Below are positions 1 to 47,893 of a stretch of DNA of 47,893 nucleotides, piece by piece. This DNA comes from Clostridia bacterium (GTDB taxonomy: Bacteria > Bacillota > Clostridia > Peptostreptococcales > Acidaminobacteraceae), in assembly GCA_016937975.1 (NCBI GenBank), contig JAFGVN010000134.1, forward strand, positions 1-47,893. Direction: 5' to 3'. Numbering within the stretch: position 1 is the first letter of the stretch; the number at the start of each line of letters is the position of its first letter. The translations under genes and the position numbers were made by a program. The notes under the pieces were generated by a model, which was given only the letters and a program-made list of their open reading frames with translations, was not told the origin of the DNA and made no database searches.

Positions 1-107
1 TAGTGGATTGAAACATATTTCCTATTTTTATGTAAATATTTCAATAAACGTTTACGCATTTACTATCGCGCAGCGATTTTGTACAATTAAAAAAGGAGGA
101 AACTTTG

Positions 108-1838
108 ATGAAAGACATGATTTTTATTCTCATACTAACACTGATTACAGCTTACAATATTTCAATCATTTTCTTGGGTTATAAAAAATCTTGGACCAAT
201 GTGTTGAACTATAAATATTCTTATATGTTGGCTATTGTTTACAATGTTAATTTAATTCTCTCTGAACTTTCTCATAGTATTATAATGGAGAAATCAATTC
301 CAATCATCAGTTTATTTTTTTTCAGACAGTTGATTATTGATTTTTACAGAAGTATGGAAATGAAAATAAGCAATACAATAAAAATCATATGGTTTCATGT
401 AACGCCATTGGTATTTCTGTTTTTTGTTTCAGTTGATATTTTAAGGGGAATAGCAAACAAAGTAGGTGTTTCGGGAGATATTGGGGCTTATGATCTTCTA
501 ATGATTATTGGGGTTATATTATATCAATTATCTGTATTTGTGGATTTGTTTAAGATTAATTATCTAAGCAGAAAAGACTCCTTACCGAGGTATCAACAAG
601 TTTATTTGGCACACATGCTTGTAAATTTCCTTTTTGTATTTATAACTTTAGGTGTATTTATTTCAAAACAAATTGAAGAAAATATTATTATCTCAGGTCT
701 GTTGTTTACTTTGTATCTTATTTTTTTAACTGTTAATTACATAAGACCAGAATGGTTACCTCACGCCTATACTGTAAGATTAATGGTACATGATCATCAA
801 ATCAATAAAGAAAAAACCGTTCGTTCAAGGGATAGAAGATCTTTAGATGGTTTAACAGGTGTTTTTACCAGAGAATACTTTTTAAGATATATAGAGACTC
901 TAGATACCAATGATGATGCGCTTTCTATTATTTTAATGCAAATGACAGGATTAAAATTAATTAATGAAAGCTTTGGTTTTGATGTTGGTGATGAAATCGT
1001 TCAGAAAAACTCCGTCATAATTTGTGACCTTTTTCCAAATGCCACTGTTGCTCGAATGACAGGTAGTTTATTTGCCATTATGACGAGTAAGGAAAGTGAA
1101 GAGGAAATCAGTCAGAAAATAAGAAAAATTAAGGAATTATCCAATAGCAATCAAGATTACATTATTCACTTGAATTTTGGATATTATATGAGGAAAAATG
1201 AAGATCTATTACCTCTTGATGTTTATTTAAGAAGTGTGGAAGAATTGTATTACAATCGTTTGATTATCAACCAAAAACATCAAAATCAAATTGCTGATAT
1301 GTTAGTAAAGAATCAAAGTAAATCTTCAGTATTGCTAAATGAACATTTAGAAAGATGTGCTCATTTGGCTTCAATGTTTGGCGAATTTTTAAAGTTATCT
1401 GATGAGGAAATTTGTGATATTCGAAATGGTGCACTATTACATGATATTGCACTGGTTAAAATGCCAACCATAGAATCTTATCATGTTTCATTTAGTGACG
1501 ATTTTGAAAAAAGGGTGTATGAAAGTCATGTTTCCAAAGGTTATGATATTGCCATTGAATCAGGCATTAATCCTTCAACGGCTCAAGGGATATTACATCA
1601 TCATGAAAAGTATAATGGTTCCGGTTATCCCCATGGTTTAAAGGGTGAAGCTATTCCCTTTGTAGCACAGGTCATATGTTTGATCGATCACATCGATATA
1701 ATTTTCAACACGGGAAAGAAAATCAAAAAAGTGAGAGATCATCTTATTTCAAAGATTGGAGTGGAATTTTCATCAGAGATGGTTTATAATATGATAGCGT
1801 TTTTAGAAGAAGAAGGAATGATTGAGGCGGATATATGA
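108..1838 (+). CDS. Membrane protein with degenerate GGDEF and HD-GYP domains
   Basis: Probable cyclic-di-GMP-related signalling protein of 576 aa. The first ~215 residues hold about six or seven hydrophobic segments, ending in a 7TM-type boundary (IRPEWLP). A GGDEF-like domain follows (DGLTG near 248), but the signature site reads TGSLF near 320, so cyclase activity is unlikely. The C-terminal HD-GYP-like domain (~405-540) keeps HD near 446, HHE near 500 and NGSGYP near 505. The usual HDIGK lysine is replaced (HDIAL), and the later D-x-yDA region is altered, so phosphodiesterase activity is uncertain. I chose ATG 108 over the adjacent TTG 105 because AAGGAGGA ends 7 bases upstream. It overlaps rimM by 4 bases, so it is translationally coupled to a translation-factor operon. 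A sensor role is inference. Confidence 0.85.
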   Translation: MKDMIFILILTLITAYNISIIFLGYKKSWTNVLNYKYSYMLAIVYNVNLILSELSHSIIMEKSIPIISLFFFRQLIIDFYRSMEMKISNTIKIIWFHVTPLVFLFFVSVDILRGIANKVGVSGDIGAYDLLMIIGVILYQLSVFVDLFKINYLSRKDSLPRYQQVYLAHMLVNFLFVFITLGVFISKQIEENIIISGLLFTLYLIFLTVNYIRPEWLPHAYTVRLMVHDHQINKEKTVRSRDRRSLDGLTGVFTREYFLRYIETLDTNDDALSIILMQMTGLKLINESFGFDVGDEIVQKNSVIICDLFPNATVARMTGSLFAIMTSKESEEEISQKIRKIKELSNSNQDYIIHLNFGYYMRKNEDLLPLDVYLRSVEELYYNRLIINQKHQNQIADMLVKNQSKSSVLLNEHLERCAHLASMFGEFLKLSDEEICDIRNGALLHDIALVKMPTIESYHVSFSDDFEKRVYESHVSKGYDIAIESGINPSTAQGILHHHEKYNGSGYPHGLKGEAIPFVAQVICLIDHIDIIFNTGKKIKKVRDHLISKIGVEFSSEMVYNMIAFLEEEGMIEADI

Positions 1839-2329
1839 AATTAATTAGAATTGGTAAAATTGTTAATACTCAAGGTTTAAAAGGCGATGTAAGAATTTAT
1901 CCTGATACAGATTATGTGGAGAGATTTGAAGAATTGGATTATCTTTATATTGAAAACGAATCTGAACCACTTAAAATTTCTTCTGTGCGATATAAAAAGA
2001 ATCTAGCCATTGTGAAATTTAAAGGTTTGGATCATATCAATGATGTTGAAAAATATAAAAATAGAATCGTTTATACTGAAAAGTTGGATTATGATGATTT
2101 AGAAGAAGATCGTTATTATGTGGAAGATTTAATTGGTTTAAAAGTAGTAGATGCTGTTCAAGGTGAAATTGGCATTTTAATAGATATCCTTCAAAATCCT
2201 GCCCATGATTTATATGTTGTGAAAACAAAAGATAAAGAAGTGATGATTCCTGCTGTACAAGAATTTATTCAAGATGTTGACCTGGAAAACAAAATCTTGC
2301 ATGTTACTTTAATTGAGGGGTTATTATAA
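1835..2329 (+). CDS. rimM: Ribosome maturation factor RimM
   Basis: RimM binds ribosomal protein S19 and assists maturation of the 30S subunit head. At 164 aa the length is typical. The N-terminal beta-barrel opens with RIGKIVNTQGLKGDVRI, the family signature (glycine-rich GLKG turn). The PRC-barrel domain occupies roughly residues 92-164, with YYVEDLIGL at its start and MIPAVQEFI near the end. The start ATG lies in an ATGA overlap with the upstream gene, and the stop overlaps the trmD start by one base (TAATG), so three genes are read as one coupled unit. RimM next to TrmD is the standard bacterial arrangement. Confidence 0.96.
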   Translation: MKLIRIGKIVNTQGLKGDVRIYPDTDYVERFEELDYLYIENESEPLKISSVRYKKNLAIVKFKGLDHINDVEKYKNRIVYTEKLDYDDLEEDRYYVEDLIGLKVVDAVQGEIGILIDILQNPAHDLYVVKTKDKEVMIPAVQEFIQDVDLENKILHVTLIEGLL

Positions 2330-3063
2330 TGATTTTTCATGTGTTAACTTTATTTCCTGAAATGTTTGAGACTTTAAATCATAGTATTTTAAAAAAAGCT
2401 CAGGAAAAAGACTTAATACAAATTCATACGGTGAACATCAGGGACTTTTCAGAAAATAAACATAAGAAAGTTGATGATTATCCTTATGGTGGTGGTGCAG
2501 GTATGGTCATGCAGGCACAACCTATCTATAATGCTTATAAAAGTTTAGATACAAAGGCACGTGTGATTTTTATGACCCCTAAGGGTAGAACCTTTGATCA
2601 AGCCCTTGCCAATGAACTGTCAAATGAAGAAGAGCTTATTTTTTTGTGTGGTCATTATGAAGGTGTGGATCAAAGAATAATTGATTTGATTGTAACCGAT
2701 GAAGTTTCTGTAGGTGACTTTGTCTTAACCGGTGGTGAATTACCTGCAATGATTATGATAGATGCCATTGCTAGATTACGTGAAGGGGTACTTGGTAAAA
2801 ATGTTTCTTATGAAGATGAAAGTCATTATTCTGGACTTTTAGAATATAATCATTTTACGAGACCACCTGTTTTTGAAGATTTGAAAGTGCCTGAAATACT
2901 TTTTTCTGGTCATCATCAGAAGATCGATGCATATCGATTGATGGAAAGTTTGTATCTTACTGAACTTAGAAGACCAGATATGTTTAAAAAATGGTGTGAA
3001 GGACCAAGAACCAAGGAAGAAAAGAAAATTCTGAAAAAATATCTAGACAATAATACAAAATAA
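2329..3063 (+). CDS. trmD: tRNA (guanine-37-N1)-methyltransferase TrmD
   Basis: Uses S-adenosylmethionine to methylate G37 of tRNAs that read codons beginning with C, which prevents +1 frameshifting. At 244 aa it has the family length. The SPOUT trefoil-knot motifs are visible: DYPYGGGAGMVMQ near residue 50, LCGHYEGVDQRI near 110, and VGDFVLTGGELPAM near 130. The C-terminal domain carries NHFTRPP and ILFSGHH. It starts one base inside the rimM stop. A promoter for the next gene (rplS) begins inside its last codons, so rplS can be expressed apart from the trmD transcript. Confidence 0.97.
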   Translation: MIFHVLTLFPEMFETLNHSILKKAQEKDLIQIHTVNIRDFSENKHKKVDDYPYGGGAGMVMQAQPIYNAYKSLDTKARVIFMTPKGRTFDQALANELSNEEELIFLCGHYEGVDQRIIDLIVTDEVSVGDFVLTGGELPAMIMIDAIARLREGVLGKNVSYEDESHYSGLLEYNHFTRPPVFEDLKVPEILFSGHHQKIDAYRLMESLYLTELRRPDMFKKWCEGPRTKEEKKILKKYLDNNTK

Positions 3064-3072
3064 TTGTATAAT
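3044..3072 (+). promoter_or_regulatory. Vegetative promoter for rplS
   Basis: TAGACA at 3044-3049 (5 of 6 to TTGACA), a 17-base spacer, and a perfect TATAAT at 3067-3072. It overlaps the end of trmD and would start transcription near 3079, 84 bases before rplS. The match and spacing are good; activity is inferred. Confidence 0.75.
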
Positions 3073-3078
3073 GTTTTA

Positions 3079-3162
3079 GGTGCGTCATAAAAGCACTGAC
3101 GAACGTTCCGCTGGTGGAAAAGGTTCATTAAGAACGTTTAGGAAGTATATGGAGGAAGTCCT
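3079..3162 (+). promoter_or_regulatory. Probable ribosomal protein L19 leader (rplS 5' UTR)
   Basis: The predicted untranslated leader between the rplS promoter and its start codon can form a 7-bp stem, AACGTTC (3102-3108) with GAACGTT (3132-3138), enclosing TTCCGCTGG-like sequence. A short upstream stem pairs CGTC (3083-3086) with GACG (3098-3101). Low-G+C Firmicutes are known to carry an L19 autoregulatory leader at this place. I recognise position and general form but could not run a covariance search. Confidence 0.6.
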
Positions 3163-3513
3163 ATGAACAACATTATTAAAAGTATTGAGCAAGCACAGCT
3201 TAATGAAAACAGACCACATTTCCAAGTTGGTGATACTGTAAAAGTTCACTTAAGAATTGTGGAAGGTAAGAGAGAAAGAATTCAGATTTTCGAAGGCTTG
3301 GTTATGAAAAGACAAGGCGGCGGCGTTAGAGAAACTTTCACAGTAAGAAAACTTTCTTCAGGCGTTGGCGTTGAAAAGACTTTACCACTTCACTCACCAA
3401 AAGTTGAAAAAATCGAAGTAGTTAGACTTGGTAAAGTTAGAAGAGCTAAGATCAACTACATTAGAGACAGAGTTGGTAAATCAGCTAAAGTTAAAGAAAG
3501 AAGAACTAGATAA
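3163..3513 (+). CDS. rplS: 50S ribosomal protein L19
   Basis: L19 lies at the 30S-50S interface. At 116 aa it is full length, with recognisable blocks [22 protein letters not shown] and the C-terminal [18 protein letters not shown]. The start ATG follows GGAGGAAGTCCT. It has its own promoter and leader upstream and a hairpin terminator directly downstream, so it forms a separately controlled single-gene unit as well as the tail of the rimM-trmD transcript. Confidence 0.98.
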
Positions 3514-3520
3514 TCTTTCT

Positions 3521-3549
3521 AAAAGTGATGACTTAGTCGTCACTTTTTC
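3521..3549 (+). terminator. Intrinsic terminator after rplS
   Basis: AAAAGTGATGAC, loop TTA, GTCGTCACTTTT form a stem with one G-U pair, followed by T-rich CATTTTT. It lies 8 bases after the rplS stop. Confidence 0.88.
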
Positions 3550-3651
3550 ATTTTTAGAAAAAAGTCAAGGTATGAGGTTCTAATGAGAATATTATAAAAA
3601 ACATTATGACTTCAAATGAATTATGTTAAGATAGATATACGGAGGTGGATT

Positions 3652-4524
3652 ATGCATATTAACTGGTATCCTGGGCATATGAAAAAAACAAAAGAGTTGA
3701 TTCAAGGCCATTTGAAATTAGTCGATGTCGTTGTTGAATTACTTGATGCTAGAATTCCAATCAGTAGTAGAAATCCTCAAATTGATGAGATTTTAGGTCA
3801 AAAGCCTAGAATTGTATTAATGAATAAATTTGATCTATGTGATCAAAGAATTTTAAAGGATTGGATTGATTATTTTAAAGAACAGGGTATTGTTGCAATC
3901 CCTATTAATTCCATATCAGGTGACGGTGTTAAGGATTTGTTAAAGCAAGTTAAAATTGAAACAAAACCTTTACTAGATAAATTGAAGGCTCAAGGAAGAG
4001 CAACACGTGCGATCAGAATGATGATTGTAGGGATTCCAAATGTTGGGAAATCCTCTTTAATCAACAAACTTGTTGGTAAGAAGGCGACACGTACTGGAAA
4101 CAAGCCAGGCGTTACAAAGGGTAAACAATGGATTAGAGTGCGTGATGATATTGAGTTGTTTGACACACCAGGTATTTTATGGCCCAAAATTGATGATAAA
4201 GAAGCAGGACTGAATTTGGCGTTTACAGGTGCTATTAATGACGATACACTCATTATCGAAGATATTGCTTTTGAATTGATTAAGCGTCTAATGAAGCGTT
4301 ATCCTGATGTTTTGACAAAACGATATGATTTGGAAATGGATTTTGAGACAGTCGAACCCATTGAAGTATTAGATGCCATTGCAAAGAAAAGAAATTGTCT
4401 GGAACGGAATAAGGATGTCGATTATTTTAAACTTGGAAAGTTGATTATTACAGACTTTAGAAATGGTAGATTAGGACATTTAACTTTAGAAAAACCATCA
4501 GAAATGGATCAGAGAAATGGCTAA
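3652..4524 (+). CDS. rbgA: Ribosome biogenesis GTPase RbgA (YlqF)
   Basis: A circularly permuted GTPase needed for late 50S subunit assembly. The permuted motif order is visible: G4 (LMNKFDLCD) and G5-like (INSISGDGV) come before G1 (GIPNVGKSSLINKL) and G3 (DTPGILWP). The protein is 290 aa. I chose ATG 3652 because it follows GGAGGTGG by 4-5 bases and gives the family start MHINWYPGHMKK; an upstream in-frame ATG at 3616 would add 12 atypical residues and lacks a Shine-Dalgarno site. It follows the rplS terminator, so it needs its own promoter, which I could not identify with confidence. It overlaps rnhB by 8 bases. Confidence 0.95.
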   Translation: MHINWYPGHMKKTKELIQGHLKLVDVVVELLDARIPISSRNPQIDEILGQKPRIVLMNKFDLCDQRILKDWIDYFKEQGIVAIPINSISGDGVKDLLKQVKIETKPLLDKLKAQGRATRAIRMMIVGIPNVGKSSLINKLVGKKATRTGNKPGVTKGKQWIRVRDDIELFDTPGILWPKIDDKEAGLNLAFTGAINDDTLIIEDIAFELIKRLMKRYPDVLTKRYDLEMDFETVEPIEVLDAIAKKRNCLERNKDVDYFKLGKLIITDFRNGRLGHLTLEKPSEMDQRNG

Positions 4525-5281
4525 ATCAATACAGATAATCAAAGAGGAATTAAGTGTATTAGATCTTAAGGAACAAATTGCTTATCTTGAATCTTTAAAG
4601 GATGATACCCGTGGGGGTGTAGTCAAACTAGTTGAGAAGGTAAAAAGGGATGTTGAAAAGCAAATTGTTGAATTAAAAAGACTCGAGACTTTAACCCTTT
4701 ACGAAAAGAAATTAATCCATAAGGGATTTCAGAAAATCGCAGGTATCGATGAAGTTGGAAGAGGTCCGCTGGCAGGTCCAGTAGTGGCTTGTGCTGTGGT
4801 TTTGAATCGCTATGATCTGTATGAACATATTAATGATTCTAAAAAAGTAAGCAAAAAGAATAGAGAAATTCTTTTTCAAAAAATATCCGATACGGCTGAA
4901 GATGTGGCCTTTGGTATGGCTTCTCCAGAGGAAATAGATGAACTTAATATTTTGAATGCTACAAAATTAGCGATGAAGAGAGCTATAGAAAATTTAAAGG
5001 AAAAACCAGACCATTTACTAATTGATGCAGTGAAATTAGACGATATATCTATTGAACAAACAAATATTATCAAAGGTGATGAAAAGTCTATGACTATTGC
5101 AGCAGCCTCTATTATGGCAAAAGTAACCCGAGATGCAATGATGGAGGAGTTGGGAAGAGCCTATCCCGAATATGATTTTGAAAACAATAAGGGATATGGT
5201 ACGGCTTCCCATTATAAAGGTTTAAATGCTGTAGGAATTTCTCCTATACATAGACGATCGTTTGTAAAGGATTTTCTATGA
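4517..5281 (+). CDS. rnhB: Ribonuclease HII
   Basis: Cleaves RNA in RNA-DNA hybrids and at single misincorporated ribonucleotides. The protein is 254 aa. A ~70-residue N-terminal helical extension, typical of the Firmicute enzyme, precedes the catalytic block GIDEVGRGPLAGPVVA, which supplies the first Asp and Glu. Further acidic residues come from LLIDAV and the SIMAKVTRDAMM helix. The C-terminus has NKGYGTASHYKGL and HRRSFV. Translation starts inside rbgA, and the stop overlaps the next gene's start (ATGA), so these genes are coupled. rbgA-rnhB is conserved in B. subtilis and relatives. Confidence 0.96.
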   Translation: MAKSIQIIKEELSVLDLKEQIAYLESLKDDTRGGVVKLVEKVKRDVEKQIVELKRLETLTLYEKKLIHKGFQKIAGIDEVGRGPLAGPVVACAVVLNRYDLYEHINDSKKVSKKNREILFQKISDTAEDVAFGMASPEEIDELNILNATKLAMKRAIENLKEKPDHLLIDAVKLDDISIEQTNIIKGDEKSMTIAAASIMAKVTRDAMMEELGRAYPEYDFENNKGYGTASHYKGLNAVGISPIHRRSFVKDFL

Positions 5282-6729
5282 GAATTACACAACAACAAAT
5301 TCAAACTCAGTTACTCAACGTAAAAAACCAATCGAAAGGAATGCCACAGATGAAAACTGGGGCCATTTTGAATGGTAAAATATTAGAAATACAAGGAAAT
5401 GCGCTTTTAATTGCATTGGCAGAAGGAGGTACTTTACGTGCTGAAGCCAATGATGTTGAGCGTTTTTTTGTTAATCAAAATATTAACTTTGAAGTCGTAA
5501 ATGATCAAGCTGAAGTTGTACAAGTTGCTTTACTTAGTGAAAAAACAGTTGAAGAGATTAAAGTTCAGTTGCAATCTATTGATTTAGAACACAATGAAGA
5601 AAATGTTAAAGCTTATGAAGTTTTAAAAGCGTTAGATTTACCAGTAACAAAGGATCATATAATTCAACTGACTCAAAACCTTAAGCAACTGAATGTTTTG
5701 TTTTCTACATTAAAGGAGTTTGTGCAGACTGAAAAAAGTGAAAGTGAAATCATAACTAATCTTGCTAAAGAACTGGGTTATGAATCAGAAAAAGCTTTGA
5801 TGAATACAGATTTAAAATCAGTCGTCATACAACTGCTTAAATCTTATGATTTAAAAGAAGGAGAAGTAAGAACGTCTAATATTGATATAAAAGAGACGCC
5901 AACTCAATCTTTGAATCAAGAAGAAACACCTGTAAAACCACAGGCACTCAAACCCCTTGAAATGGTGGTAAAAAATATTTTTGGTTTAAAAACTACGGAA
6001 GCTTTAAAACCTGAACTAAACGATACCTTGGATAAGCTTGGTCAGCTTCTCAAACTTGAAAAGCCTGTAACATTAAACAACTTACAGATCCTAGATAGAT
6101 TGTTTGACACAGAGAAAATAGATCAGCAAATAAAAACTTTGTTGCCAATGCTGGAAAAGGATTATCCTGAGCCTAAATTATTAGCTTTATTAAGGGGTCT
6201 TATGCCACATCAGTTTGAAAATAAAAATGAGGTGACAAATTTCTTTAATGCTTTAATAAATCAGTTGTCAGAGGCTGAAAAATTTGTATCAGAACATACG
6301 AAGGATCAAGTTGTTAAATTACAGGAATCTGTAAAATTCATGGAAAAAGAGCAAAGTGACTTTACTTGGATACAGGTGCCAGTTCAAATGAGAAATGAAA
6401 CAAAACATTTGGACATCATGATTAAAAATAATGAATCAAGTAAAACAAAACTTTCGAAGCATCAAGCAAAGATACTTATTAGTTTGGATACCCATTACTT
6501 AAAAAGAGTACAAAGTTTAATAGAAGTGAATTACAAGCAATTAAACATACACTTTAAAGTAGAAAATGAAAATATTCAAAAGTTAATTGAAAGTCAATTA
6601 GCTGGACTAAGAACCTATTTTGAAGATTATTTTGAAAAGATTCATATCGATGTTAAAACCACGCAGTTAGAGAATTTAAAGTCCTTTGTTGATCCTGGCT
6701 ATGATGGTTATTTGAATTTGAAGGTGTAA
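5278..6729 (+). CDS. FliK-like protein of the ylqG position
   Basis: A 483-aa protein with no confident named function. Its C-terminal ~120 residues (ILISLDTHYLKRVQSLIEV, then a helix and a beta-like end) resemble the Flg_hook domain of FliK hook-length proteins. An N-terminal segment, GAILNGKILEIQGNALLIAL, looks like a small beta-barrel. The middle is charged and helical. It overlaps rnhB by 4 bases and is followed after 3 bases by an FlhB-C-like gene, matching ylqG-ylqH after rnhB in B. subtilis. This makes a second FliK/FlhB-like pair beside the canonical fliK and flhB of the main operon. The role is unknown; possibly an export-linked ruler or regulator. Confidence 0.75.
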   Translation: MRITQQQIQTQLLNVKNQSKGMPQMKTGAILNGKILEIQGNALLIALAEGGTLRAEANDVERFFVNQNINFEVVNDQAEVVQVALLSEKTVEEIKVQLQSIDLEHNEENVKAYEVLKALDLPVTKDHIIQLTQNLKQLNVLFSTLKEFVQTEKSESEIITNLAKELGYESEKALMNTDLKSVVIQLLKSYDLKEGEVRTSNIDIKETPTQSLNQEETPVKPQALKPLEMVVKNIFGLKTTEALKPELNDTLDKLGQLLKLEKPVTLNNLQILDRLFDTEKIDQQIKTLLPMLEKDYPEPKLLALLRGLMPHQFENKNEVTNFFNALINQLSEAEKFVSEHTKDQVVKLQESVKFMEKEQSDFTWIQVPVQMRNETKHLDIMIKNNESSKTKLSKHQAKILISLDTHYLKRVQSLIEVNYKQLNIHFKVENENIQKLIESQLAGLRTYFEDYFEKIHIDVKTTQLENLKSFVDPGYDGYLNLKV

Positions 6730-6732
6730 GTG

Positions 6733-7014
6733 ATGAAAGAAATAAAGGAAAAAAGAAAAATTGCAACAGCTATAAAATATGATCCTGATAAACAAATCGC
6801 ACCATCTTTGGTAGCGAAGGGAAAAGGAATAATTGCTGAGAATATTATTAACAAAGCAAAGGAACATCATGTAAAAACTTACGAGGATGAAAAGTTAAGT
6901 CAGCAGTTATATCAACTTTCCATAGGAGATGAAATTCCACCAGAATTGTATCATGTCGTTGCTAGAGTTTTAGCTTTTATTGCAGAAGTGGATGAGAAAC
7001 AGCATAAATTTTGA
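6733..7014 (+). CDS. Stand-alone FlhB C-terminal-like protein (YlqH/FhlB type)
   Basis: A 93-aa soluble protein resembling the cytoplasmic domain of FlhB. IKYDPDKQIAPSLVAKGKG aligns with the segment after the cleavage loop of full FlhB (VYNSSLGASPKVLAKGQN), and ELYHVVARVLAFIAEVDE aligns with its terminal helix DLYQAVAEVLAYVYSIKD. The self-cleaving NPTH motif is absent: the protein begins at about the point where the cleaved fragment of FlhB starts. I chose ATG 6733 rather than the adjacent GTG 6730. It is probably co-translated with the FliK-like gene upstream. FhlB-type proteins can stand in for the FlhB C-terminal fragment; a role in export specificity here is inference. Confidence 0.85.
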   Translation: MKEIKEKRKIATAIKYDPDKQIAPSLVAKGKGIIAENIINKAKEHHVKTYEDEKLSQQLYQLSIGDEIPPELYHVVARVLAFIAEVDEKQHKF

Positions 7015-7090
7015 TTTTTTTAGTCTTTTTTTAATTCCTTCTATTCAATTTCTTTATCCTCATTTAAAATAGTGTTATAGGGGGAAAATT

Positions 7091-7516
7091 ATGTATAAGT
7101 ATTCAAAAAAAGCATTAATAACGGATTTATTATTTTTATTGGTTCTACTGTATCTTATTGTTTTTGTCGACGTAGATATAATCTATAAGGTGGTTTTAGT
7201 TGCTGTTGCAGCTATGATTGTTAGAGATAATCTAAAGGAAATGCAGGCTACATTTGAGCTTGCTGGTGACAAAATGATTGTCAGAAGAAAAGATAAAGTT
7301 GTAAGAGAAATCAAGTATAAAGATATGAAATACTTGACAATTACAAGAAAAAATAAGAAGTGGGTCGTTATTGCAGATGATGATAAAATTTTATTTACAA
7401 TCAAACCTAAAATCGAATCTTATGAAAAAATGGTTTCTGATTTAATAAGATTAAATCAAAGTAATAAAAAAATGGAAGTGCACGATTATATCAAAAGAAC
7501 TTATAAAGATCAATAA
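7091..7516 (+). CDS. Small membrane protein of unknown function
   Basis: A 141-aa protein I do not recognise. Residues ~8-45 form one or two hydrophobic segments (LLFLLVLLYLIVFVDVDIIY, then VVLVAVAAMIV). A soluble domain follows, rich in alternating hydrophobic and charged residues (MIVRRKDKVVREIKYKDM, WVVIADDDKILFTI), which suggests a small beta-sheet resembling bacterial PH-like domains. The start follows GGGGGAAAATT. The stop codon lies inside a terminator hairpin, so this gene ends a transcript. It may be read through from the YlqH-like gene 76 bases upstream or from a weak TAAAAT -10 at 7065. Confidence 0.75.
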   Translation: MYKYSKKALITDLLFLLVLLYLIVFVDVDIIYKVVLVAVAAMIVRDNLKEMQATFELAGDKMIVRRKDKVVREIKYKDMKYLTITRKNKKWVVIADDDKILFTIKPKIESYEKMVSDLIRLNQSNKKMEVHDYIKRTYKDQ

Positions 7517-7538
7517 ACGGGAAACCGTTTATTTTTTT
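7512..7538 (+). terminator. Intrinsic terminator containing the upstream stop codon
   Basis: A perfect 9-bp stem, AATAAACGG / CCGTTTATT, with a GAAA tetraloop and a T-run. The TAA stop of the preceding gene (7514-7516) is within the left arm. Confidence 0.92.
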
Positions 7539-7592
7539 ACATTATAATTGGAAAAAATTTACATTAATGATATGCTTATTTGGGAGGTGTGT

Positions 7593-8369
7593 ATGAAAAA
7601 ATATTTTATTCATTTATCACAAACGCAATATGCAGGTGAGATGCTTTGTAAAAAAATAAATCAAAAGAATATCAATTGGTTAAAAGATAAAATACAAGAA
7701 GAACCTATATCAATAGAAGAAATCTTACAAACCATGGAAAAAAATCAAATAAAAATCCTTGATAACCCATTTCCAGAGATCAATGATTCACCACCCTTTC
7801 TCTATATAAAAGGAAATGGTCCCTTAACCAATAAACGGGTTGCTATTATTGGTTCCAGAAAGTGTAGTGACTATGGAAAGAAAATTGCTGAGGAATTAGC
7901 CTATAAATTGGCTAAAAGAGGTGTAACCATCATCAGTGGGTTAGCATATGGTATCGATAAAGCTGCTCATATTGGGGCCTTAAAAGGTGGTGGGGTAACT
8001 GTTGGTGTGCTGGGGTCAGGTATTTTAAACTGTTATCCAAAAGAACATCAATGGTTATATGACAAAATTGTTAGAAATGGTTTTATTATTTCGGAATATG
8101 GTTTATATACACCCCCTTTGTCAAAAAACTTTCCTTTTAGAAATAGAATTATATCTGGTCTTTCAACAGCTATTGTTGTCGTTGAAGCCAATATGAGATC
8201 AGGAACTATGATTACAGTACGACATGGCTTAAATCAAGGCAAAGATATTTTTGTGATACCAGGGAGCATATATTCTCCATTAAGTAAGGGAACAAACCAG
8301 TTAATTCAAGAAGGTGCATCGATTATTGTAGATCTTGATGAATTTATTGAACAAATTGTAAAACCTTGA
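7593..8369 (+). CDS. dprA: DNA processing protein DprA (Smf), short form
   Basis: DprA binds incoming single-stranded DNA and loads RecA during natural transformation. The Rossmann-fold core is clear: RVAIIGSRKCSDYG, SGLAYGIDKAAHIGAL, GVLGSGI, FPFRNRIISGLS, RSGTMITVRHGLNQGK and the closing GTNQLIQEGA. At 258 aa it is shorter than many homologues. The N-terminal SAM-like part is brief and the C-terminal winged-helix domain is missing, since the protein stops just after the core. I chose ATG 7593 because it follows GGGAGGTGTGT; an upstream TTG (7548) lacks a ribosome site. A TATAAT at 7543-7548, just after the terminator, may be its -10, but no good -35 is visible. Confidence 0.93.
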   Translation: MKKYFIHLSQTQYAGEMLCKKINQKNINWLKDKIQEEPISIEEILQTMEKNQIKILDNPFPEINDSPPFLYIKGNGPLTNKRVAIIGSRKCSDYGKKIAEELAYKLAKRGVTIISGLAYGIDKAAHIGALKGGGVTVGVLGSGILNCYPKEHQWLYDKIVRNGFIISEYGLYTPPLSKNFPFRNRIISGLSTAIVVVEANMRSGTMITVRHGLNQGKDIFVIPGSIYSPLSKGTNQLIQEGASIIVDLDEFIEQIVKP

Positions 8370-8377
8370 AATTAGTC

Positions 8378-8405
8378 TTGAAATCCAAAAACAATTGTAT
8401 ATAAT
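8378..8405 (+). promoter_or_regulatory. Distal promoter candidate upstream of topA-codY
   Basis: TTGAAA at 8378-8383 (5 of 6), a 16-base spacer, and a perfect TATAAT at 8400-8405, starting 8 bases after the dprA stop. It would give a leader of about 175 bases that includes the CodY-box candidates. Confidence 0.55.
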
Positions 8406-8439
8406 GAATACTATATTCAGAATTGAATGCTAAACTAAT

Positions 8440-8463
8440 TTTTTTCTGACAATTCAGAATAAA
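8440..8463 (+). promoter_or_regulatory. Candidate overlapping CodY boxes upstream of topA-codY
   Basis: TTTTTTCTGACAATT (8440-8454) matches the CodY consensus AATTTTCWGAAAATT at 12 of 15 positions. A second, weaker motif (8449-8463, 9 of 15) overlaps it by 6 bases, the arrangement described for B. subtilis CodY operators. A related ATTCAGAAT also occurs at 8415-8423. AT-rich background makes chance matches possible; the overlap and location strengthen the case. Confidence 0.5.
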
Positions 8464-8465
8464 GC

Positions 8466-8496
8466 TTGACATTTGACTCATAATCCTATTTACTAT
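8466..8496 (+). promoter_or_regulatory. Weak middle promoter candidate upstream of topA
   Basis: A perfect TTGACA (8466-8471) with TACTAT (8491-8496) 19 bases on. The spacing is long. It sits directly after the CodY-box candidates, so if used it would be well placed for control. Confidence 0.3.
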
Positions 8497-8526
8497 ATAA
8501 GTGATGTTTAATATATGAGATTTTTC

Positions 8527-8542
8527 CTTGCATGTTTGCAAG
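8527..8542 (+). repeat. Inverted repeat at the proximal topA promoter
   Basis: CTTGCA, spacer TGTT, TGCAAG: a perfect 6-bp inverted repeat covering the -35 (TTGCAT) and part of the spacer of the proximal promoter. It could be an operator; no regulator is identified. Confidence 0.5.
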
Positions 8543-8555
8543 TTTCTTGTATAAT
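8528..8555 (+). promoter_or_regulatory. Proximal promoter candidate for topA-codY
   Basis: TTGCAT (8528-8533, 3 of 6), a 16-base spacer, and a perfect TATAAT at 8550-8555. Transcription would begin near 8562, about 25 bases before the topA start and just upstream of its GGAGGTG ribosome site. Confidence 0.55.
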
Positions 8556-8586
8556 ATACATTGCTGGAAAAACAACGGAGGTGTAC

Positions 8587-10656
8587 ATGTCAAAATATTT
8601 GGTTATTGTTGAATCGCCTGCAAAGGCCAAAACAATAGAAAAGTTCTTGGGAAAGAACTATACAGTCTTAGCATCAATAGGCCACATTCGAGATCTACCT
8701 AAGAGCAAGATGGGCATTAATATAGAAGAAGACTTTGAACCTAACTACATTAACATTAGGGGCAAGGGTGATGTTATTAAGGATCTTAAGAAATACGCAA
8801 AAAAAGCAGATAAAGTTTTTCTTGCAACAGACCCCGATCGCGAAGGTGAAGCAATTGCATGGCACTTAGCGAATATACTTGGAATTGATTTAGATGAAGA
8901 AGTTAGAGTCACTTTTAATGAAATTACAAAAAACACCGTAAAGGAAGCCATTAAACATCCAACAACCATTAAAACGGAATTGGTAGATGCACAACAAGCG
9001 AGACGTGTTCTGGATCGTTTGGTGGGATATTCAATATCACCTCTTTTATGGCGGAAAGTTCGAAAGGGTTTAAGTGCTGGTAGAGTTCAATCGGTTGCAA
9101 CAAAAATGATCTGTGATCGTGAAGCCCAAATTAAAGCTTTTGATTCTGAAGAATACTGGACTTTAGACTTTAATTTTCAAAATCAAGACAAGAAAAGCTT
9201 TAAAGGTAGTTATATTGGATTAGGTCAAGAGAAAGCTGCCATCAAGAACGAAGTAGATGTAAAGCGTATTATGTCTGATTTGGATAAAAATCAATTCATT
9301 GTTGAAAATGTTCAGATGAAAGATAAAATTAGAAAACCCCAGCCCTGTTTTACAACAAGTAGGTTACAACAGGAAGCTTCTAATAAATTAGGTTTTTCAA
9401 CGAAGAAGACAATGATTGTTGCACAACAGCTTTATGAAGGTATAAAATTGCCTAAAATTGGTAGTGTAGGTTTGATTACTTACATGAGAACTGACTCTAC
9501 TAGAATTTCTGAAGATGCAAAAACAGCAGTTTTGGAATTTGTAGAAGAAAATTTTGGTAAAGCATATTTAGGTGAAACTGTTGTTTCTAAGAAAAGTAAA
9601 GGTGCACAAGAAGCCCATGAGGCAATTCGTGCAACAGATGTCTTAAGAACACCTGATTCCATCGAAGCGCATTTGACGAAAGATCAGATGAAGTTATATA
9701 AATTAATCTGGGAAAGATTTGTTGCTTCATTAATGGCGCCGGCTAGAGTTGAAGGTCTAACAGTTGATATTAGAAACAAGGAGCATTTGATTCGTTCAAA
9801 TGGTCAAAGACAAGTCTTTGATGGTTTCTTAAAAGTATATTCATTTGGTACTTCAAATGATAAAATACTTCCTGAAATTTCTATTGGTGAAAAATTAATG
9901 TTGGAAGAAATGTTGCCAGAACAACATTTCACACAACCACCACCAAGATACACTGAAGCTACCTTGGTTAAGGAAATGGAAGAAAAGGGTATCGGTAGAC
10001 CGAGTACCTATGCACCAACCATAAGCACAGTAATCAGCCGTGGCTATGTTGGCAGAGATAAGAAAAATTTATATCCCACAGAATTAGGTGAGATTATCAA
10101 TGAAATCATGGAGAACTACTTTAAGCGAGTGATTGAAGTTAATTTTACAGCGGATATGGAAATGCAGTTTGATGATATTGAAGAAGGTAAAATTCCATGG
10201 AAAGATGTGATTAAGAGTTTCTATGGTTCATTTGAAACTTTAATCAGCAAAGCTGAAGAGGATATTGAAAAAGTTGATTTGTCTGAACCAACAGATATAC
10301 CTTGTGAAGTCTGTGGTAGTTTTATGAACATCAAACATGGTCGTTTTGGAAAATTCCTGGCATGTAGCAATTATCCCGAATGTACTAACACGAAACCTAT
10401 TCTTAAGACGATTGATGTAAAATGTCCAGAATGTGGTGAAGGCGATGTGATTGAGCGAAAAACTAAGAAACTTAAAACTTTCTATGGTTGTTCAAGATTC
10501 CCTGAGTGTAATTTTATGTCATGGCATAAGCCTGTAGGAAAGAAATGTCCGACTTGTAACAAGTCGATGATAGAATATAAAACAAAGAAGAAACATGAGT
10601 ATAGATGTACCGATAAAGAATGTGGGTACAGCGAAGAAATTATGGATGAGAACTAG
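8587..10656 (+). CDS. topA: DNA topoisomerase I
   Basis: A type IA topoisomerase that relaxes negative supercoils. The protein is 689 aa. The N-terminal Toprim domain has YLVIVESPAKAKTIEKFLG and LATDPDREGEAIAWHLA. The active-site tyrosine is in GLITYMRTDSTRIS. The C-terminus carries three four-cysteine zinc ribbons: CEVC...CSNYPEC, CPECGEG...CSRFPEC and CPTC...CTDKEC. I chose ATG 8587 because it follows GGAGGTGTAC and gives the family start MSKYLVIVESPAKAK. codY follows after 8 bases and is almost certainly cotranscribed, so promoter elements upstream of topA also set CodY levels. Confidence 0.98.
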   Translation: MSKYLVIVESPAKAKTIEKFLGKNYTVLASIGHIRDLPKSKMGINIEEDFEPNYINIRGKGDVIKDLKKYAKKADKVFLATDPDREGEAIAWHLANILGIDLDEEVRVTFNEITKNTVKEAIKHPTTIKTELVDAQQARRVLDRLVGYSISPLLWRKVRKGLSAGRVQSVATKMICDREAQIKAFDSEEYWTLDFNFQNQDKKSFKGSYIGLGQEKAAIKNEVDVKRIMSDLDKNQFIVENVQMKDKIRKPQPCFTTSRLQQEASNKLGFSTKKTMIVAQQLYEGIKLPKIGSVGLITYMRTDSTRISEDAKTAVLEFVEENFGKAYLGETVVSKKSKGAQEAHEAIRATDVLRTPDSIEAHLTKDQMKLYKLIWERFVASLMAPARVEGLTVDIRNKEHLIRSNGQRQVFDGFLKVYSFGTSNDKILPEISIGEKLMLEEMLPEQHFTQPPPRYTEATLVKEMEEKGIGRPSTYAPTISTVISRGYVGRDKKNLYPTELGEIINEIMENYFKRVIEVNFTADMEMQFDDIEEGKIPWKDVIKSFYGSFETLISKAEEDIEKVDLSEPTDIPCEVCGSFMNIKHGRFGKFLACSNYPECTNTKPILKTIDVKCPECGEGDVIERKTKKLKTFYGCSRFPECNFMSWHKPVGKKCPTCNKSMIEYKTKKKHEYRCTDKECGYSEEIMDEN

Positions 10657-10664
10657 GAGGAAAC

Positions 10665-11450
10665 ATGTTAAAGGAGTTACTAATAAAAACTAGAAAGTTA
10701 AATGCGATTTTACAAGACCGTGGTGATGTGGAAGTATCATTCAACGAGTTATGCGATACATTGGCAGATATTTTAGAAGTAAATGTGTATGTTATAAACG
10801 TTAAAGGTAAAATCTTGGGTTCTAAAATGCTGGATTCAAACACAAGTTCAATCTTAGCAGACCCTGAGACAGGCATTTTATTTTTCTCAGATGAGCATAA
10901 CGACAACATGTTAAATGTAGGTGAAACTGTACCAAACTTAACAAGAGAAGAAATTTCTGCAATATTCACTGGTGATACTGAAACGAACAAGAAGAATGTT
11001 TCTATCGTTCCAATTAAAGCAAAAGGTGAAAGAATTGGTACCTTGGTTTTAGCAAGACCAGGTGAATTGTTTGATGATAGTGATATGATTTTGGCTGAAA
11101 ATGCAGCAACCGTTGTATCTATGGAAATTATGAGAGCTAAAAACTTGGAAAAAGCAGCAGTAGACAGAAAAAGAGCGGTAGTTAAAATGGCTATTGAGTC
11201 ATTGTCTTATTCTGAATTAAAAGCTGTAGAGCATATTTTCAAAGAATTAGAAGGTGATGAAGGTTTATTAGTAGCTTCAAAAGTAGCTGATCGTGTGGGC
11301 ATTACAAGATCTGTTATTGTAAATGCTTTAAGAAAATTCGAGTCTGCTGGTGTAATTGAATCTCGTTCATTAGGCATGAAAGGTACTCACATCCGTATTC
11401 TAAATGAAGAATTATTACCTGAATTATCACAAATCAAAAGAAAATACTAA
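10665..11450 (+). CDS. codY: GTP- and branched-chain-amino-acid-sensing repressor CodY
   Basis: A global regulator that binds DNA when GTP and Ile/Leu/Val are plentiful; it represses nutrient-limitation genes and, in B. subtilis, flagellar genes. At 261 aa it has the family length. The N-terminal GAF ligand domain covers ~1-155. The winged helix-turn-helix near 200-245 contains ASKVADRVGITRSVIVNALR and ESAGVIESRSLGMKGTHIRI. It starts 8 bases after topA with AGGAGG, and a strong terminator follows. The next gene is flgB, as in B. subtilis. CodY-box candidates sit on both sides: before topA and before flgB. Confidence 0.98.
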   Translation: MLKELLIKTRKLNAILQDRGDVEVSFNELCDTLADILEVNVYVINVKGKILGSKMLDSNTSSILADPETGILFFSDEHNDNMLNVGETVPNLTREEISAIFTGDTETNKKNVSIVPIKAKGERIGTLVLARPGELFDDSDMILAENAATVVSMEIMRAKNLEKAAVDRKRAVVKMAIESLSYSELKAVEHIFKELEGDEGLLVASKVADRVGITRSVIVNALRKFESAGVIESRSLGMKGTHIRILNEELLPELSQIKRKY

Positions 11451-11454
11451 AAAT

Positions 11455-11489
11455 ATAAAATCTGCTTTTGCAGATTTTATTTGTTTTTT
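11455..11489 (+). terminator. Intrinsic terminator after codY
   Basis: An 11-bp stem, ATAAAATCTGC / GCAGATTTTAT, with a TTTT loop, followed by TTGTTTTTT. It separates topA-codY from the fla/che operon. Confidence 0.93.
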
Positions 11490-11514
11490 GAGAGTGTCTT
11501 CCACAGTGTAGAAA

Positions 11515-11529
11515 TTTTTTCATAAAATT
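11515..11529 (+). promoter_or_regulatory. Candidate CodY box upstream of the fla/che promoter
   Basis: TTTTTTCATAAAATT matches AATTTTCWGAAAATT at 12 of 15 positions. It lies inside an 8-bp inverted repeat (GAAATTTT, TTCAT, AAAATTTC; 11511-11531). The site ends 19 bases before the -35 of the fla/che promoter. CodY is known to repress this operon in B. subtilis; binding here is inferred. Confidence 0.55.
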
Positions 11530-11548
11530 TCTATATATTGTATTTTTC

Positions 11549-11577
11549 TAAACAAAAGATTATATATATGGTATAAT
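11549..11577 (+). promoter_or_regulatory. Extended -10 vegetative promoter of the fla/che operon
   Basis: TAAACA at 11549-11554 (4 of 6), a 17-base spacer, and a perfect TATAAT at 11572-11577 preceded by TGG, giving the extended -10 form TGnTATAAT. The start would be near 11584, about 87 bases before flgB. Confidence 0.75.
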
Positions 11578-11622
11578 ATACTGGATAAAGCATGTAAATA
11601 GGAATAAAAACCACTTATTTGT

Positions 11623-11650
11623 TAATGAAAAATACAGGATTTGCCGAAAT
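11623..11650 (+). promoter_or_regulatory. Possible sigma-D-type promoter just before flgB
   Basis: TAAT (11623-11626), 16 bases, GCCGAAAT (11643-11650) resembles the motility sigma consensus TAAA / GCCGATAT (3 of 4 and 7 of 8). The start would fall right at the flgB ribosome site, leaving a very short leader, which counts against it. Confidence 0.3.
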
Positions 11651-11670
11651 ATATATTAGGAGGTGCTCGT

Positions 11671-12060
11671 ATGTTAAAAAGTTCATATAATAAAATCAAC
11701 TTATTTGAAAAGGGACTCACAGCGTCTTGGTTGAAAAACCAAGCGATCTCTAATAATATTTCAAATGTGAATACACCCAATTACAAAAGAGAAACAGTCA
11801 ATTTTGAAGATGTGCTTCAAAATGCAGCAAATCAGAATGATATCATGAGTAGAACACATGAAAAACATATGTCTGTTTCTTCGTCTGTGACGCCGACGAT
11901 TGTAAAGGATGACTCAACAGAATACAGAAAAGATGGTAACAATGTTAATATAGATACTGAAATGGCTGAATTAGCAGAAAATCAAATTCGTTATGAAGCT
12001 ATTACTAAAGAATTAAATGATACATTAAAGCGACTAAGAATTTCTATTAAAGAAGGATAG
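11671..12060 (+). CDS. flgB: Flagellar proximal rod protein FlgB
   Basis: A rod subunit of the basal body, 129 aa. It has the rod/hook family N-terminus with SNNISNVNTPNYKRE (the conserved N-N-I-x-N-x-x-T-P pattern near residue 30) and the C-terminal MAELAENQIRYEAITKEL helix. I chose ATG 11671 because it follows AGGAGGTGCTCGT; an upstream TTG at 11641 would add 10 residues coded partly by the ribosome site. It is the first gene of the fla/che operon, after the codY terminator and the promoter at 11549-11577. Confidence 0.97.
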   Translation: MLKSSYNKINLFEKGLTASWLKNQAISNNISNVNTPNYKRETVNFEDVLQNAANQNDIMSRTHEKHMSVSSSVTPTIVKDDSTEYRKDGNNVNIDTEMAELAENQIRYEAITKELNDTLKRLRISIKEG

Positions 12061-12068
12061 GTGATTAA

Positions 12069-12509
12069 ATGTCAATTTTTAAATCTATGAATATTTCTGC
12101 TACTGGTTTAACTGCGGAACGCTTGAGAATGGACATTATTTCAAAAAACATTGCAAATGCCAATACCACTAGAACTTTAGCAGGAACACCTTATCGAAGA
12201 CAGATGGTTGTGTTTCAAGAACAAGGTGACAATAGCTTTGAAGCAATGCTTCAAAGAGCAACAGGCAATGCTTCAGTAGGTAATGGTGTAGAAGTTGCAG
12301 AAGTCGTTGAAGACCAATCTGATTTTAAAAGAGTTTATAATCCTGGACATCCAGACGCAGATGATGAAGGATATGTTTTAATGCCTAATGTAGAGGTTGT
12401 AACAGAAATGATCAATTTAATGACGGCTTCAAGATCCTATGAAGCCAATGTTACTTCAATGAATACAGCGAAATCGATGGCAATGAAAGCATTGGAAATA
12501 GGCAGATAA
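12069..12509 (+). CDS. flgC: Flagellar proximal rod protein FlgC
   Basis: A rod subunit of 146 aa, the usual length. The N-terminus carries ATGLTAERLRMDIISKNIAN, the rod/hook D0 motif. Internal YVLMPNVEVVTEMINLMTAS and the terminal SYEANVTSMNTAKSMAMKAL are the classic FlgC C-terminal helix. It starts 8 bases after flgB and ends 15 bases before fliE. The flgB-flgC-fliE order is standard. Confidence 0.98.
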   Translation: MSIFKSMNISATGLTAERLRMDIISKNIANANTTRTLAGTPYRRQMVVFQEQGDNSFEAMLQRATGNASVGNGVEVAEVVEDQSDFKRVYNPGHPDADDEGYVLMPNVEVVTEMINLMTASRSYEANVTSMNTAKSMAMKALEIGR

Positions 12510-12524
12510 TTTTTGGGGGCTTAG

Positions 12525-12818
12525 ATGGATTCTATTAAAGCAATACAACAGTTAAGTAATATTATTAAATCAGGAGCTTCAAACCAAAATGTTTCAAGTG
12601 TTGATTTCAAGGAACTTTTGATTGATTCTCTTGAAAAAGTAAATCAAGACCAATTGTATGCAGATGAAATGGACGAGGCATTGGTTCTTGGTGAGACAGA
12701 TAATATTCATGAAGTAATGATTGCATCTCAAAAGGCTGAAGTATCATTAACTTTTGCAGTAGAAGTACGTAACAAGATTCTCGAAGCGTATAAAGAATTA
12801 ATGAGAATTCAGATGTAG
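12525..12818 (+). CDS. fliE: Flagellar hook-basal body protein FliE
   Basis: The small adaptor that joins the MS ring to the rod, 97 aa. The family pattern is clear in the second half: DFKELLIDSLEKVNQDQ, then LGETDNIHEVMIASQKAEVS and FAVEVRNKILEAYKELMRIQM at the C-terminus. A GGGGG ribosome site precedes the start. It lies between flgC and fliF, as expected. Confidence 0.97.
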   Translation: MDSIKAIQQLSNIIKSGASNQNVSSVDFKELLIDSLEKVNQDQLYADEMDEALVLGETDNIHEVMIASQKAEVSLTFAVEVRNKILEAYKELMRIQM

Positions 12819-12835
12819 TAAAGTGAGGTGTATGA

Positions 12836-14401
12836 ATGGCTGAGTTTCTTCAAAGGATTAGAACCCAGTTAAATAGTTTATATCAATCCCTTGATAAACG
12901 TAAAAAGATATGGCTTGGAGTTGGAGCCCTTTTTGTGGTTTTTGTCATTGTTGGGATTTTATTTTTAACGAGACCTAAGTATGTGACCTTAATCAGTGAT
13001 ATTGATTACGCTGAAATGGCAGATGTCACTGCGAAATTAGAAGAGCTGAATATTGGTTATAAAGAAGACCCAAACAGTACAATCATAATGGTTGACATTG
13101 GGGACTTAACTAAAGCGAAAATGGCTATTGCGAAAGATTTGAACTTATCTGCACCTGATTATACTTGGACAGATGTTTTTGCCAATACCAGCTTTACTAT
13201 GACCAGTGAAGTGAAAGCTCAACAGATTATGCAGGCGAAGGCATCCACATTAAGTCAGGCCATTGAAACTTACATAGAAGGTGTGGAAAGTGCAATAGTA
13301 GATTTATATATTGCACCGGATACAAGTTTTTTACTAGATGAGACAGATGAATCAAGGGTGAGTATCTTGTTGGTCCTAGAAAATGGTTTTGCCTTTTCTG
13401 AAAGAGAAGTGGATGGTATTGTTCAGTTTGTTATGAATGCCGTTCAAAACTTACCAAAAGAAAACATTACCATTGTGGATCAAACAGGCCAAACACTGAA
13501 TAGATTTTCAGATAGCAGTGATGCTTTTATTGCATCGACGAATTATGAACAAACGAAGACCGTTGAAAATCAACTGGAAGATAAATTAAATGCTTTTTTA
13601 GGTGCCATTTACGGTCGTACCCACGTAAAAGTTATGACAGCGGTTAAATTGGATTTTGATGATTATTCTTCTCAATCTACAAAATTTGCACCACCAGTAG
13701 AAGGTAGTACAGAGGGCTTAGTTCGAAGCATGACTGAACTGTCCGAAAGTGCCAAGGGATCTGATACGGCATCAGGCGTTGCTGGAACGGATTCAAATAT
13801 TACAACGACGACCTATCCTACTGGAACTGATTCAACTTCTACTTTGGAAAAAGCATCAAAAACTGTAAATTTTGAGTTGAATGAAATTGTTGAAGTGCTT
13901 AATAAAGCAAAAGGAACCATCGAAGATATTACGGTATCGATTATTATTGATACTGCAGCTTTAGTGGATGAAACTTTAACAGAGGAACATAAAAAAGAAG
14001 TTGTAGACCTCGTAACAGGTGCAGCAGGTTTGGAAACACGAAATGTAACCGTAGTTGCTGCTAAGTTTTCTGATGATCCAATGGGTCTTCAGCGTTATAA
14101 CAGTGAAGATGCCAATGTATCACCAGGCATTCCATTGTGGGTACTTGGAGGCATTGTTGGCGTCTTATTAGTAGGTGTTATTGTATTCTTCGTAATAAGC
14201 CGTAAGAAATCTATTAGAGCTAAGGAAGCTGAAATTGCTGCCATTCAAGCAGCAGAAGAAGAAAAACGAATTTCTGAACTTGAGGAAATTAGAACTGATA
14301 TTGAAGATAAATCAAGTCCGAAATATCAAATTGAGAAATTTATCGATGCAAAACCAGAAGCTGTTGCTGCGTTGTTAAGATCTTGGATGTCAGATATATA
14401 G
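12836..14401 (+). CDS. fliF: Flagellar MS-ring protein FliF
   Basis: Forms the membrane MS ring on which the motor and export gate assemble. The protein is 521 aa. One membrane helix is near residues 25-45 (WLGVGALFVVFVIVGILFL) and a second near 430-455 (PLWVLGGIVGVLLVGVIVFF), with the ring-building periplasmic region between them. The segment near 285-340 is Ser/Thr/Gly-rich, as in many FliF proteins. The cytoplasmic tail ends AKPEAVAALLRSWMSDI, the FliG-binding peptide. fliG follows after 9 bases. Confidence 0.97.
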   Translation: MAEFLQRIRTQLNSLYQSLDKRKKIWLGVGALFVVFVIVGILFLTRPKYVTLISDIDYAEMADVTAKLEELNIGYKEDPNSTIIMVDIGDLTKAKMAIAKDLNLSAPDYTWTDVFANTSFTMTSEVKAQQIMQAKASTLSQAIETYIEGVESAIVDLYIAPDTSFLLDETDESRVSILLVLENGFAFSEREVDGIVQFVMNAVQNLPKENITIVDQTGQTLNRFSDSSDAFIASTNYEQTKTVENQLEDKLNAFLGAIYGRTHVKVMTAVKLDFDDYSSQSTKFAPPVEGSTEGLVRSMTELSESAKGSDTASGVAGTDSNITTTTYPTGTDSTSTLEKASKTVNFELNEIVEVLNKAKGTIEDITVSIIIDTAALVDETLTEEHKKEVVDLVTGAAGLETRNVTVVAAKFSDDPMGLQRYNSEDANVSPGIPLWVLGGIVGVLLVGVIVFFVISRKKSIRAKEAEIAAIQAAEEEKRISELEEIRTDIEDKSSPKYQIEKFIDAKPEAVAALLRSWMSDI

Positions 14402-14410
14402 GAGTTATAA

Positions 14411-15421
14411 ATGGCTAAGAAAAATGAAAGAACGGGTAAGCAAAAGGCTGCAATCCTTTTAATTGCCCTTGGTTCTGAAAAATCAGCTAAAATATTCAGT
14501 CACCTTCAAGATGAAGAAATTGAAGAGTTGACACTAGAGATTGCAAATATGCAAAGAGTGAGCAGCGAAGAAAAAACGGAGATTCTTGAAGAATTCTATG
14601 AAATTTGTTTGGCTCAAGACTTTATTGCAGAAGGCGGTATTTCTTATGCAAAAGACGTCTTGGAAAAAGCAATGGGTTCTCAAAAAGCCTTGGAGATCAT
14701 CAACAAACTTACGGCTTCATTGCAAGTTAGACCTTTTGACTTTGTGAGAAGAACAGATGCGAGTCAGCTCTTGAACTTTATTCAAAATGAACATCCACAA
14801 ACCCTTGCGTTAATTTTGTCTTATTTGAATCCAAATCAAGCAGCTTCTATTTTGTCAGCATTACCTCAAGAGAAACAGGCTGATGTTGCTCAAAGGATTG
14901 CCATAATGGATCGTACCTCACCAGAAGTCATTAAAGAAGTTGAACAGGTGTTGGAAAGAAAGTTATCATCAATGATGACTCAAGATTATGCTTCTACAGG
15001 TGGTATCCAAGCGATTGTTGAAATCTTATTGTCTGTTGACCGTGGTACTGAGAAGTTTATCATGGAAACTTTAGAAATTCAAAAGGCAGATCTCGCAGAA
15101 GAAATCAGAAAGAGAATGTTCGTATTCGAAGACATTGTCAATTTGGACTCGGTATCCATTCAACGTTTCATTCGAGAAATCGACAACAGCGACTTGTCTG
15201 TTGCGCTTAAAGCAAGTACAGATGAAGTTAAAGAAGTTATTTATGCGAACATGTCGAAACGTATGGCTGAAATGCTAGCTGAAGATATGGAGTTCATGGG
15301 ACCAGTTAGATTACGGGATGTTGAAGAGGCTCAGCAAAAGATTGTTAATGTGATTCGTAAGCTTGAAGAAGCTGGCGAAATTATTATATCACGTGGTGGA
15401 GGAGATGAGATCATTGTCTAA
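14411..15421 (+). CDS. fliG: Flagellar motor switch protein FliG
   Basis: The C-ring component that meets the stator and generates torque. At 336 aa it is full length. The N-terminal domain begins TGKQKAAILLIALG. The middle domain has NEHPQTLALILSYLNPNQAASIL (the EHPQ motif near 130). The C-terminal domain has MFVFEDIVNLDSVSIQRFIR, followed by charged residues expected for stator contact (LAEDMEFMGPVRLRDVEEAQ). Its final bases overlap the start of fliH. Confidence 0.98.
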   Translation: MAKKNERTGKQKAAILLIALGSEKSAKIFSHLQDEEIEELTLEIANMQRVSSEEKTEILEEFYEICLAQDFIAEGGISYAKDVLEKAMGSQKALEIINKLTASLQVRPFDFVRRTDASQLLNFIQNEHPQTLALILSYLNPNQAASILSALPQEKQADVAQRIAIMDRTSPEVIKEVEQVLERKLSSMMTQDYASTGGIQAIVEILLSVDRGTEKFIMETLEIQKADLAEEIRKRMFVFEDIVNLDSVSIQRFIREIDNSDLSVALKASTDEVKEVIYANMSKRMAEMLAEDMEFMGPVRLRDVEEAQQKIVNVIRKLEEAGEIIISRGGGDEIIV

Positions 15422-16202
15422 ATTGGTAAAGTCTTCTCAAATCATTATAGATAAAAAAAAATATGTTTTAAATAACGACTTTTTCATACCTGAATCGGTA
15501 CAAAAGCAATCAAGTCATGAAGAACACTCTGAGGATGTGATTTCTCCAGAAGAACAAAAACAAACCCTCGAAGATGAACTGAGAGTTATGAAAGAAGAAA
15601 TGCTTGAGACCATCAAAGTAGAAAAAGATAAAATTTTATCAGAAGCTCGGGCTGAAAGAGAAAGTCTGGTACAACAGGCTTTTGAACAATCGGATCAAAT
15701 TAGAAACAAAAGCCAGCAAGAGGGATTTCAAGCTGGCTTTCAAGAAGGTTTGGAAAAAGGTTATGCTGAATTGAATGATTTGATTCAGGAAGTTTTAAGT
15801 GAAAAAGAAAAATATTTTGAATTTCAAAGAGATTTATATAAAAAAGCTGAACGGGAAGTTACAGAAATCATTATTAATACCACTGAGAAAATTCTCAACA
15901 AGCATATTCAAGAAGATTATAATCTCATTGAAGGTTTAGTTGAAAAAGCCATTGAAAAATGTGGTTTTACTTACAATTTAGCTTTAAGAGTATCTCCTGA
16001 AGATTATGATCATGCTGTATCTATTAGAAGATACATCTTGAGTTTAACTGAGAATATTGAAAACATTGAAATTAAACAGGATAACGGTCTAAAACCAGGT
16101 AGCTGTATTTTTGATACAGACGCTGGAAGTGTAGATAGCAGTGTTTCCACTCAATTTGAAAATGTACGCTTGAAATTTTTAGAACTATTACAAAGTGAGT
16201 AG
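15414..16202 (+). CDS. fliH: Flagellar export stator protein FliH
   Basis: Binds and restrains the export ATPase FliI and links it to the C-ring; 262 aa. The centre holds the glycine-repeat helix [15 protein letters not shown] (GxxxG-type) that marks FliH. The C-terminal domain (~160-262) resembles the V-ATPase E-like fold. I propose a TTG start at 15414: AGGAG lies 9 bases upstream and the product begins MSKLVKSSQ, matching family N-termini. The in-frame ATG at 15405 is only 2 bases from the GGAGG. It overlaps fliG by 8 bases. Confidence 0.92.
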
Positions 16203-16204
16203 CT

Positions 16205-17515
16205 ATGGACAATTTATTAAGCAAATACAAAAATGTAATCGAAAATAGTGAATTAATAAGATTTTCAGGCAGGGTTTCAAAGCTCATTGGTTTAACCATT
16301 GAAGCGAATGGCCCTGCCGTTGAAATAGGAGAGGTTTGTAGAATCTACCCATTAAAAGGGAAAAATTATATTACCGCTGAAGTTATTGGGTTTAGAGAAA
16401 ATATTGTTGTACTTATGCCTTTTGGTGAAATGACAGGTATTGGTCCAGGCTCTAAAGTTGTAGCAACAGGGAGTTATTTATCAGTTGAAGTGGGTGAAGG
16501 TCTTCTCGGACGTGTGCTTGATGGACTTGGGAAGCCTATTGATGGTCATAAAAGTCCTATTTTACATGCCAAATATGAAGTGGACAATGCGCCACCAAAT
16601 CCTTTGACTCGTGATAAAATTGAGGAAGTTTTACCTTTGGGGATTACAGCAATTGATTCTTTGCTAACCTGTGGGAAGGGTCAAAGAGTGGGTATTTTTG
16701 CAGGTTCTGGTGTTGGTAAAAGTACGCTTCTCGGTATGATTGCGAAAAATTCAACGGCTGATATTAATGTTATAGCACTGATTGGAGAGAGGGGCCGTGA
16801 GGTTCGTGAGTTTATTGAAAATGATCTTGGTGATCTGGGGTTAAGTAAATCTGTGGTGATTGTTGCTACATCTGACCAGCCAGCCTTGGTACGTGTTAAG
16901 GGTGCAATGTTAGCAACGGCCATAGCTGAATATTTTAGAGATCATGGGAAGAATGTTGTTTTGATGATGGACTCTCTTACACGTTTTTCAATGGCGCAAA
17001 GAGAAATTGGTTTAGCGGTAGGTGAGCCGCCTGTAACAAAAGGTTATACACCTTCGGTATTTGCTGTATTACCAAGACTCCTTGAACGTTCTGGCAACTC
17101 GGATAAAGGTTCTATTACAGGCTTATATACTGTTCTTGTAGATGGTGATGATATGAATGAACCTATAGCTGATGCTGTTAGAGGTATCTTAGATGGTCAT
17201 ATCGTTCTTTCAAGAAAATTAGCAGCTAAAGGGCATTATCCGGCTATCGATGTTTTAGAAAGTGTCAGTCGTGTCATGCCAAATGTTGTAGATGATCGAC
17301 ATGTAGTAGTGGCAAGACGAATTAAAGAGTTAATGGCAGTGTATGCGGAGGCTGAAGACCTCATCGTAATTGGTGCTTATGTACAAGGTACGGATTCTAG
17401 AATTGATGAAGCAATCCGAAAGGTAGATGCCATAAGAAATTTTTTAACCCAAACGACAAAAGAACATTTTAATTATACGGATACTGTCGACAAATTGTTT
17501 GAGTTGTTGAATTAA
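16205..17515 (+). CDS. fliI: Flagellar export ATPase FliI
   Basis: The hexameric ATPase of the flagellar type III export apparatus, related to the F1 beta subunit. The protein is 436 aa. Walker A is [15 protein letters not shown] (near 165), followed by [12 protein letters not shown], Walker B in [19 protein letters not shown] and [20 protein letters not shown]. It starts 2 bases after fliH with only a weak ribosome site, suggesting coupled translation. fliJ follows after 17 bases. Confidence 0.98.
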
Positions 17516-17532
17516 GATAAGAAGGGGATTTT

Positions 17533-17985
17533 GTGAAGCGATTTGTATTTCGTTTTGAAAAAGTACTTCAAATGCGCATTGATGAAGAAAGCGCTGTAAA
17601 AAACAAGCTGGCAAAAATCAATCAAAAAATCTATGATAAAGAATTAGATTTAGAAAAAGCACTTAAGGAAAATCAAAGATTTCTTGAGTACATTGAAATG
17701 TCAATGAAAACTGGGATAAAAGCAAGTGAACTTCATCATATGAGTCATAACAAAACATATATGACAAAATTGATCGATAAATTAAAACATGAATTAATGG
17801 TTTATTATGAGGAAAGAAAAAGGGTTCAAAAAGAATTGATTGAAGCCAACAAACAGAGAAAAGTAATGGAAAAACTGAAAGAAAAAGAGTGGGAACAATA
17901 TAAGGTATTAGAAGCTCTAGAAGAATCTAAATTAGTAGATCAAATTGTAACCTATCAAAGTACCAAATCAAGAGGTGAGGAATAA
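17533..17985 (+). CDS. fliJ: Flagellar export chaperone FliJ
   Basis: A 150-aa, almost entirely helical, highly charged protein, as expected for FliJ, the coiled-coil stalk that works with FliI. The N-terminus, FVFRFEKVLQMRIDEE, is the recognisable family start (F-x-F-x-x-x-L-x-x-R). The start codon is GTG, 6 bases after AAGGGG. Position after fliI is diagnostic. Its TAA overlaps the next ATG by one base. Confidence 0.93.
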   Translation: MKRFVFRFEKVLQMRIDEESAVKNKLAKINQKIYDKELDLEKALKENQRFLEYIEMSMKTGIKASELHHMSHNKTYMTKLIDKLKHELMVYYEERKRVQKELIEANKQRKVMEKLKEKEWEQYKVLEALEESKLVDQIVTYQSTKSRGEE

Positions 17986-19232
17986 TGGCGGAAGAAAACA
18001 AAGCAATTGAAAAGAAAAAAGGAAGTCTGATTAAAGCAATTCTATTCTTGCTGATATTTTTTATTGTGATACCAGTTTTAGGCTTAATTGGATTTTATTT
18101 GATTAACGATACCTTTCAATACAGACTTAATGCAGCGTTATCTGATGCCCCTGTTGTCGGTAGTTATTTTCGTTCATTGCCAACACGGGCTGAAAAAGAT
18201 GAACAGGTACGTTCTATTGCAGAATACTATCTTGAAATTGGTTCTGATCGAGCGGTTGACAAATTGACCTTAATGAAAAGCCAGGATTCTCAGGTTTATG
18301 ACGATATAGTGAGAGTAATGATGCAAATGGACCCTAATTCAACGCGATATATTCTAGAAGCTATTCGTGACAACGAAATGAAAGGGAATGTTGTATCATC
18401 TACATTAGATGAAATCAATAATGAGGTGGATACTGAATTACAAGCATCTGCGGATGAACTGGTAGCGATACCGTTGGAAACAGTTCGTAATGAGATGTAT
18501 AAAATTATCAATGATGGGTTAAATGGTCATCGTAATTTAGCTCGTATTTTGGAAAAGATGGATCCAACTGATGCTTATGATAGAATTGGACTTTTAGATG
18601 ATGTAGATCAAAGTAAAGTCATGGAATTTTTAGATTCTACCATTAAAGATGATATTAGAAAAGAAATGAATAATGACTTGATGAACACTCAAAAACTAAT
18701 TAGTATGTCTGAAATTTATGATTCTAAAGATCCGGATGAACTTGTATCTACCCTTGGCAATACTTCGAATTATACAGTAGATGAACTCGCTACGATTTTC
18801 AAAGAAATTGGCGTGTTGAAAACTGGTGAAATTCTGTCTCAAGTGACAGATGAGCAATTTATCACGGATGTTATTACAAAAATGAAGAACAATGAAATCC
18901 TTGAAAATGGTAGTGATGAAATTACAAAAGATATTTTAAAAACACTAAAGATTTACAAGGAGTTTGACGATAATATATTACAGTTAACCAATATATATGG
19001 CACAATGAGCAGCGAAGAAGTTGCGAATCTCTTGAAACGTTTGATCACCAACAGTTCTTTGCCGCAAGTTTATGTCCTAGATAGTGGCGATGTTATCACT
19101 ATTTCTGATGAAATGATGGCTTATGAAGTCCTTAAGAATTTTGATGATACGCGCATAGCAGAAATTATTGGTTTCTTTGAGGATAGTTTAGCTTCAGAAG
19201 TATCTAAGAAGCTAACTGTACCAGGATATTAG
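17985..19232 (+). CDS. YlxF/MotE-like membrane protein with MgtE_N-type repeats
   Basis: A 415-aa protein in the ylxF position between fliJ and fliK. One membrane helix is near residues 17-39 (AILFLLIFFIVIPVLGLIGF). The rest is helical and probably extracytoplasmic. It contains several units resembling the MgtE intracellular N-domain (MDPNSTRYILEAI; LEKMDPTDAYDRIGLL; FKEIGVLKTGEILSQV; TMSSEEVANLLKRL; NFDDTRIAEIIGFF). It is about twice as long as typical YlxF. Related proteins may chaperone or stabilise stators; no function is proven here. It is translationally coupled to fliJ. Confidence 0.82.
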   Translation: MAEENKAIEKKKGSLIKAILFLLIFFIVIPVLGLIGFYLINDTFQYRLNAALSDAPVVGSYFRSLPTRAEKDEQVRSIAEYYLEIGSDRAVDKLTLMKSQDSQVYDDIVRVMMQMDPNSTRYILEAIRDNEMKGNVVSSTLDEINNEVDTELQASADELVAIPLETVRNEMYKIINDGLNGHRNLARILEKMDPTDAYDRIGLLDDVDQSKVMEFLDSTIKDDIRKEMNNDLMNTQKLISMSEIYDSKDPDELVSTLGNTSNYTVDELATIFKEIGVLKTGEILSQVTDEQFITDVITKMKNNEILENGSDEITKDILKTLKIYKEFDDNILQLTNIYGTMSSEEVANLLKRLITNSSLPQVYVLDSGDVITISDEMMAYEVLKNFDDTRIAEIIGFFEDSLASEVSKKLTVPGY

Positions 19233-19243
19233 GAGGTGAATGA

Positions 19244-20698
19244 ATGAACATTGGAGAATTGAAGCTGCAAAATGTGTTTGCCAATTCTCAACTACAATTG
19301 AATAATGATTGGTTAGTTTCCAAAAAAAGTTCATCAGAATTTAAAGATGTGCTTGAATCAAAAACCGCTCAAAATTCGGATGTAGATCCGAAATCGAAGT
19401 ACAAGGGTTTGAACAATGACACGATGAATCATTATGCAAAGGACAAAATAAATGTCAGAGAGCATACGGATCAGAGAAGAGACTTGAACGAACTTAAGGA
19501 AGCGATTCGAGAAAAGATTGCACAAAACAAATTGCAAAAGGAAACGGACAATGATCAGCCCGTACAAAGTCTAGATGGTCGATCAAATTTACTTGAGAAA
19601 CTTCAAGAAAAAATTGAGGACTTGGAGCAAATGATCAAAGAGGAACTTGGTATTCCAGATGATATTGATGCTTTAGAATTATTGGCTTCTCTTATGGACA
19701 TATCTGTAGAACAATTAATGTTGCAACTTACAACATCTAATGATGTAGAAATGGATATGGACCAGTTGGTAGAACAATTAACAGATTTGTTTGCTTCTGA
19801 AGAAGTTAACACAATGAAGTTGGTTGAAAACCTTAAAACTTTAGTAGAGATGATGCCGGAAGATAAAGCAGATATGTTTAAGGAAGTTCTGACTGAAGTT
19901 CAAAGGCAATTGGAATCACCGGAGGCTAAAGAAGCTGTACAGCAGATACTGGATTTTAAGCCTGTGGAAGCAGAAAAAGTTGTGGTTGAAACACCAGTTT
20001 CTGAAGTTGTAACGGAGGAAGTTAAAACAGAAGTTGCAAAAATGGCTGAACCGGTAGTAGAAGAAGTTGTCCCTAAAGAAGAAGTTTTGGAAACCGATAA
20101 AAAAGTAGAGGCAAAAGAAGAATCCTCAAACACTTCACTTGCATTAGACTCAGATGAAGACTCAACCCTAGAGGTTTCAAAAGTAACAGAAACTGAAGGT
20201 GAAGATTTCGATATTGAAGAACAGATTAACCTAATGAAAAATGAAACGGCTGTGATTTCAAGTGGCAAAATCGAACCGAAAGGTGTTGTTGGAAGAAGTA
20301 TCATGAATCAAGTGATTCAAAGCACGAAGATGAGTGTGAATTTATCGGACCAAGGTTCTGAGATTTTGATTAAATTAAATCCGAAAAATTTAGGTAATGT
20401 CGCTTTGAAAATGTCCTTTGACAAAGGTGTTTTACTCGCAGAAATTCAAGTAGAAAACCAAGCTGTAAAAGGTGTGATTCAATCTAATATAGCAGATTTA
20501 AGAAATGCTTTGAAACAAGAAGGATATATAGTTGGTAATTTAGATGTTTCAGTTAATCAAGGGGACAAGGAAAATCAAGAACAGCAATTTACTCAGCATT
20601 TCAAAAGACAAATATTCTTAGATCCAACAGATGATGTTGAAGAAACATTCCAAACGGTGGTTTCAAACTCGGAACAAGTAATAGATTATCTCGCATAA
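19244..20698 (+). CDS. fliK: Flagellar hook-length control protein FliK
   Basis: The molecular ruler that ends hook growth and switches export specificity through FlhB. The protein is 484 aa. A long acidic, repetitive Glu/Val-rich middle (~245-330) precedes the conserved Flg_hook domain (~365-450): EILIKLNPKNLGNVALKMSF and GVIQSNIADLRNALKQEGY. A Gln-rich tail follows. It starts with AGGAGGT 7 bases upstream and is followed by flgD. This is the canonical FliK; a second FliK-like protein lies at 5278-6729. Confidence 0.95.
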   Translation: MNIGELKLQNVFANSQLQLNNDWLVSKKSSSEFKDVLESKTAQNSDVDPKSKYKGLNNDTMNHYAKDKINVREHTDQRRDLNELKEAIREKIAQNKLQKETDNDQPVQSLDGRSNLLEKLQEKIEDLEQMIKEELGIPDDIDALELLASLMDISVEQLMLQLTTSNDVEMDMDQLVEQLTDLFASEEVNTMKLVENLKTLVEMMPEDKADMFKEVLTEVQRQLESPEAKEAVQQILDFKPVEAEKVVVETPVSEVVTEEVKTEVAKMAEPVVEEVVPKEEVLETDKKVEAKEESSNTSLALDSDEDSTLEVSKVTETEGEDFDIEEQINLMKNETAVISSGKIEPKGVVGRSIMNQVIQSTKMSVNLSDQGSEILIKLNPKNLGNVALKMSFDKGVLLAEIQVENQAVKGVIQSNIADLRNALKQEGYIVGNLDVSVNQGDKENQEQQFTQHFKRQIFLDPTDDVEETFQTVVSNSEQVIDYLA

Positions 20699-20710
20699 GG
20701 AGGTGAAATT

Positions 20711-21145
20711 ATGTCAGGTATAGTAGGAAGTTTAACCGATGCGAATTATGCTGCATTAGATAAAATTACAAGTGATGCAACAAATATAGCAAAGATTAAA
20801 AATCAAACTTTGGGTAAAGATGCTTTTTTAAACTTAATGATGACTCAATTAGCACATCAAGATCCATTAACACCAATGGATAACCAAGAGATGATTGCTC
20901 AAATGGCTCAATTTAGTTCAGTAGAACAAATGGGATTAATCAATGAAAATATTTCGACTACAGTTACACAAAATGATGATATCCTTTCAGCATTGTTGGT
21001 AATGGCTTCAAATATGGGTTCAGTTGATACATCAGACAAAATTGATGAGTTAATCGAAAAAACAGATAGAAGCAATGAGCTAAATACAGATATTCTTAAT
21101 GAATTGATTAAATTAAATAAAGCATTAAACGCCTATGAAGAATAG
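20711..21145 (+). CDS. flgD: Flagellar hook capping protein FlgD
   Basis: The scaffold that caps the growing hook. The protein is 144 aa and contains only the conserved N-terminal region: [40 protein letters not shown]. The extra C-terminal domains found in enterobacterial FlgD are missing, as in the short FlgD of B. subtilis. The C-terminal ~45 residues are helical and charged. GGAGG begins immediately after the fliK stop. Confidence 0.96.
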
Positions 21146-21156
21146 GAAGTGATGAA

Positions 21157-21549
21157 ATGTCAAAAATTGATATGAATCAAATGATACAAAAGACAAAAGT
21201 GAATAACAATACAACTTCTTCCATTCAGCAGAATGTTTCAAGAAATAATGGTCCTAGTTTTCAAGATGTGTTGTCGCAAATTAAAGGACAAAATGAAGCC
21301 GTTAAGTTCTCAAAACATGCAACTGAAAGATTGAGTCAAAGAAATATTGTTTTAACCGAGCAAGAAATAAAACAAATAGATTCTGCCATTGATAAAGCGG
21401 AAGCGAAAGGCATAAAAGATGCACTGATTTTAATGGACAACAAAGCCTTTGTAGCAAATATAAAAAACAAAACTATTATTACTGCTGCTACACAGGAACA
21501 ACTAAAAGATAGTGTATTTACAAAAATTGATGGTGCTGTGATTATATAG
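21157..21549 (+). CDS. Flagellar operon protein of the Flg_new (TIGR02530) family
   Basis: A 130-aa small protein found in fla/che operons between flgD and flgE in Firmicutes. After a Gln/Asn-rich N-terminus it has the family block FSKHATERLSQRNIVLTEQE, then ALILMDNKAFVANIKNKTII. Its function is not established; export or hook assembly is inferred only from position. The following 75 bases before flgE show no clear promoter or terminator. Confidence 0.9.
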   Translation: MSKIDMNQMIQKTKVNNNTTSSIQQNVSRNNGPSFQDVLSQIKGQNEAVKFSKHATERLSQRNIVLTEQEIKQIDSAIDKAEAKGIKDALILMDNKAFVANIKNKTIITAATQEQLKDSVFTKIDGAVII

Positions 21550-21624
21550 GCTGGACCTTATGGAAGCCTAGTTCTAAATCCGAATGATTTAAAACACACA
21601 GTTATATTCTAGGAGGTCATAATT

Positions 21625-22974
21625 ATGATGAGATCAATGTACTCTGGTGTATCAGGTCTACAAGTTCACCAGGTAAAAATGGATACCATTGGTAATAATA
21701 TTGCCAATGTTAATACAGTAGGTTTTAAAGCTTCAAAAGTAACTTTTTCAGAAGTGTTTGCACAAACAATTAAAGGCGCTGGCGCACCTCAAGAAGGTCG
21801 TGGTGGTACTAACCCTCAACAAGTGGGTTTAGGTGCTGGTCTAGGTGCAATCTCTGTTCAACACACAAAGGGTTCTACTCAAAGAACCGATAATCCAACG
21901 GATATCATGATTGATGGTAATGGATTCTTTGTCGTATCTGCAGATGCAACTGCTCAAAATAAATTCTACACTAGAGCGGGAAACTTTTCTTTAGATAAAC
22001 TTGGATATTTAGTAAATCCAAATGGCTATAAATTATTGGATTCTGATGGCGTTGCAATTCGTATCAATAAATCGGAAACAAAAAATGCTACAGCATCAAC
22101 TACTGCTGAACTTACAGGTAACTTGAACTTTAATTATGATGCTGCTGAAGATTTTCAAGCAGACAACTCAATCTATACAACAACATTAGATGTATATGAT
22201 TCCGTTGGAAATGTTTCTACTATTGATATTAAGTTTGGTGAAAAAATCACATCAAATCCAGCAACTCCAGTACCACCTGCAACTGCAAGTACATCATATC
22301 GTTCTGTTGAATTCTCTAACCCAAATGCAACTACAATAGGTAACTTACAAGCGCCTCCTATGCCTGACGGTGGTACAGGAACCAGTTTGTTTGCAGAATT
22401 CGATTCAAATGGTAACTTTGTAAGATTGGTAAACAATGGTACAATTGCTGGTGGTTATATGACCGCTGTGAGTGCAGCAACAGTTGGTCCTTTAACTATT
22501 ACAAGTCCAGGTGCTGAACCAATTAGTATTGGTATTGATAATAGTTTATTTAGTGGTTTAACTCATTATGCTCAAACGACAGATGCAAAAGCTACTTCAA
22601 TTGATGGTAATTCAGCAGGTGCATTAGATTCATTTGCGATTTCTTCTTCAGGAGAAGTTGTTGGAACCTTTACAAATGGTGAAAGAAAAACATTGGCAAT
22701 TATCGGATTAGCTGATTTTGATAATGCCCCAGGTTTAATGAAGGTTGGTGGTAACCTTTATACAGATACTCCGAACTCTGGTGTACCTAAATTTGGTGAA
22801 CCTGGTACAGGATCATTTGGTGCATTAACACCAGGTGCGTTGGAAATGTCAAATGTTGACTTATCTCAGGAATTTACAGATATGATTACAACACAAAGAG
22901 GTTTCCAAGCGAACTCAAGGGTTATTACTACAACAGATGAAATGCTTCAGGAACTTGTAAATCTTAAGCGATAA
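21625..22974 (+). CDS. flgE: Flagellar hook protein FlgE
   Basis: The structural hook subunit, 449 aa. The N-terminal D0 motif includes SGVSGLQVHQVKMDTIGNNI and NVNTVGFKASKVTFSE. The middle is Thr/Asn/Ala-rich, typical of the surface domains. The C-terminal helix is QEFTDMITTQRGFQANSRVI, ending in LVNLKR. ATG 21625 lies 8 bases after AGGAGG and is preferred over the adjacent ATG 21628. The 170-base gap after it holds an inverted repeat and an internal promoter. Confidence 0.96.
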   Translation: MMRSMYSGVSGLQVHQVKMDTIGNNIANVNTVGFKASKVTFSEVFAQTIKGAGAPQEGRGGTNPQQVGLGAGLGAISVQHTKGSTQRTDNPTDIMIDGNGFFVVSADATAQNKFYTRAGNFSLDKLGYLVNPNGYKLLDSDGVAIRINKSETKNATASTTAELTGNLNFNYDAAEDFQADNSIYTTTLDVYDSVGNVSTIDIKFGEKITSNPATPVPPATASTSYRSVEFSNPNATTIGNLQAPPMPDGGTGTSLFAEFDSNGNFVRLVNNGTIAGGYMTAVSAATVGPLTITSPGAEPISIGIDNSLFSGLTHYAQTTDAKATSIDGNSAGALDSFAISSSGEVVGTFTNGERKTLAIIGLADFDNAPGLMKVGGNLYTDTPNSGVPKFGEPGTGSFGALTPGALEMSNVDLSQEFTDMITTQRGFQANSRVITTTDEMLQELVNLKR

Positions 22975-23063
22975 TAATCCTGTAAAATAGTGTTTTCAAT
23001 AATTTCAAATGGATATAAATGAAATGACACCATAAATAACAAAATTTAGCAGAAAAACTATAA

Positions 23064-23091
23064 AGTAGTTGTCATTTTAGTGACAACTACT
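23064..23091 (+). repeat. 11-bp perfect inverted repeat between flgE and flbD
   Basis: AGTAGTTGTCA, loop TTTTAG, TGACAACTACT. No T-run follows (GTTACATAA), so it is not a standard terminator. The right arm contains GTGACA, a good -35 for the promoter downstream, so the repeat could be an operator, an RNA processing or stability hairpin, or both. Confidence 0.8.
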
Positions 23092-23109
23092 GTTACATAA
23101 TAATATAAT
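23080..23109 (+). promoter_or_regulatory. Internal promoter candidate before flbD-motA-motB
   Basis: GTGACA (23080-23085, 5 of 6), 18 bases, TATAAT (23104-23109). A second TATAAT at 23114-23119 has GTTACA (23092-23097, 4 of 6) 16 bases upstream. Transcripts would start near 23116-23126, just before the flbD ribosome site at about 23134. Confidence 0.6.
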
Positions 23110-23144
23110 ATAGTATAATTGAATAAGAGTGTGAAGGAGATCAT

Positions 23145-23372
23145 ATGATAGAAGTTACCCGTTTGAATGGTACTCGCTTTTATGTCAATGACGCTATGAT
23201 TGAATTTCTAGAAGAAACACCTGACACAATCATTACACTAAACACAGAAAAAAAACTTGTAGTGAAAGAATCAATTGAAGAAATTCTTATAAAAATAGTC
23301 GATTTTAGAAGACGTGTATACGCTGGAGATACAGCACATATTACAGAAAAAATCAAGGGAGAGATTAAATAA
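23145..23372 (+). CDS. swrD: FlbD/SwrD-family flagellar protein
   Basis: A 75-aa small protein of the FlbD family, called SwrD (YlzI) in B. subtilis, where it increases flagellar power for swarming. The family start IEVTRLNGTRFYVNDAMIE and the VVKESIEEILIKIVDFRRRV block are clear. Its stop overlaps the motA start by one base, which fits a role linked to the stator. The upstream promoter and inverted repeat suggest separate control of swrD-motA-motB. Confidence 0.93.
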   Translation: MIEVTRLNGTRFYVNDAMIEFLEETPDTIITLNTEKKLVVKESIEEILIKIVDFRRRVYAGDTAHITEKIKGEIK

Positions 23373-24157
23373 TGGATATAGGATTGGTCGCCGGTTTAGT
23401 CGCTGGTTTAGTACTTATCGTATTTGGTATCATCTCTGGTGGTGCTAGTATAGGAAACTTTATCGACCCAGGTTCAGTACTGATTACGGTCGGCGGGGGT
23501 ATAGCTGCAACTTTCGTACAAATGCCTTTAGGAGACATGCTTGCGATTGGAAAGTTGTTTGGGAAAGCCCTAAAAAATCCTGAGTTTAATACAGGACAAA
23601 TTATCGATAAGGTTATAGAATTAGCCAACGTAGCAAGAAGGGAAGGTCTTCTTGCACTTGAAGAAGCTGTAGATGAAGTTAATGATGAGTTTCTTAAAAA
23701 AGGGGTTATGTTAATTGTAGATGGTACAGACCCTGAAATGGTTAAAAGTATTCTGGAAACAGAATTAAGTAATATGATGGACCGACATAGCAGAGGGCGA
23801 AGTGTATTTGAGACGCTGGGTTCTTTGATGCCGGCTTTTGGTATGATTGGTACATTAGTTGGTCTGGTAGCCATGCTGAATGCCTTATCTGATCCATCTT
23901 CTATCGGTCCTAAAATGGCGATTGCCTTACTAACAACTTTTTACGGTTCAGTTTTTGCCAACTTAGTTTTTATTCCAATAGCAGGTAAATTAAAAATTAA
24001 AAGTGATGAAGAAGCTTTAGTAAAGCAAGTTATGATTGAAGGTTTATTGTCAATACAAGCAGGTGAAAACCCTAGAATCATTGAAGAAAAATTGAAAGCA
24101 TTCTTGGCACCTTCAATTAGAAAAACCATTGGAACACAAGAAGAAGGTGGCGAATAA
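23372..24157 (+). CDS. motA: Flagellar stator protein MotA
   Basis: The ion-channel and torque-generating stator subunit, 261 aa. It has four hydrophobic segments: two near the N-terminus (GLVAGLVAGLVLIVFGIISG and a short one near 35) and two near 150-205 (LGSLMPAFGMIGTLVGLVAM, AIALLTTFYGSVFANLVFIP). The cytoplasmic loop between them carries RREGLLALEEA and charged residues for FliG contact. It is translationally coupled to swrD and motB by single-base overlaps. Confidence 0.97.
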   Translation: MDIGLVAGLVAGLVLIVFGIISGGASIGNFIDPGSVLITVGGGIAATFVQMPLGDMLAIGKLFGKALKNPEFNTGQIIDKVIELANVARREGLLALEEAVDEVNDEFLKKGVMLIVDGTDPEMVKSILETELSNMMDRHSRGRSVFETLGSLMPAFGMIGTLVGLVAMLNALSDPSSIGPKMAIALLTTFYGSVFANLVFIPIAGKLKIKSDEEALVKQVMIEGLLSIQAGENPRIIEEKLKAFLAPSIRKTIGTQEEGGE

Positions 24158-24948
24158 TGGATAAGAAACCTGAAGAATGTAAAGCTGGTGCACCGGAATG
24201 GATGGTTACATATGGTGACTTGGTAACACTTCTTATGTGCTTCTTTGTTCTCTTATTTGCCTTTTCTGAAATAGATGCTCAAAAATTTGAAGCTGTCATG
24301 CAATCCTTCCAAGGTTCTGCAGGGGTTTTAGAAGGCGGGAAATCCTTATCACAGGATCCGTTGGTGTTTGATGCTTCCCCTGAAACCGATACATCACCTC
24401 AAACTACCGATAGTCAGCCTTTAGATGTTGTACAAGAAATGATTGAAAATATGAAAGATCAGTTGGTAGAAGCTATCAAAGAGAAATTCTCTGGTGAAGA
24501 ATTTGAAGCCGATGTCAGTATCATATTTGAAGGAGATAAATTAATCATTAGATTGGATAATAATGTTTTGTTTGATTCGGCAAAAGCTGATATTAAACCA
24601 GAAGCTGTAGGAATTTTGTCTATATTGGGTGAGACTTTACAAGATGATTTATTTAAGGGAAGTGAAATATCTATTGAAGGTCATACCGATAATGTGCCGA
24701 TTAATACCATTCAATTTCCATCAAACTGGGAGTTGTCAGGAGCACGTGCAGCATCTGTAGTCAAATATTTTGTTTCTGAATTTGGATTTAAACAAGAAGA
24801 GTTGTCTATTGCTGGTTATGCAGAATTTAAACCCGTTGATACAAATGATACTGCTGAAGGAAGAGCAAAAAATAGACGTGTTGAAATCGTTGTAGAAAAA
24901 ATTAACTTTTTAAATGTAACAGAGGAAGAAGGTGTGACGCAACAATGA
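24157..24948 (+). CDS. motB: Flagellar stator protein MotB
   Basis: The stator subunit that conducts ions and anchors to peptidoglycan, 263 aa. One membrane helix (residues ~19-38) begins YGDLVTLLMCFFVLLFAF; Asp21 is the expected ion-binding residue. A plug/linker follows. The OmpA-like peptidoglycan-binding domain (~130-255) has LFDSAKADIKPEAV, SIEGHTDNVPI and NWELSGARAASVVKYF, ending AEGRAKNRRVEIVVE. Whether it uses H+ or Na+ cannot be decided from the sequence alone. Confidence 0.97.
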   Translation: MDKKPEECKAGAPEWMVTYGDLVTLLMCFFVLLFAFSEIDAQKFEAVMQSFQGSAGVLEGGKSLSQDPLVFDASPETDTSPQTTDSQPLDVVQEMIENMKDQLVEAIKEKFSGEEFEADVSIIFEGDKLIIRLDNNVLFDSAKADIKPEAVGILSILGETLQDDLFKGSEISIEGHTDNVPINTIQFPSNWELSGARAASVVKYFVSEFGFKQEELSIAGYAEFKPVDTNDTAEGRAKNRRVEIVVEKINFLNVTEEEGVTQQ

Positions 24949-25364
24949 AAAAAATAATAATTTTCGGAGTTATAGGTGTGGTAATTGTTGCTGCTGTTTT
25001 GGTAGTTGTATTGGTGGTATTACCTGGTCAAAAAGAAAAGGTGTTACCAGATTTAAAGTTTCCTTTGGAAGAAATGTACACAAATATTCCAGTTGGTGAC
25101 GATGCAGGAAGCTACAAAATTTTAAAATTACAAATGACTATTATATACAAGGATGAAAAATTCACTGAAATTTTAACAACAAAGTCAGATGAAATCATCG
25201 ATTACTTAAATGGTTACTTTAGAGATATCACTTTAGAAACGGTCAATAGAAAAAATGGTAAGGACCGTGTTAAGGAAGAAATTACGGAAGAATTGATTCA
25301 ACTTCTAGAAACCGATGCTGAAAATATTCAAACAGTAATATTTCCTCAGTTTATTATCCAGTAA
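24945..25364 (+). CDS. fliL: Flagellar basal body-associated protein FliL
   Basis: A 139-aa single-pass membrane protein that surrounds and supports the stator. The N-terminal helix (residues ~4-27, IIIFGVIGVVIVAAVLVVVL) is followed by a periplasm-side domain with YKILKLQMTIIYKDEKF and the helix RVKEEITEELIQLL, ending TVIFPQFIIQ. It overlaps motB by 4 bases (ATGA). The motB-fliL-fliM order supports the call. Confidence 0.94.
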   Translation: MKKIIIFGVIGVVIVAAVLVVVLVVLPGQKEKVLPDLKFPLEEMYTNIPVGDDAGSYKILKLQMTIIYKDEKFTEILTTKSDEIIDYLNGYFRDITLETVNRKNGKDRVKEEITEELIQLLETDAENIQTVIFPQFIIQ

Positions 25365-25394
25365 TTTGATTTTAAATAGAAAGGTGGTGAGGTA

Positions 25395-26399
25395 ATGTCA
25401 GATGTATTGTCGCAAAGTGAAATAGACGATCTATTATCCGCACTGAATTCTGGTGATGTGGATGTCACCGAAATCCAAGAGGAAAAAGCTGAAAAGAAGG
25501 TTCGTAAATACGACTTCTTAAGGCCAGATAAATTTGCGAAAGAGCATTTAAGAACTTTAGAAGTTATTCACGAAAACTTTTCTAGATTATTAAACAACTT
25601 TTTATCTGGTTACCTCAGAACTTTTATTGAAATCGAAGTATTAAATGCAGAGAGTTTAATTTACTCTGAATTTGCCAACTCAATTGCAAATCCTGCAATA
25701 TTAGGCGTTATAGATTTTAATCCGCTGGAAGGTCAAGTGATTCTTGATTTTTCATCAGATGTAGCTTTCACAATGATTGAACGTGTTCTTGGTGGTTCAG
25801 CTACTGCAAGTGGTTCAACTGAAAAAAGAGGATTGACTGAAATTGAAATGACCTTGATTAGAACCATTATCATGAAGTTTATCAATTTACTGAAAGATCC
25901 ATGGAATAACATCATTGAGTTGCGACCGAAACTAGATACAATTGAAACAAACTCTCAATTTGCACAAGTTATTTCGCCATCAGAATCTGTTGCATTGATT
26001 ACTTTAAGATTAAAAATCGGTGAAACAGAAGGTATGATCAATCTTTGTTATCCTCATTATGTTTTAGAACCAATACTTCCAAATTTAAGTTCGAAATTGT
26101 GGTTTACCACAACTGGGAAAAAGAAATTAACAGATCTTGAAAAAGCATCACTTGAGAAACAGGTACAAAAGACTCAGGTGGATATAAAAGTTGAGTTAGG
26201 TAATAGTGTTATTACAGTAGGAGAGATGCTTGCTTTATCTAGAGGAGATGTTATCGTTTTAGATAAAAAAGTGAGTGAAGAATTGGTTATTCGTGTGGAT
26301 ACACAAAAAAAATTCGTAGGTTTACCTGGCAAGAAAAACAATAACTTGGCAGTCAGAATAACAGAAATTTTAGAGGAAGGAGATGAACTAGATGGTTGA
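25395..26399 (+). CDS. fliM: Flagellar motor switch protein FliM
   Basis: The C-ring component that binds phospho-CheY, 334 aa. The N-terminal CheY-binding peptide is LSQSEIDDLLSAL. The CheC-like middle domain includes RPDKFAKEHLRTLEVIHENF and the LTEIEMTLIRTII region. The C-terminal SpoA (FliN-like) domain (~255-330) has VELGNSVITVGEMLALSRGD. Its last 8 bases overlap the start of fliY. The same EIDxLL peptide opens FliY. Confidence 0.97.
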   Translation: MSDVLSQSEIDDLLSALNSGDVDVTEIQEEKAEKKVRKYDFLRPDKFAKEHLRTLEVIHENFSRLLNNFLSGYLRTFIEIEVLNAESLIYSEFANSIANPAILGVIDFNPLEGQVILDFSSDVAFTMIERVLGGSATASGSTEKRGLTEIEMTLIRTIIMKFINLLKDPWNNIIELRPKLDTIETNSQFAQVISPSESVALITLRLKIGETEGMINLCYPHYVLEPILPNLSSKLWFTTTGKKKLTDLEKASLEKQVQKTQVDIKVELGNSVITVGEMLALSRGDVIVLDKKVSEELVIRVDTQKKFVGLPGKKNNNLAVRITEILEEGDELDG

Positions 26400-27576
26400 T
26401 ATGCTTTCGCAAGAAGAAATAGATGCATTGCTAAATGGCGGCTCCGATGATGATTCTAGTGATTCGGGTGGATTAACACCAGAAGAAATAGATGCCCTAG
26501 GCGAAGTTGGAAATATTAGTATGGGTACAGCAGCAACTACACTGTTCACTCTACTTGGTCAAAAGGTTACTATTACTACGCCAAAAGTAAGTGAAGTAAC
26601 ACATTCTGATTTACTTGAAGCCTACGCTGATCCATGTGTTATTATTACTGTTCGGTACAAAGAAGGTATCGAAGGTGTTAATATATTAATTTTAAAAGAA
26701 GATGATGTGAAAATCATTACTGATTTAATGATGGGCGGAGACGGAACCACTGTTGCTGAGGAATTAACAGATTTACATCTTAGTGCAATTGGTGAAGCGA
26801 TGAATCAAATGATTGGTTCCTCTTCTACTTCTTTATCAGAAATGTTAGGAGAAAAAGTAGATATTTCTCCTCCAGAACCACAATTTAATCAGTTGAAGGA
26901 TTTAGAGTTCGATACAGTGGGTATAGAGTTAACAGACACTGTTGTCCGTATTGCTTTTCGAATGACGGTTGGAGATTTGATTGACAGTGAAATCAATCAA
27001 ATTATGCCAATAGACGTTGCAAAGCAGCTGGTAGCGAATTTACTTAATCCAGGTGGAAATGAACCTGAGCCTGTGGTTGAAACGCCTGCTCCTGCACCAC
27101 TGGTGCAACAGCAAGCACCAGTTCAACAACAAGCAGCACCGCAACCTCAGTATCAACAGGCGCCACCACAATATCAACAACCACAATATCAACAAGCACC
27201 GCCGCAGTATCAACAACCGTATCAGCAGCCGCAGTATCAGCAGCCTCCGATGCAAAATGTTAATGCTCAACCGGTACAATTTGAATCTTTTGATGAAAAT
27301 AGTGGCATTTCGGGTTATAATAATAATATCAACATTATTAAAGATGTTCCTTTGGAAATTACAGTGGAATTGGGACGCACACGAAAACGAATCAGTGAGA
27401 TCCTAGATTTTGCTCCAGGAACAGTTATAGAGCTTGATAAGTTGGTAGGTGAGGCATTGGATATCCTCGCAAATGGAAAGAAAATTGCAACTGGAGAAGT
27501 TGTTGTTGTCGATGAAAATTATGGTATAAAGATTACAGATATTATCGTACCAGAACAAAGATTAAGTAAGATATAG
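26392..27576 (+). CDS. fliY: Motor switch phosphatase FliY (CheC-FliN fusion)
   Basis: Replaces FliN in the C-ring and dephosphorylates CheY-P; 394 aa. Parts in order: CheY-binding peptide LSQEEIDALLNGG; CheC domain with both catalytic E-x-x-N helices (EVGNISMGTAATTLF and EAMNQMIGSSSTSLS); a Pro/Gln/Tyr-rich linker with tandem QYQQ-type repeats (~235-285); C-terminal SpoA domain (VELGRTRKRISEILDFAPGT). The start overlaps fliM. No cheZ is visible, so FliY and CheC probably provide the CheY-P phosphatases. The linker repeats are unusual and may vary between strains. Confidence 0.97.
   Translation: MVDMLSQEEIDALLNGGSDDDSSDSGGLTPEEIDALGEVGNISMGTAATTLFTLLGQKVTITTPKVSEVTHSDLLEAYADPCVIITVRYKEGIEGVNILILKEDDVKIITDLMMGGDGTTVAEELTDLHLSAIGEAMNQMIGSSSTSLSEMLGEKVDISPPEPQFNQLKDLEFDTVGIELTDTVVRIAFRMTVGDLIDSEINQIMPIDVAKQLVANLLNPGGNEPEPVVETPAPAPLVQQQAPVQQQAAPQPQYQQAPPQYQQPQYQQAPPQYQQPYQQPQYQQPPMQNVNAQPVQFESFDENSGISGYNNNINIIKDVPLEITVELGRTRKRISEILDFAPGTVIELDKLVGEALDILANGKKIATGEVVVVDENYGIKITDIIVPEQRLSKI
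27145..27249 (+). repeat. Tandem coding repeat in the FliY linker
   Basis: About six imperfect 15-18 base units of the form CC-N-CAR-TAT-CAR-CAR, coding for PQYQQ/APPQYQQ. The units differ mostly at third codon positions, which suggests an older, purifying-selected repeat. It lies in the disordered linker between the CheC and SpoA domains. Confidence 0.85.
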
Positions 27577-27595
27577 TTTAAAGGAGGATTTTAAT

Positions 27596-27958
27596 ATGGC
27601 TAATGGTATATTAGTTGTTGATGATGCAGCATTTATGAGAATGATGATTAAAGATGTTTTGACAAAAAATGGATATGAAATTCTTGGTGAAGCTGAAAAT
27701 GGACAAAAGGCAATTGAAAAATTTAAAGAACTTCATCCTGATTTAGTTATCATGGACATTACTATGCCAGAAGTTGATGGTATACAGGCCGTTAAAGAAA
27801 TCAAGAAAATCGATAGCAATGCAAAGATTATTATGTGTTCTGCTATGGGTCAACAAGCAATGGTTATTGAATCAATTCAAGCTGGTGCGAGAGATTTCAT
27901 CGTAAAACCATTCCAAGCAGATCGTGTAGTAGAAGCTGTTAAGAAGGTTATTGGATAG
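27596..27958 (+). CDS. cheY: Chemotaxis response regulator CheY
   Basis: A single-domain receiver of 120 aa that carries the chemotaxis signal to the switch. Acidic residues Asp9/Asp10 (LVVDDAAFMR), phospho-acceptor Asp54 (LVIMDITMP), the Ser/Thr switch in MCSAMGQ, and Lys in DFIVKPF are all present. No output domain follows. It lies directly after fliY with AAGGAGGA upstream, as in B. subtilis. Confidence 0.97.
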   Translation: MANGILVVDDAAFMRMMIKDVLTKNGYEILGEAENGQKAIEKFKELHPDLVIMDITMPEVDGIQAVKEIKKIDSNAKIIMCSAMGQQAMVIESIQAGARDFIVKPFQADRVVEAVKKVIG

Positions 27959-27972
27959 CCAGGAGAGTTGTT

Positions 27973-28326
27973 ATGACTATTTCCTGTGCTATCTTAGCAC
28001 CTAACTATCTAACGGGTTATGTGACAGTCATTTTTGTTTTTATACTAGTAATCACATTGGCTTTTATCTCAACTCGCTGGCTATCAAATTCAAGATTTAG
28101 TGCATCACGTGGCAAGCAAATGCGTGTAATTGAACGTCTTTATTTGGCCGCGGATAAAATGCTTTTAATTGTATTGGTAGATGATACATATTATTTGATG
28201 TCACAAGATAAAACTGGTATTAAGTTTATAGACGTGCTTGAAAATTTCACGCCACTAGAAACAAAACAAGAAAATAAATTTTCTGACATCCTAGAAAAAT
28301 TCAAGAATGGTAATAAGGACAAATAA
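27973..28326 (+). CDS. fliO: Flagellar biosynthesis protein FliO
   Basis: A 117-aa membrane protein that helps assemble the FliP-FliR export core. One clear hydrophobic helix (residues ~13-34, LTGYVTVIFVFILVITLAFI) is followed by RGKQMRVIERLYLAADKMLL and VDDTYYLMSQDKTGIKFI, the typical FliO cytoplasmic pattern. The position between cheY and fliP is standard for Firmicutes. Divergent family, so the call rests on pattern plus context. Confidence 0.88.
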   Translation: MTISCAILAPNYLTGYVTVIFVFILVITLAFISTRWLSNSRFSASRGKQMRVIERLYLAADKMLLIVLVDDTYYLMSQDKTGIKFIDVLENFTPLETKQENKFSDILEKFKNGNKDK

Positions 28327-28327
28327 T

Positions 28328-29122
28328 ATGGAATCTCGAATAAAACGTAACAAGATTATTGTTTCTATACTAATTTTAATTTCAGCCTTCCTTTTGTTAG
28401 GCTCTTCTTTGGTTTTTGCTGAAGGTGAAGATATTATTATTCCTTCAATTGACATTAGTTTTGGACAAGATTCGGAAAATGTAGCGACAAGTATACAGAT
28501 TCTTGTTCTCATTACAGTGCTTTCTTTAGCACCATCCATCATCATTATGATGACATCTTTTACGAGATTCATTATAGTTTTTTCTTTTGTTAGAAGAGCA
28601 ATTTCTTTACAATCTACACCACCGAATCAGGTTTTGGTGGCTTTAGCTTTGTTTATGACCTTATTTGTTATGGCTCCTGTATTCACTGATGTGATTAATA
28701 ATGCTTATGAACCTTATGTTAATCAAGAAATTACTCAGCAGGAAGCCATTGATGAAGCCATTGCACCTATGAAATCATTCATGCTTAGACAAGTGAGAAA
28801 AGAAGATATCAATTTATTTATTGAACTGTCTAATCCATCGGAAGAAGACCTGGTGAGTTATAAAGAATCTTATGACAATTTACCTATTTCAACTGTGATT
28901 CCTGCATTTCTAATTAGTGAAATCAAAACGGGTTTCGAAATAGGTTTCTTGATATTTGTGCCATTTATCATTATAGATATGGTTGTAGCGAGTACATTGA
29001 TGGCTTTGGGGATGATGATGTTGCCGCCGGTTATGATTTCATTGCCATTTAAAGTGCTTTTGTTTATTATGGTTGACGGTTGGAATATTTTAGTGGAAAA
29101 ACTAATTTTAACAATAAGGTGA
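28328..29122 (+). CDS. fliP: Flagellar export gate protein FliP
   Basis: A core export-gate subunit, 264 aa. An N-terminal signal-like helix (IIVSILILISAFLLLGSSLV, cleavage likely after VFA) precedes the gate region. Family motifs: SLAPSIIIMMTSFTRFIIVF, STPPNQVLVALALFMTLFVM and DMVVASTLMALGMMMLPPVM. I chose ATG 28328: AAGGA lies 8 bases upstream, while the in-frame ATG at 28307 would lie inside fliO. It begins 1 base after the fliO stop. Confidence 0.97.
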   Translation: MESRIKRNKIIVSILILISAFLLLGSSLVFAEGEDIIIPSIDISFGQDSENVATSIQILVLITVLSLAPSIIIMMTSFTRFIIVFSFVRRAISLQSTPPNQVLVALALFMTLFVMAPVFTDVINNAYEPYVNQEITQQEAIDEAIAPMKSFMLRQVRKEDINLFIELSNPSEEDLVSYKESYDNLPISTVIPAFLISEIKTGFEIGFLIFVPFIIIDMVVASTLMALGMMMLPPVMISLPFKVLLFIMVDGWNILVEKLILTIR

Positions 29123-29126
29123 TGTT

Positions 29127-29396
29127 ATGACTGATGTTCAAGTAATAGAAATATTTAAAAGCGCAATTTACCATATTTTAATTATGTCAGCACCCATGCT
29201 CATTGCTGCATTGGTGGTGGGTTTGGTAATTTCCATCTTTCAAGCAACAACACAAATTCAAGAACAAACATTGGCCTTTGTACCAAAAGTCCTTGCAATA
29301 TTTATAGTGCTGATGTTTGCAGGTCCATGGTTGATGAATACAATAGTGACTTATACAGTTCAATTGTTTAATCAAATACCAGGATTTGTGGTCTAG
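29127..29396 (+). CDS. fliQ: Flagellar export gate protein FliQ
   Basis: An 89-aa protein with two membrane helices (SAPMLIAALVVGLVISIFQA and FVPKVLAIFIVLMFAGPWLM) joined by the signature loop TTQIQEQTLAF. Length and motif are fully typical. It lies 4 bases after fliP and 8 bases before fliR, as part of the export gate cluster. Confidence 0.97.
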   Translation: MTDVQVIEIFKSAIYHILIMSAPMLIAALVVGLVISIFQATTQIQEQTLAFVPKVLAIFIVLMFAGPWLMNTIVTYTVQLFNQIPGFVV

Positions 29397-29404
29397 GTTT
29401 TGAT

Positions 29405-30166
29405 ATGTTGTTTTATGATTATGTAATTGTAACCATTTTAGTATTCACTAGAATGGCGGCTATGTTTGGTATCATTCCTATTTTTAACGCGAACAATACA
29501 CCTACATGGACGAAAGTGTGGTTTATCTTCTTTTTAGCTATGGTTGTTGTACCACAGCAAGTCGCAACTTACTCCTTGGAAATTGAAAATTTTTTAGAAC
29601 TTGCTGGTGTAATGGTTGTAGAATCGCTTATTGGTTTTGCAATGGGTTTAATTGTATTAGTTGTAATGAACGTATTTTATCTAGCAGGTTCTTTAGTAGA
29701 TAGAGATATTGGTTTTGCAATGGTATCAGTTATTGGCGTTGAGGATGAATCAGAGTTACCAATTACCTCAAACTTGTATTACATATTTGCAATGATGGTC
29801 TTTTTATTAACCAATGTACATCATCAATTAATTAGAGCCATTGTAGCAAGTTATAAAACTATGCCAATGGGATCCAACCCTGTAATGGGTCTTCTCATTT
29901 ATGATTATATAGAATTGTTGCAATACTCCTTTATTACAGGCTTTCAAATGGCTGCACCTTTTATAATAACCATTTTAATTGCTAACATTCTTTTAGGTTT
30001 ATTATCTAAAGCCATGCCAGGTATGAATGTTTTCATGATTGGTATGCCATTAAAAATATTGGTTGGGTTATTTCTATTATCTTTAATGATGACAGTTTAC
30101 CCTAATATGATGATTGATGTTTTTGAAACCATGTTAGATGGATTAGCAAAATTGATAGGACAATAA
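29405..30166 (+). CDS. fliR: Flagellar export gate protein FliR
   Basis: A polytopic export-gate subunit, 253 aa, with about six hydrophobic segments. Recognisable features are FTRMAAMFGIIPIF at the N-terminus, ESLIGFAMGLIVLVVMNVFY, and the C-terminal SKAMPGMNVFMIGMPLKILV, the most conserved FliR block. flhB follows after 1 base; in some clostridia these two are fused, but here a stop clearly separates them. Confidence 0.96.
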   Translation: MLFYDYVIVTILVFTRMAAMFGIIPIFNANNTPTWTKVWFIFFLAMVVVPQQVATYSLEIENFLELAGVMVVESLIGFAMGLIVLVVMNVFYLAGSLVDRDIGFAMVSVIGVEDESELPITSNLYYIFAMMVFLLTNVHHQLIRAIVASYKTMPMGSNPVMGLLIYDYIELLQYSFITGFQMAAPFIITILIANILLGLLSKAMPGMNVFMIGMPLKILVGLFLLSLMMTVYPNMMIDVFETMLDGLAKLIGQ

Positions 30167-30167
30167 T

Positions 30168-31262
30168 ATGTGGATCGAAAAATTTAATCTTCAGTTCTTT
30201 GCTGAAGAAAAAACTGAACAAGCCACACCGAAGAAGAAAAGGGAAGCAAGAGAAAAAGGACAAGTACCTCAATCTAAAGATGTACCCCAAGCTATTGCAT
30301 TAATTGTCATTATCATGACGATTCAGTTGACCAGTGAATGGTTCACAATGCACATGATGGATATTTACCTCATGGTCAACGAAAAAATACCTGAAGCGTA
30401 TGCACTTTATGATATGAATAACTTGATGCAAATGTTCTCATTTCTCCTTTTGAAAACGATTTATATTATTGCTCCGATTCTACTAGCAGCATTATTAACA
30501 GGTGTTTTAGGTTCGTATGTTCAAATTGGTTTTTTATTTACTGTTGAACCCTTAAAGCCTAAACTGAATAAAATAAGTCCCATTAGTGGTTTTAAGCGTT
30601 TATTCTCATTAAAATCATTAGTTGAAATGGTAAAAGCCATCGCTAAAGGATTAGTTTTAGTTTACATTGTTTATGCTTACTTAAATGATCAAACCAATGC
30701 AATTATTGGTTCCTACGAGTTAACAATAGAAAACATTATAGCTTTGATGTGGGATTTTACTATTAATATTGTTATACGCTGTGCTGTATTTTTACTTGTC
30801 GTTGCTTTTTTAGACCTAGCTTATAAGAGATGGCAACATAACAAGGATCTTAAGATGTCAAAAAAAGAAATTAAAGATGAATATAAACAAACCGAAGGCG
30901 ATCCTATGCTTAAAGGTAAGATTCGTGAGAAACAAAGGCAAATGGCCATGAGTCGGATGATGCAAGATGTACCTGATGCAGATGTTGTCATTACGAATCC
31001 AACGCATTATGCCGTTGCAATTGTTTATAATTCAAGTCTGGGTGCGTCACCAAAGGTGTTGGCAAAGGGACAGAACCTAATTGCACAAAATATTAAAAGA
31101 ATAGCTATTGATAACAATGTAACCATTGTTGAGAATAAACCACTTGCTCGTGCACTATTTGCAGCTGTAGAGGTTGGGGATTTTATTCCAGTAGATTTAT
31201 ACCAAGCTGTAGCGGAAGTGTTGGCTTATGTTTACAGCATTAAAGATAAAAAAGTAACATGA
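30168..31262 (+). CDS. flhB: Flagellar export switch protein FlhB
   Basis: Controls substrate specificity of the export gate, 364 aa. The N-terminus has EEKTEQATPKKKREAREKGQ, the FlhB signature, followed by four membrane helices. The C-terminal cytoplasmic domain has the self-cleavage site NPTH at residues 277-280, then YAVAIVYN and the ending VDLYQAVAEVLAYVYSI. FliK triggers its specificity switch. Compare the separate FlhB-C-like protein at 6733-7014, which lacks NPTH. Confidence 0.98.
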   Translation: MWIEKFNLQFFAEEKTEQATPKKKREAREKGQVPQSKDVPQAIALIVIIMTIQLTSEWFTMHMMDIYLMVNEKIPEAYALYDMNNLMQMFSFLLLKTIYIIAPILLAALLTGVLGSYVQIGFLFTVEPLKPKLNKISPISGFKRLFSLKSLVEMVKAIAKGLVLVYIVYAYLNDQTNAIIGSYELTIENIIALMWDFTINIVIRCAVFLLVVAFLDLAYKRWQHNKDLKMSKKEIKDEYKQTEGDPMLKGKIREKQRQMAMSRMMQDVPDADVVITNPTHYAVAIVYNSSLGASPKVLAKGQNLIAQNIKRIAIDNNVTIVENKPLARALFAAVEVGDFIPVDLYQAVAEVLAYVYSIKDKKVT

Positions 31263-31273
31263 TGGGGTGACAT

Positions 31274-33322
31274 ATGAAATTTAGTGATTTATTCATAGCA
31301 TTATTTATAATCGGTATTATATTGCTGATTATTATACCGGTTAATTTAGGTTTACTGGATATGTTTTTGGCTTTGAATATCGCATTTTCATTGTTGATTC
31401 TTCTCACAGCCATTTTTGTAAAAGAAACATTGGACTTTGCTGTCTTCCCAACAATTTTATTGTTCTCTACCATGTTTAGGCTCGCCTTAAATATTTCTAC
31501 AACAAGAAAAATTTTAGGCGCATTCACTGGAAATTTGGAAGATAAAGCGGGGGATGTAATTAAATCTTTTGCGAATTGGGTTGTTGGCGGTGATCCAATT
31601 GTAGGTTTTATTATCTTTATAATTATCGTTATTATTAACTTCTTGGTTATTACCAAAGGTGCTGAAAGGGTTTCTGAAGTTGCTGCACGTTTTACTTTGG
31701 ATGCAATGCCTGGTAAGCAAATGGCTATTGATGCCGATTTGAACTCAGGACTTATTGATGAAGATACAGCACGAAAAAGACGTCTAAAAATCCAAATGGA
31801 AGCAGATTTTTATGGTTCCATGGATGGTGCCAGTAAATTTGTAAAAGGAGATGCCATTGCAGGTATTTTGATTACCATTATCAATATAGCCGCTGGTTTC
31901 ATAATTGGTGTAACAAGAGATGGCAATACTTTAGCATTTGCATTGCAAGCCTATACTCTATTGACCATTGGTGACGGTTTGGTTAGCCAGGTGCCAGCTT
32001 TAATGATTTCTACTGCAACAGGTATTGTAGTAACGCGTCACGCCAGCGAAGAGGATTTAGGTCAGGACATTATTAATCAACTTTTGAAGCAACAAAGAGT
32101 ATTGATGATTCTAGGTGGTGTTTTATTCTTATTAGGTTTAGCTACACCACTTCCTGCATTTCCATTAATGACCTTAGGAATCTTATTTGGATTTATGGCA
32201 TTTCAGTTAAGAGATAAGCCTGGAGAAACCCTAGAGCGTGGAGAAGAAGGTCCTTCTGAAGACAAAATGGATGAAATCAGAAAACCTGAAAGCATTATAC
32301 CGTTATTACAAGTTGATCCAATCGAATTGGAGTTTGGTTATGGCATCATCCCTTTGGCTGATCCAAATCAAGGTGGAGATTTATTTGATCGTCTGGTTAT
32401 GATACGTCGTCAAATTGCCCTCGAGCTTGGTGTTGTTATCCCAATGATACGATTAAGGGACTTTATTCAGTTGGATGCCAATGAATATATTGTTAAGATA
32501 AAAGGTTCAAAAGTAGGAGGAGGCAGTATTATGTTCGATCATTTCCTAGCAATGAACCCAGGTAATGTAGAAGGTGAAATTAAAGGGATAGAAACAGTAG
32601 AACCTGCATTTGGTCTTCCTGCACTTTGGATTGATGAAAAGGAACGGGAAAAAGCTGAAATCTATGGTTATACCGTTGTGGATCCATCTTCTATTATCTC
32701 AACACACTTAACTGAAATCTTAAAAAGACATGTTCATGAACTTCTTGGAAGGGATGAAGTGAAATCTCTAATTGATAATTTAAGAGATTCAAGCCCAACT
32801 GTTGTTGATGAGTTAATTCCTGGATTAATGAGTATTGGTGACATACAAAAGGTATTGTGTAATCTTTTGCGTGAAGGGATTTCTATTAGAAATTTATTGA
32901 CCATATTAGAAACCTTGGCAGATCATGCCTACTCTATGAAAGATGTAAACATTTTAACAGAATATGCAAGACAATCACTAAGTCGCTATATTACTAGTAC
33001 TTATATTGGTAGTAACCATGTAAGAGTTGTAACATTAGAGCAATCGTTGGAAGCAATCTTAATGGAATCTATTCAACAGACTGATGGAGGATCATATATG
33101 TCGTTGCCTCCAGATGTCAATCAAAGATTACTTAACAGCCTGGCTGTTGAAATTCAAAATTTATTATCGTTAGGTGAACAACCAATCGTTGTTACTGCAC
33201 CAATTGTGCGTTTCTACTTTAAACGATTAACAGAACAGATGATACCTGATTTAATCGTATTGTCTTATAATGAAATTGAACCAGATGTACAAATTCAATC
33301 AGCAGGGATGGTGAGAATTTAA
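31274..33322 (+). CDS. flhA: Flagellar export gate protein FlhA
   Basis: The largest gate subunit, 682 aa. The N-terminal half has about eight membrane helices and the FHIPEP-family signature (FRLALNIST; TLDAMPGKQMAIDADLNSG; GDAIAGILITIINI). The cytoplasmic C-terminal half (~330-682) is the docking ring for chaperone-substrate complexes, with YGYTVVDPSSIISTHLTEIL and the ending near IEPDVQIQSAGMVRI. It overlaps the flhF start by one base. Confidence 0.98.
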   Translation: MKFSDLFIALFIIGIILLIIIPVNLGLLDMFLALNIAFSLLILLTAIFVKETLDFAVFPTILLFSTMFRLALNISTTRKILGAFTGNLEDKAGDVIKSFANWVVGGDPIVGFIIFIIIVIINFLVITKGAERVSEVAARFTLDAMPGKQMAIDADLNSGLIDEDTARKRRLKIQMEADFYGSMDGASKFVKGDAIAGILITIINIAAGFIIGVTRDGNTLAFALQAYTLLTIGDGLVSQVPALMISTATGIVVTRHASEEDLGQDIINQLLKQQRVLMILGGVLFLLGLATPLPAFPLMTLGILFGFMAFQLRDKPGETLERGEEGPSEDKMDEIRKPESIIPLLQVDPIELEFGYGIIPLADPNQGGDLFDRLVMIRRQIALELGVVIPMIRLRDFIQLDANEYIVKIKGSKVGGGSIMFDHFLAMNPGNVEGEIKGIETVEPAFGLPALWIDEKEREKAEIYGYTVVDPSSIISTHLTEILKRHVHELLGRDEVKSLIDNLRDSSPTVVDELIPGLMSIGDIQKVLCNLLREGISIRNLLTILETLADHAYSMKDVNILTEYARQSLSRYITSTYIGSNHVRVVTLEQSLEAILMESIQQTDGGSYMSLPPDVNQRLLNSLAVEIQNLLSLGEQPIVVTAPIVRFYFKRLTEQMIPDLIVLSYNEIEPDVQIQSAGMVRI

Positions 33323-34602
33323 TGAATGTAAAACGCTATATAGCACCTAATGTCCAGGAAGCTATGATCAAAATTAAGCATGAGCTGGGCAGAGATGCCA
33401 TCATTTTACATACACGTAAAATCAAACAAAAGGGTATTAAAGGCTTGTTTAAAAAGCCCTTAGTAGAAGTTGTTGCAGCTGTGGAAGATGAAGAACCAGC
33501 ATCTAAAGAAACTACAGTGAAACCTCATATTGAACCTGTTCAGTCACCGGTACAATATTATGCTCAGCAACCTGCTCAATATCAACAGCCTTCACAACCT
33601 GCTGTTCAGCCTTCACAACCTGCTGTTCAACAAGTGGCACCAGTTCAACAGGTACAAAAATCTTTGCAAAATGAAGAATTTCAAGAAAAAAAACATGACG
33701 AGATTGATGATTTAAAACATGAAATTGATGAAATCAAGGAAATGTTGAGAAATTATATACAACCAGATACAAAAAAAAATATTGATTTAGAACCAGAATC
33801 AGTATTTGTTGAAGAAAGTAAAGTTGAAAAAGACATAAAAGAGTTTTTAAAAGCTTTGGATTTACAACCTAATATTATAGAAAAAGTATTTTCTGTAGTA
33901 AGAAGACAAGTCAGTTTGACAGATCAAAATGAACAAATGGTAAAATCCGCAGTTCGTCAAGCAATTAAAGAATATTTAGGTGAACCCTTTATCATTGATC
34001 ATTATTTAGGTACTCAAAGAGTTTTTGTGTTTGTTGGACCTACAGGTGTTGGAAAAACAACGACATTAGCTAAATTAGCTGCAAAGTTATCCTTGATTGA
34101 AAATAAAAAGGTTGGATTGGTTACAGCGGATACATATAGAATTGCTGCAGTGGATCAACTTAAAACTTATTCTGAGATTTTAGGTATACCACTGTCGGTG
34201 GTTTACGAAGCTTCAGAGTTAAATGATGTGATGTATAAGTATGCTGACAAGGATGTTATACTCCTTGATACTGCAGGTAGAAGCCATAAATCCGATGAAT
34301 TAGCACGAGATTTACAAGATCTAATAAATAATTTAGAAAAACCTGAAATTTTCTTAGTATTAAGCCTAACAACGGGGTATAAGGATATTATTAGTATTCT
34401 TGAAGCGTATAGTTTCGTTGAAGATTACAAAATAATCTTTACAAAATTAGATGAAGCAAGCACATATAGTAATATTCTTAATATTAAAGTTGAATCGGGT
34501 CGACCACTCTCTTATGTAACCACAGGACAAAGTGTGCCAGACGACATTGAAGTCGCTTATGCAGAAAAAATAGTAGAATATATTATAGGTGAAATCAAAT
34601 GA
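33322..34602 (+). CDS. flhF: SRP-like GTPase FlhF
   Basis: A GTPase that sets flagellar position and number, related to Ffh/FtsY; 426 aa. The N-terminal basic domain starts MNVKRYIAPNVQEAMIKIK. A Pro/Gln linker (~75-115) contains an exact 21-base tandem duplication. The NG domain has FVGPTGVGKTTTLAKLAA, LVTADTYRIAAVDQLKTY, VILLDTAGRSHK and FTKLDEAS. It sits between flhA and flhG, and FlhG is its known partner. Confidence 0.97.
   Translation: MNVKRYIAPNVQEAMIKIKHELGRDAIILHTRKIKQKGIKGLFKKPLVEVVAAVEDEEPASKETTVKPHIEPVQSPVQYYAQQPAQYQQPSQPAVQPSQPAVQQVAPVQQVQKSLQNEEFQEKKHDEIDDLKHEIDEIKEMLRNYIQPDTKKNIDLEPESVFVEESKVEKDIKEFLKALDLQPNIIEKVFSVVRRQVSLTDQNEQMVKSAVRQAIKEYLGEPFIIDHYLGTQRVFVFVGPTGVGKTTTLAKLAAKLSLIENKKVGLVTADTYRIAAVDQLKTYSEILGIPLSVVYEASELNDVMYKYADKDVILLDTAGRSHKSDELARDLQDLINNLEKPEIFLVLSLTTGYKDIISILEAYSFVEDYKIIFTKLDEASTYSNILNIKVESGRPLSYVTTGQSVPDDIEVAYAEKIVEYIIGEIK
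33586..33627 (+). repeat. Perfect 21-base tandem duplication in flhF
   Basis: Two identical copies (33586-33606 and 33607-33627), each running from CAGCCTTCACAA to CCTGCTGTT, coding QPSQPAV twice. Exact identity, including third codon positions, suggests a recent duplication; it keeps the reading frame. Confidence 0.93.
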
Positions 34603-35474
34603 CAGATCAAGCTTTCAGATTAAGAGAATTAATTAATGTTAATAAACCCATGATTGATCCTGCAAATAAAGATGCTAGAATTATTGCAGTTTCAAGTGGA
34701 AAAGGTGGTGTTGGTAAAACTAATTTTACTGTTAATATGGCAATTGCCTTATCTAAATTAGGAAAGAAAATTACAATTATTGATGCAGATTTAGGTTTGG
34801 CAAATATTGATATATTATTAGGTTTAGTTCCAAGATATACCTTGACACATGTGATCAAAAAAGAAAAAAGAATTAATGAAATTGAAGTAGAAGGACCTAA
34901 TGGCATTCGAATTATCTCAGGTGGTTCAGGTGTTATGGATCTTGTCAATCTTTCTCAAGATGAATTGGATACACTGATTGAAAGTTTTGAATATCTCAAT
35001 AAGGACTCAGATTATATCTTAATTGATACAGGGGCAGGTCTTAATCAATCCGTTATTTCTTTTATTCAAGCAGCTAGAGAATTAATTGTTGTTGTAACTT
35101 CTGATCCAACTTCAATTACAGATGCTTATGCATTAATTAAGAATATAAAGCATTTAGGTGTAAATATTAAAGTTGTAGTCAACAGAATTGAGTCTAATAA
35201 AGAAGGTTATGAAGTGTTTCATAAAATCAATTCTGCAACAACAAAGTTTTTAAATTACGAATTAGAGAGTATTGGATTCATTTATGAAGATGCAAATGTT
35301 AAGAAGTCTGTAAAAAATCAAGTTCCATTTTTGATTGGATTTCCCAATGCCTTAGCAAGTAAAGGTATAGAGCTTATTGCCTATAATCTTGAAAACAACA
35401 GTAAATATGATCAGCCAAATGGCGGGTTCTCAAAATTTATAAAAAGGATATTTAAATCAAAAGATAGGAGTTAG
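34599..35474 (+). CDS. flhG: MinD-like ATPase FlhG (YlxH)
   Basis: A MinD/ParA-type ATPase that regulates flagellar number and stimulates FlhF; 291 aa. The N-terminal DQAFRLRELIN matches the DQAxxLR peptide known to activate FlhF GTPase. The deviant Walker A is SSGKGGVGKTNFTVN, followed by IIDADLGLANIDILLG and YILIDTGAGL. The C-terminus is basic and may form the membrane-binding helix (FSKFIKRIFKSKDRS). It overlaps flhF by 4 bases. Confidence 0.96.
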   Translation: MTDQAFRLRELINVNKPMIDPANKDARIIAVSSGKGGVGKTNFTVNMAIALSKLGKKITIIDADLGLANIDILLGLVPRYTLTHVIKKEKRINEIEVEGPNGIRIISGGSGVMDLVNLSQDELDTLIESFEYLNKDSDYILIDTGAGLNQSVISFIQAARELIVVVTSDPTSITDAYALIKNIKHLGVNIKVVVNRIESNKEGYEVFHKINSATTKFLNYELESIGFIYEDANVKKSVKNQVPFLIGFPNALASKGIELIAYNLENNSKYDQPNGGFSKFIKRIFKSKDRS

Positions 35475-35475
35475 T

Positions 35476-36201
35476 ATGGATATCACGATATTAGCTGCCA
35501 TTCGACCAGGAGATAAATTAGAACTCTTTTACGTCAATTCTTTGAATCAGGATATTGTTCTTGAGACGTTGGTTTACGATTTGGAATCTGAAGATAGTAT
35601 TCTGATTCATAATCCAGTAAAGGATGGCAAACTTTACATGATACCTATGAATGCAAAAGTGAATGTAACCGCTAGACGTCAAGATTATGGTGTCATAATG
35701 TTTTCAATGGAACTGATTAAACGTCAAAAAATTGGAAATGTTTACACTATACAATGTTTAGTGGTATCTGACATAAAAAAGCAGCAAAGAAGAAGTTTTT
35801 ATCGTGTAAAAGTATATCAGGATGCAGAGATGTATGTCATGGTAGACCAGTATATGGAACCTGTTAAATACTATATTTTTGATCCTGATGCTGCAGAAGA
35901 AGTACAAGTGAATATGAAAGTTTCTCTCATTGATGTTAGTGGTGGTGGTGTAGGGATTAAGGCCGCTGTACCAATGTCTGAGGGAACCTTTGTATATATA
36001 AAATTGGATTTTATTGAAGAAGATGATTATTTAATAGGACAAGTTGTTCGATCAATTGAGTCTTATCAATACCAAGGGGAATATGAAATCGGAATAAAAT
36101 TTATAGATTTAACCCCAGAAGTAAGAAGAATGTTGACTTCATTTGTATTTGCGAGACAACAAACTACTCGCAGAAAGGAGATCAATGATGGCAAAAATTA
36201 A
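35476..36201 (+). CDS. PilZ-domain flagellar brake protein (YcgR/YpfA type)
   Basis: A cyclic-di-GMP receptor of 241 aa. The N-terminal YcgR-like domain (~1-95) is followed by PilZ (~100-230) with both binding motifs intact: RxxxR at residues 106-110 (RSFYR) and DxSxxG at 153-158 (DVSGGG). Homologues (YcgR, MotI) slow the motor when c-di-GMP is bound. Location inside the fla/che operon, between flhG and cheB, supports a motility role. It starts 1 base after flhG and overlaps the cheB start. Confidence 0.93.
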   Translation: MDITILAAIRPGDKLELFYVNSLNQDIVLETLVYDLESEDSILIHNPVKDGKLYMIPMNAKVNVTARRQDYGVIMFSMELIKRQKIGNVYTIQCLVVSDIKKQQRRSFYRVKVYQDAEMYVMVDQYMEPVKYYIFDPDAAEEVQVNMKVSLIDVSGGGVGIKAAVPMSEGTFVYIKLDFIEEDDYLIGQVVRSIESYQYQGEYEIGIKFIDLTPEVRRMLTSFVFARQQTTRRKEINDGKN

Positions 36202-37234
36202 AGTATTAATAGTAGATGATTCAGCTTTCATGCGCAAAATTCTGACCGATATTATGACAGAAGATAGCCGCTTGGAAGTTGTCGGTACAGCAAAAAATGG
36301 TGAAGATGCTTTAGAACAAATTAGAAAATTAAAGCCAGATTTGGTAACGTTAGACGTTGAAATGCCGGTTATGGATGGAATTACAGCCTTAGAGCACATT
36401 GTTAAGGAGTTTAGGATTCCAGTGGTTATGCTATCCAGCTTAACAAGAGCAGGTGCTGATCTGACCATAAAAGCTTTGGAAATTGGTGCAGTTGATTTTA
36501 TTACAAAGCCAACAAGTATTTTCAAAATCAATACAGATGAGATTAAGCAGACTTTAATTGAAAAAGTAATTGGGGCTTCCAAAGTTTCCATTTCAAAAGT
36601 TTCCAGTGCGAGCATTGCTTCCGCTGTGAAACCAAAACATGAAATGAAACCAGGTCGCTTAAAAAATATAATTGCAATTGGAACTTCAACGGGTGGACCA
36701 AGGGCATTGCAATCTGTAATACCTTTGATTCCAGGAGATGTGAATGGCTCTGTCTTAATTGTACAACATATGCCAGTGGGATTTACAAAATCCTTAGCAG
36801 AACGATTAAATACAATGTCTGAAATTGAAGTGAAAGAAGCAGAGCATGGTGATATTTTAAAACCAGGATGGGGATACTTGGCTCCTGGAGGATATCAAAT
36901 GGAAGTTGTTCAACGTGGCGGTAATTATGTGATACAATTAGATGACTCCAAAATTGTGTCTGGTCATAGACCGTCTGTAGATGCAATGTTAGATTCCATA
37001 GTGGATCAGAATATAAAAAATACCATCGCTGTTATTATGACAGGTATGGGCGCTGATGGCACAAAAGGATTGAAACGTTTGAAGGACAATGGGAAAGTTA
37101 AAATTATAGCTCAGGATGAGGAATCATGTGTCGTTTATGGTATGCCAGGTTCCGCAGTTAAAGCAAACACAGTAGATGTGGAAGTACCACTTGACAAAAT
37201 TACCAATGAAATTATGAAAGCGATGGGGGTGTAG
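36188..37234 (+). CDS. cheB: Chemotaxis methylesterase/deamidase CheB
   Basis: Removes methyl groups from chemoreceptors when phosphorylated by CheA; 348 aa. The receiver domain has LIVDDSAFMRK and phospho-acceptor Asp56 in LVTLDVEMP. After a linker (~125-160), the esterase domain holds the catalytic triad blocks: IGTSTGGPRAL (Ser), IVQHMPVGFT (His) and MTGMGADGTKGL (Asp). I prefer ATG 36188 over 36185, since AAGGAG lies 7 bases upstream. It overlaps the PilZ gene by 14 bases. cheR is not in the window. Confidence 0.97.
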   Translation: MAKIKVLIVDDSAFMRKILTDIMTEDSRLEVVGTAKNGEDALEQIRKLKPDLVTLDVEMPVMDGITALEHIVKEFRIPVVMLSSLTRAGADLTIKALEIGAVDFITKPTSIFKINTDEIKQTLIEKVIGASKVSISKVSSASIASAVKPKHEMKPGRLKNIIAIGTSTGGPRALQSVIPLIPGDVNGSVLIVQHMPVGFTKSLAERLNTMSEIEVKEAEHGDILKPGWGYLAPGGYQMEVVQRGGNYVIQLDDSKIVSGHRPSVDAMLDSIVDQNIKNTIAVIMTGMGADGTKGLKRLKDNGKVKIIAQDEESCVVYGMPGSAVKANTVDVEVPLDKITNEIMKAMGV

Positions 37235-37237
37235 CAT

Positions 37238-39301
37238 ATGGATATGAATCAATATATGGAGATTTTTATTGATGAATCTAAAGAACATTTGCAATCAATG
37301 AATCAAGTTTTACTAGAACTTGAAAACAATAAAGCTGATGTCAGTCATGTAAATGAGATATTTAGAGTAGCACATACGATTAAAGGTATGTCTGGCACTA
37401 TGGGTTTTACAAAAGTTGCTGACTTAACCCATGAAATGGAAAATGTCTTACATTTAGTTAGAACAAAAGAAATTGATGTCAACGATTATATCATTGATAT
37501 CTTATTTGAATGTTTTGATTCATTGGAAAGTCAAATTACTTTCATTGAAGACAATAGTGTTGAAAGCGATGAAGACAATATTGCTTTGGTAAATAAGTTA
37601 AAAGAAATTGTTAAAACTAAGTCGAATACACCTTCAGGTCAAACGACCACTGCAGCACCGAAACAAGCTGAAGTGAAAGTGGTTGAAACTGTATCGAATG
37701 AAACCTTTAAAATTGATGTGATGCAAACTTCTATATCCATTTTAAAGAAAGCGATTGATGCTGGTTTTACAGTTTACAAAATCCGAGTTGTTTTATCTGA
37801 ATCTTGTATGCTAAAGGCTGCTAGAGCATTTATTATCTTTAACTCATTAGAGAATCATGGTGAAGTATTACTTTCGCATCCTAGCGCAGAAGATATTGAA
37901 GATGAAAACTTTGATAATGAATTTGAAGTTCTTTATGTCACTAAGGAATCTGAAGAGGGTATAAAAAAGATATTTGATTCCATCTCAGAAATTGACCATA
38001 TTGATATAGAAATAGAAGATAATTTACCTGAAGAAGTTGCACCAGCTGTTGAAGCAAAAAAATCAGTTGCAAAGGCAGTTGTTGAAATGAGTGAAGACCA
38101 TGAATCGAATGATGATGGGGCAATGCAAGGCAAGTCAAATAAAAGTAAAACTTCAAAAACCGTTCGTGTTGATATCGATCGATTAGATAACTTAATGAAC
38201 CTTGTTTCTGAGTTAATCATTGTTAAGACTAGTATGGAAGAACATGACAGTGACAAGTCAAAAAACAACATGGCAGATGCTGTTGAATATCTAGAAAGAA
38301 TCACAACAAGTTTACATGACGCAGTTATGAAAGTTAGAATGGTTCCAGTAGAAAGAGTATTTAACAGATTCCCAAGAATGGTTCGAGATTTGGCTAAAGA
38401 CTTAAATAAGAAAATTAAGTTGGTTATGACTGGTCAAGAAACAGAAGTCGATAGAACTGTTGTTGATGAAATTGCTGATCCATTGATTCATTTAATCAGA
38501 AATTCAATTGACCATGGTATTGAATCACAAGATGATCGCGCTTTACGTGGAAAGCCAAATTATGGAACTGTAAATCTTAGAGCGTATCCTGAAGGTAATA
38601 ATGTTGTTATTGAAGTAGAAGATGATGGTAATGGCATTGATCCTAAGAAAATTGCTGCTAAAGTAGTTTCAAAAGGTTTGATGACGGATAAAGAAGTTGA
38701 GAACTTGTCGGATAAGGAAATTCAAAATCTATTATTCTTACCTGGTTTCAGTACAGCTGAAGTCGTAACAGATTTGTCAGGTCGTGGTGTTGGACTTGAC
38801 GTTGTAAAAAGCAAAATAGCATTATTAGGCGGTTCAGTTGATATTTTATCAGATGTAGGAAAGGGCAGTAAGTTTGTTATTCGATTACCACTTACACTTG
38901 CTATTATTCAAGCCTTAATGATTTTCTTAGATGAAGAAAAATATGCATTACCACTTAATAATATCTCAGAGATTACAACCATTAAATCGAGTTCGATAAG
39001 CTTATTACAAAATCAAGAAGTTGTATTATACAGAGATAAGACGCTTCCTATTATTCGTATGAAAGAAGTGCTTGAACTCAGATCACCTGAGGAACGAGAA
39101 GAGCGTGAAGAACTTACTGTAGTTATAGTTCGTAAAGGTTCTGAATTGGCAGGATTAGTAGTTGACAGTTTAATTGGACAACAAGAGATTGTTATTAAGT
39201 CATTAGGTTCTTACTTGAAAGGTATTCCAGCTATTGCAGGAGCAACTATTTTAGGTAATGGTGGCGTGGCATTAATTGTAGATCCAAATCAATTGTTCTA
39301 A
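37238..39301 (+). CDS. cheA: Chemotaxis histidine kinase CheA
   Basis: Phosphorylates CheY and CheB in response to receptors; 687 aa. P1 carries phospho-acceptor His46 (RVAHTIKGMSGTMGF). A CheY-binding-type P2 region lies near 155-265. P3 dimerisation starts RVDIDRLDNLMNLVSELIIV. The P4 ATPase has HLIRNSIDHGIE, VEDDGNGIDP and DLSGRGVGLDVV. The P5 CheW-like domain (~545-685) ends the protein. cheW follows after 12 bases. Confidence 0.98.
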   Translation: MDMNQYMEIFIDESKEHLQSMNQVLLELENNKADVSHVNEIFRVAHTIKGMSGTMGFTKVADLTHEMENVLHLVRTKEIDVNDYIIDILFECFDSLESQITFIEDNSVESDEDNIALVNKLKEIVKTKSNTPSGQTTTAAPKQAEVKVVETVSNETFKIDVMQTSISILKKAIDAGFTVYKIRVVLSESCMLKAARAFIIFNSLENHGEVLLSHPSAEDIEDENFDNEFEVLYVTKESEEGIKKIFDSISEIDHIDIEIEDNLPEEVAPAVEAKKSVAKAVVEMSEDHESNDDGAMQGKSNKSKTSKTVRVDIDRLDNLMNLVSELIIVKTSMEEHDSDKSKNNMADAVEYLERITTSLHDAVMKVRMVPVERVFNRFPRMVRDLAKDLNKKIKLVMTGQETEVDRTVVDEIADPLIHLIRNSIDHGIESQDDRALRGKPNYGTVNLRAYPEGNNVVIEVEDDGNGIDPKKIAAKVVSKGLMTDKEVENLSDKEIQNLLFLPGFSTAEVVTDLSGRGVGLDVVKSKIALLGGSVDILSDVGKGSKFVIRLPLTLAIIQALMIFLDEEKYALPLNNISEITTIKSSSISLLQNQEVVLYRDKTLPIIRMKEVLELRSPEEREEREELTVVIVRKGSELAGLVVDSLIGQQEIVIKSLGSYLKGIPAIAGATILGNGGVALIVDPNQLF

Positions 39302-39313
39302 TAGGAGGTCAGT

Positions 39314-39751
39314 ATGGATTATAAAGAATATGTAATATTTAAGTTAGCAAAAGAATCTTATGGCATTGATATTGACTTCGTTGAAAATATTGAAAAATAT
39401 ACAAATATCACTCGAGTTCCATATACAAAAAAGTATATCAAAGGGGTCATTAACCTTAGGGGTAATATCATTCCCGTTATTGATGTAAGAAGACGTTTTG
39501 GGATTATAGACAAAGAGCCAGATAAAGATTCTAGGATTATGATTATAAACTTAGTTGATCAAAAGGTTGGTCTATTAGTAGATTCATCATCTGAAGTTTT
39601 ACAAATCTCCAATGATGATATTGAAATTGCACCTAAAGTCACTGGTAATGATGATGATTATATAAAAGATATTGGCAAATACAATGGCCGTATAATAATG
39701 ATTGTAGCATTGGAAAAACTTTTGGAAATTGAAGCTTTAGAAGAACTATAG
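39314..39751 (+). CDS. cheW: Chemotaxis adaptor CheW
   Basis: Couples receptors to CheA; 145 aa, essentially a single CheW domain. Typical blocks: YVIFKLAKESYGIDIDFVEN, YTNITRVPYTKKYIKGVINL, RGNIIPVIDVRRRFG and VGLLVDSSSEVLQI. AGGAGGT precedes the start. It sits between cheA and cheC, as in B. subtilis. Confidence 0.97.
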   Translation: MDYKEYVIFKLAKESYGIDIDFVENIEKYTNITRVPYTKKYIKGVINLRGNIIPVIDVRRRFGIIDKEPDKDSRIMIINLVDQKVGLLVDSSSEVLQISNDDIEIAPKVTGNDDDYIKDIGKYNGRIIMIVALEKLLEIEALEEL

Positions 39752-39760
39752 GAGTAAACA

Positions 39761-40381
39761 ATGAGTACAGTAGTAGAAAAATTTGATTCGGTAGTTTTAG
39801 ATGTACTGAAAGAGATTGGTAACATTGGCGCTGGAAATGCAGCCACTGCTTTAGCAAAGATGATCAGTAAAAAGGTGGATATGAAGGTTCCGCTGGTGAA
39901 TGTACTAGATTTCTCTGAAGTACCAGAAATTTTAGGTGGCCCAGAGATGGAAGTCGTGGGTATTTTCTTTAAACTTGAAGGTGAAATCGAAGGAAGTATC
40001 ATGTTTGTACTTGATACAAATTCTGCTCAGAAACTCATTGAATTATTGATGCCTGGCATTTCAACAGATGGATTTAATGAATTTGCTTTTTCAGCCTTAC
40101 AAGAGATTGGAAATATTTTGGCGGGTTCTTACATCTCATCTTTATCTTCATTATCCAATTTAGACATTAAAATATCAGTGCCGTCATTGGCGCTTGATAT
40201 GGCGGGAGCTATTTTATCCGTTCCCGCAATACATTTTGGACTTATTGGAGACAAAATTTTAATGATTGAAAATGAATTTGTCGAAGAATTTGAAAAAGAT
40301 TCTGTAAATGGCTTTTTCATTTTGATACCTGAGGTTGATTCATACGATATTTTATTAGGAAGTTTAGGAGTACAAATATGA
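39761..40381 (+). CDS. cheC: CheY-P phosphatase CheC
   Basis: Dephosphorylates CheY-P and controls CheD; 206 aa. The two catalytic helices are both intact, each with E-x-x-N: LKEIGNIGAGNAATALA near residue 17 and ALQEIGNILAGSYISSL near 112. Unlike FliY it has no SpoA domain. It overlaps cheD by 4 bases (ATGA), consistent with the CheC-CheD complex known from B. subtilis and Thermotoga. Confidence 0.97.
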   Translation: MSTVVEKFDSVVLDVLKEIGNIGAGNAATALAKMISKKVDMKVPLVNVLDFSEVPEILGGPEMEVVGIFFKLEGEIEGSIMFVLDTNSAQKLIELLMPGISTDGFNEFAFSALQEIGNILAGSYISSLSSLSNLDIKISVPSLALDMAGAILSVPAIHFGLIGDKILMIENEFVEEFEKDSVNGFFILIPEVDSYDILLGSLGVQI

Positions 40382-40863
40382 GTGAAATGCTAAAGGTAGG
40401 TATGGCTGATCTAAAAGTTGCTAAATATCCCAATGCTTTAACAACATTGGGATTAGGCTCTTGCATCGGCATATGCTTATATGACCCTGCTACTAAAATT
40501 ATTGGCATGGCCCATATCATGTTACCTTCTAGCAAGACCATTAAGAATAATTCGAACATAGCTAAGTTTGCAGATACTGCAATTGCAAAGTTACTTGACG
40601 ATATGAAACTTGAGGGCGCTAATGTCAACAAGCTTGTAGGGAAAATCGCAGGCGGGTCCCAAATGTTTAAGTTTTCTAGTGGCAATGATATGATGAAGAT
40701 TGGGTTGAGAAATGCTGAAGCGGTACGAGACATTTTGAGTGAACATCGTATACCGATTGTCGCCGATGATACAGGTGGTAACTTTGGTCGAACGATTGAG
40801 TTCTTTTCAGAATCAGGCGTGCTAAGGATAAAAACCATTGGACATGGCGTTAAGGAAGTTTGA
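40378..40863 (+). CDS. cheD: Chemoreceptor glutamine deamidase CheD
   Basis: Deamidates chemoreceptor glutamines and stimulates CheC; 161 aa. The catalytic cysteine is in LGLGSCIGICLYD (near residue 28) and the histidine in GMAHIMLPSS. The rest follows the family: KIAGGSQMF and VADDTGGNFGRTIEF. Translation is coupled to cheC. The stop overlaps sequence just upstream of the sigD ribosome site. Confidence 0.97.
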   Translation: MSEMLKVGMADLKVAKYPNALTTLGLGSCIGICLYDPATKIIGMAHIMLPSSKTIKNNSNIAKFADTAIAKLLDDMKLEGANVNKLVGKIAGGSQMFKFSSGNDMMKIGLRNAEAVRDILSEHRIPIVADDTGGNFGRTIEFFSESGVLRIKTIGHGVKEV

Positions 40864-40877
40864 TTAGGAGCATGCAT

Positions 40878-41612
40878 ATGACCAATAAAGAATTGTGGAT
40901 ACGCTATAAGGAAGAAGATGATCTTGCAGCTAAAGAAGCGTTGATTGTGCATTATGTATATTTGGTAAAAAATATTGCAGGTCGATTGTACAATTCTTAT
41001 AATGCGCATGTTGAATATGATGATTTGGTTGGTTATGGTATTATTGGGTTATTAGATTCCATTGAGAAATTTGATTATAAATTAGGGAATAAATTTGAAA
41101 CTTATGCTAATATAAGAATAAGAGGTTCAATAGTTGATCAATTACGTTCTTTAGATTGGATTCCAAGGTCCTTAAGGCATAAGTATAAGCAGTTGGAATC
41201 TGCAATAAAAAAATTACAAAATATTTATGGTACAGATATTAAAGATGAACACTTAGCTAAGGAAATGAATATTTCTATGCAAGAGCTTAGTGAACTCATG
41301 CATCAGGTTTCAACTTTTTCAATAGTCTCTCTAGATGAAAAAATTAGTGAGAATAGTAACATTGATATTCAGGAAGATAAGAAAAATGATACACCTGAAT
41401 CCGAATTGATGGAAAAAGAAACGAAAAGAATGTTGAAGGAAATGATTGAAAATCTACCTGAAAAAGAAAAACGCATCATTGAATTGTACTACTATTCAGA
41501 ATTAACATATAAAGAAATCGCTCAAATAATGGAGATTTCTGAATCAAGAATCTCTCAAATACATACAAAAGCAATTACAAAATTAAAAACAAAATTAGAA
41601 GATTTAATGTGA
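40878..41612 (+). CDS. sigD: Flagellar sigma factor SigD (FliA)
   Basis: A sigma-28 factor that transcribes late motility genes such as flagellin and chemoreceptors; 244 aa. Region 2 includes YDDLVGYGIIGLLDSIEKFD and FETYANIRIRGSIVDQLR. Region 3 begins with the DWIPRSLRHKYKQLE block. Region 4 has LPEKEKRIIELYYYSELTYK and ISESRISQIHTKAITKLK. I chose ATG 40878 because AGGAG is 7 bases upstream; the ATG at 40872 is too close and a TTG at 40860 lies within cheD. Being near the operon's 3' end, its level may depend on transcription reaching this far. Confidence 0.97.
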   Translation: MTNKELWIRYKEEDDLAAKEALIVHYVYLVKNIAGRLYNSYNAHVEYDDLVGYGIIGLLDSIEKFDYKLGNKFETYANIRIRGSIVDQLRSLDWIPRSLRHKYKQLESAIKKLQNIYGTDIKDEHLAKEMNISMQELSELMHQVSTFSIVSLDEKISENSNIDIQEDKKNDTPESELMEKETKRMLKEMIENLPEKEKRIIELYYYSELTYKEIAQIMEISESRISQIHTKAITKLKTKLEDLM

Positions 41613-41624
41613 TGGAGTAGAATA

Positions 41625-43013
41625 ATGTCAGAAACCAACAATGTAAAGCCTTACAAATTGATTGTGCGAATCTCAAATGATTATTATCATGCCTATGTAA
41701 CAGTCGTTGCTGAGCACTATAATTTCAGAATCAGCAAAGATGAAGTGATTAAAACTTTAAAAGAAAAGAATATCAATTTTGGTTTAAATCCAAATGCGAT
41801 TGATTTTATTGTAAATAATCCTGAAAAAGCAGAAAGCGTAGAAGTTGCAACTGGGATCATGCATGAGCATGGTATTGATTCCAAGTTGATTTATGAAGTT
41901 GATATTACATCAGATTTGAAACCAAAGGAAAATGAAGATGGATCAGTAGACTTTAAATCAACAAATTTCGTTCATACTGTAAAAAAAGGACAAGTACTCG
42001 CTAGAAAAACAGAAGCGACTTCTGGTAAAAATGGTACAACTGTAACTGGGATGACTATTAAGGCTAGAGAAGGTAAACTTGTCAATTTTAAATTTGGAAA
42101 AAATGTGGAATTGTCACCAGATGGAATGTCCATTTATGCAATTTGTGATGGTTCTGTAAAAATGGACGGTGTTAAAATTTCTATTATAGAGGTTTTAGAA
42201 ATATTTTCTGATGTTGGAATTAAAACAGGAAACATCTCATTTACAGGTCGTATTATCATTAGAGGTAATGTGACAAGTGGATTCAAAGTAGAAACTAAAG
42301 ATAGTATTGAAATTTATGGTGTAGTTGAATCCTCTGAGCTGTTAGCTGGTGGCGACATCATCATTAGTGGTGGTGTTCAGGGAAATGATGATTGTCTTAT
42401 TAGAGCTGGTGGAGATGTAAGGTCTAATTACTTCAATAACTGTAAAGTAATTGCAGGTGGCAGTATTTTTACAGATTCAATTATGCATAGTGAAATTGTT
42501 TGTGATGACAGTATTACCGCACAAGGAAAAAAAGGATTAATTTTGGGCGGTTCTTGTATCAGTAGGCATCATATAATTGCTAAAACTATTGGAACCGAAA
42601 TTGGTACGATAACAAAATTACAACTTGGTATTACAAATGAAATCATGACAGAATTTCAAGATTTAGCTGAAAAAGTAAAAGATTATAAATCTAATGTTAG
42701 CAAATTGAAGAAAGCAGTGGAAATTTTAACAAAACAAAAGCAAATTAAGCCAGATGATGATAAAATCAATGAGATGTTTATTTCATCACAAGCTGCTTTA
42801 AAAGATTATAGTGAAAAGCTAGCAGTAACTTTAGATGATTTTAAACGTGTGAACGAATTAATCGAACAATTAAAAGATGTATATGTCAAAGGTGAAACCA
42901 TATATGCAGGTGTTCGAGTAAAAATTGGTAATTCTCATTATAATGTAAAATCAGTAGTATCAATGGTAAAAATTATTAAGGATCATGGTGAGATTGTTTT
43001 AACAAGTTATTAA
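41625..43013 (+). CDS. fapA: FapA-family protein (flagellar assembly protein A, DUF342)
   Basis: A 462-aa protein. The N-terminal domain carries VVAEHYNFRISKDEVIKTLK. The central ~130-330 region is a run of Gly/Ile-rich strands (VKKGQVLARKTEA; ISFTGRIIIRGNVTSGF; LLAGGDIIISGGVQG; VIAGGSIFTDSIMHS) that suggests a right-handed beta-helix like bactofilins. A coiled coil follows (~340-425). FapA proteins occur widely near sigD in Clostridia; the molecular role is not well defined. It starts 12 bases after sigD. Confidence 0.92.
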   Translation: MSETNNVKPYKLIVRISNDYYHAYVTVVAEHYNFRISKDEVIKTLKEKNINFGLNPNAIDFIVNNPEKAESVEVATGIMHEHGIDSKLIYEVDITSDLKPKENEDGSVDFKSTNFVHTVKKGQVLARKTEATSGKNGTTVTGMTIKAREGKLVNFKFGKNVELSPDGMSIYAICDGSVKMDGVKISIIEVLEIFSDVGIKTGNISFTGRIIIRGNVTSGFKVETKDSIEIYGVVESSELLAGGDIIISGGVQGNDDCLIRAGGDVRSNYFNNCKVIAGGSIFTDSIMHSEIVCDDSITAQGKKGLILGGSCISRHHIIAKTIGTEIGTITKLQLGITNEIMTEFQDLAEKVKDYKSNVSKLKKAVEILTKQKQIKPDDDKINEMFISSQAALKDYSEKLAVTLDDFKRVNELIEQLKDVYVKGETIYAGVRVKIGNSHYNVKSVVSMVKIIKDHGEIVLTSY

Positions 43014-43026
43014 AGGAAGTGTTGAT

Positions 43027-43335
43027 ATGCCAATAAAACCTTTAGATATGCAGGTGTTATTACCTAATATAAGGCGTGCTGCTCGACCCGAAAATGTGAA
43101 GCAAATGCGTGAAGAAATGGCTTCGCAACAACAACAAATTAAACAATCGAAAGATGATGAAATTAATCGAAACAAAGTTTCTACATTAAAACAAAAAGAA
43201 GAAAATGCAATAAAGAACGACAAGAAGGAAAGTGAAAATCAGAAGAAAAAGAAAAAAAAGAAACATGATTCTGAAGAGAAAGAAGATACTAAACCATTGT
43301 CGGATCACACGTCCCATTTTGATATGAAAGTATAG
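43027..43335 (+). CDS. Small Lys-rich protein at the end of the fla/che operon
   Basis: A 102-aa protein I do not recognise. The first ~45 residues (MPIKPLDMQVLLPNIRRAAR, then a Gln-rich helix) look conserved-type; the remainder is highly charged with a run of seven lysines near 73-79. The run is coded by an A-rich tract with eight consecutive A bases (43252-43259). No membrane segment or signal is seen. Similar small basic proteins follow fapA in some clostridial operons, so it is probably real; function unknown. Confidence 0.72.
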   Translation: MPIKPLDMQVLLPNIRRAARPENVKQMREEMASQQQQIKQSKDDEINRNKVSTLKQKEENAIKNDKKESENQKKKKKKKHDSEEKEDTKPLSDHTSHFDMKV

Positions 43336-43344
43336 AGGATAAAC

Positions 43345-43872
43345 ATGATCATTTTTGCTAGTATAACCATTGGAATGATGATCATAGGGATATCGATGTC
43401 TTTGATAAGGAAAGAAGTGATGAAAGCTTCTTTCTTTAAACATGTTAAGGTGAATGCTTTGGATACATCTGATAATCGCCTAGTGATGGAACAAATACAA
43501 AAACTTGAAAATATAGTTGATGAAATGAATCAATCGTTTTATGATATCACTTCTGATTTGGAAGGAAAATTTAGTGTTCATGAGAAAGAGATTTCTCTTT
43601 TGGAAAATCAATTGGAATCTCTAACGAATCAATTTAAAACTTTAAACGATACTTTGTATTATCAAGGTAAAGCAATAAATCGAATAAAGCCAGAAGAAGA
43701 ACGTGTCCAGAACCGATTGACAGATCATAAAAATAATATGACAAAAACCCAGGAAGCATTAAAAGAGGAAGTCATGAAACTTAAAGCTCTGGGGTATGAT
43801 GATGCACAAATAGCAAAATCATTGAAAAAAGGTATTACAGAGATTAAAATGTTAATGGATTTGGCAAAATAA
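43345..43872 (+). CDS. SwrB-like (DUF6115-type) membrane-anchored coiled-coil protein
   Basis: A 175-aa protein with an N-terminal membrane helix (residues 2-19, IIFASITIGMMIIGISMS). A long coiled coil follows (~45-125). A C-terminal helix-turn-helix-like segment, EVMKLKALGYDDAQIAKSLK, ends in EIKMLMDL. The layout and position after sigD resemble SwrB (YlxL) of B. subtilis, which promotes FliP activity and hook-basal body completion. Sequence identity cannot be assessed here, so the SwrB link is inference. It is the last gene of the operon. Confidence 0.8.
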   Translation: MIIFASITIGMMIIGISMSLIRKEVMKASFFKHVKVNALDTSDNRLVMEQIQKLENIVDEMNQSFYDITSDLEGKFSVHEKEISLLENQLESLTNQFKTLNDTLYYQGKAINRIKPEEERVQNRLTDHKNNMTKTQEALKEEVMKLKALGYDDAQIAKSLKKGITEIKMLMDLAK

Positions 43873-43886
43873 CTTCAGCTAACCCA

Positions 43887-43915
43887 TTGCCATAGAATTG
43901 ATAGTATGTTATACT
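43887..43915 (+). promoter_or_regulatory. Extended -10 promoter for rpsB-tsf
   Basis: TTGCCA (43887-43892, 5 of 6), a 17-base spacer, and TATACT (43910-43915) preceded by TGT, giving an extended -10. A 7-bp inverted repeat, ATAGTAT / ATACTAT (43901-43907 and 43911-43917), lies across the -10. Transcription would start near 43922. Confidence 0.78.
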
Positions 43916-43921
43916 ATTCGA

Positions 43922-44029
43922 GGTAAAAAAAAATCACACGCAGAGATGACAGAGAACTCGAGTGCTCGTAATGAGTGGGTTTAAGGATGAATTTTTGCGG
44001 AGGAAACTAACAAATCAAGGAGGACAATC
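43922..44029 (+). promoter_or_regulatory. Structured 5' leader of rpsB (candidate S2 autoregulatory site)
   Basis: A leader of about 108 bases that begins near a run of nine A bases (43925-43933). Pairing is possible between CGCA (43939-43942) and TGCG (43996-43999), AACTC (43955-43959) and GGGTT (43977-43981, one G-U), and CTC (43965-43967) with GAG (43973-43975). The form fits ribosomal protein leaders, but I cannot confirm a known family. Confidence 0.45.
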
Positions 44030-44743
44030 ATGTCAGTAATTTCAATGAAAGACTTATTGGAAGCTGGTGTACACTTTGGACACCAAACAAGAAGATGGAA
44101 CCCTAAAATGGCTCCTTACATCTTCACAGAAAGAAACGGTATCTACATTATCGATTTACAACAAACTGTAAATTTAGTTGATGATGCTTATGCAGCTGTT
44201 AAAGAAGCAGTTGAAGGTGGCGGTCACGTATTATTCGTAGGTACTAAAAAACAAGCTCAAGAAGCTATTAAGCAAGAAGCGTTAAGATCAAGTATGTACT
44301 ATGTTAACCAAAGATGGTTAGGTGGTATGTTAACAAACTACAAAACAATCAAGAAGCGTATCAACTTATTAGCTGAGTTAGAAAAAATGGAAGAAAATGG
44401 TACTTTTGAAGTATTACCTAAAAAAGAAGTTATCCAACTTAAGCTTAAAAAAGAAAGATTAGAAAAATTCTTAGGCGGTATTAAGAATATGCCTGGTTTA
44501 CCAAGTATCTTATTCGTAGTTGACCCTAAGAAAGAAAAAAATGCAATTGCAGAAGCTAAGTTGTTAAATATCCCTGTAATTGGTATCGTGGATACTAACT
44601 GTGATCCAGATGATATTGATTATGTAATTCCTGGTAACGATGATGCAATCAGAGCTGTAAAATTAATTACAAGCAAAATGGCTGATGCTGTTGCTGAAGG
44701 TAGACAAGGTGAAGAGATTGCTGAAGTAGTAACTGAAGCATAG
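44030..44743 (+). CDS. rpsB: 30S ribosomal protein S2
   Basis: S2 is a late-assembling 30S protein; 237 aa, full length. Signature blocks: [53 protein letters not shown] and [22 protein letters not shown] precedes the start. It has its own strong promoter and a structured leader. tsf follows after 22 bases, the standard rpsB-tsf pair. Preferred-codon usage is typical of high expression. Confidence 0.98.
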
Positions 44744-44765
44744 GAACATATAAGGAGAGATAAAA

Positions 44766-45665
44766 ATGGCAATTACAGCTGCAATGGTAAAAGAATTAAG
44801 AGAAAGAACTGGCGCAGGCATGATGGACTGTAAAAAAGTTCTTGTTGAAGTAAATGGCGACATGGACGCTGCAGTAAAATTAATGAGAGAAAAAGGTATG
44901 GCTAAAGCTGCTAAGAAAGCAGGTAGAGTTGCTGCTGAAGGTCTTGTTAAAACTGTAGTTGACGGTACTAAAGCTGCTATCGTTGAAGTAAACAGTGAGA
45001 CTGATTTCGTTTCTAAAAACGAATCTTTCGTAGCTTTTGTTGAAAACGTAGCTAAACATGCTATTCAATCAGGTGCTGAAGATATTGAAGCATTCTTAAA
45101 TGAACCATGGTTCTTAGATACAGAAAAAACTGTAGAAACAGTTCAAAAAGAGCACATTGCTACAATCGGTGAAAACTTAAGCATCAGAAGATTCAAAGTT
45201 TTAAACATCGGTGAAAATGCTATTGCTGAATATATCCATGGTGGTGGAAAAATTGGTGTTTTAGTTGAAATCGCTGGTGCACAAGGTGAAGAAGTAATAG
45301 AAGCTGGTAGAAATATTGCTATGCAAGTTGCTGCTACTAACCCTAAATATGTTTCTAGAGATGATGTTGATCAAGAATTTATTGATGCTGAAACTGAAAT
45401 CTTAACGACTCAAGCATTAAATGAAGGTAAACCTGCTGATATCGTTGAAAAAATGATTAAAGGTAGAGTTCAAAAATTACTTAAAGAAGTATGCTTGTTA
45501 GATCAACCATATGTTAAGGATGATGAAATGACTGTAGCTAACTACTTAAAATCAGTAGCTCCAGCAGCTAAAATCGTTAACGTTGTAAGATATGAAACAG
45601 GTGAAGGCATCGAGAAAGCTGAAGAGAACTTCGCTGAAGAAGTTGCTAAGCAAATTAATGGCTAA
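44766..45665 (+). CDS. tsf: Translation elongation factor Ts
   Basis: The guanine-nucleotide exchange factor for EF-Tu; 299 aa. The N-terminal UBA-like domain has MVKELRERTGAGMMDCKKVL. The core has IVEVNSETDFVSKNESF, the EF-Tu contact region. VLVEIAGAQGEEVIEAGRN and the C-terminal LLDQPYVKDDEMTVANYL complete the family pattern. A strong hairpin terminator follows the stop, ending the rpsB-tsf unit. Confidence 0.98.
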   Translation: MAITAAMVKELRERTGAGMMDCKKVLVEVNGDMDAAVKLMREKGMAKAAKKAGRVAAEGLVKTVVDGTKAAIVEVNSETDFVSKNESFVAFVENVAKHAIQSGAEDIEAFLNEPWFLDTEKTVETVQKEHIATIGENLSIRRFKVLNIGENAIAEYIHGGGKIGVLVEIAGAQGEEVIEAGRNIAMQVAATNPKYVSRDDVDQEFIDAETEILTTQALNEGKPADIVEKMIKGRVQKLLKEVCLLDQPYVKDDEMTVANYLKSVAPAAKIVNVVRYETGEGIEKAEENFAEEVAKQING

Positions 45666-45672
45666 TTGAATA

Positions 45673-45704
45673 AAAGAACACTTCGTGAAGTGTTCTTTTT
45701 TTTT
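45673..45704 (+). terminator. Intrinsic terminator after tsf
   Basis: A 10-bp stem, AAGAACACTT / AAGTGTTCTT, with loop CGTG, followed by a long T-run, 8 bases after the tsf stop. Confidence 0.95.
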
Positions 45705-45713
45705 GAGAAATTA

Positions 45714-45743
45714 TTCAGCAATTAGCTGATTATATGATAAAAT
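45714..45743 (+). promoter_or_regulatory. Promoter candidate for pyrH-frr
   Basis: TAAAAT (45738-45743) preceded by TGA forms an extended -10. The -35 position is poor (TCAGCA, 3 of 6) and lies in a 5-bp inverted repeat, TCAGC / GCTGA (45715-45729). It lies between the tsf terminator and pyrH. Confidence 0.45.
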
Positions 45744-45818
45744 GAATAAGAAGCTTGAAAACAAAAAAAAGGAAATTTTTAAGTTTTGTAGAATTAATAT
45801 TTGAATGGAGGAAGCATT

Positions 45819-46523
45819 TTGGAACCGAAGTACAAGAGAGTAATACTTAAGTTAAGCGGTGAGGCTTTAGGTGGTTCAAAGGGAACTGGTATAGATGAAA
45901 ATATCGTTTCTGAAGTGACAGATCAAATTAAAACATTGTCTGAAGCGGGTGTTGAAGTTGCTGTTGTAATTGGTGGTGGCAATTTCTGGCGCGGAAGAAC
46001 ATCAGAAAAGATGGATAGAAGTACTGCAGATTACATGGGTATGATGGCTACAGTGATCAATGCTTTAGCATTACAAGATTCCTTGGAACAGAAGAATCTA
46101 AAAACGCGTGTTATGAGTGCTATTGAAATGAGACAAATCGCAGAGCCTTATATCAAAAGACGTGCTGTACGTCATTTGGAAAAAGGTCGTGTTGTTATTT
46201 TCGCTGCTGGTATTGGTAATCCGTTCTTCTCAACAGATACAACCGCTGCACTGAGAGCAGCTGAAATTGAAGCTGAAGTGATTTTATTAGCTAAAAAAGT
46301 TGATGGTGTATATGATAGCGATCCAAATGTTAATCCTAATGCAAAAAAATATAGTGAATTAACACATGATGAAGTTATAAACCAAAAGTTAGGTGTTATG
46401 GATACAACTGCAGCTGCTTTATGTGTTGAAAACTCAATTCCAATTTTAGTTTTTGGGTTAGACGATCCCAAAAATATTATTAGAGCTTGTGAAGGCCAAA
46501 ACATAGGTACAATTATTCAATAG
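45819..46523 (+). CDS. pyrH: UMP kinase
   Basis: Phosphorylates UMP to UDP for pyrimidine nucleotide synthesis; an amino-acid-kinase-fold enzyme of 234 aa. Motifs: [44 protein letters not shown], and [19 protein letters not shown] propose a TTG start at 45819, 7 bases after GGAGG, giving [16 protein letters not shown]. The TTG at 45801 lies upstream of the ribosome site. frr follows after 9 bases, so the two are cotranscribed. Confidence 0.97.
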
Positions 46524-46532
46524 GAGGAAATT

Positions 46533-47090
46533 ATGGTTAAAACTGTTATGAATGAATTAAATACTAAAATGGCGAGAACCATTGAAGTGCTTAAAGAGGA
46601 ATTAAATACGATTCGTGCTGGTAAAGCAAATCCAAAAATCTTAGACAAAATATCTGTTGAATATTATGGTGTATCAACACCTTTAAATCAAGTAGCGAGT
46701 ATTTCAGTGCCTGAACCTCGAATGATCGTGATCCAACCCTATGATTCTTCTTTGATTTCTGAAATAGAAAAAATGATTATGGTTTCAGATTTAGGATTAA
46801 ATCCATCAAATGATGGTAAGTTAATTCGTCTTGCTATTCCAATGTTAACAGAAGAGAGAAGAAAAGATTTAACAAAGGTAGCTAAGAAAGCTGGCGAGAA
46901 TTCAAAAATTGCCATTAGAAATGAAAGACGTCATGCTATAGATCAACTAAAAAAACTTCATAAAGATGGTGATTTAACTGAAGATGATATCAAGAAAGCT
47001 GAAAAAGATGTACAAGATGCTATTGATAAGCAAATAAAAGCGATTGATGAAGTAATTGCTGCTAAGGAGAAGGATATCTTAGCTGTATAA
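46533..47090 (+). CDS. frr: Ribosome recycling factor
   Basis: Works with EF-G to split post-termination ribosomes; 185 aa, standard length. Features: VLKEELNTIRAGKANPKILD, VEYYGVSTPLNQVASISVPE, IVIQPYDSSLISEIEKMI and the helical tail ERRKDLTKVAKKAGENSKIA. AGGAGG precedes the start. A terminator follows immediately, ending the pyrH-frr unit. Confidence 0.98.
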   Translation: MVKTVMNELNTKMARTIEVLKEELNTIRAGKANPKILDKISVEYYGVSTPLNQVASISVPEPRMIVIQPYDSSLISEIEKMIMVSDLGLNPSNDGKLIRLAIPMLTEERRKDLTKVAKKAGENSKIAIRNERRHAIDQLKKLHKDGDLTEDDIKKAEKDVQDAIDKQIKAIDEVIAAKEKDILAV

Positions 47091-47092
47091 CA

Positions 47093-47122
47093 AATAACCT
47101 CGGTTTTCCGAGGTTTATTTTC
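47093..47122 (+). terminator. Intrinsic terminator after frr
   Basis: AAATAACCTCGG, loop TTTT, CCGAGGTTTATTT: a stem with one bulged T, followed by TCTTAT. It starts 3 bases after the frr stop. Confidence 0.9.
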
Positions 47123-47174
47123 TTATATTTATGTTGTATTTACGTTGTAAATTGAATGATGACTGGAGTTAATA

Positions 47175-47893
47175 ATGTTCAAAAGACGTATAAAAAAGAG
47201 TAATGATATTGACATAGAAAATTTGGTGATTCCTAATCATATTGCCATTATCATGGATGGTAATGGTAGATGGGCTAAAAAAAGAAATATGCCTAGAAAT
47301 TTAGGCCACAAGGCTGGTGTTGAAAAGGTAAAATCCATTACAAAAGCTTGTTCCAAATTAGGTGTGAAATATCTTACTTTGTACGCATTTTCTACTGAAA
47401 ATTGGAAAAGGTCAGAAGTGGAAGTTAATGGCTTAATGGATTTGTTAGTGTTTTTCTTGAAAAACGAATTAAAAGAAATGCATGAAAACAATGTATGTAT
47501 TTCCACTATTGGTGATTTAAGCCGCTTGCCTGAGAAACCTAGAATGACAATGCTTGATGCAGTAGAGAAAACAAAAAACAATAATGGCATATATTTAACA
47601 ATTGCACTAAATTATGGTAGTAGAGATGAAATTACAAGAGGTTTTACATCTATAGCTGAGAAAATAAAGTCTGGTGAACTTGAAGTGGATGATATTGATG
47701 AAGCTTTAATTTCTCAACACCTTGATACGAATTTTATGCCAGATCCAGATCTATTGATACGCACTAGCGGTGAAATACGATTAAGCAATTACCTTTTATG
47801 GCAGCTTGCTTATACGGAGTTTTACTTTTGTGATACTTTTTGGCCAGATTTTGACGAAAAAGCACTTATAGAGAGTATCCAAGCTTACACGAA
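47175..47893 (+). CDS. uppS: Isoprenyl transferase UppS (3' end cut off by the window)
   Basis: Undecaprenyl diphosphate synthase, which makes the lipid carrier for cell-wall precursors. 239 codons are present and the frame stays open to the window end. Motifs: IPNHIAIIMDGNGRWAKKR (catalytic Asp in MDGNGRW), YLTLYAFSTENWKRS, LTIALNYGSRDEI, LLIRTSGEIRLSNYLLWQ, and FWPDF near the end. Most of the protein is here; about 10-20 residues are missing. ATG 47175 follows GGAG. A ~15-residue N-terminal extension precedes the core. The pyrH-frr-uppS order is typical of Firmicutes. Confidence 0.95.
   Translation, partial: MFKRRIKKSNDIDIENLVIPNHIAIIMDGNGRWAKKRNMPRNLGHKAGVEKVKSITKACSKLGVKYLTLYAFSTENWKRSEVEVNGLMDLLVFFLKNELKEMHENNVCISTIGDLSRLPEKPRMTMLDAVEKTKNNNGIYLTIALNYGSRDEITRGFTSIAEKIKSGELEVDDIDEALISQHLDTNFMPDPDLLIRTSGEIRLSNYLLWQLAYTEFYFCDTFWPDFDEKALIESIQAYT

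What the first reader, a model, noticed from the sequence alone, without database searches (positions are those of the whole stretch)
5278..7014. Second FliK-like/FlhB-C-like pair outside the main flagellar operon
A FliK-like protein and a soluble FlhB C-terminal domain are coupled next to rnhB, while canonical fliK and flhB lie in the fla/che operon. The pairing mirrors the ruler/switch partnership, and its function is poorly understood. It could be an alternative specificity-switch module.
Basis: partly seen in the sequence, partly recalled or inferred. Interest (0 to 1): 0.5.

Follow-up and report, generated by a model that had tools for sequence, protein, structure and literature searches.

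The report
Second flagellar switch protein pair
Next to a housekeeping gene this flagellated bacterium carries an old, separately inherited copy of the two protein parts that tell a growing flagellum to stop building its hook, and the copy has its own distinct 'key' ending, which makes its still unknown job directly testable.

Summary
In detail: 5278-6729 encodes a FliK-like protein (YlqG) and 6730-7014 a soluble FlhB C-terminal-domain protein (YlqH/FlhX), coupled after rbgA-rnhB; canonical fliK and flhB lie elsewhere in the window. The pair follows flagella: a short FlhB copy was assigned in 136 of 188 FlhB-bearing genomes of a phylum sample (4 more have a longer-tailed version) and in 0 of 31 without FlhB. 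In 28 sampled FlhB-bearing genomes without it, no YlqG was found beside rnhB either. The pair stays coupled in at least five gene neighbourhoods, including FliS-flagellin loci and, in Pseudomonas, beside ccmA. YlqH looks like one old paralogue family (split 100/97), with no NPTH and a one-residue deletion in 127 of 127 rows. YlqG shares FliK's switch domain, but most carry an OB-like N-terminal barrel not seen in FliK. New here: YlqG ends in hydrophobic-D-x-[R/K]-[V/A/I] (R/K at -2 in 105 of 118), family FliK in hydrophobic-[N/D]-Y-[L/Y/F]-[A/G] (R/K at -2 in 0 of 19). In Salmonella these last five residues are proposed to flip the switch. I propose a second, private lock-and-key pair. FlhX itself is known; function here is untested.

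The parts
5278..6729 (+). ylqG: FliK-like switch protein, 483 aa
5341..5541 (+). YlqG residues 22-88: OB-like N-terminal beta barrel (predicted)
   Evidence: AlphaFold2 block means 84-95 over residues 31-80; structural neighbours mostly S1/OB domains, Z 7-8; profile at E<1e-3 in 98 of 118 YlqG and 0 of 19 family FliK
6361..6660 (+). YlqG residues 362-461: T3S4/Flg_hook-like switch domain
   Evidence: hhalign E 1.4e-5; PscP SS domain 5cuk Z 6.1; FliK C domain 2rrl Z 4.6
6712..6726 (+). YlqG last five residues (LNLKV): switch pentapeptide of the YlqG type
6730..7014 (+). ylqH (FlhX-like): soluble FlhB C-terminal domain, 94 aa, no NPTH
4517..5281 (+). rnhB, overlaps ylqG by 4 nt
3616..4524 (+). 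rbgA (ylqF), first gene of the likely operon; terminator-like hairpin 3521-3547 before it
19244..20698 (+). canonical fliK (ends VIDYLA), comparison
30168..31262 (+). canonical flhB with NPTH, comparison

Best explanation
YlqG and YlqH are a second, privately matched lock-and-key pair of the flagellar export gate. Shown here: YlqH is a free-standing paralogue of the FlhB C-terminal domain that begins within about ten residues of where the cleaved FlhB fragment begins, keeps the residues I recall as the early-substrate docking pocket, and is nearly always coupled to a protein with the FliK switch domain and its own type of C-terminal pentapeptide. Inferred: YlqH can sit on the export gate in place of FlhB's own cleaved C-terminal domain (for example after FliK has ejected it) and keeps or restores early (rod/hook) export; YlqG is the dedicated protein that binds YlqH through its switch domain and last five residues and takes it off again, or holds it until needed. 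The pair would let the gate be re-locked or re-opened independently of the FliK ruler; in this genome it is encoded in what looks like a housekeeping (rbgA-rnhB) operon.
For: Occurrence with flagella: short copy in 136 of 188 FlhB-bearing genomes versus 0 of 31 without. Joint absence: 28 FlhB-bearing genomes without YlqH show no YlqG downstream of rnhB with two profiles. Coupling kept in different neighbourhoods. FlhB C-domain sequence and fold; FliK switch-domain profile and fold. Pentapeptide: D/N at -4 in 117 of 118 and R/K at -2 in 105 of 118 YlqG, R/K at -2 in 0 of 19 FliK. Salmonella: FlhB's cleaved C-terminal domain is an inhibitory part removed in a FliK-dependent way, and the last five FliK residues are proposed to do it (PMC13344023: abstract and two sections read). 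The H. [quoted passage not shown] title only, seen in two reference lists).
Against: I found no experiment on any YlqG (searches; open-access library only). The read-through fusion model (pLDDT 62.8, pTM 0.53) does not establish a docked complex. 48 of 188 FlhB-bearing genomes have no second FlhB-type protein. One short copy has no YlqG upstream (L128), and in four genomes of one genus the FlhB-like protein is longer and no YlqG was seen in the 5 kb read. An OB-like N-terminal domain is unexpected in a secreted switch protein. B. velezensis canonical FliK lacks the FliK-type tail, so tail and function do not map simply. The Pseudomonas pair has neither R/K at -2 nor D at the YlqH position matching 88.
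Confidence: 0.45

Rival explanations
1. Decoy or anti-switch: YlqH is a soluble bait that binds FliK (or its tail) in the cytoplasm and delays switching; YlqG titrates YlqH. No seat on the gate is needed.
For: YlqH is free of a membrane part and keeps the recalled FlhB pocket residues; the pair sits in a housekeeping operon and no exact flagellar-sigma-type promoter match lies near it.
Against: YlqH and FlhB differ consistently (K/R to I/L at position 40, mostly K to D at 88, one-residue deletion), and YlqG and FliK tails differ, which points to separate partners rather than one shared partner.
Confidence: 0.2
2. Filament-side variant: the pair tunes export of flagellin or of special filaments after the switch, not the hook-length step.
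For: Pairs with long YlqG (691 and 883 aa) stand directly before fliS and flagellin in G079 and Alkalihalophilus pseudofirmus, and one with over 1,200 aa stands near them in G124.
Against: The window's pair and most others seen are next to rnhB; genomes with two short copies are few (4 of 219).
Confidence: 0.15
3. Plain back-up: redundant spare copies of FliK's switch domain and FlhB's C-terminal domain with no step of their own.
For: HP1575 'spare part' title; shared domains.
Against: Separate ancestry in the tree, family-wide differences and a different pentapeptide are not expected of interchangeable copies.
Confidence: 0.13
4. A non-flagellar role (for example in sporulation or general secretion).
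For: Housekeeping operon rbgA-rnhB.
Against: 0 of 31 FlhB-less genomes have it; in the family 1 of 11 genomes without full FlhB has it, and that one is 70% complete.
Confidence: 0.04

Closest known systems
FlhX / YlqH / HP1575 (NCBIfam TIGR00789 flhB_rel)
   Same: Free FlhB C-terminal domain without membrane part; the window protein falls on the same side of the tree as B. velezensis YlqH and the P. aeruginosa short protein, against all 16 FlhB rows.
   Different: Window protein scores 89.6 bits against the TIGR00789 cut-off of 117.35; 'spare part' activity untested here.
FliK hook-length control protein (Pfam PF02120)
   Same: Switch domain by profile and predicted fold; a hydrophobic-D/N start of the C-terminal pentapeptide.
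   Different: OB-like N-terminal domain not found in FliK; basic residue at -2; outside the fla operon; score below the Pfam cut-off.
flhX-fliK pair of Nitratiruptor (PMC9321776, passages read)
   Same: flhX and a fliK named together outside the large flagellar cluster.
   Different: Another phylum; no comparison of tails or domains in the passages seen.
Pseudomonas aeruginosa FliK (492 aa)-EscU-like (111 aa) pair beside ccmA
   Same: Two genes overlapping by 4 nt, one-residue deletion shared, second to a canonical fliK and flhB of the species.
   Different: Tail VDETA; K instead of D at the position of YlqH D88; OB profile not significant.

Membership tests
FlhX/YlqH (soluble FlhB C-terminal homologue) | homologous to the FlhB C-terminal domain alone, no membrane part | tested here: met
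   94 aa; Bac_export_2 columns 260-335; FlhB C-domains of the PDB by sequence
FlhX/YlqH (soluble FlhB C-terminal homologue) | same clade as named YlqH (B. velezensis) apart from FlhB | tested here: met
   71 short against 16 FlhB rows, one split, 100/97, 200 of 200 bootstrap trees; few columns, bootstrap not settled, root unknown
FlhX/YlqH (soluble FlhB C-terminal homologue) | score over the TIGR00789 curated cut-off | tested here: not met
   89.6 versus 117.35 bits; 0 of 3 further Bacillota genomes pass it, 2 of 14 control genomes do
FlhX/YlqH (soluble FlhB C-terminal homologue) | can replace the FlhB C-terminal domain in export | not testable with these tools
   reported for HP1575; title only
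FlhB | membrane domain and NPTH autocleavage site | tested here: not met
   only the last 76 of 335 Pfam columns; no NPT[HY] in 124 unique short proteins; NPTH in 35 of 35 FlhB rows, which were picked by an NPT search, all 31 family loci tried yielding one
FliK | C-terminal switch (T3S4/Flg_hook) domain | tested here: met
   hhalign YlqG versus FliK prob 80, E 1.4e-5 over 75 columns; YlqG C-domain profile finds 19 of 19 family FliK and those of E. coli, P. aeruginosa and B. velezensis; the Pfam score itself is below the cut-off
FliK | FliK-type N-terminal ruler region | tested here: inconclusive
   YlqG has an OB-like N-terminal domain whose profile finds 0 of 19 FliK at E<1e-3; that FliK's N-terminus is the ruler is from passages of PMC6972891; secretion of YlqG not testable
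FliK | switch pentapeptide of the type found in FliK of the same family | tested here: not met
   pattern in 18 of 19 FliK, 0 of 118 YlqG

The most novel reading that the evidence does not exclude
Flagellated bacteria carry a second, orthogonal export-switch channel: a detachable FlhB-type lock (YlqH) and its own FliK-type key (YlqG) with a separate five-residue recognition code, so that one export gate can be locked and unlocked twice, or re-locked after the FliK step, by a portable two-gene module.
Probability: 0.3. Interest if true: 0.82.

Novelty: new variant of a known kind. Interest (0 to 1): 0.58.

Why it matters
How the flagellar export gate changes from hook to filament is an old question, and the newest model (FliK-dependent removal of the FlhB C-terminal domain) was built in Salmonella, which I recall as lacking this pair. 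A widespread second pair with its own pentapeptide gives a natural experiment: swap five residues between FliK and YlqG, or the matching surface between FlhB and YlqH, and see whether partner choice follows. It also explains a gene pair that public annotation can name misleadingly (one YlqG is called 'glycosyl transferase').

Tried and rejected

Whole-YlqG fold search: the rows listed align to residues of about 1-141, nearly all to 21-89, mostly S1/OB domains; Z 7-8 is in the range that may mean only a common arrangement. No FliK structure was in those two listings; with the smaller fused model 5cuk and 2rrl were, also below Z 8.

Charge pairing of the basic tail residue with YlqH D88: 101 of 120 pairs have R/K with D, but the exceptions do not co-vary cleanly, so this is only a lead. 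That table still includes L102 and L128, whose upstream ORF is not YlqG, and near-duplicate loci.

Flagellar sigma promoter: one exact match of TAAA-N13-16-CCGATA in the window, at 20074 inside fliK (chance mean 0.26); none at ylqG. Sigma-70-like sites are at chance level in 1700-12200 (49 found, 45.0 expected).

Family-built YlqG profile: at E<=1 it missed the partners of several loci of other families, so the absence test was repeated with the switch-domain and N-domain profiles of the wider alignment; again only L175 (G036) matched significantly.

Dropped rows and corrections: from the 135 short ORFs, partners were kept if within about -60 to 300 nt and at least 140 aa (131), then made unique by their last 120 residues and L102 and L128 removed (118). 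One search's background count included YlqG itself and was redone (5 of 623, one of the five being the YlqG of L165, which lies in reversed order). E. coli FlhB was first read in a wrong frame and corrected. G156, first counted as having a short copy, has only an NPTH-bearing FlhB piece at a contig end and was taken out; the first p value was replaced. The 35 FlhB rows include one genome twice (L003 and L056).

Full report
WHAT IS THERE. Behind rbgA (3616-4524) and rnhB (4517-5281) lie ylqG (5278-6729, overlapping rnhB by 4 nt) and ylqH (6730-7014). A terminator-like hairpin precedes rbgA (3521-3547) and another follows the next small gene (7512-7533), so the pair probably rides in a housekeeping operon (inference). 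YlqG has a sub-threshold Flg_hook match (24.7 bits, cut-off 29.8); YlqH matches only the last part of FlhB. The genome belongs to the family of named Fusibacter genomes (contig lengths such as 635,936 and 127,545 are shared) and has exactly two PF01312 matches, full FlhB and YlqH.

OCCURRENCE WITH FLAGELLA. In 219 phylum genomes (own genome included, drawn with at least 90% completeness), 188 have a PF01312 match over the cut-off and 31 do not (30 without match, one, G064, below the cut-off). Of the 188, 141 have two or more matches and 47 one, always of FlhB size by E-value. I assigned a short copy to 136: the window's own, 118 others by an open frame of at most 163 aa (tally) and 17 more of at most 178 aa. 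G156, an eighteenth, proved to be a piece of FlhB with NPTH. Four genomes of one genus (G048, G091, G128, G207) have a second FlhB-like protein without NPTH in ORFs of 183-452 aa and are counted apart. So 136 (or 140) of 188, against 0 of 31 FlhB-less genomes; Fisher p 1e-15, not corrected for relatedness. FlhB stands for flagella here; other flagellar genes were not tallied. In the window's family, 41 genomes: full FlhB in 30, short copy in 25 of these (24 listed, plus G036, whose ylqH is cut by a run of N); of 11 without full FlhB one has the short copy, a 70%-complete genome.

THE PAIR GOES TOGETHER. rnhB was sought in 40 genomes (39 with a match), and up to 3 kb downstream of it read in 36 (L177 has 1,700 and L201 623 bases). 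Of 29 FlhB-bearing genomes without a listed short copy, a YlqG profile matched only G036, which proved to have the pair; the other 28 and the seven family genomes without full FlhB had no match. As that profile is narrow, I repeated the test with the wider switch-domain and N-domain profiles: again G036 alone, the next best at E 0.42. In one genome (L184) rnhB is followed directly by sucC and a gene of sucD size, the B. velezensis order without the pair. YlqG elsewhere in those genomes was not searched for. Conversely, from 135 short ORFs in the loci in hand come 118 unique YlqG partners, rnhB above them in 78 of 80 that reach far enough (exceptions L072, L098). L128 has a short copy without YlqG.

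NEIGHBOURHOODS. (i) rnhB, as here. (ii) FliS-flagellin-DUF327: Alkalihalophilus pseudofirmus (883 aa YlqG, L252; FliS, flagellin and DUF327 by Pfam) and G079 (691 aa, L249; FliS by Pfam, the others by eye); G124 (L247, over 1,200 aa) is alike by eye with one gene between; G018 (L251) has DUF327 without flagellin. The long YlqG of L252 and L249 have no Flg_hook match but match the YlqG switch-domain profile at 3e-17 and 7e-19. (iii) Beside an AMMECR1/LigB gene: YlqG of only 153 and 198 aa, little more than the switch domain, both over the Flg_hook cut-off (L208, L245; neighbour by Pfam in L245, by eye in L208). (iv) Reversed order next to a rod-gene-like ORF (L206; Flg_hook 21.9 and Flg_bb_rod 18.2 bits, both below their cut-offs). 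(v) P. aeruginosa beside ccmA, apart from canonical fliK and flhB. A further pair in G178 (L246) is not by rnhB either. The common minimum is switch domain plus FlhB C-domain.

AN OLD PARALOGUE. A tree of 16 FlhB C-domains (family, E. coli, P. aeruginosa, B. velezensis, an actinomycete) and 71 short proteins parts the two by one branch (100/97; 200 of 200 bootstrap trees; few columns, bootstrap not settled, long branches for the P. aeruginosa and L213 rows). All 127 short rows lack one residue that 35 of 35 FlhB rows have. NPT[HY]: none of 124 unique short proteins. Four residues that I recall as the early-substrate pocket (A286, P287, A341, L344; [quoted passage not shown] Position 88 is D in 118 of 127 short and K in 25 of 35 FlhB rows; position 40 is I/L in 119 of 127 against K/R in 35 of 35.

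YLQG IS FLIK'S SWITCH ON ANOTHER BODY. Flg_hook matches 17 of 19 family YlqG at E<=0.1, DUF6240 5 of 19. The YlqG switch-domain profile finds 116 of 118 YlqG, 19 of 19 family FliK and the E. coli, P. aeruginosa and B. velezensis FliK. The 50-row AlphaFold2 model (mean pLDDT 68.2, pTM 0.30) has a confident barrel at about residues 30-85, low confidence over most of 190-280 and the switch domain at 362-461. The barrel resembles S1/OB domains; in the fused 13-row model the switch domain resembles the PscP SS domain (Z 6.1, 69 residues, 3.0 A) and FliK's (Z 4.6, 66 residues, 2.8 A), and YlqH resembles FlhB C-domains (Z up to 6.3). Such Z values are only suggestive; the sequence profiles carry the claim. 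The barrel profile is in 98 of 118 YlqG (a number of the misses are cut or short) and in 0 of 19 family FliK at E<1e-3; it is marginal or absent in the P. aeruginosa, B. velezensis and some long partners.

THE TAIL CODE. YlqG has a hydrophobic residue at -5 (117 of 118 by my set), D/N at -4 (117), R/K at -2 (105); 0 of 19 FliK from the same family have R/K at -2, and 18 of 19 have a FliK pattern that no YlqG of 118 has (p 4e-15, not corrected for relatedness). Background: 5 of 623 other complete ORFs match the YlqG pattern, one of them a YlqG in reversed order. E. coli FliK ends GVDIFA, P. aeruginosa FliK LVDYYA, its pair protein WVDETA, B. velezensis YlqG KVDVKI, and its canonical FliK NEMEEE. 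In Salmonella the last five FliK residues are proposed to meet FlhB's cleaved domain and flip the switch by ejecting it (PMC13344023: abstract, sections 14 and 15, and passages); a search of that text for 'FlhX' and 'spare' gave none.

READING. Two private pairs, FliK/FlhB and YlqG/YlqH, share one export gate. Shown: co-occurrence, coupling, separate clades, distinct tails. Inferred: contact, seat on the gate, direction of effect. In the family, the five FlhB-bearing genomes without the short copy (G001-G004, G031) also have a different, N-terminally extended FlhB, which fits, but does not prove, co-evolution with the gate.

NOVELTY. FlhX, and flhX with fliK, are in print. My ten paper searches in an open-access library showed me nothing on YlqG function, the tail difference or the OB-like domain; most subscription papers are not covered, and Wand 2006 could not be read.

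Noticed in passing
L242:11161-12501 (B. velezensis fliK): Canonical FliK ends in NEMEEE and lacks the FliK-type switch pentapeptide, while the same record's YlqG has a YlqG-type one (KVDVKI). Perhaps Bacillus shares the switch between the two.
   Followed up: no
L049, L050, L053, L054, L018 (FlhB of G031, G003, G002, G001, G004): The family genomes without ylqGH carry a diverged FlhB (35-42% identity to the window's) with an N-terminal extension of about 35-40 residues.
   Followed up: partly
L252:3216-8629; L249:1767-7391: Very long YlqG-like protein plus short FlhB-like protein directly before fliS, flagellin and a DUF327-type gene.
   Followed up: partly
L258-L261 (G048, G091, G128, G207): In one genus the free FlhB C-domain protein has a long Gly/Ala/Pro-rich tail, and no YlqG was seen in the 5 kb read.
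   Followed up: partly
L218:4301-6004: YlqG is annotated 'glycosyl transferase' (WP_110085557.1), by its place and switch-domain match a likely misnomer.
   Followed up: partly
window 7091-7516: Small protein (141 aa) with a hydrophobic N-terminal part after ylqH and no clear Pfam family.
   Followed up: no
L217, L218, L219, L220: Several PLSDB 'plasmids' hold flagellar, ccm or housekeeping regions and look like chromosome pieces labelled as plasmids.
   Followed up: no
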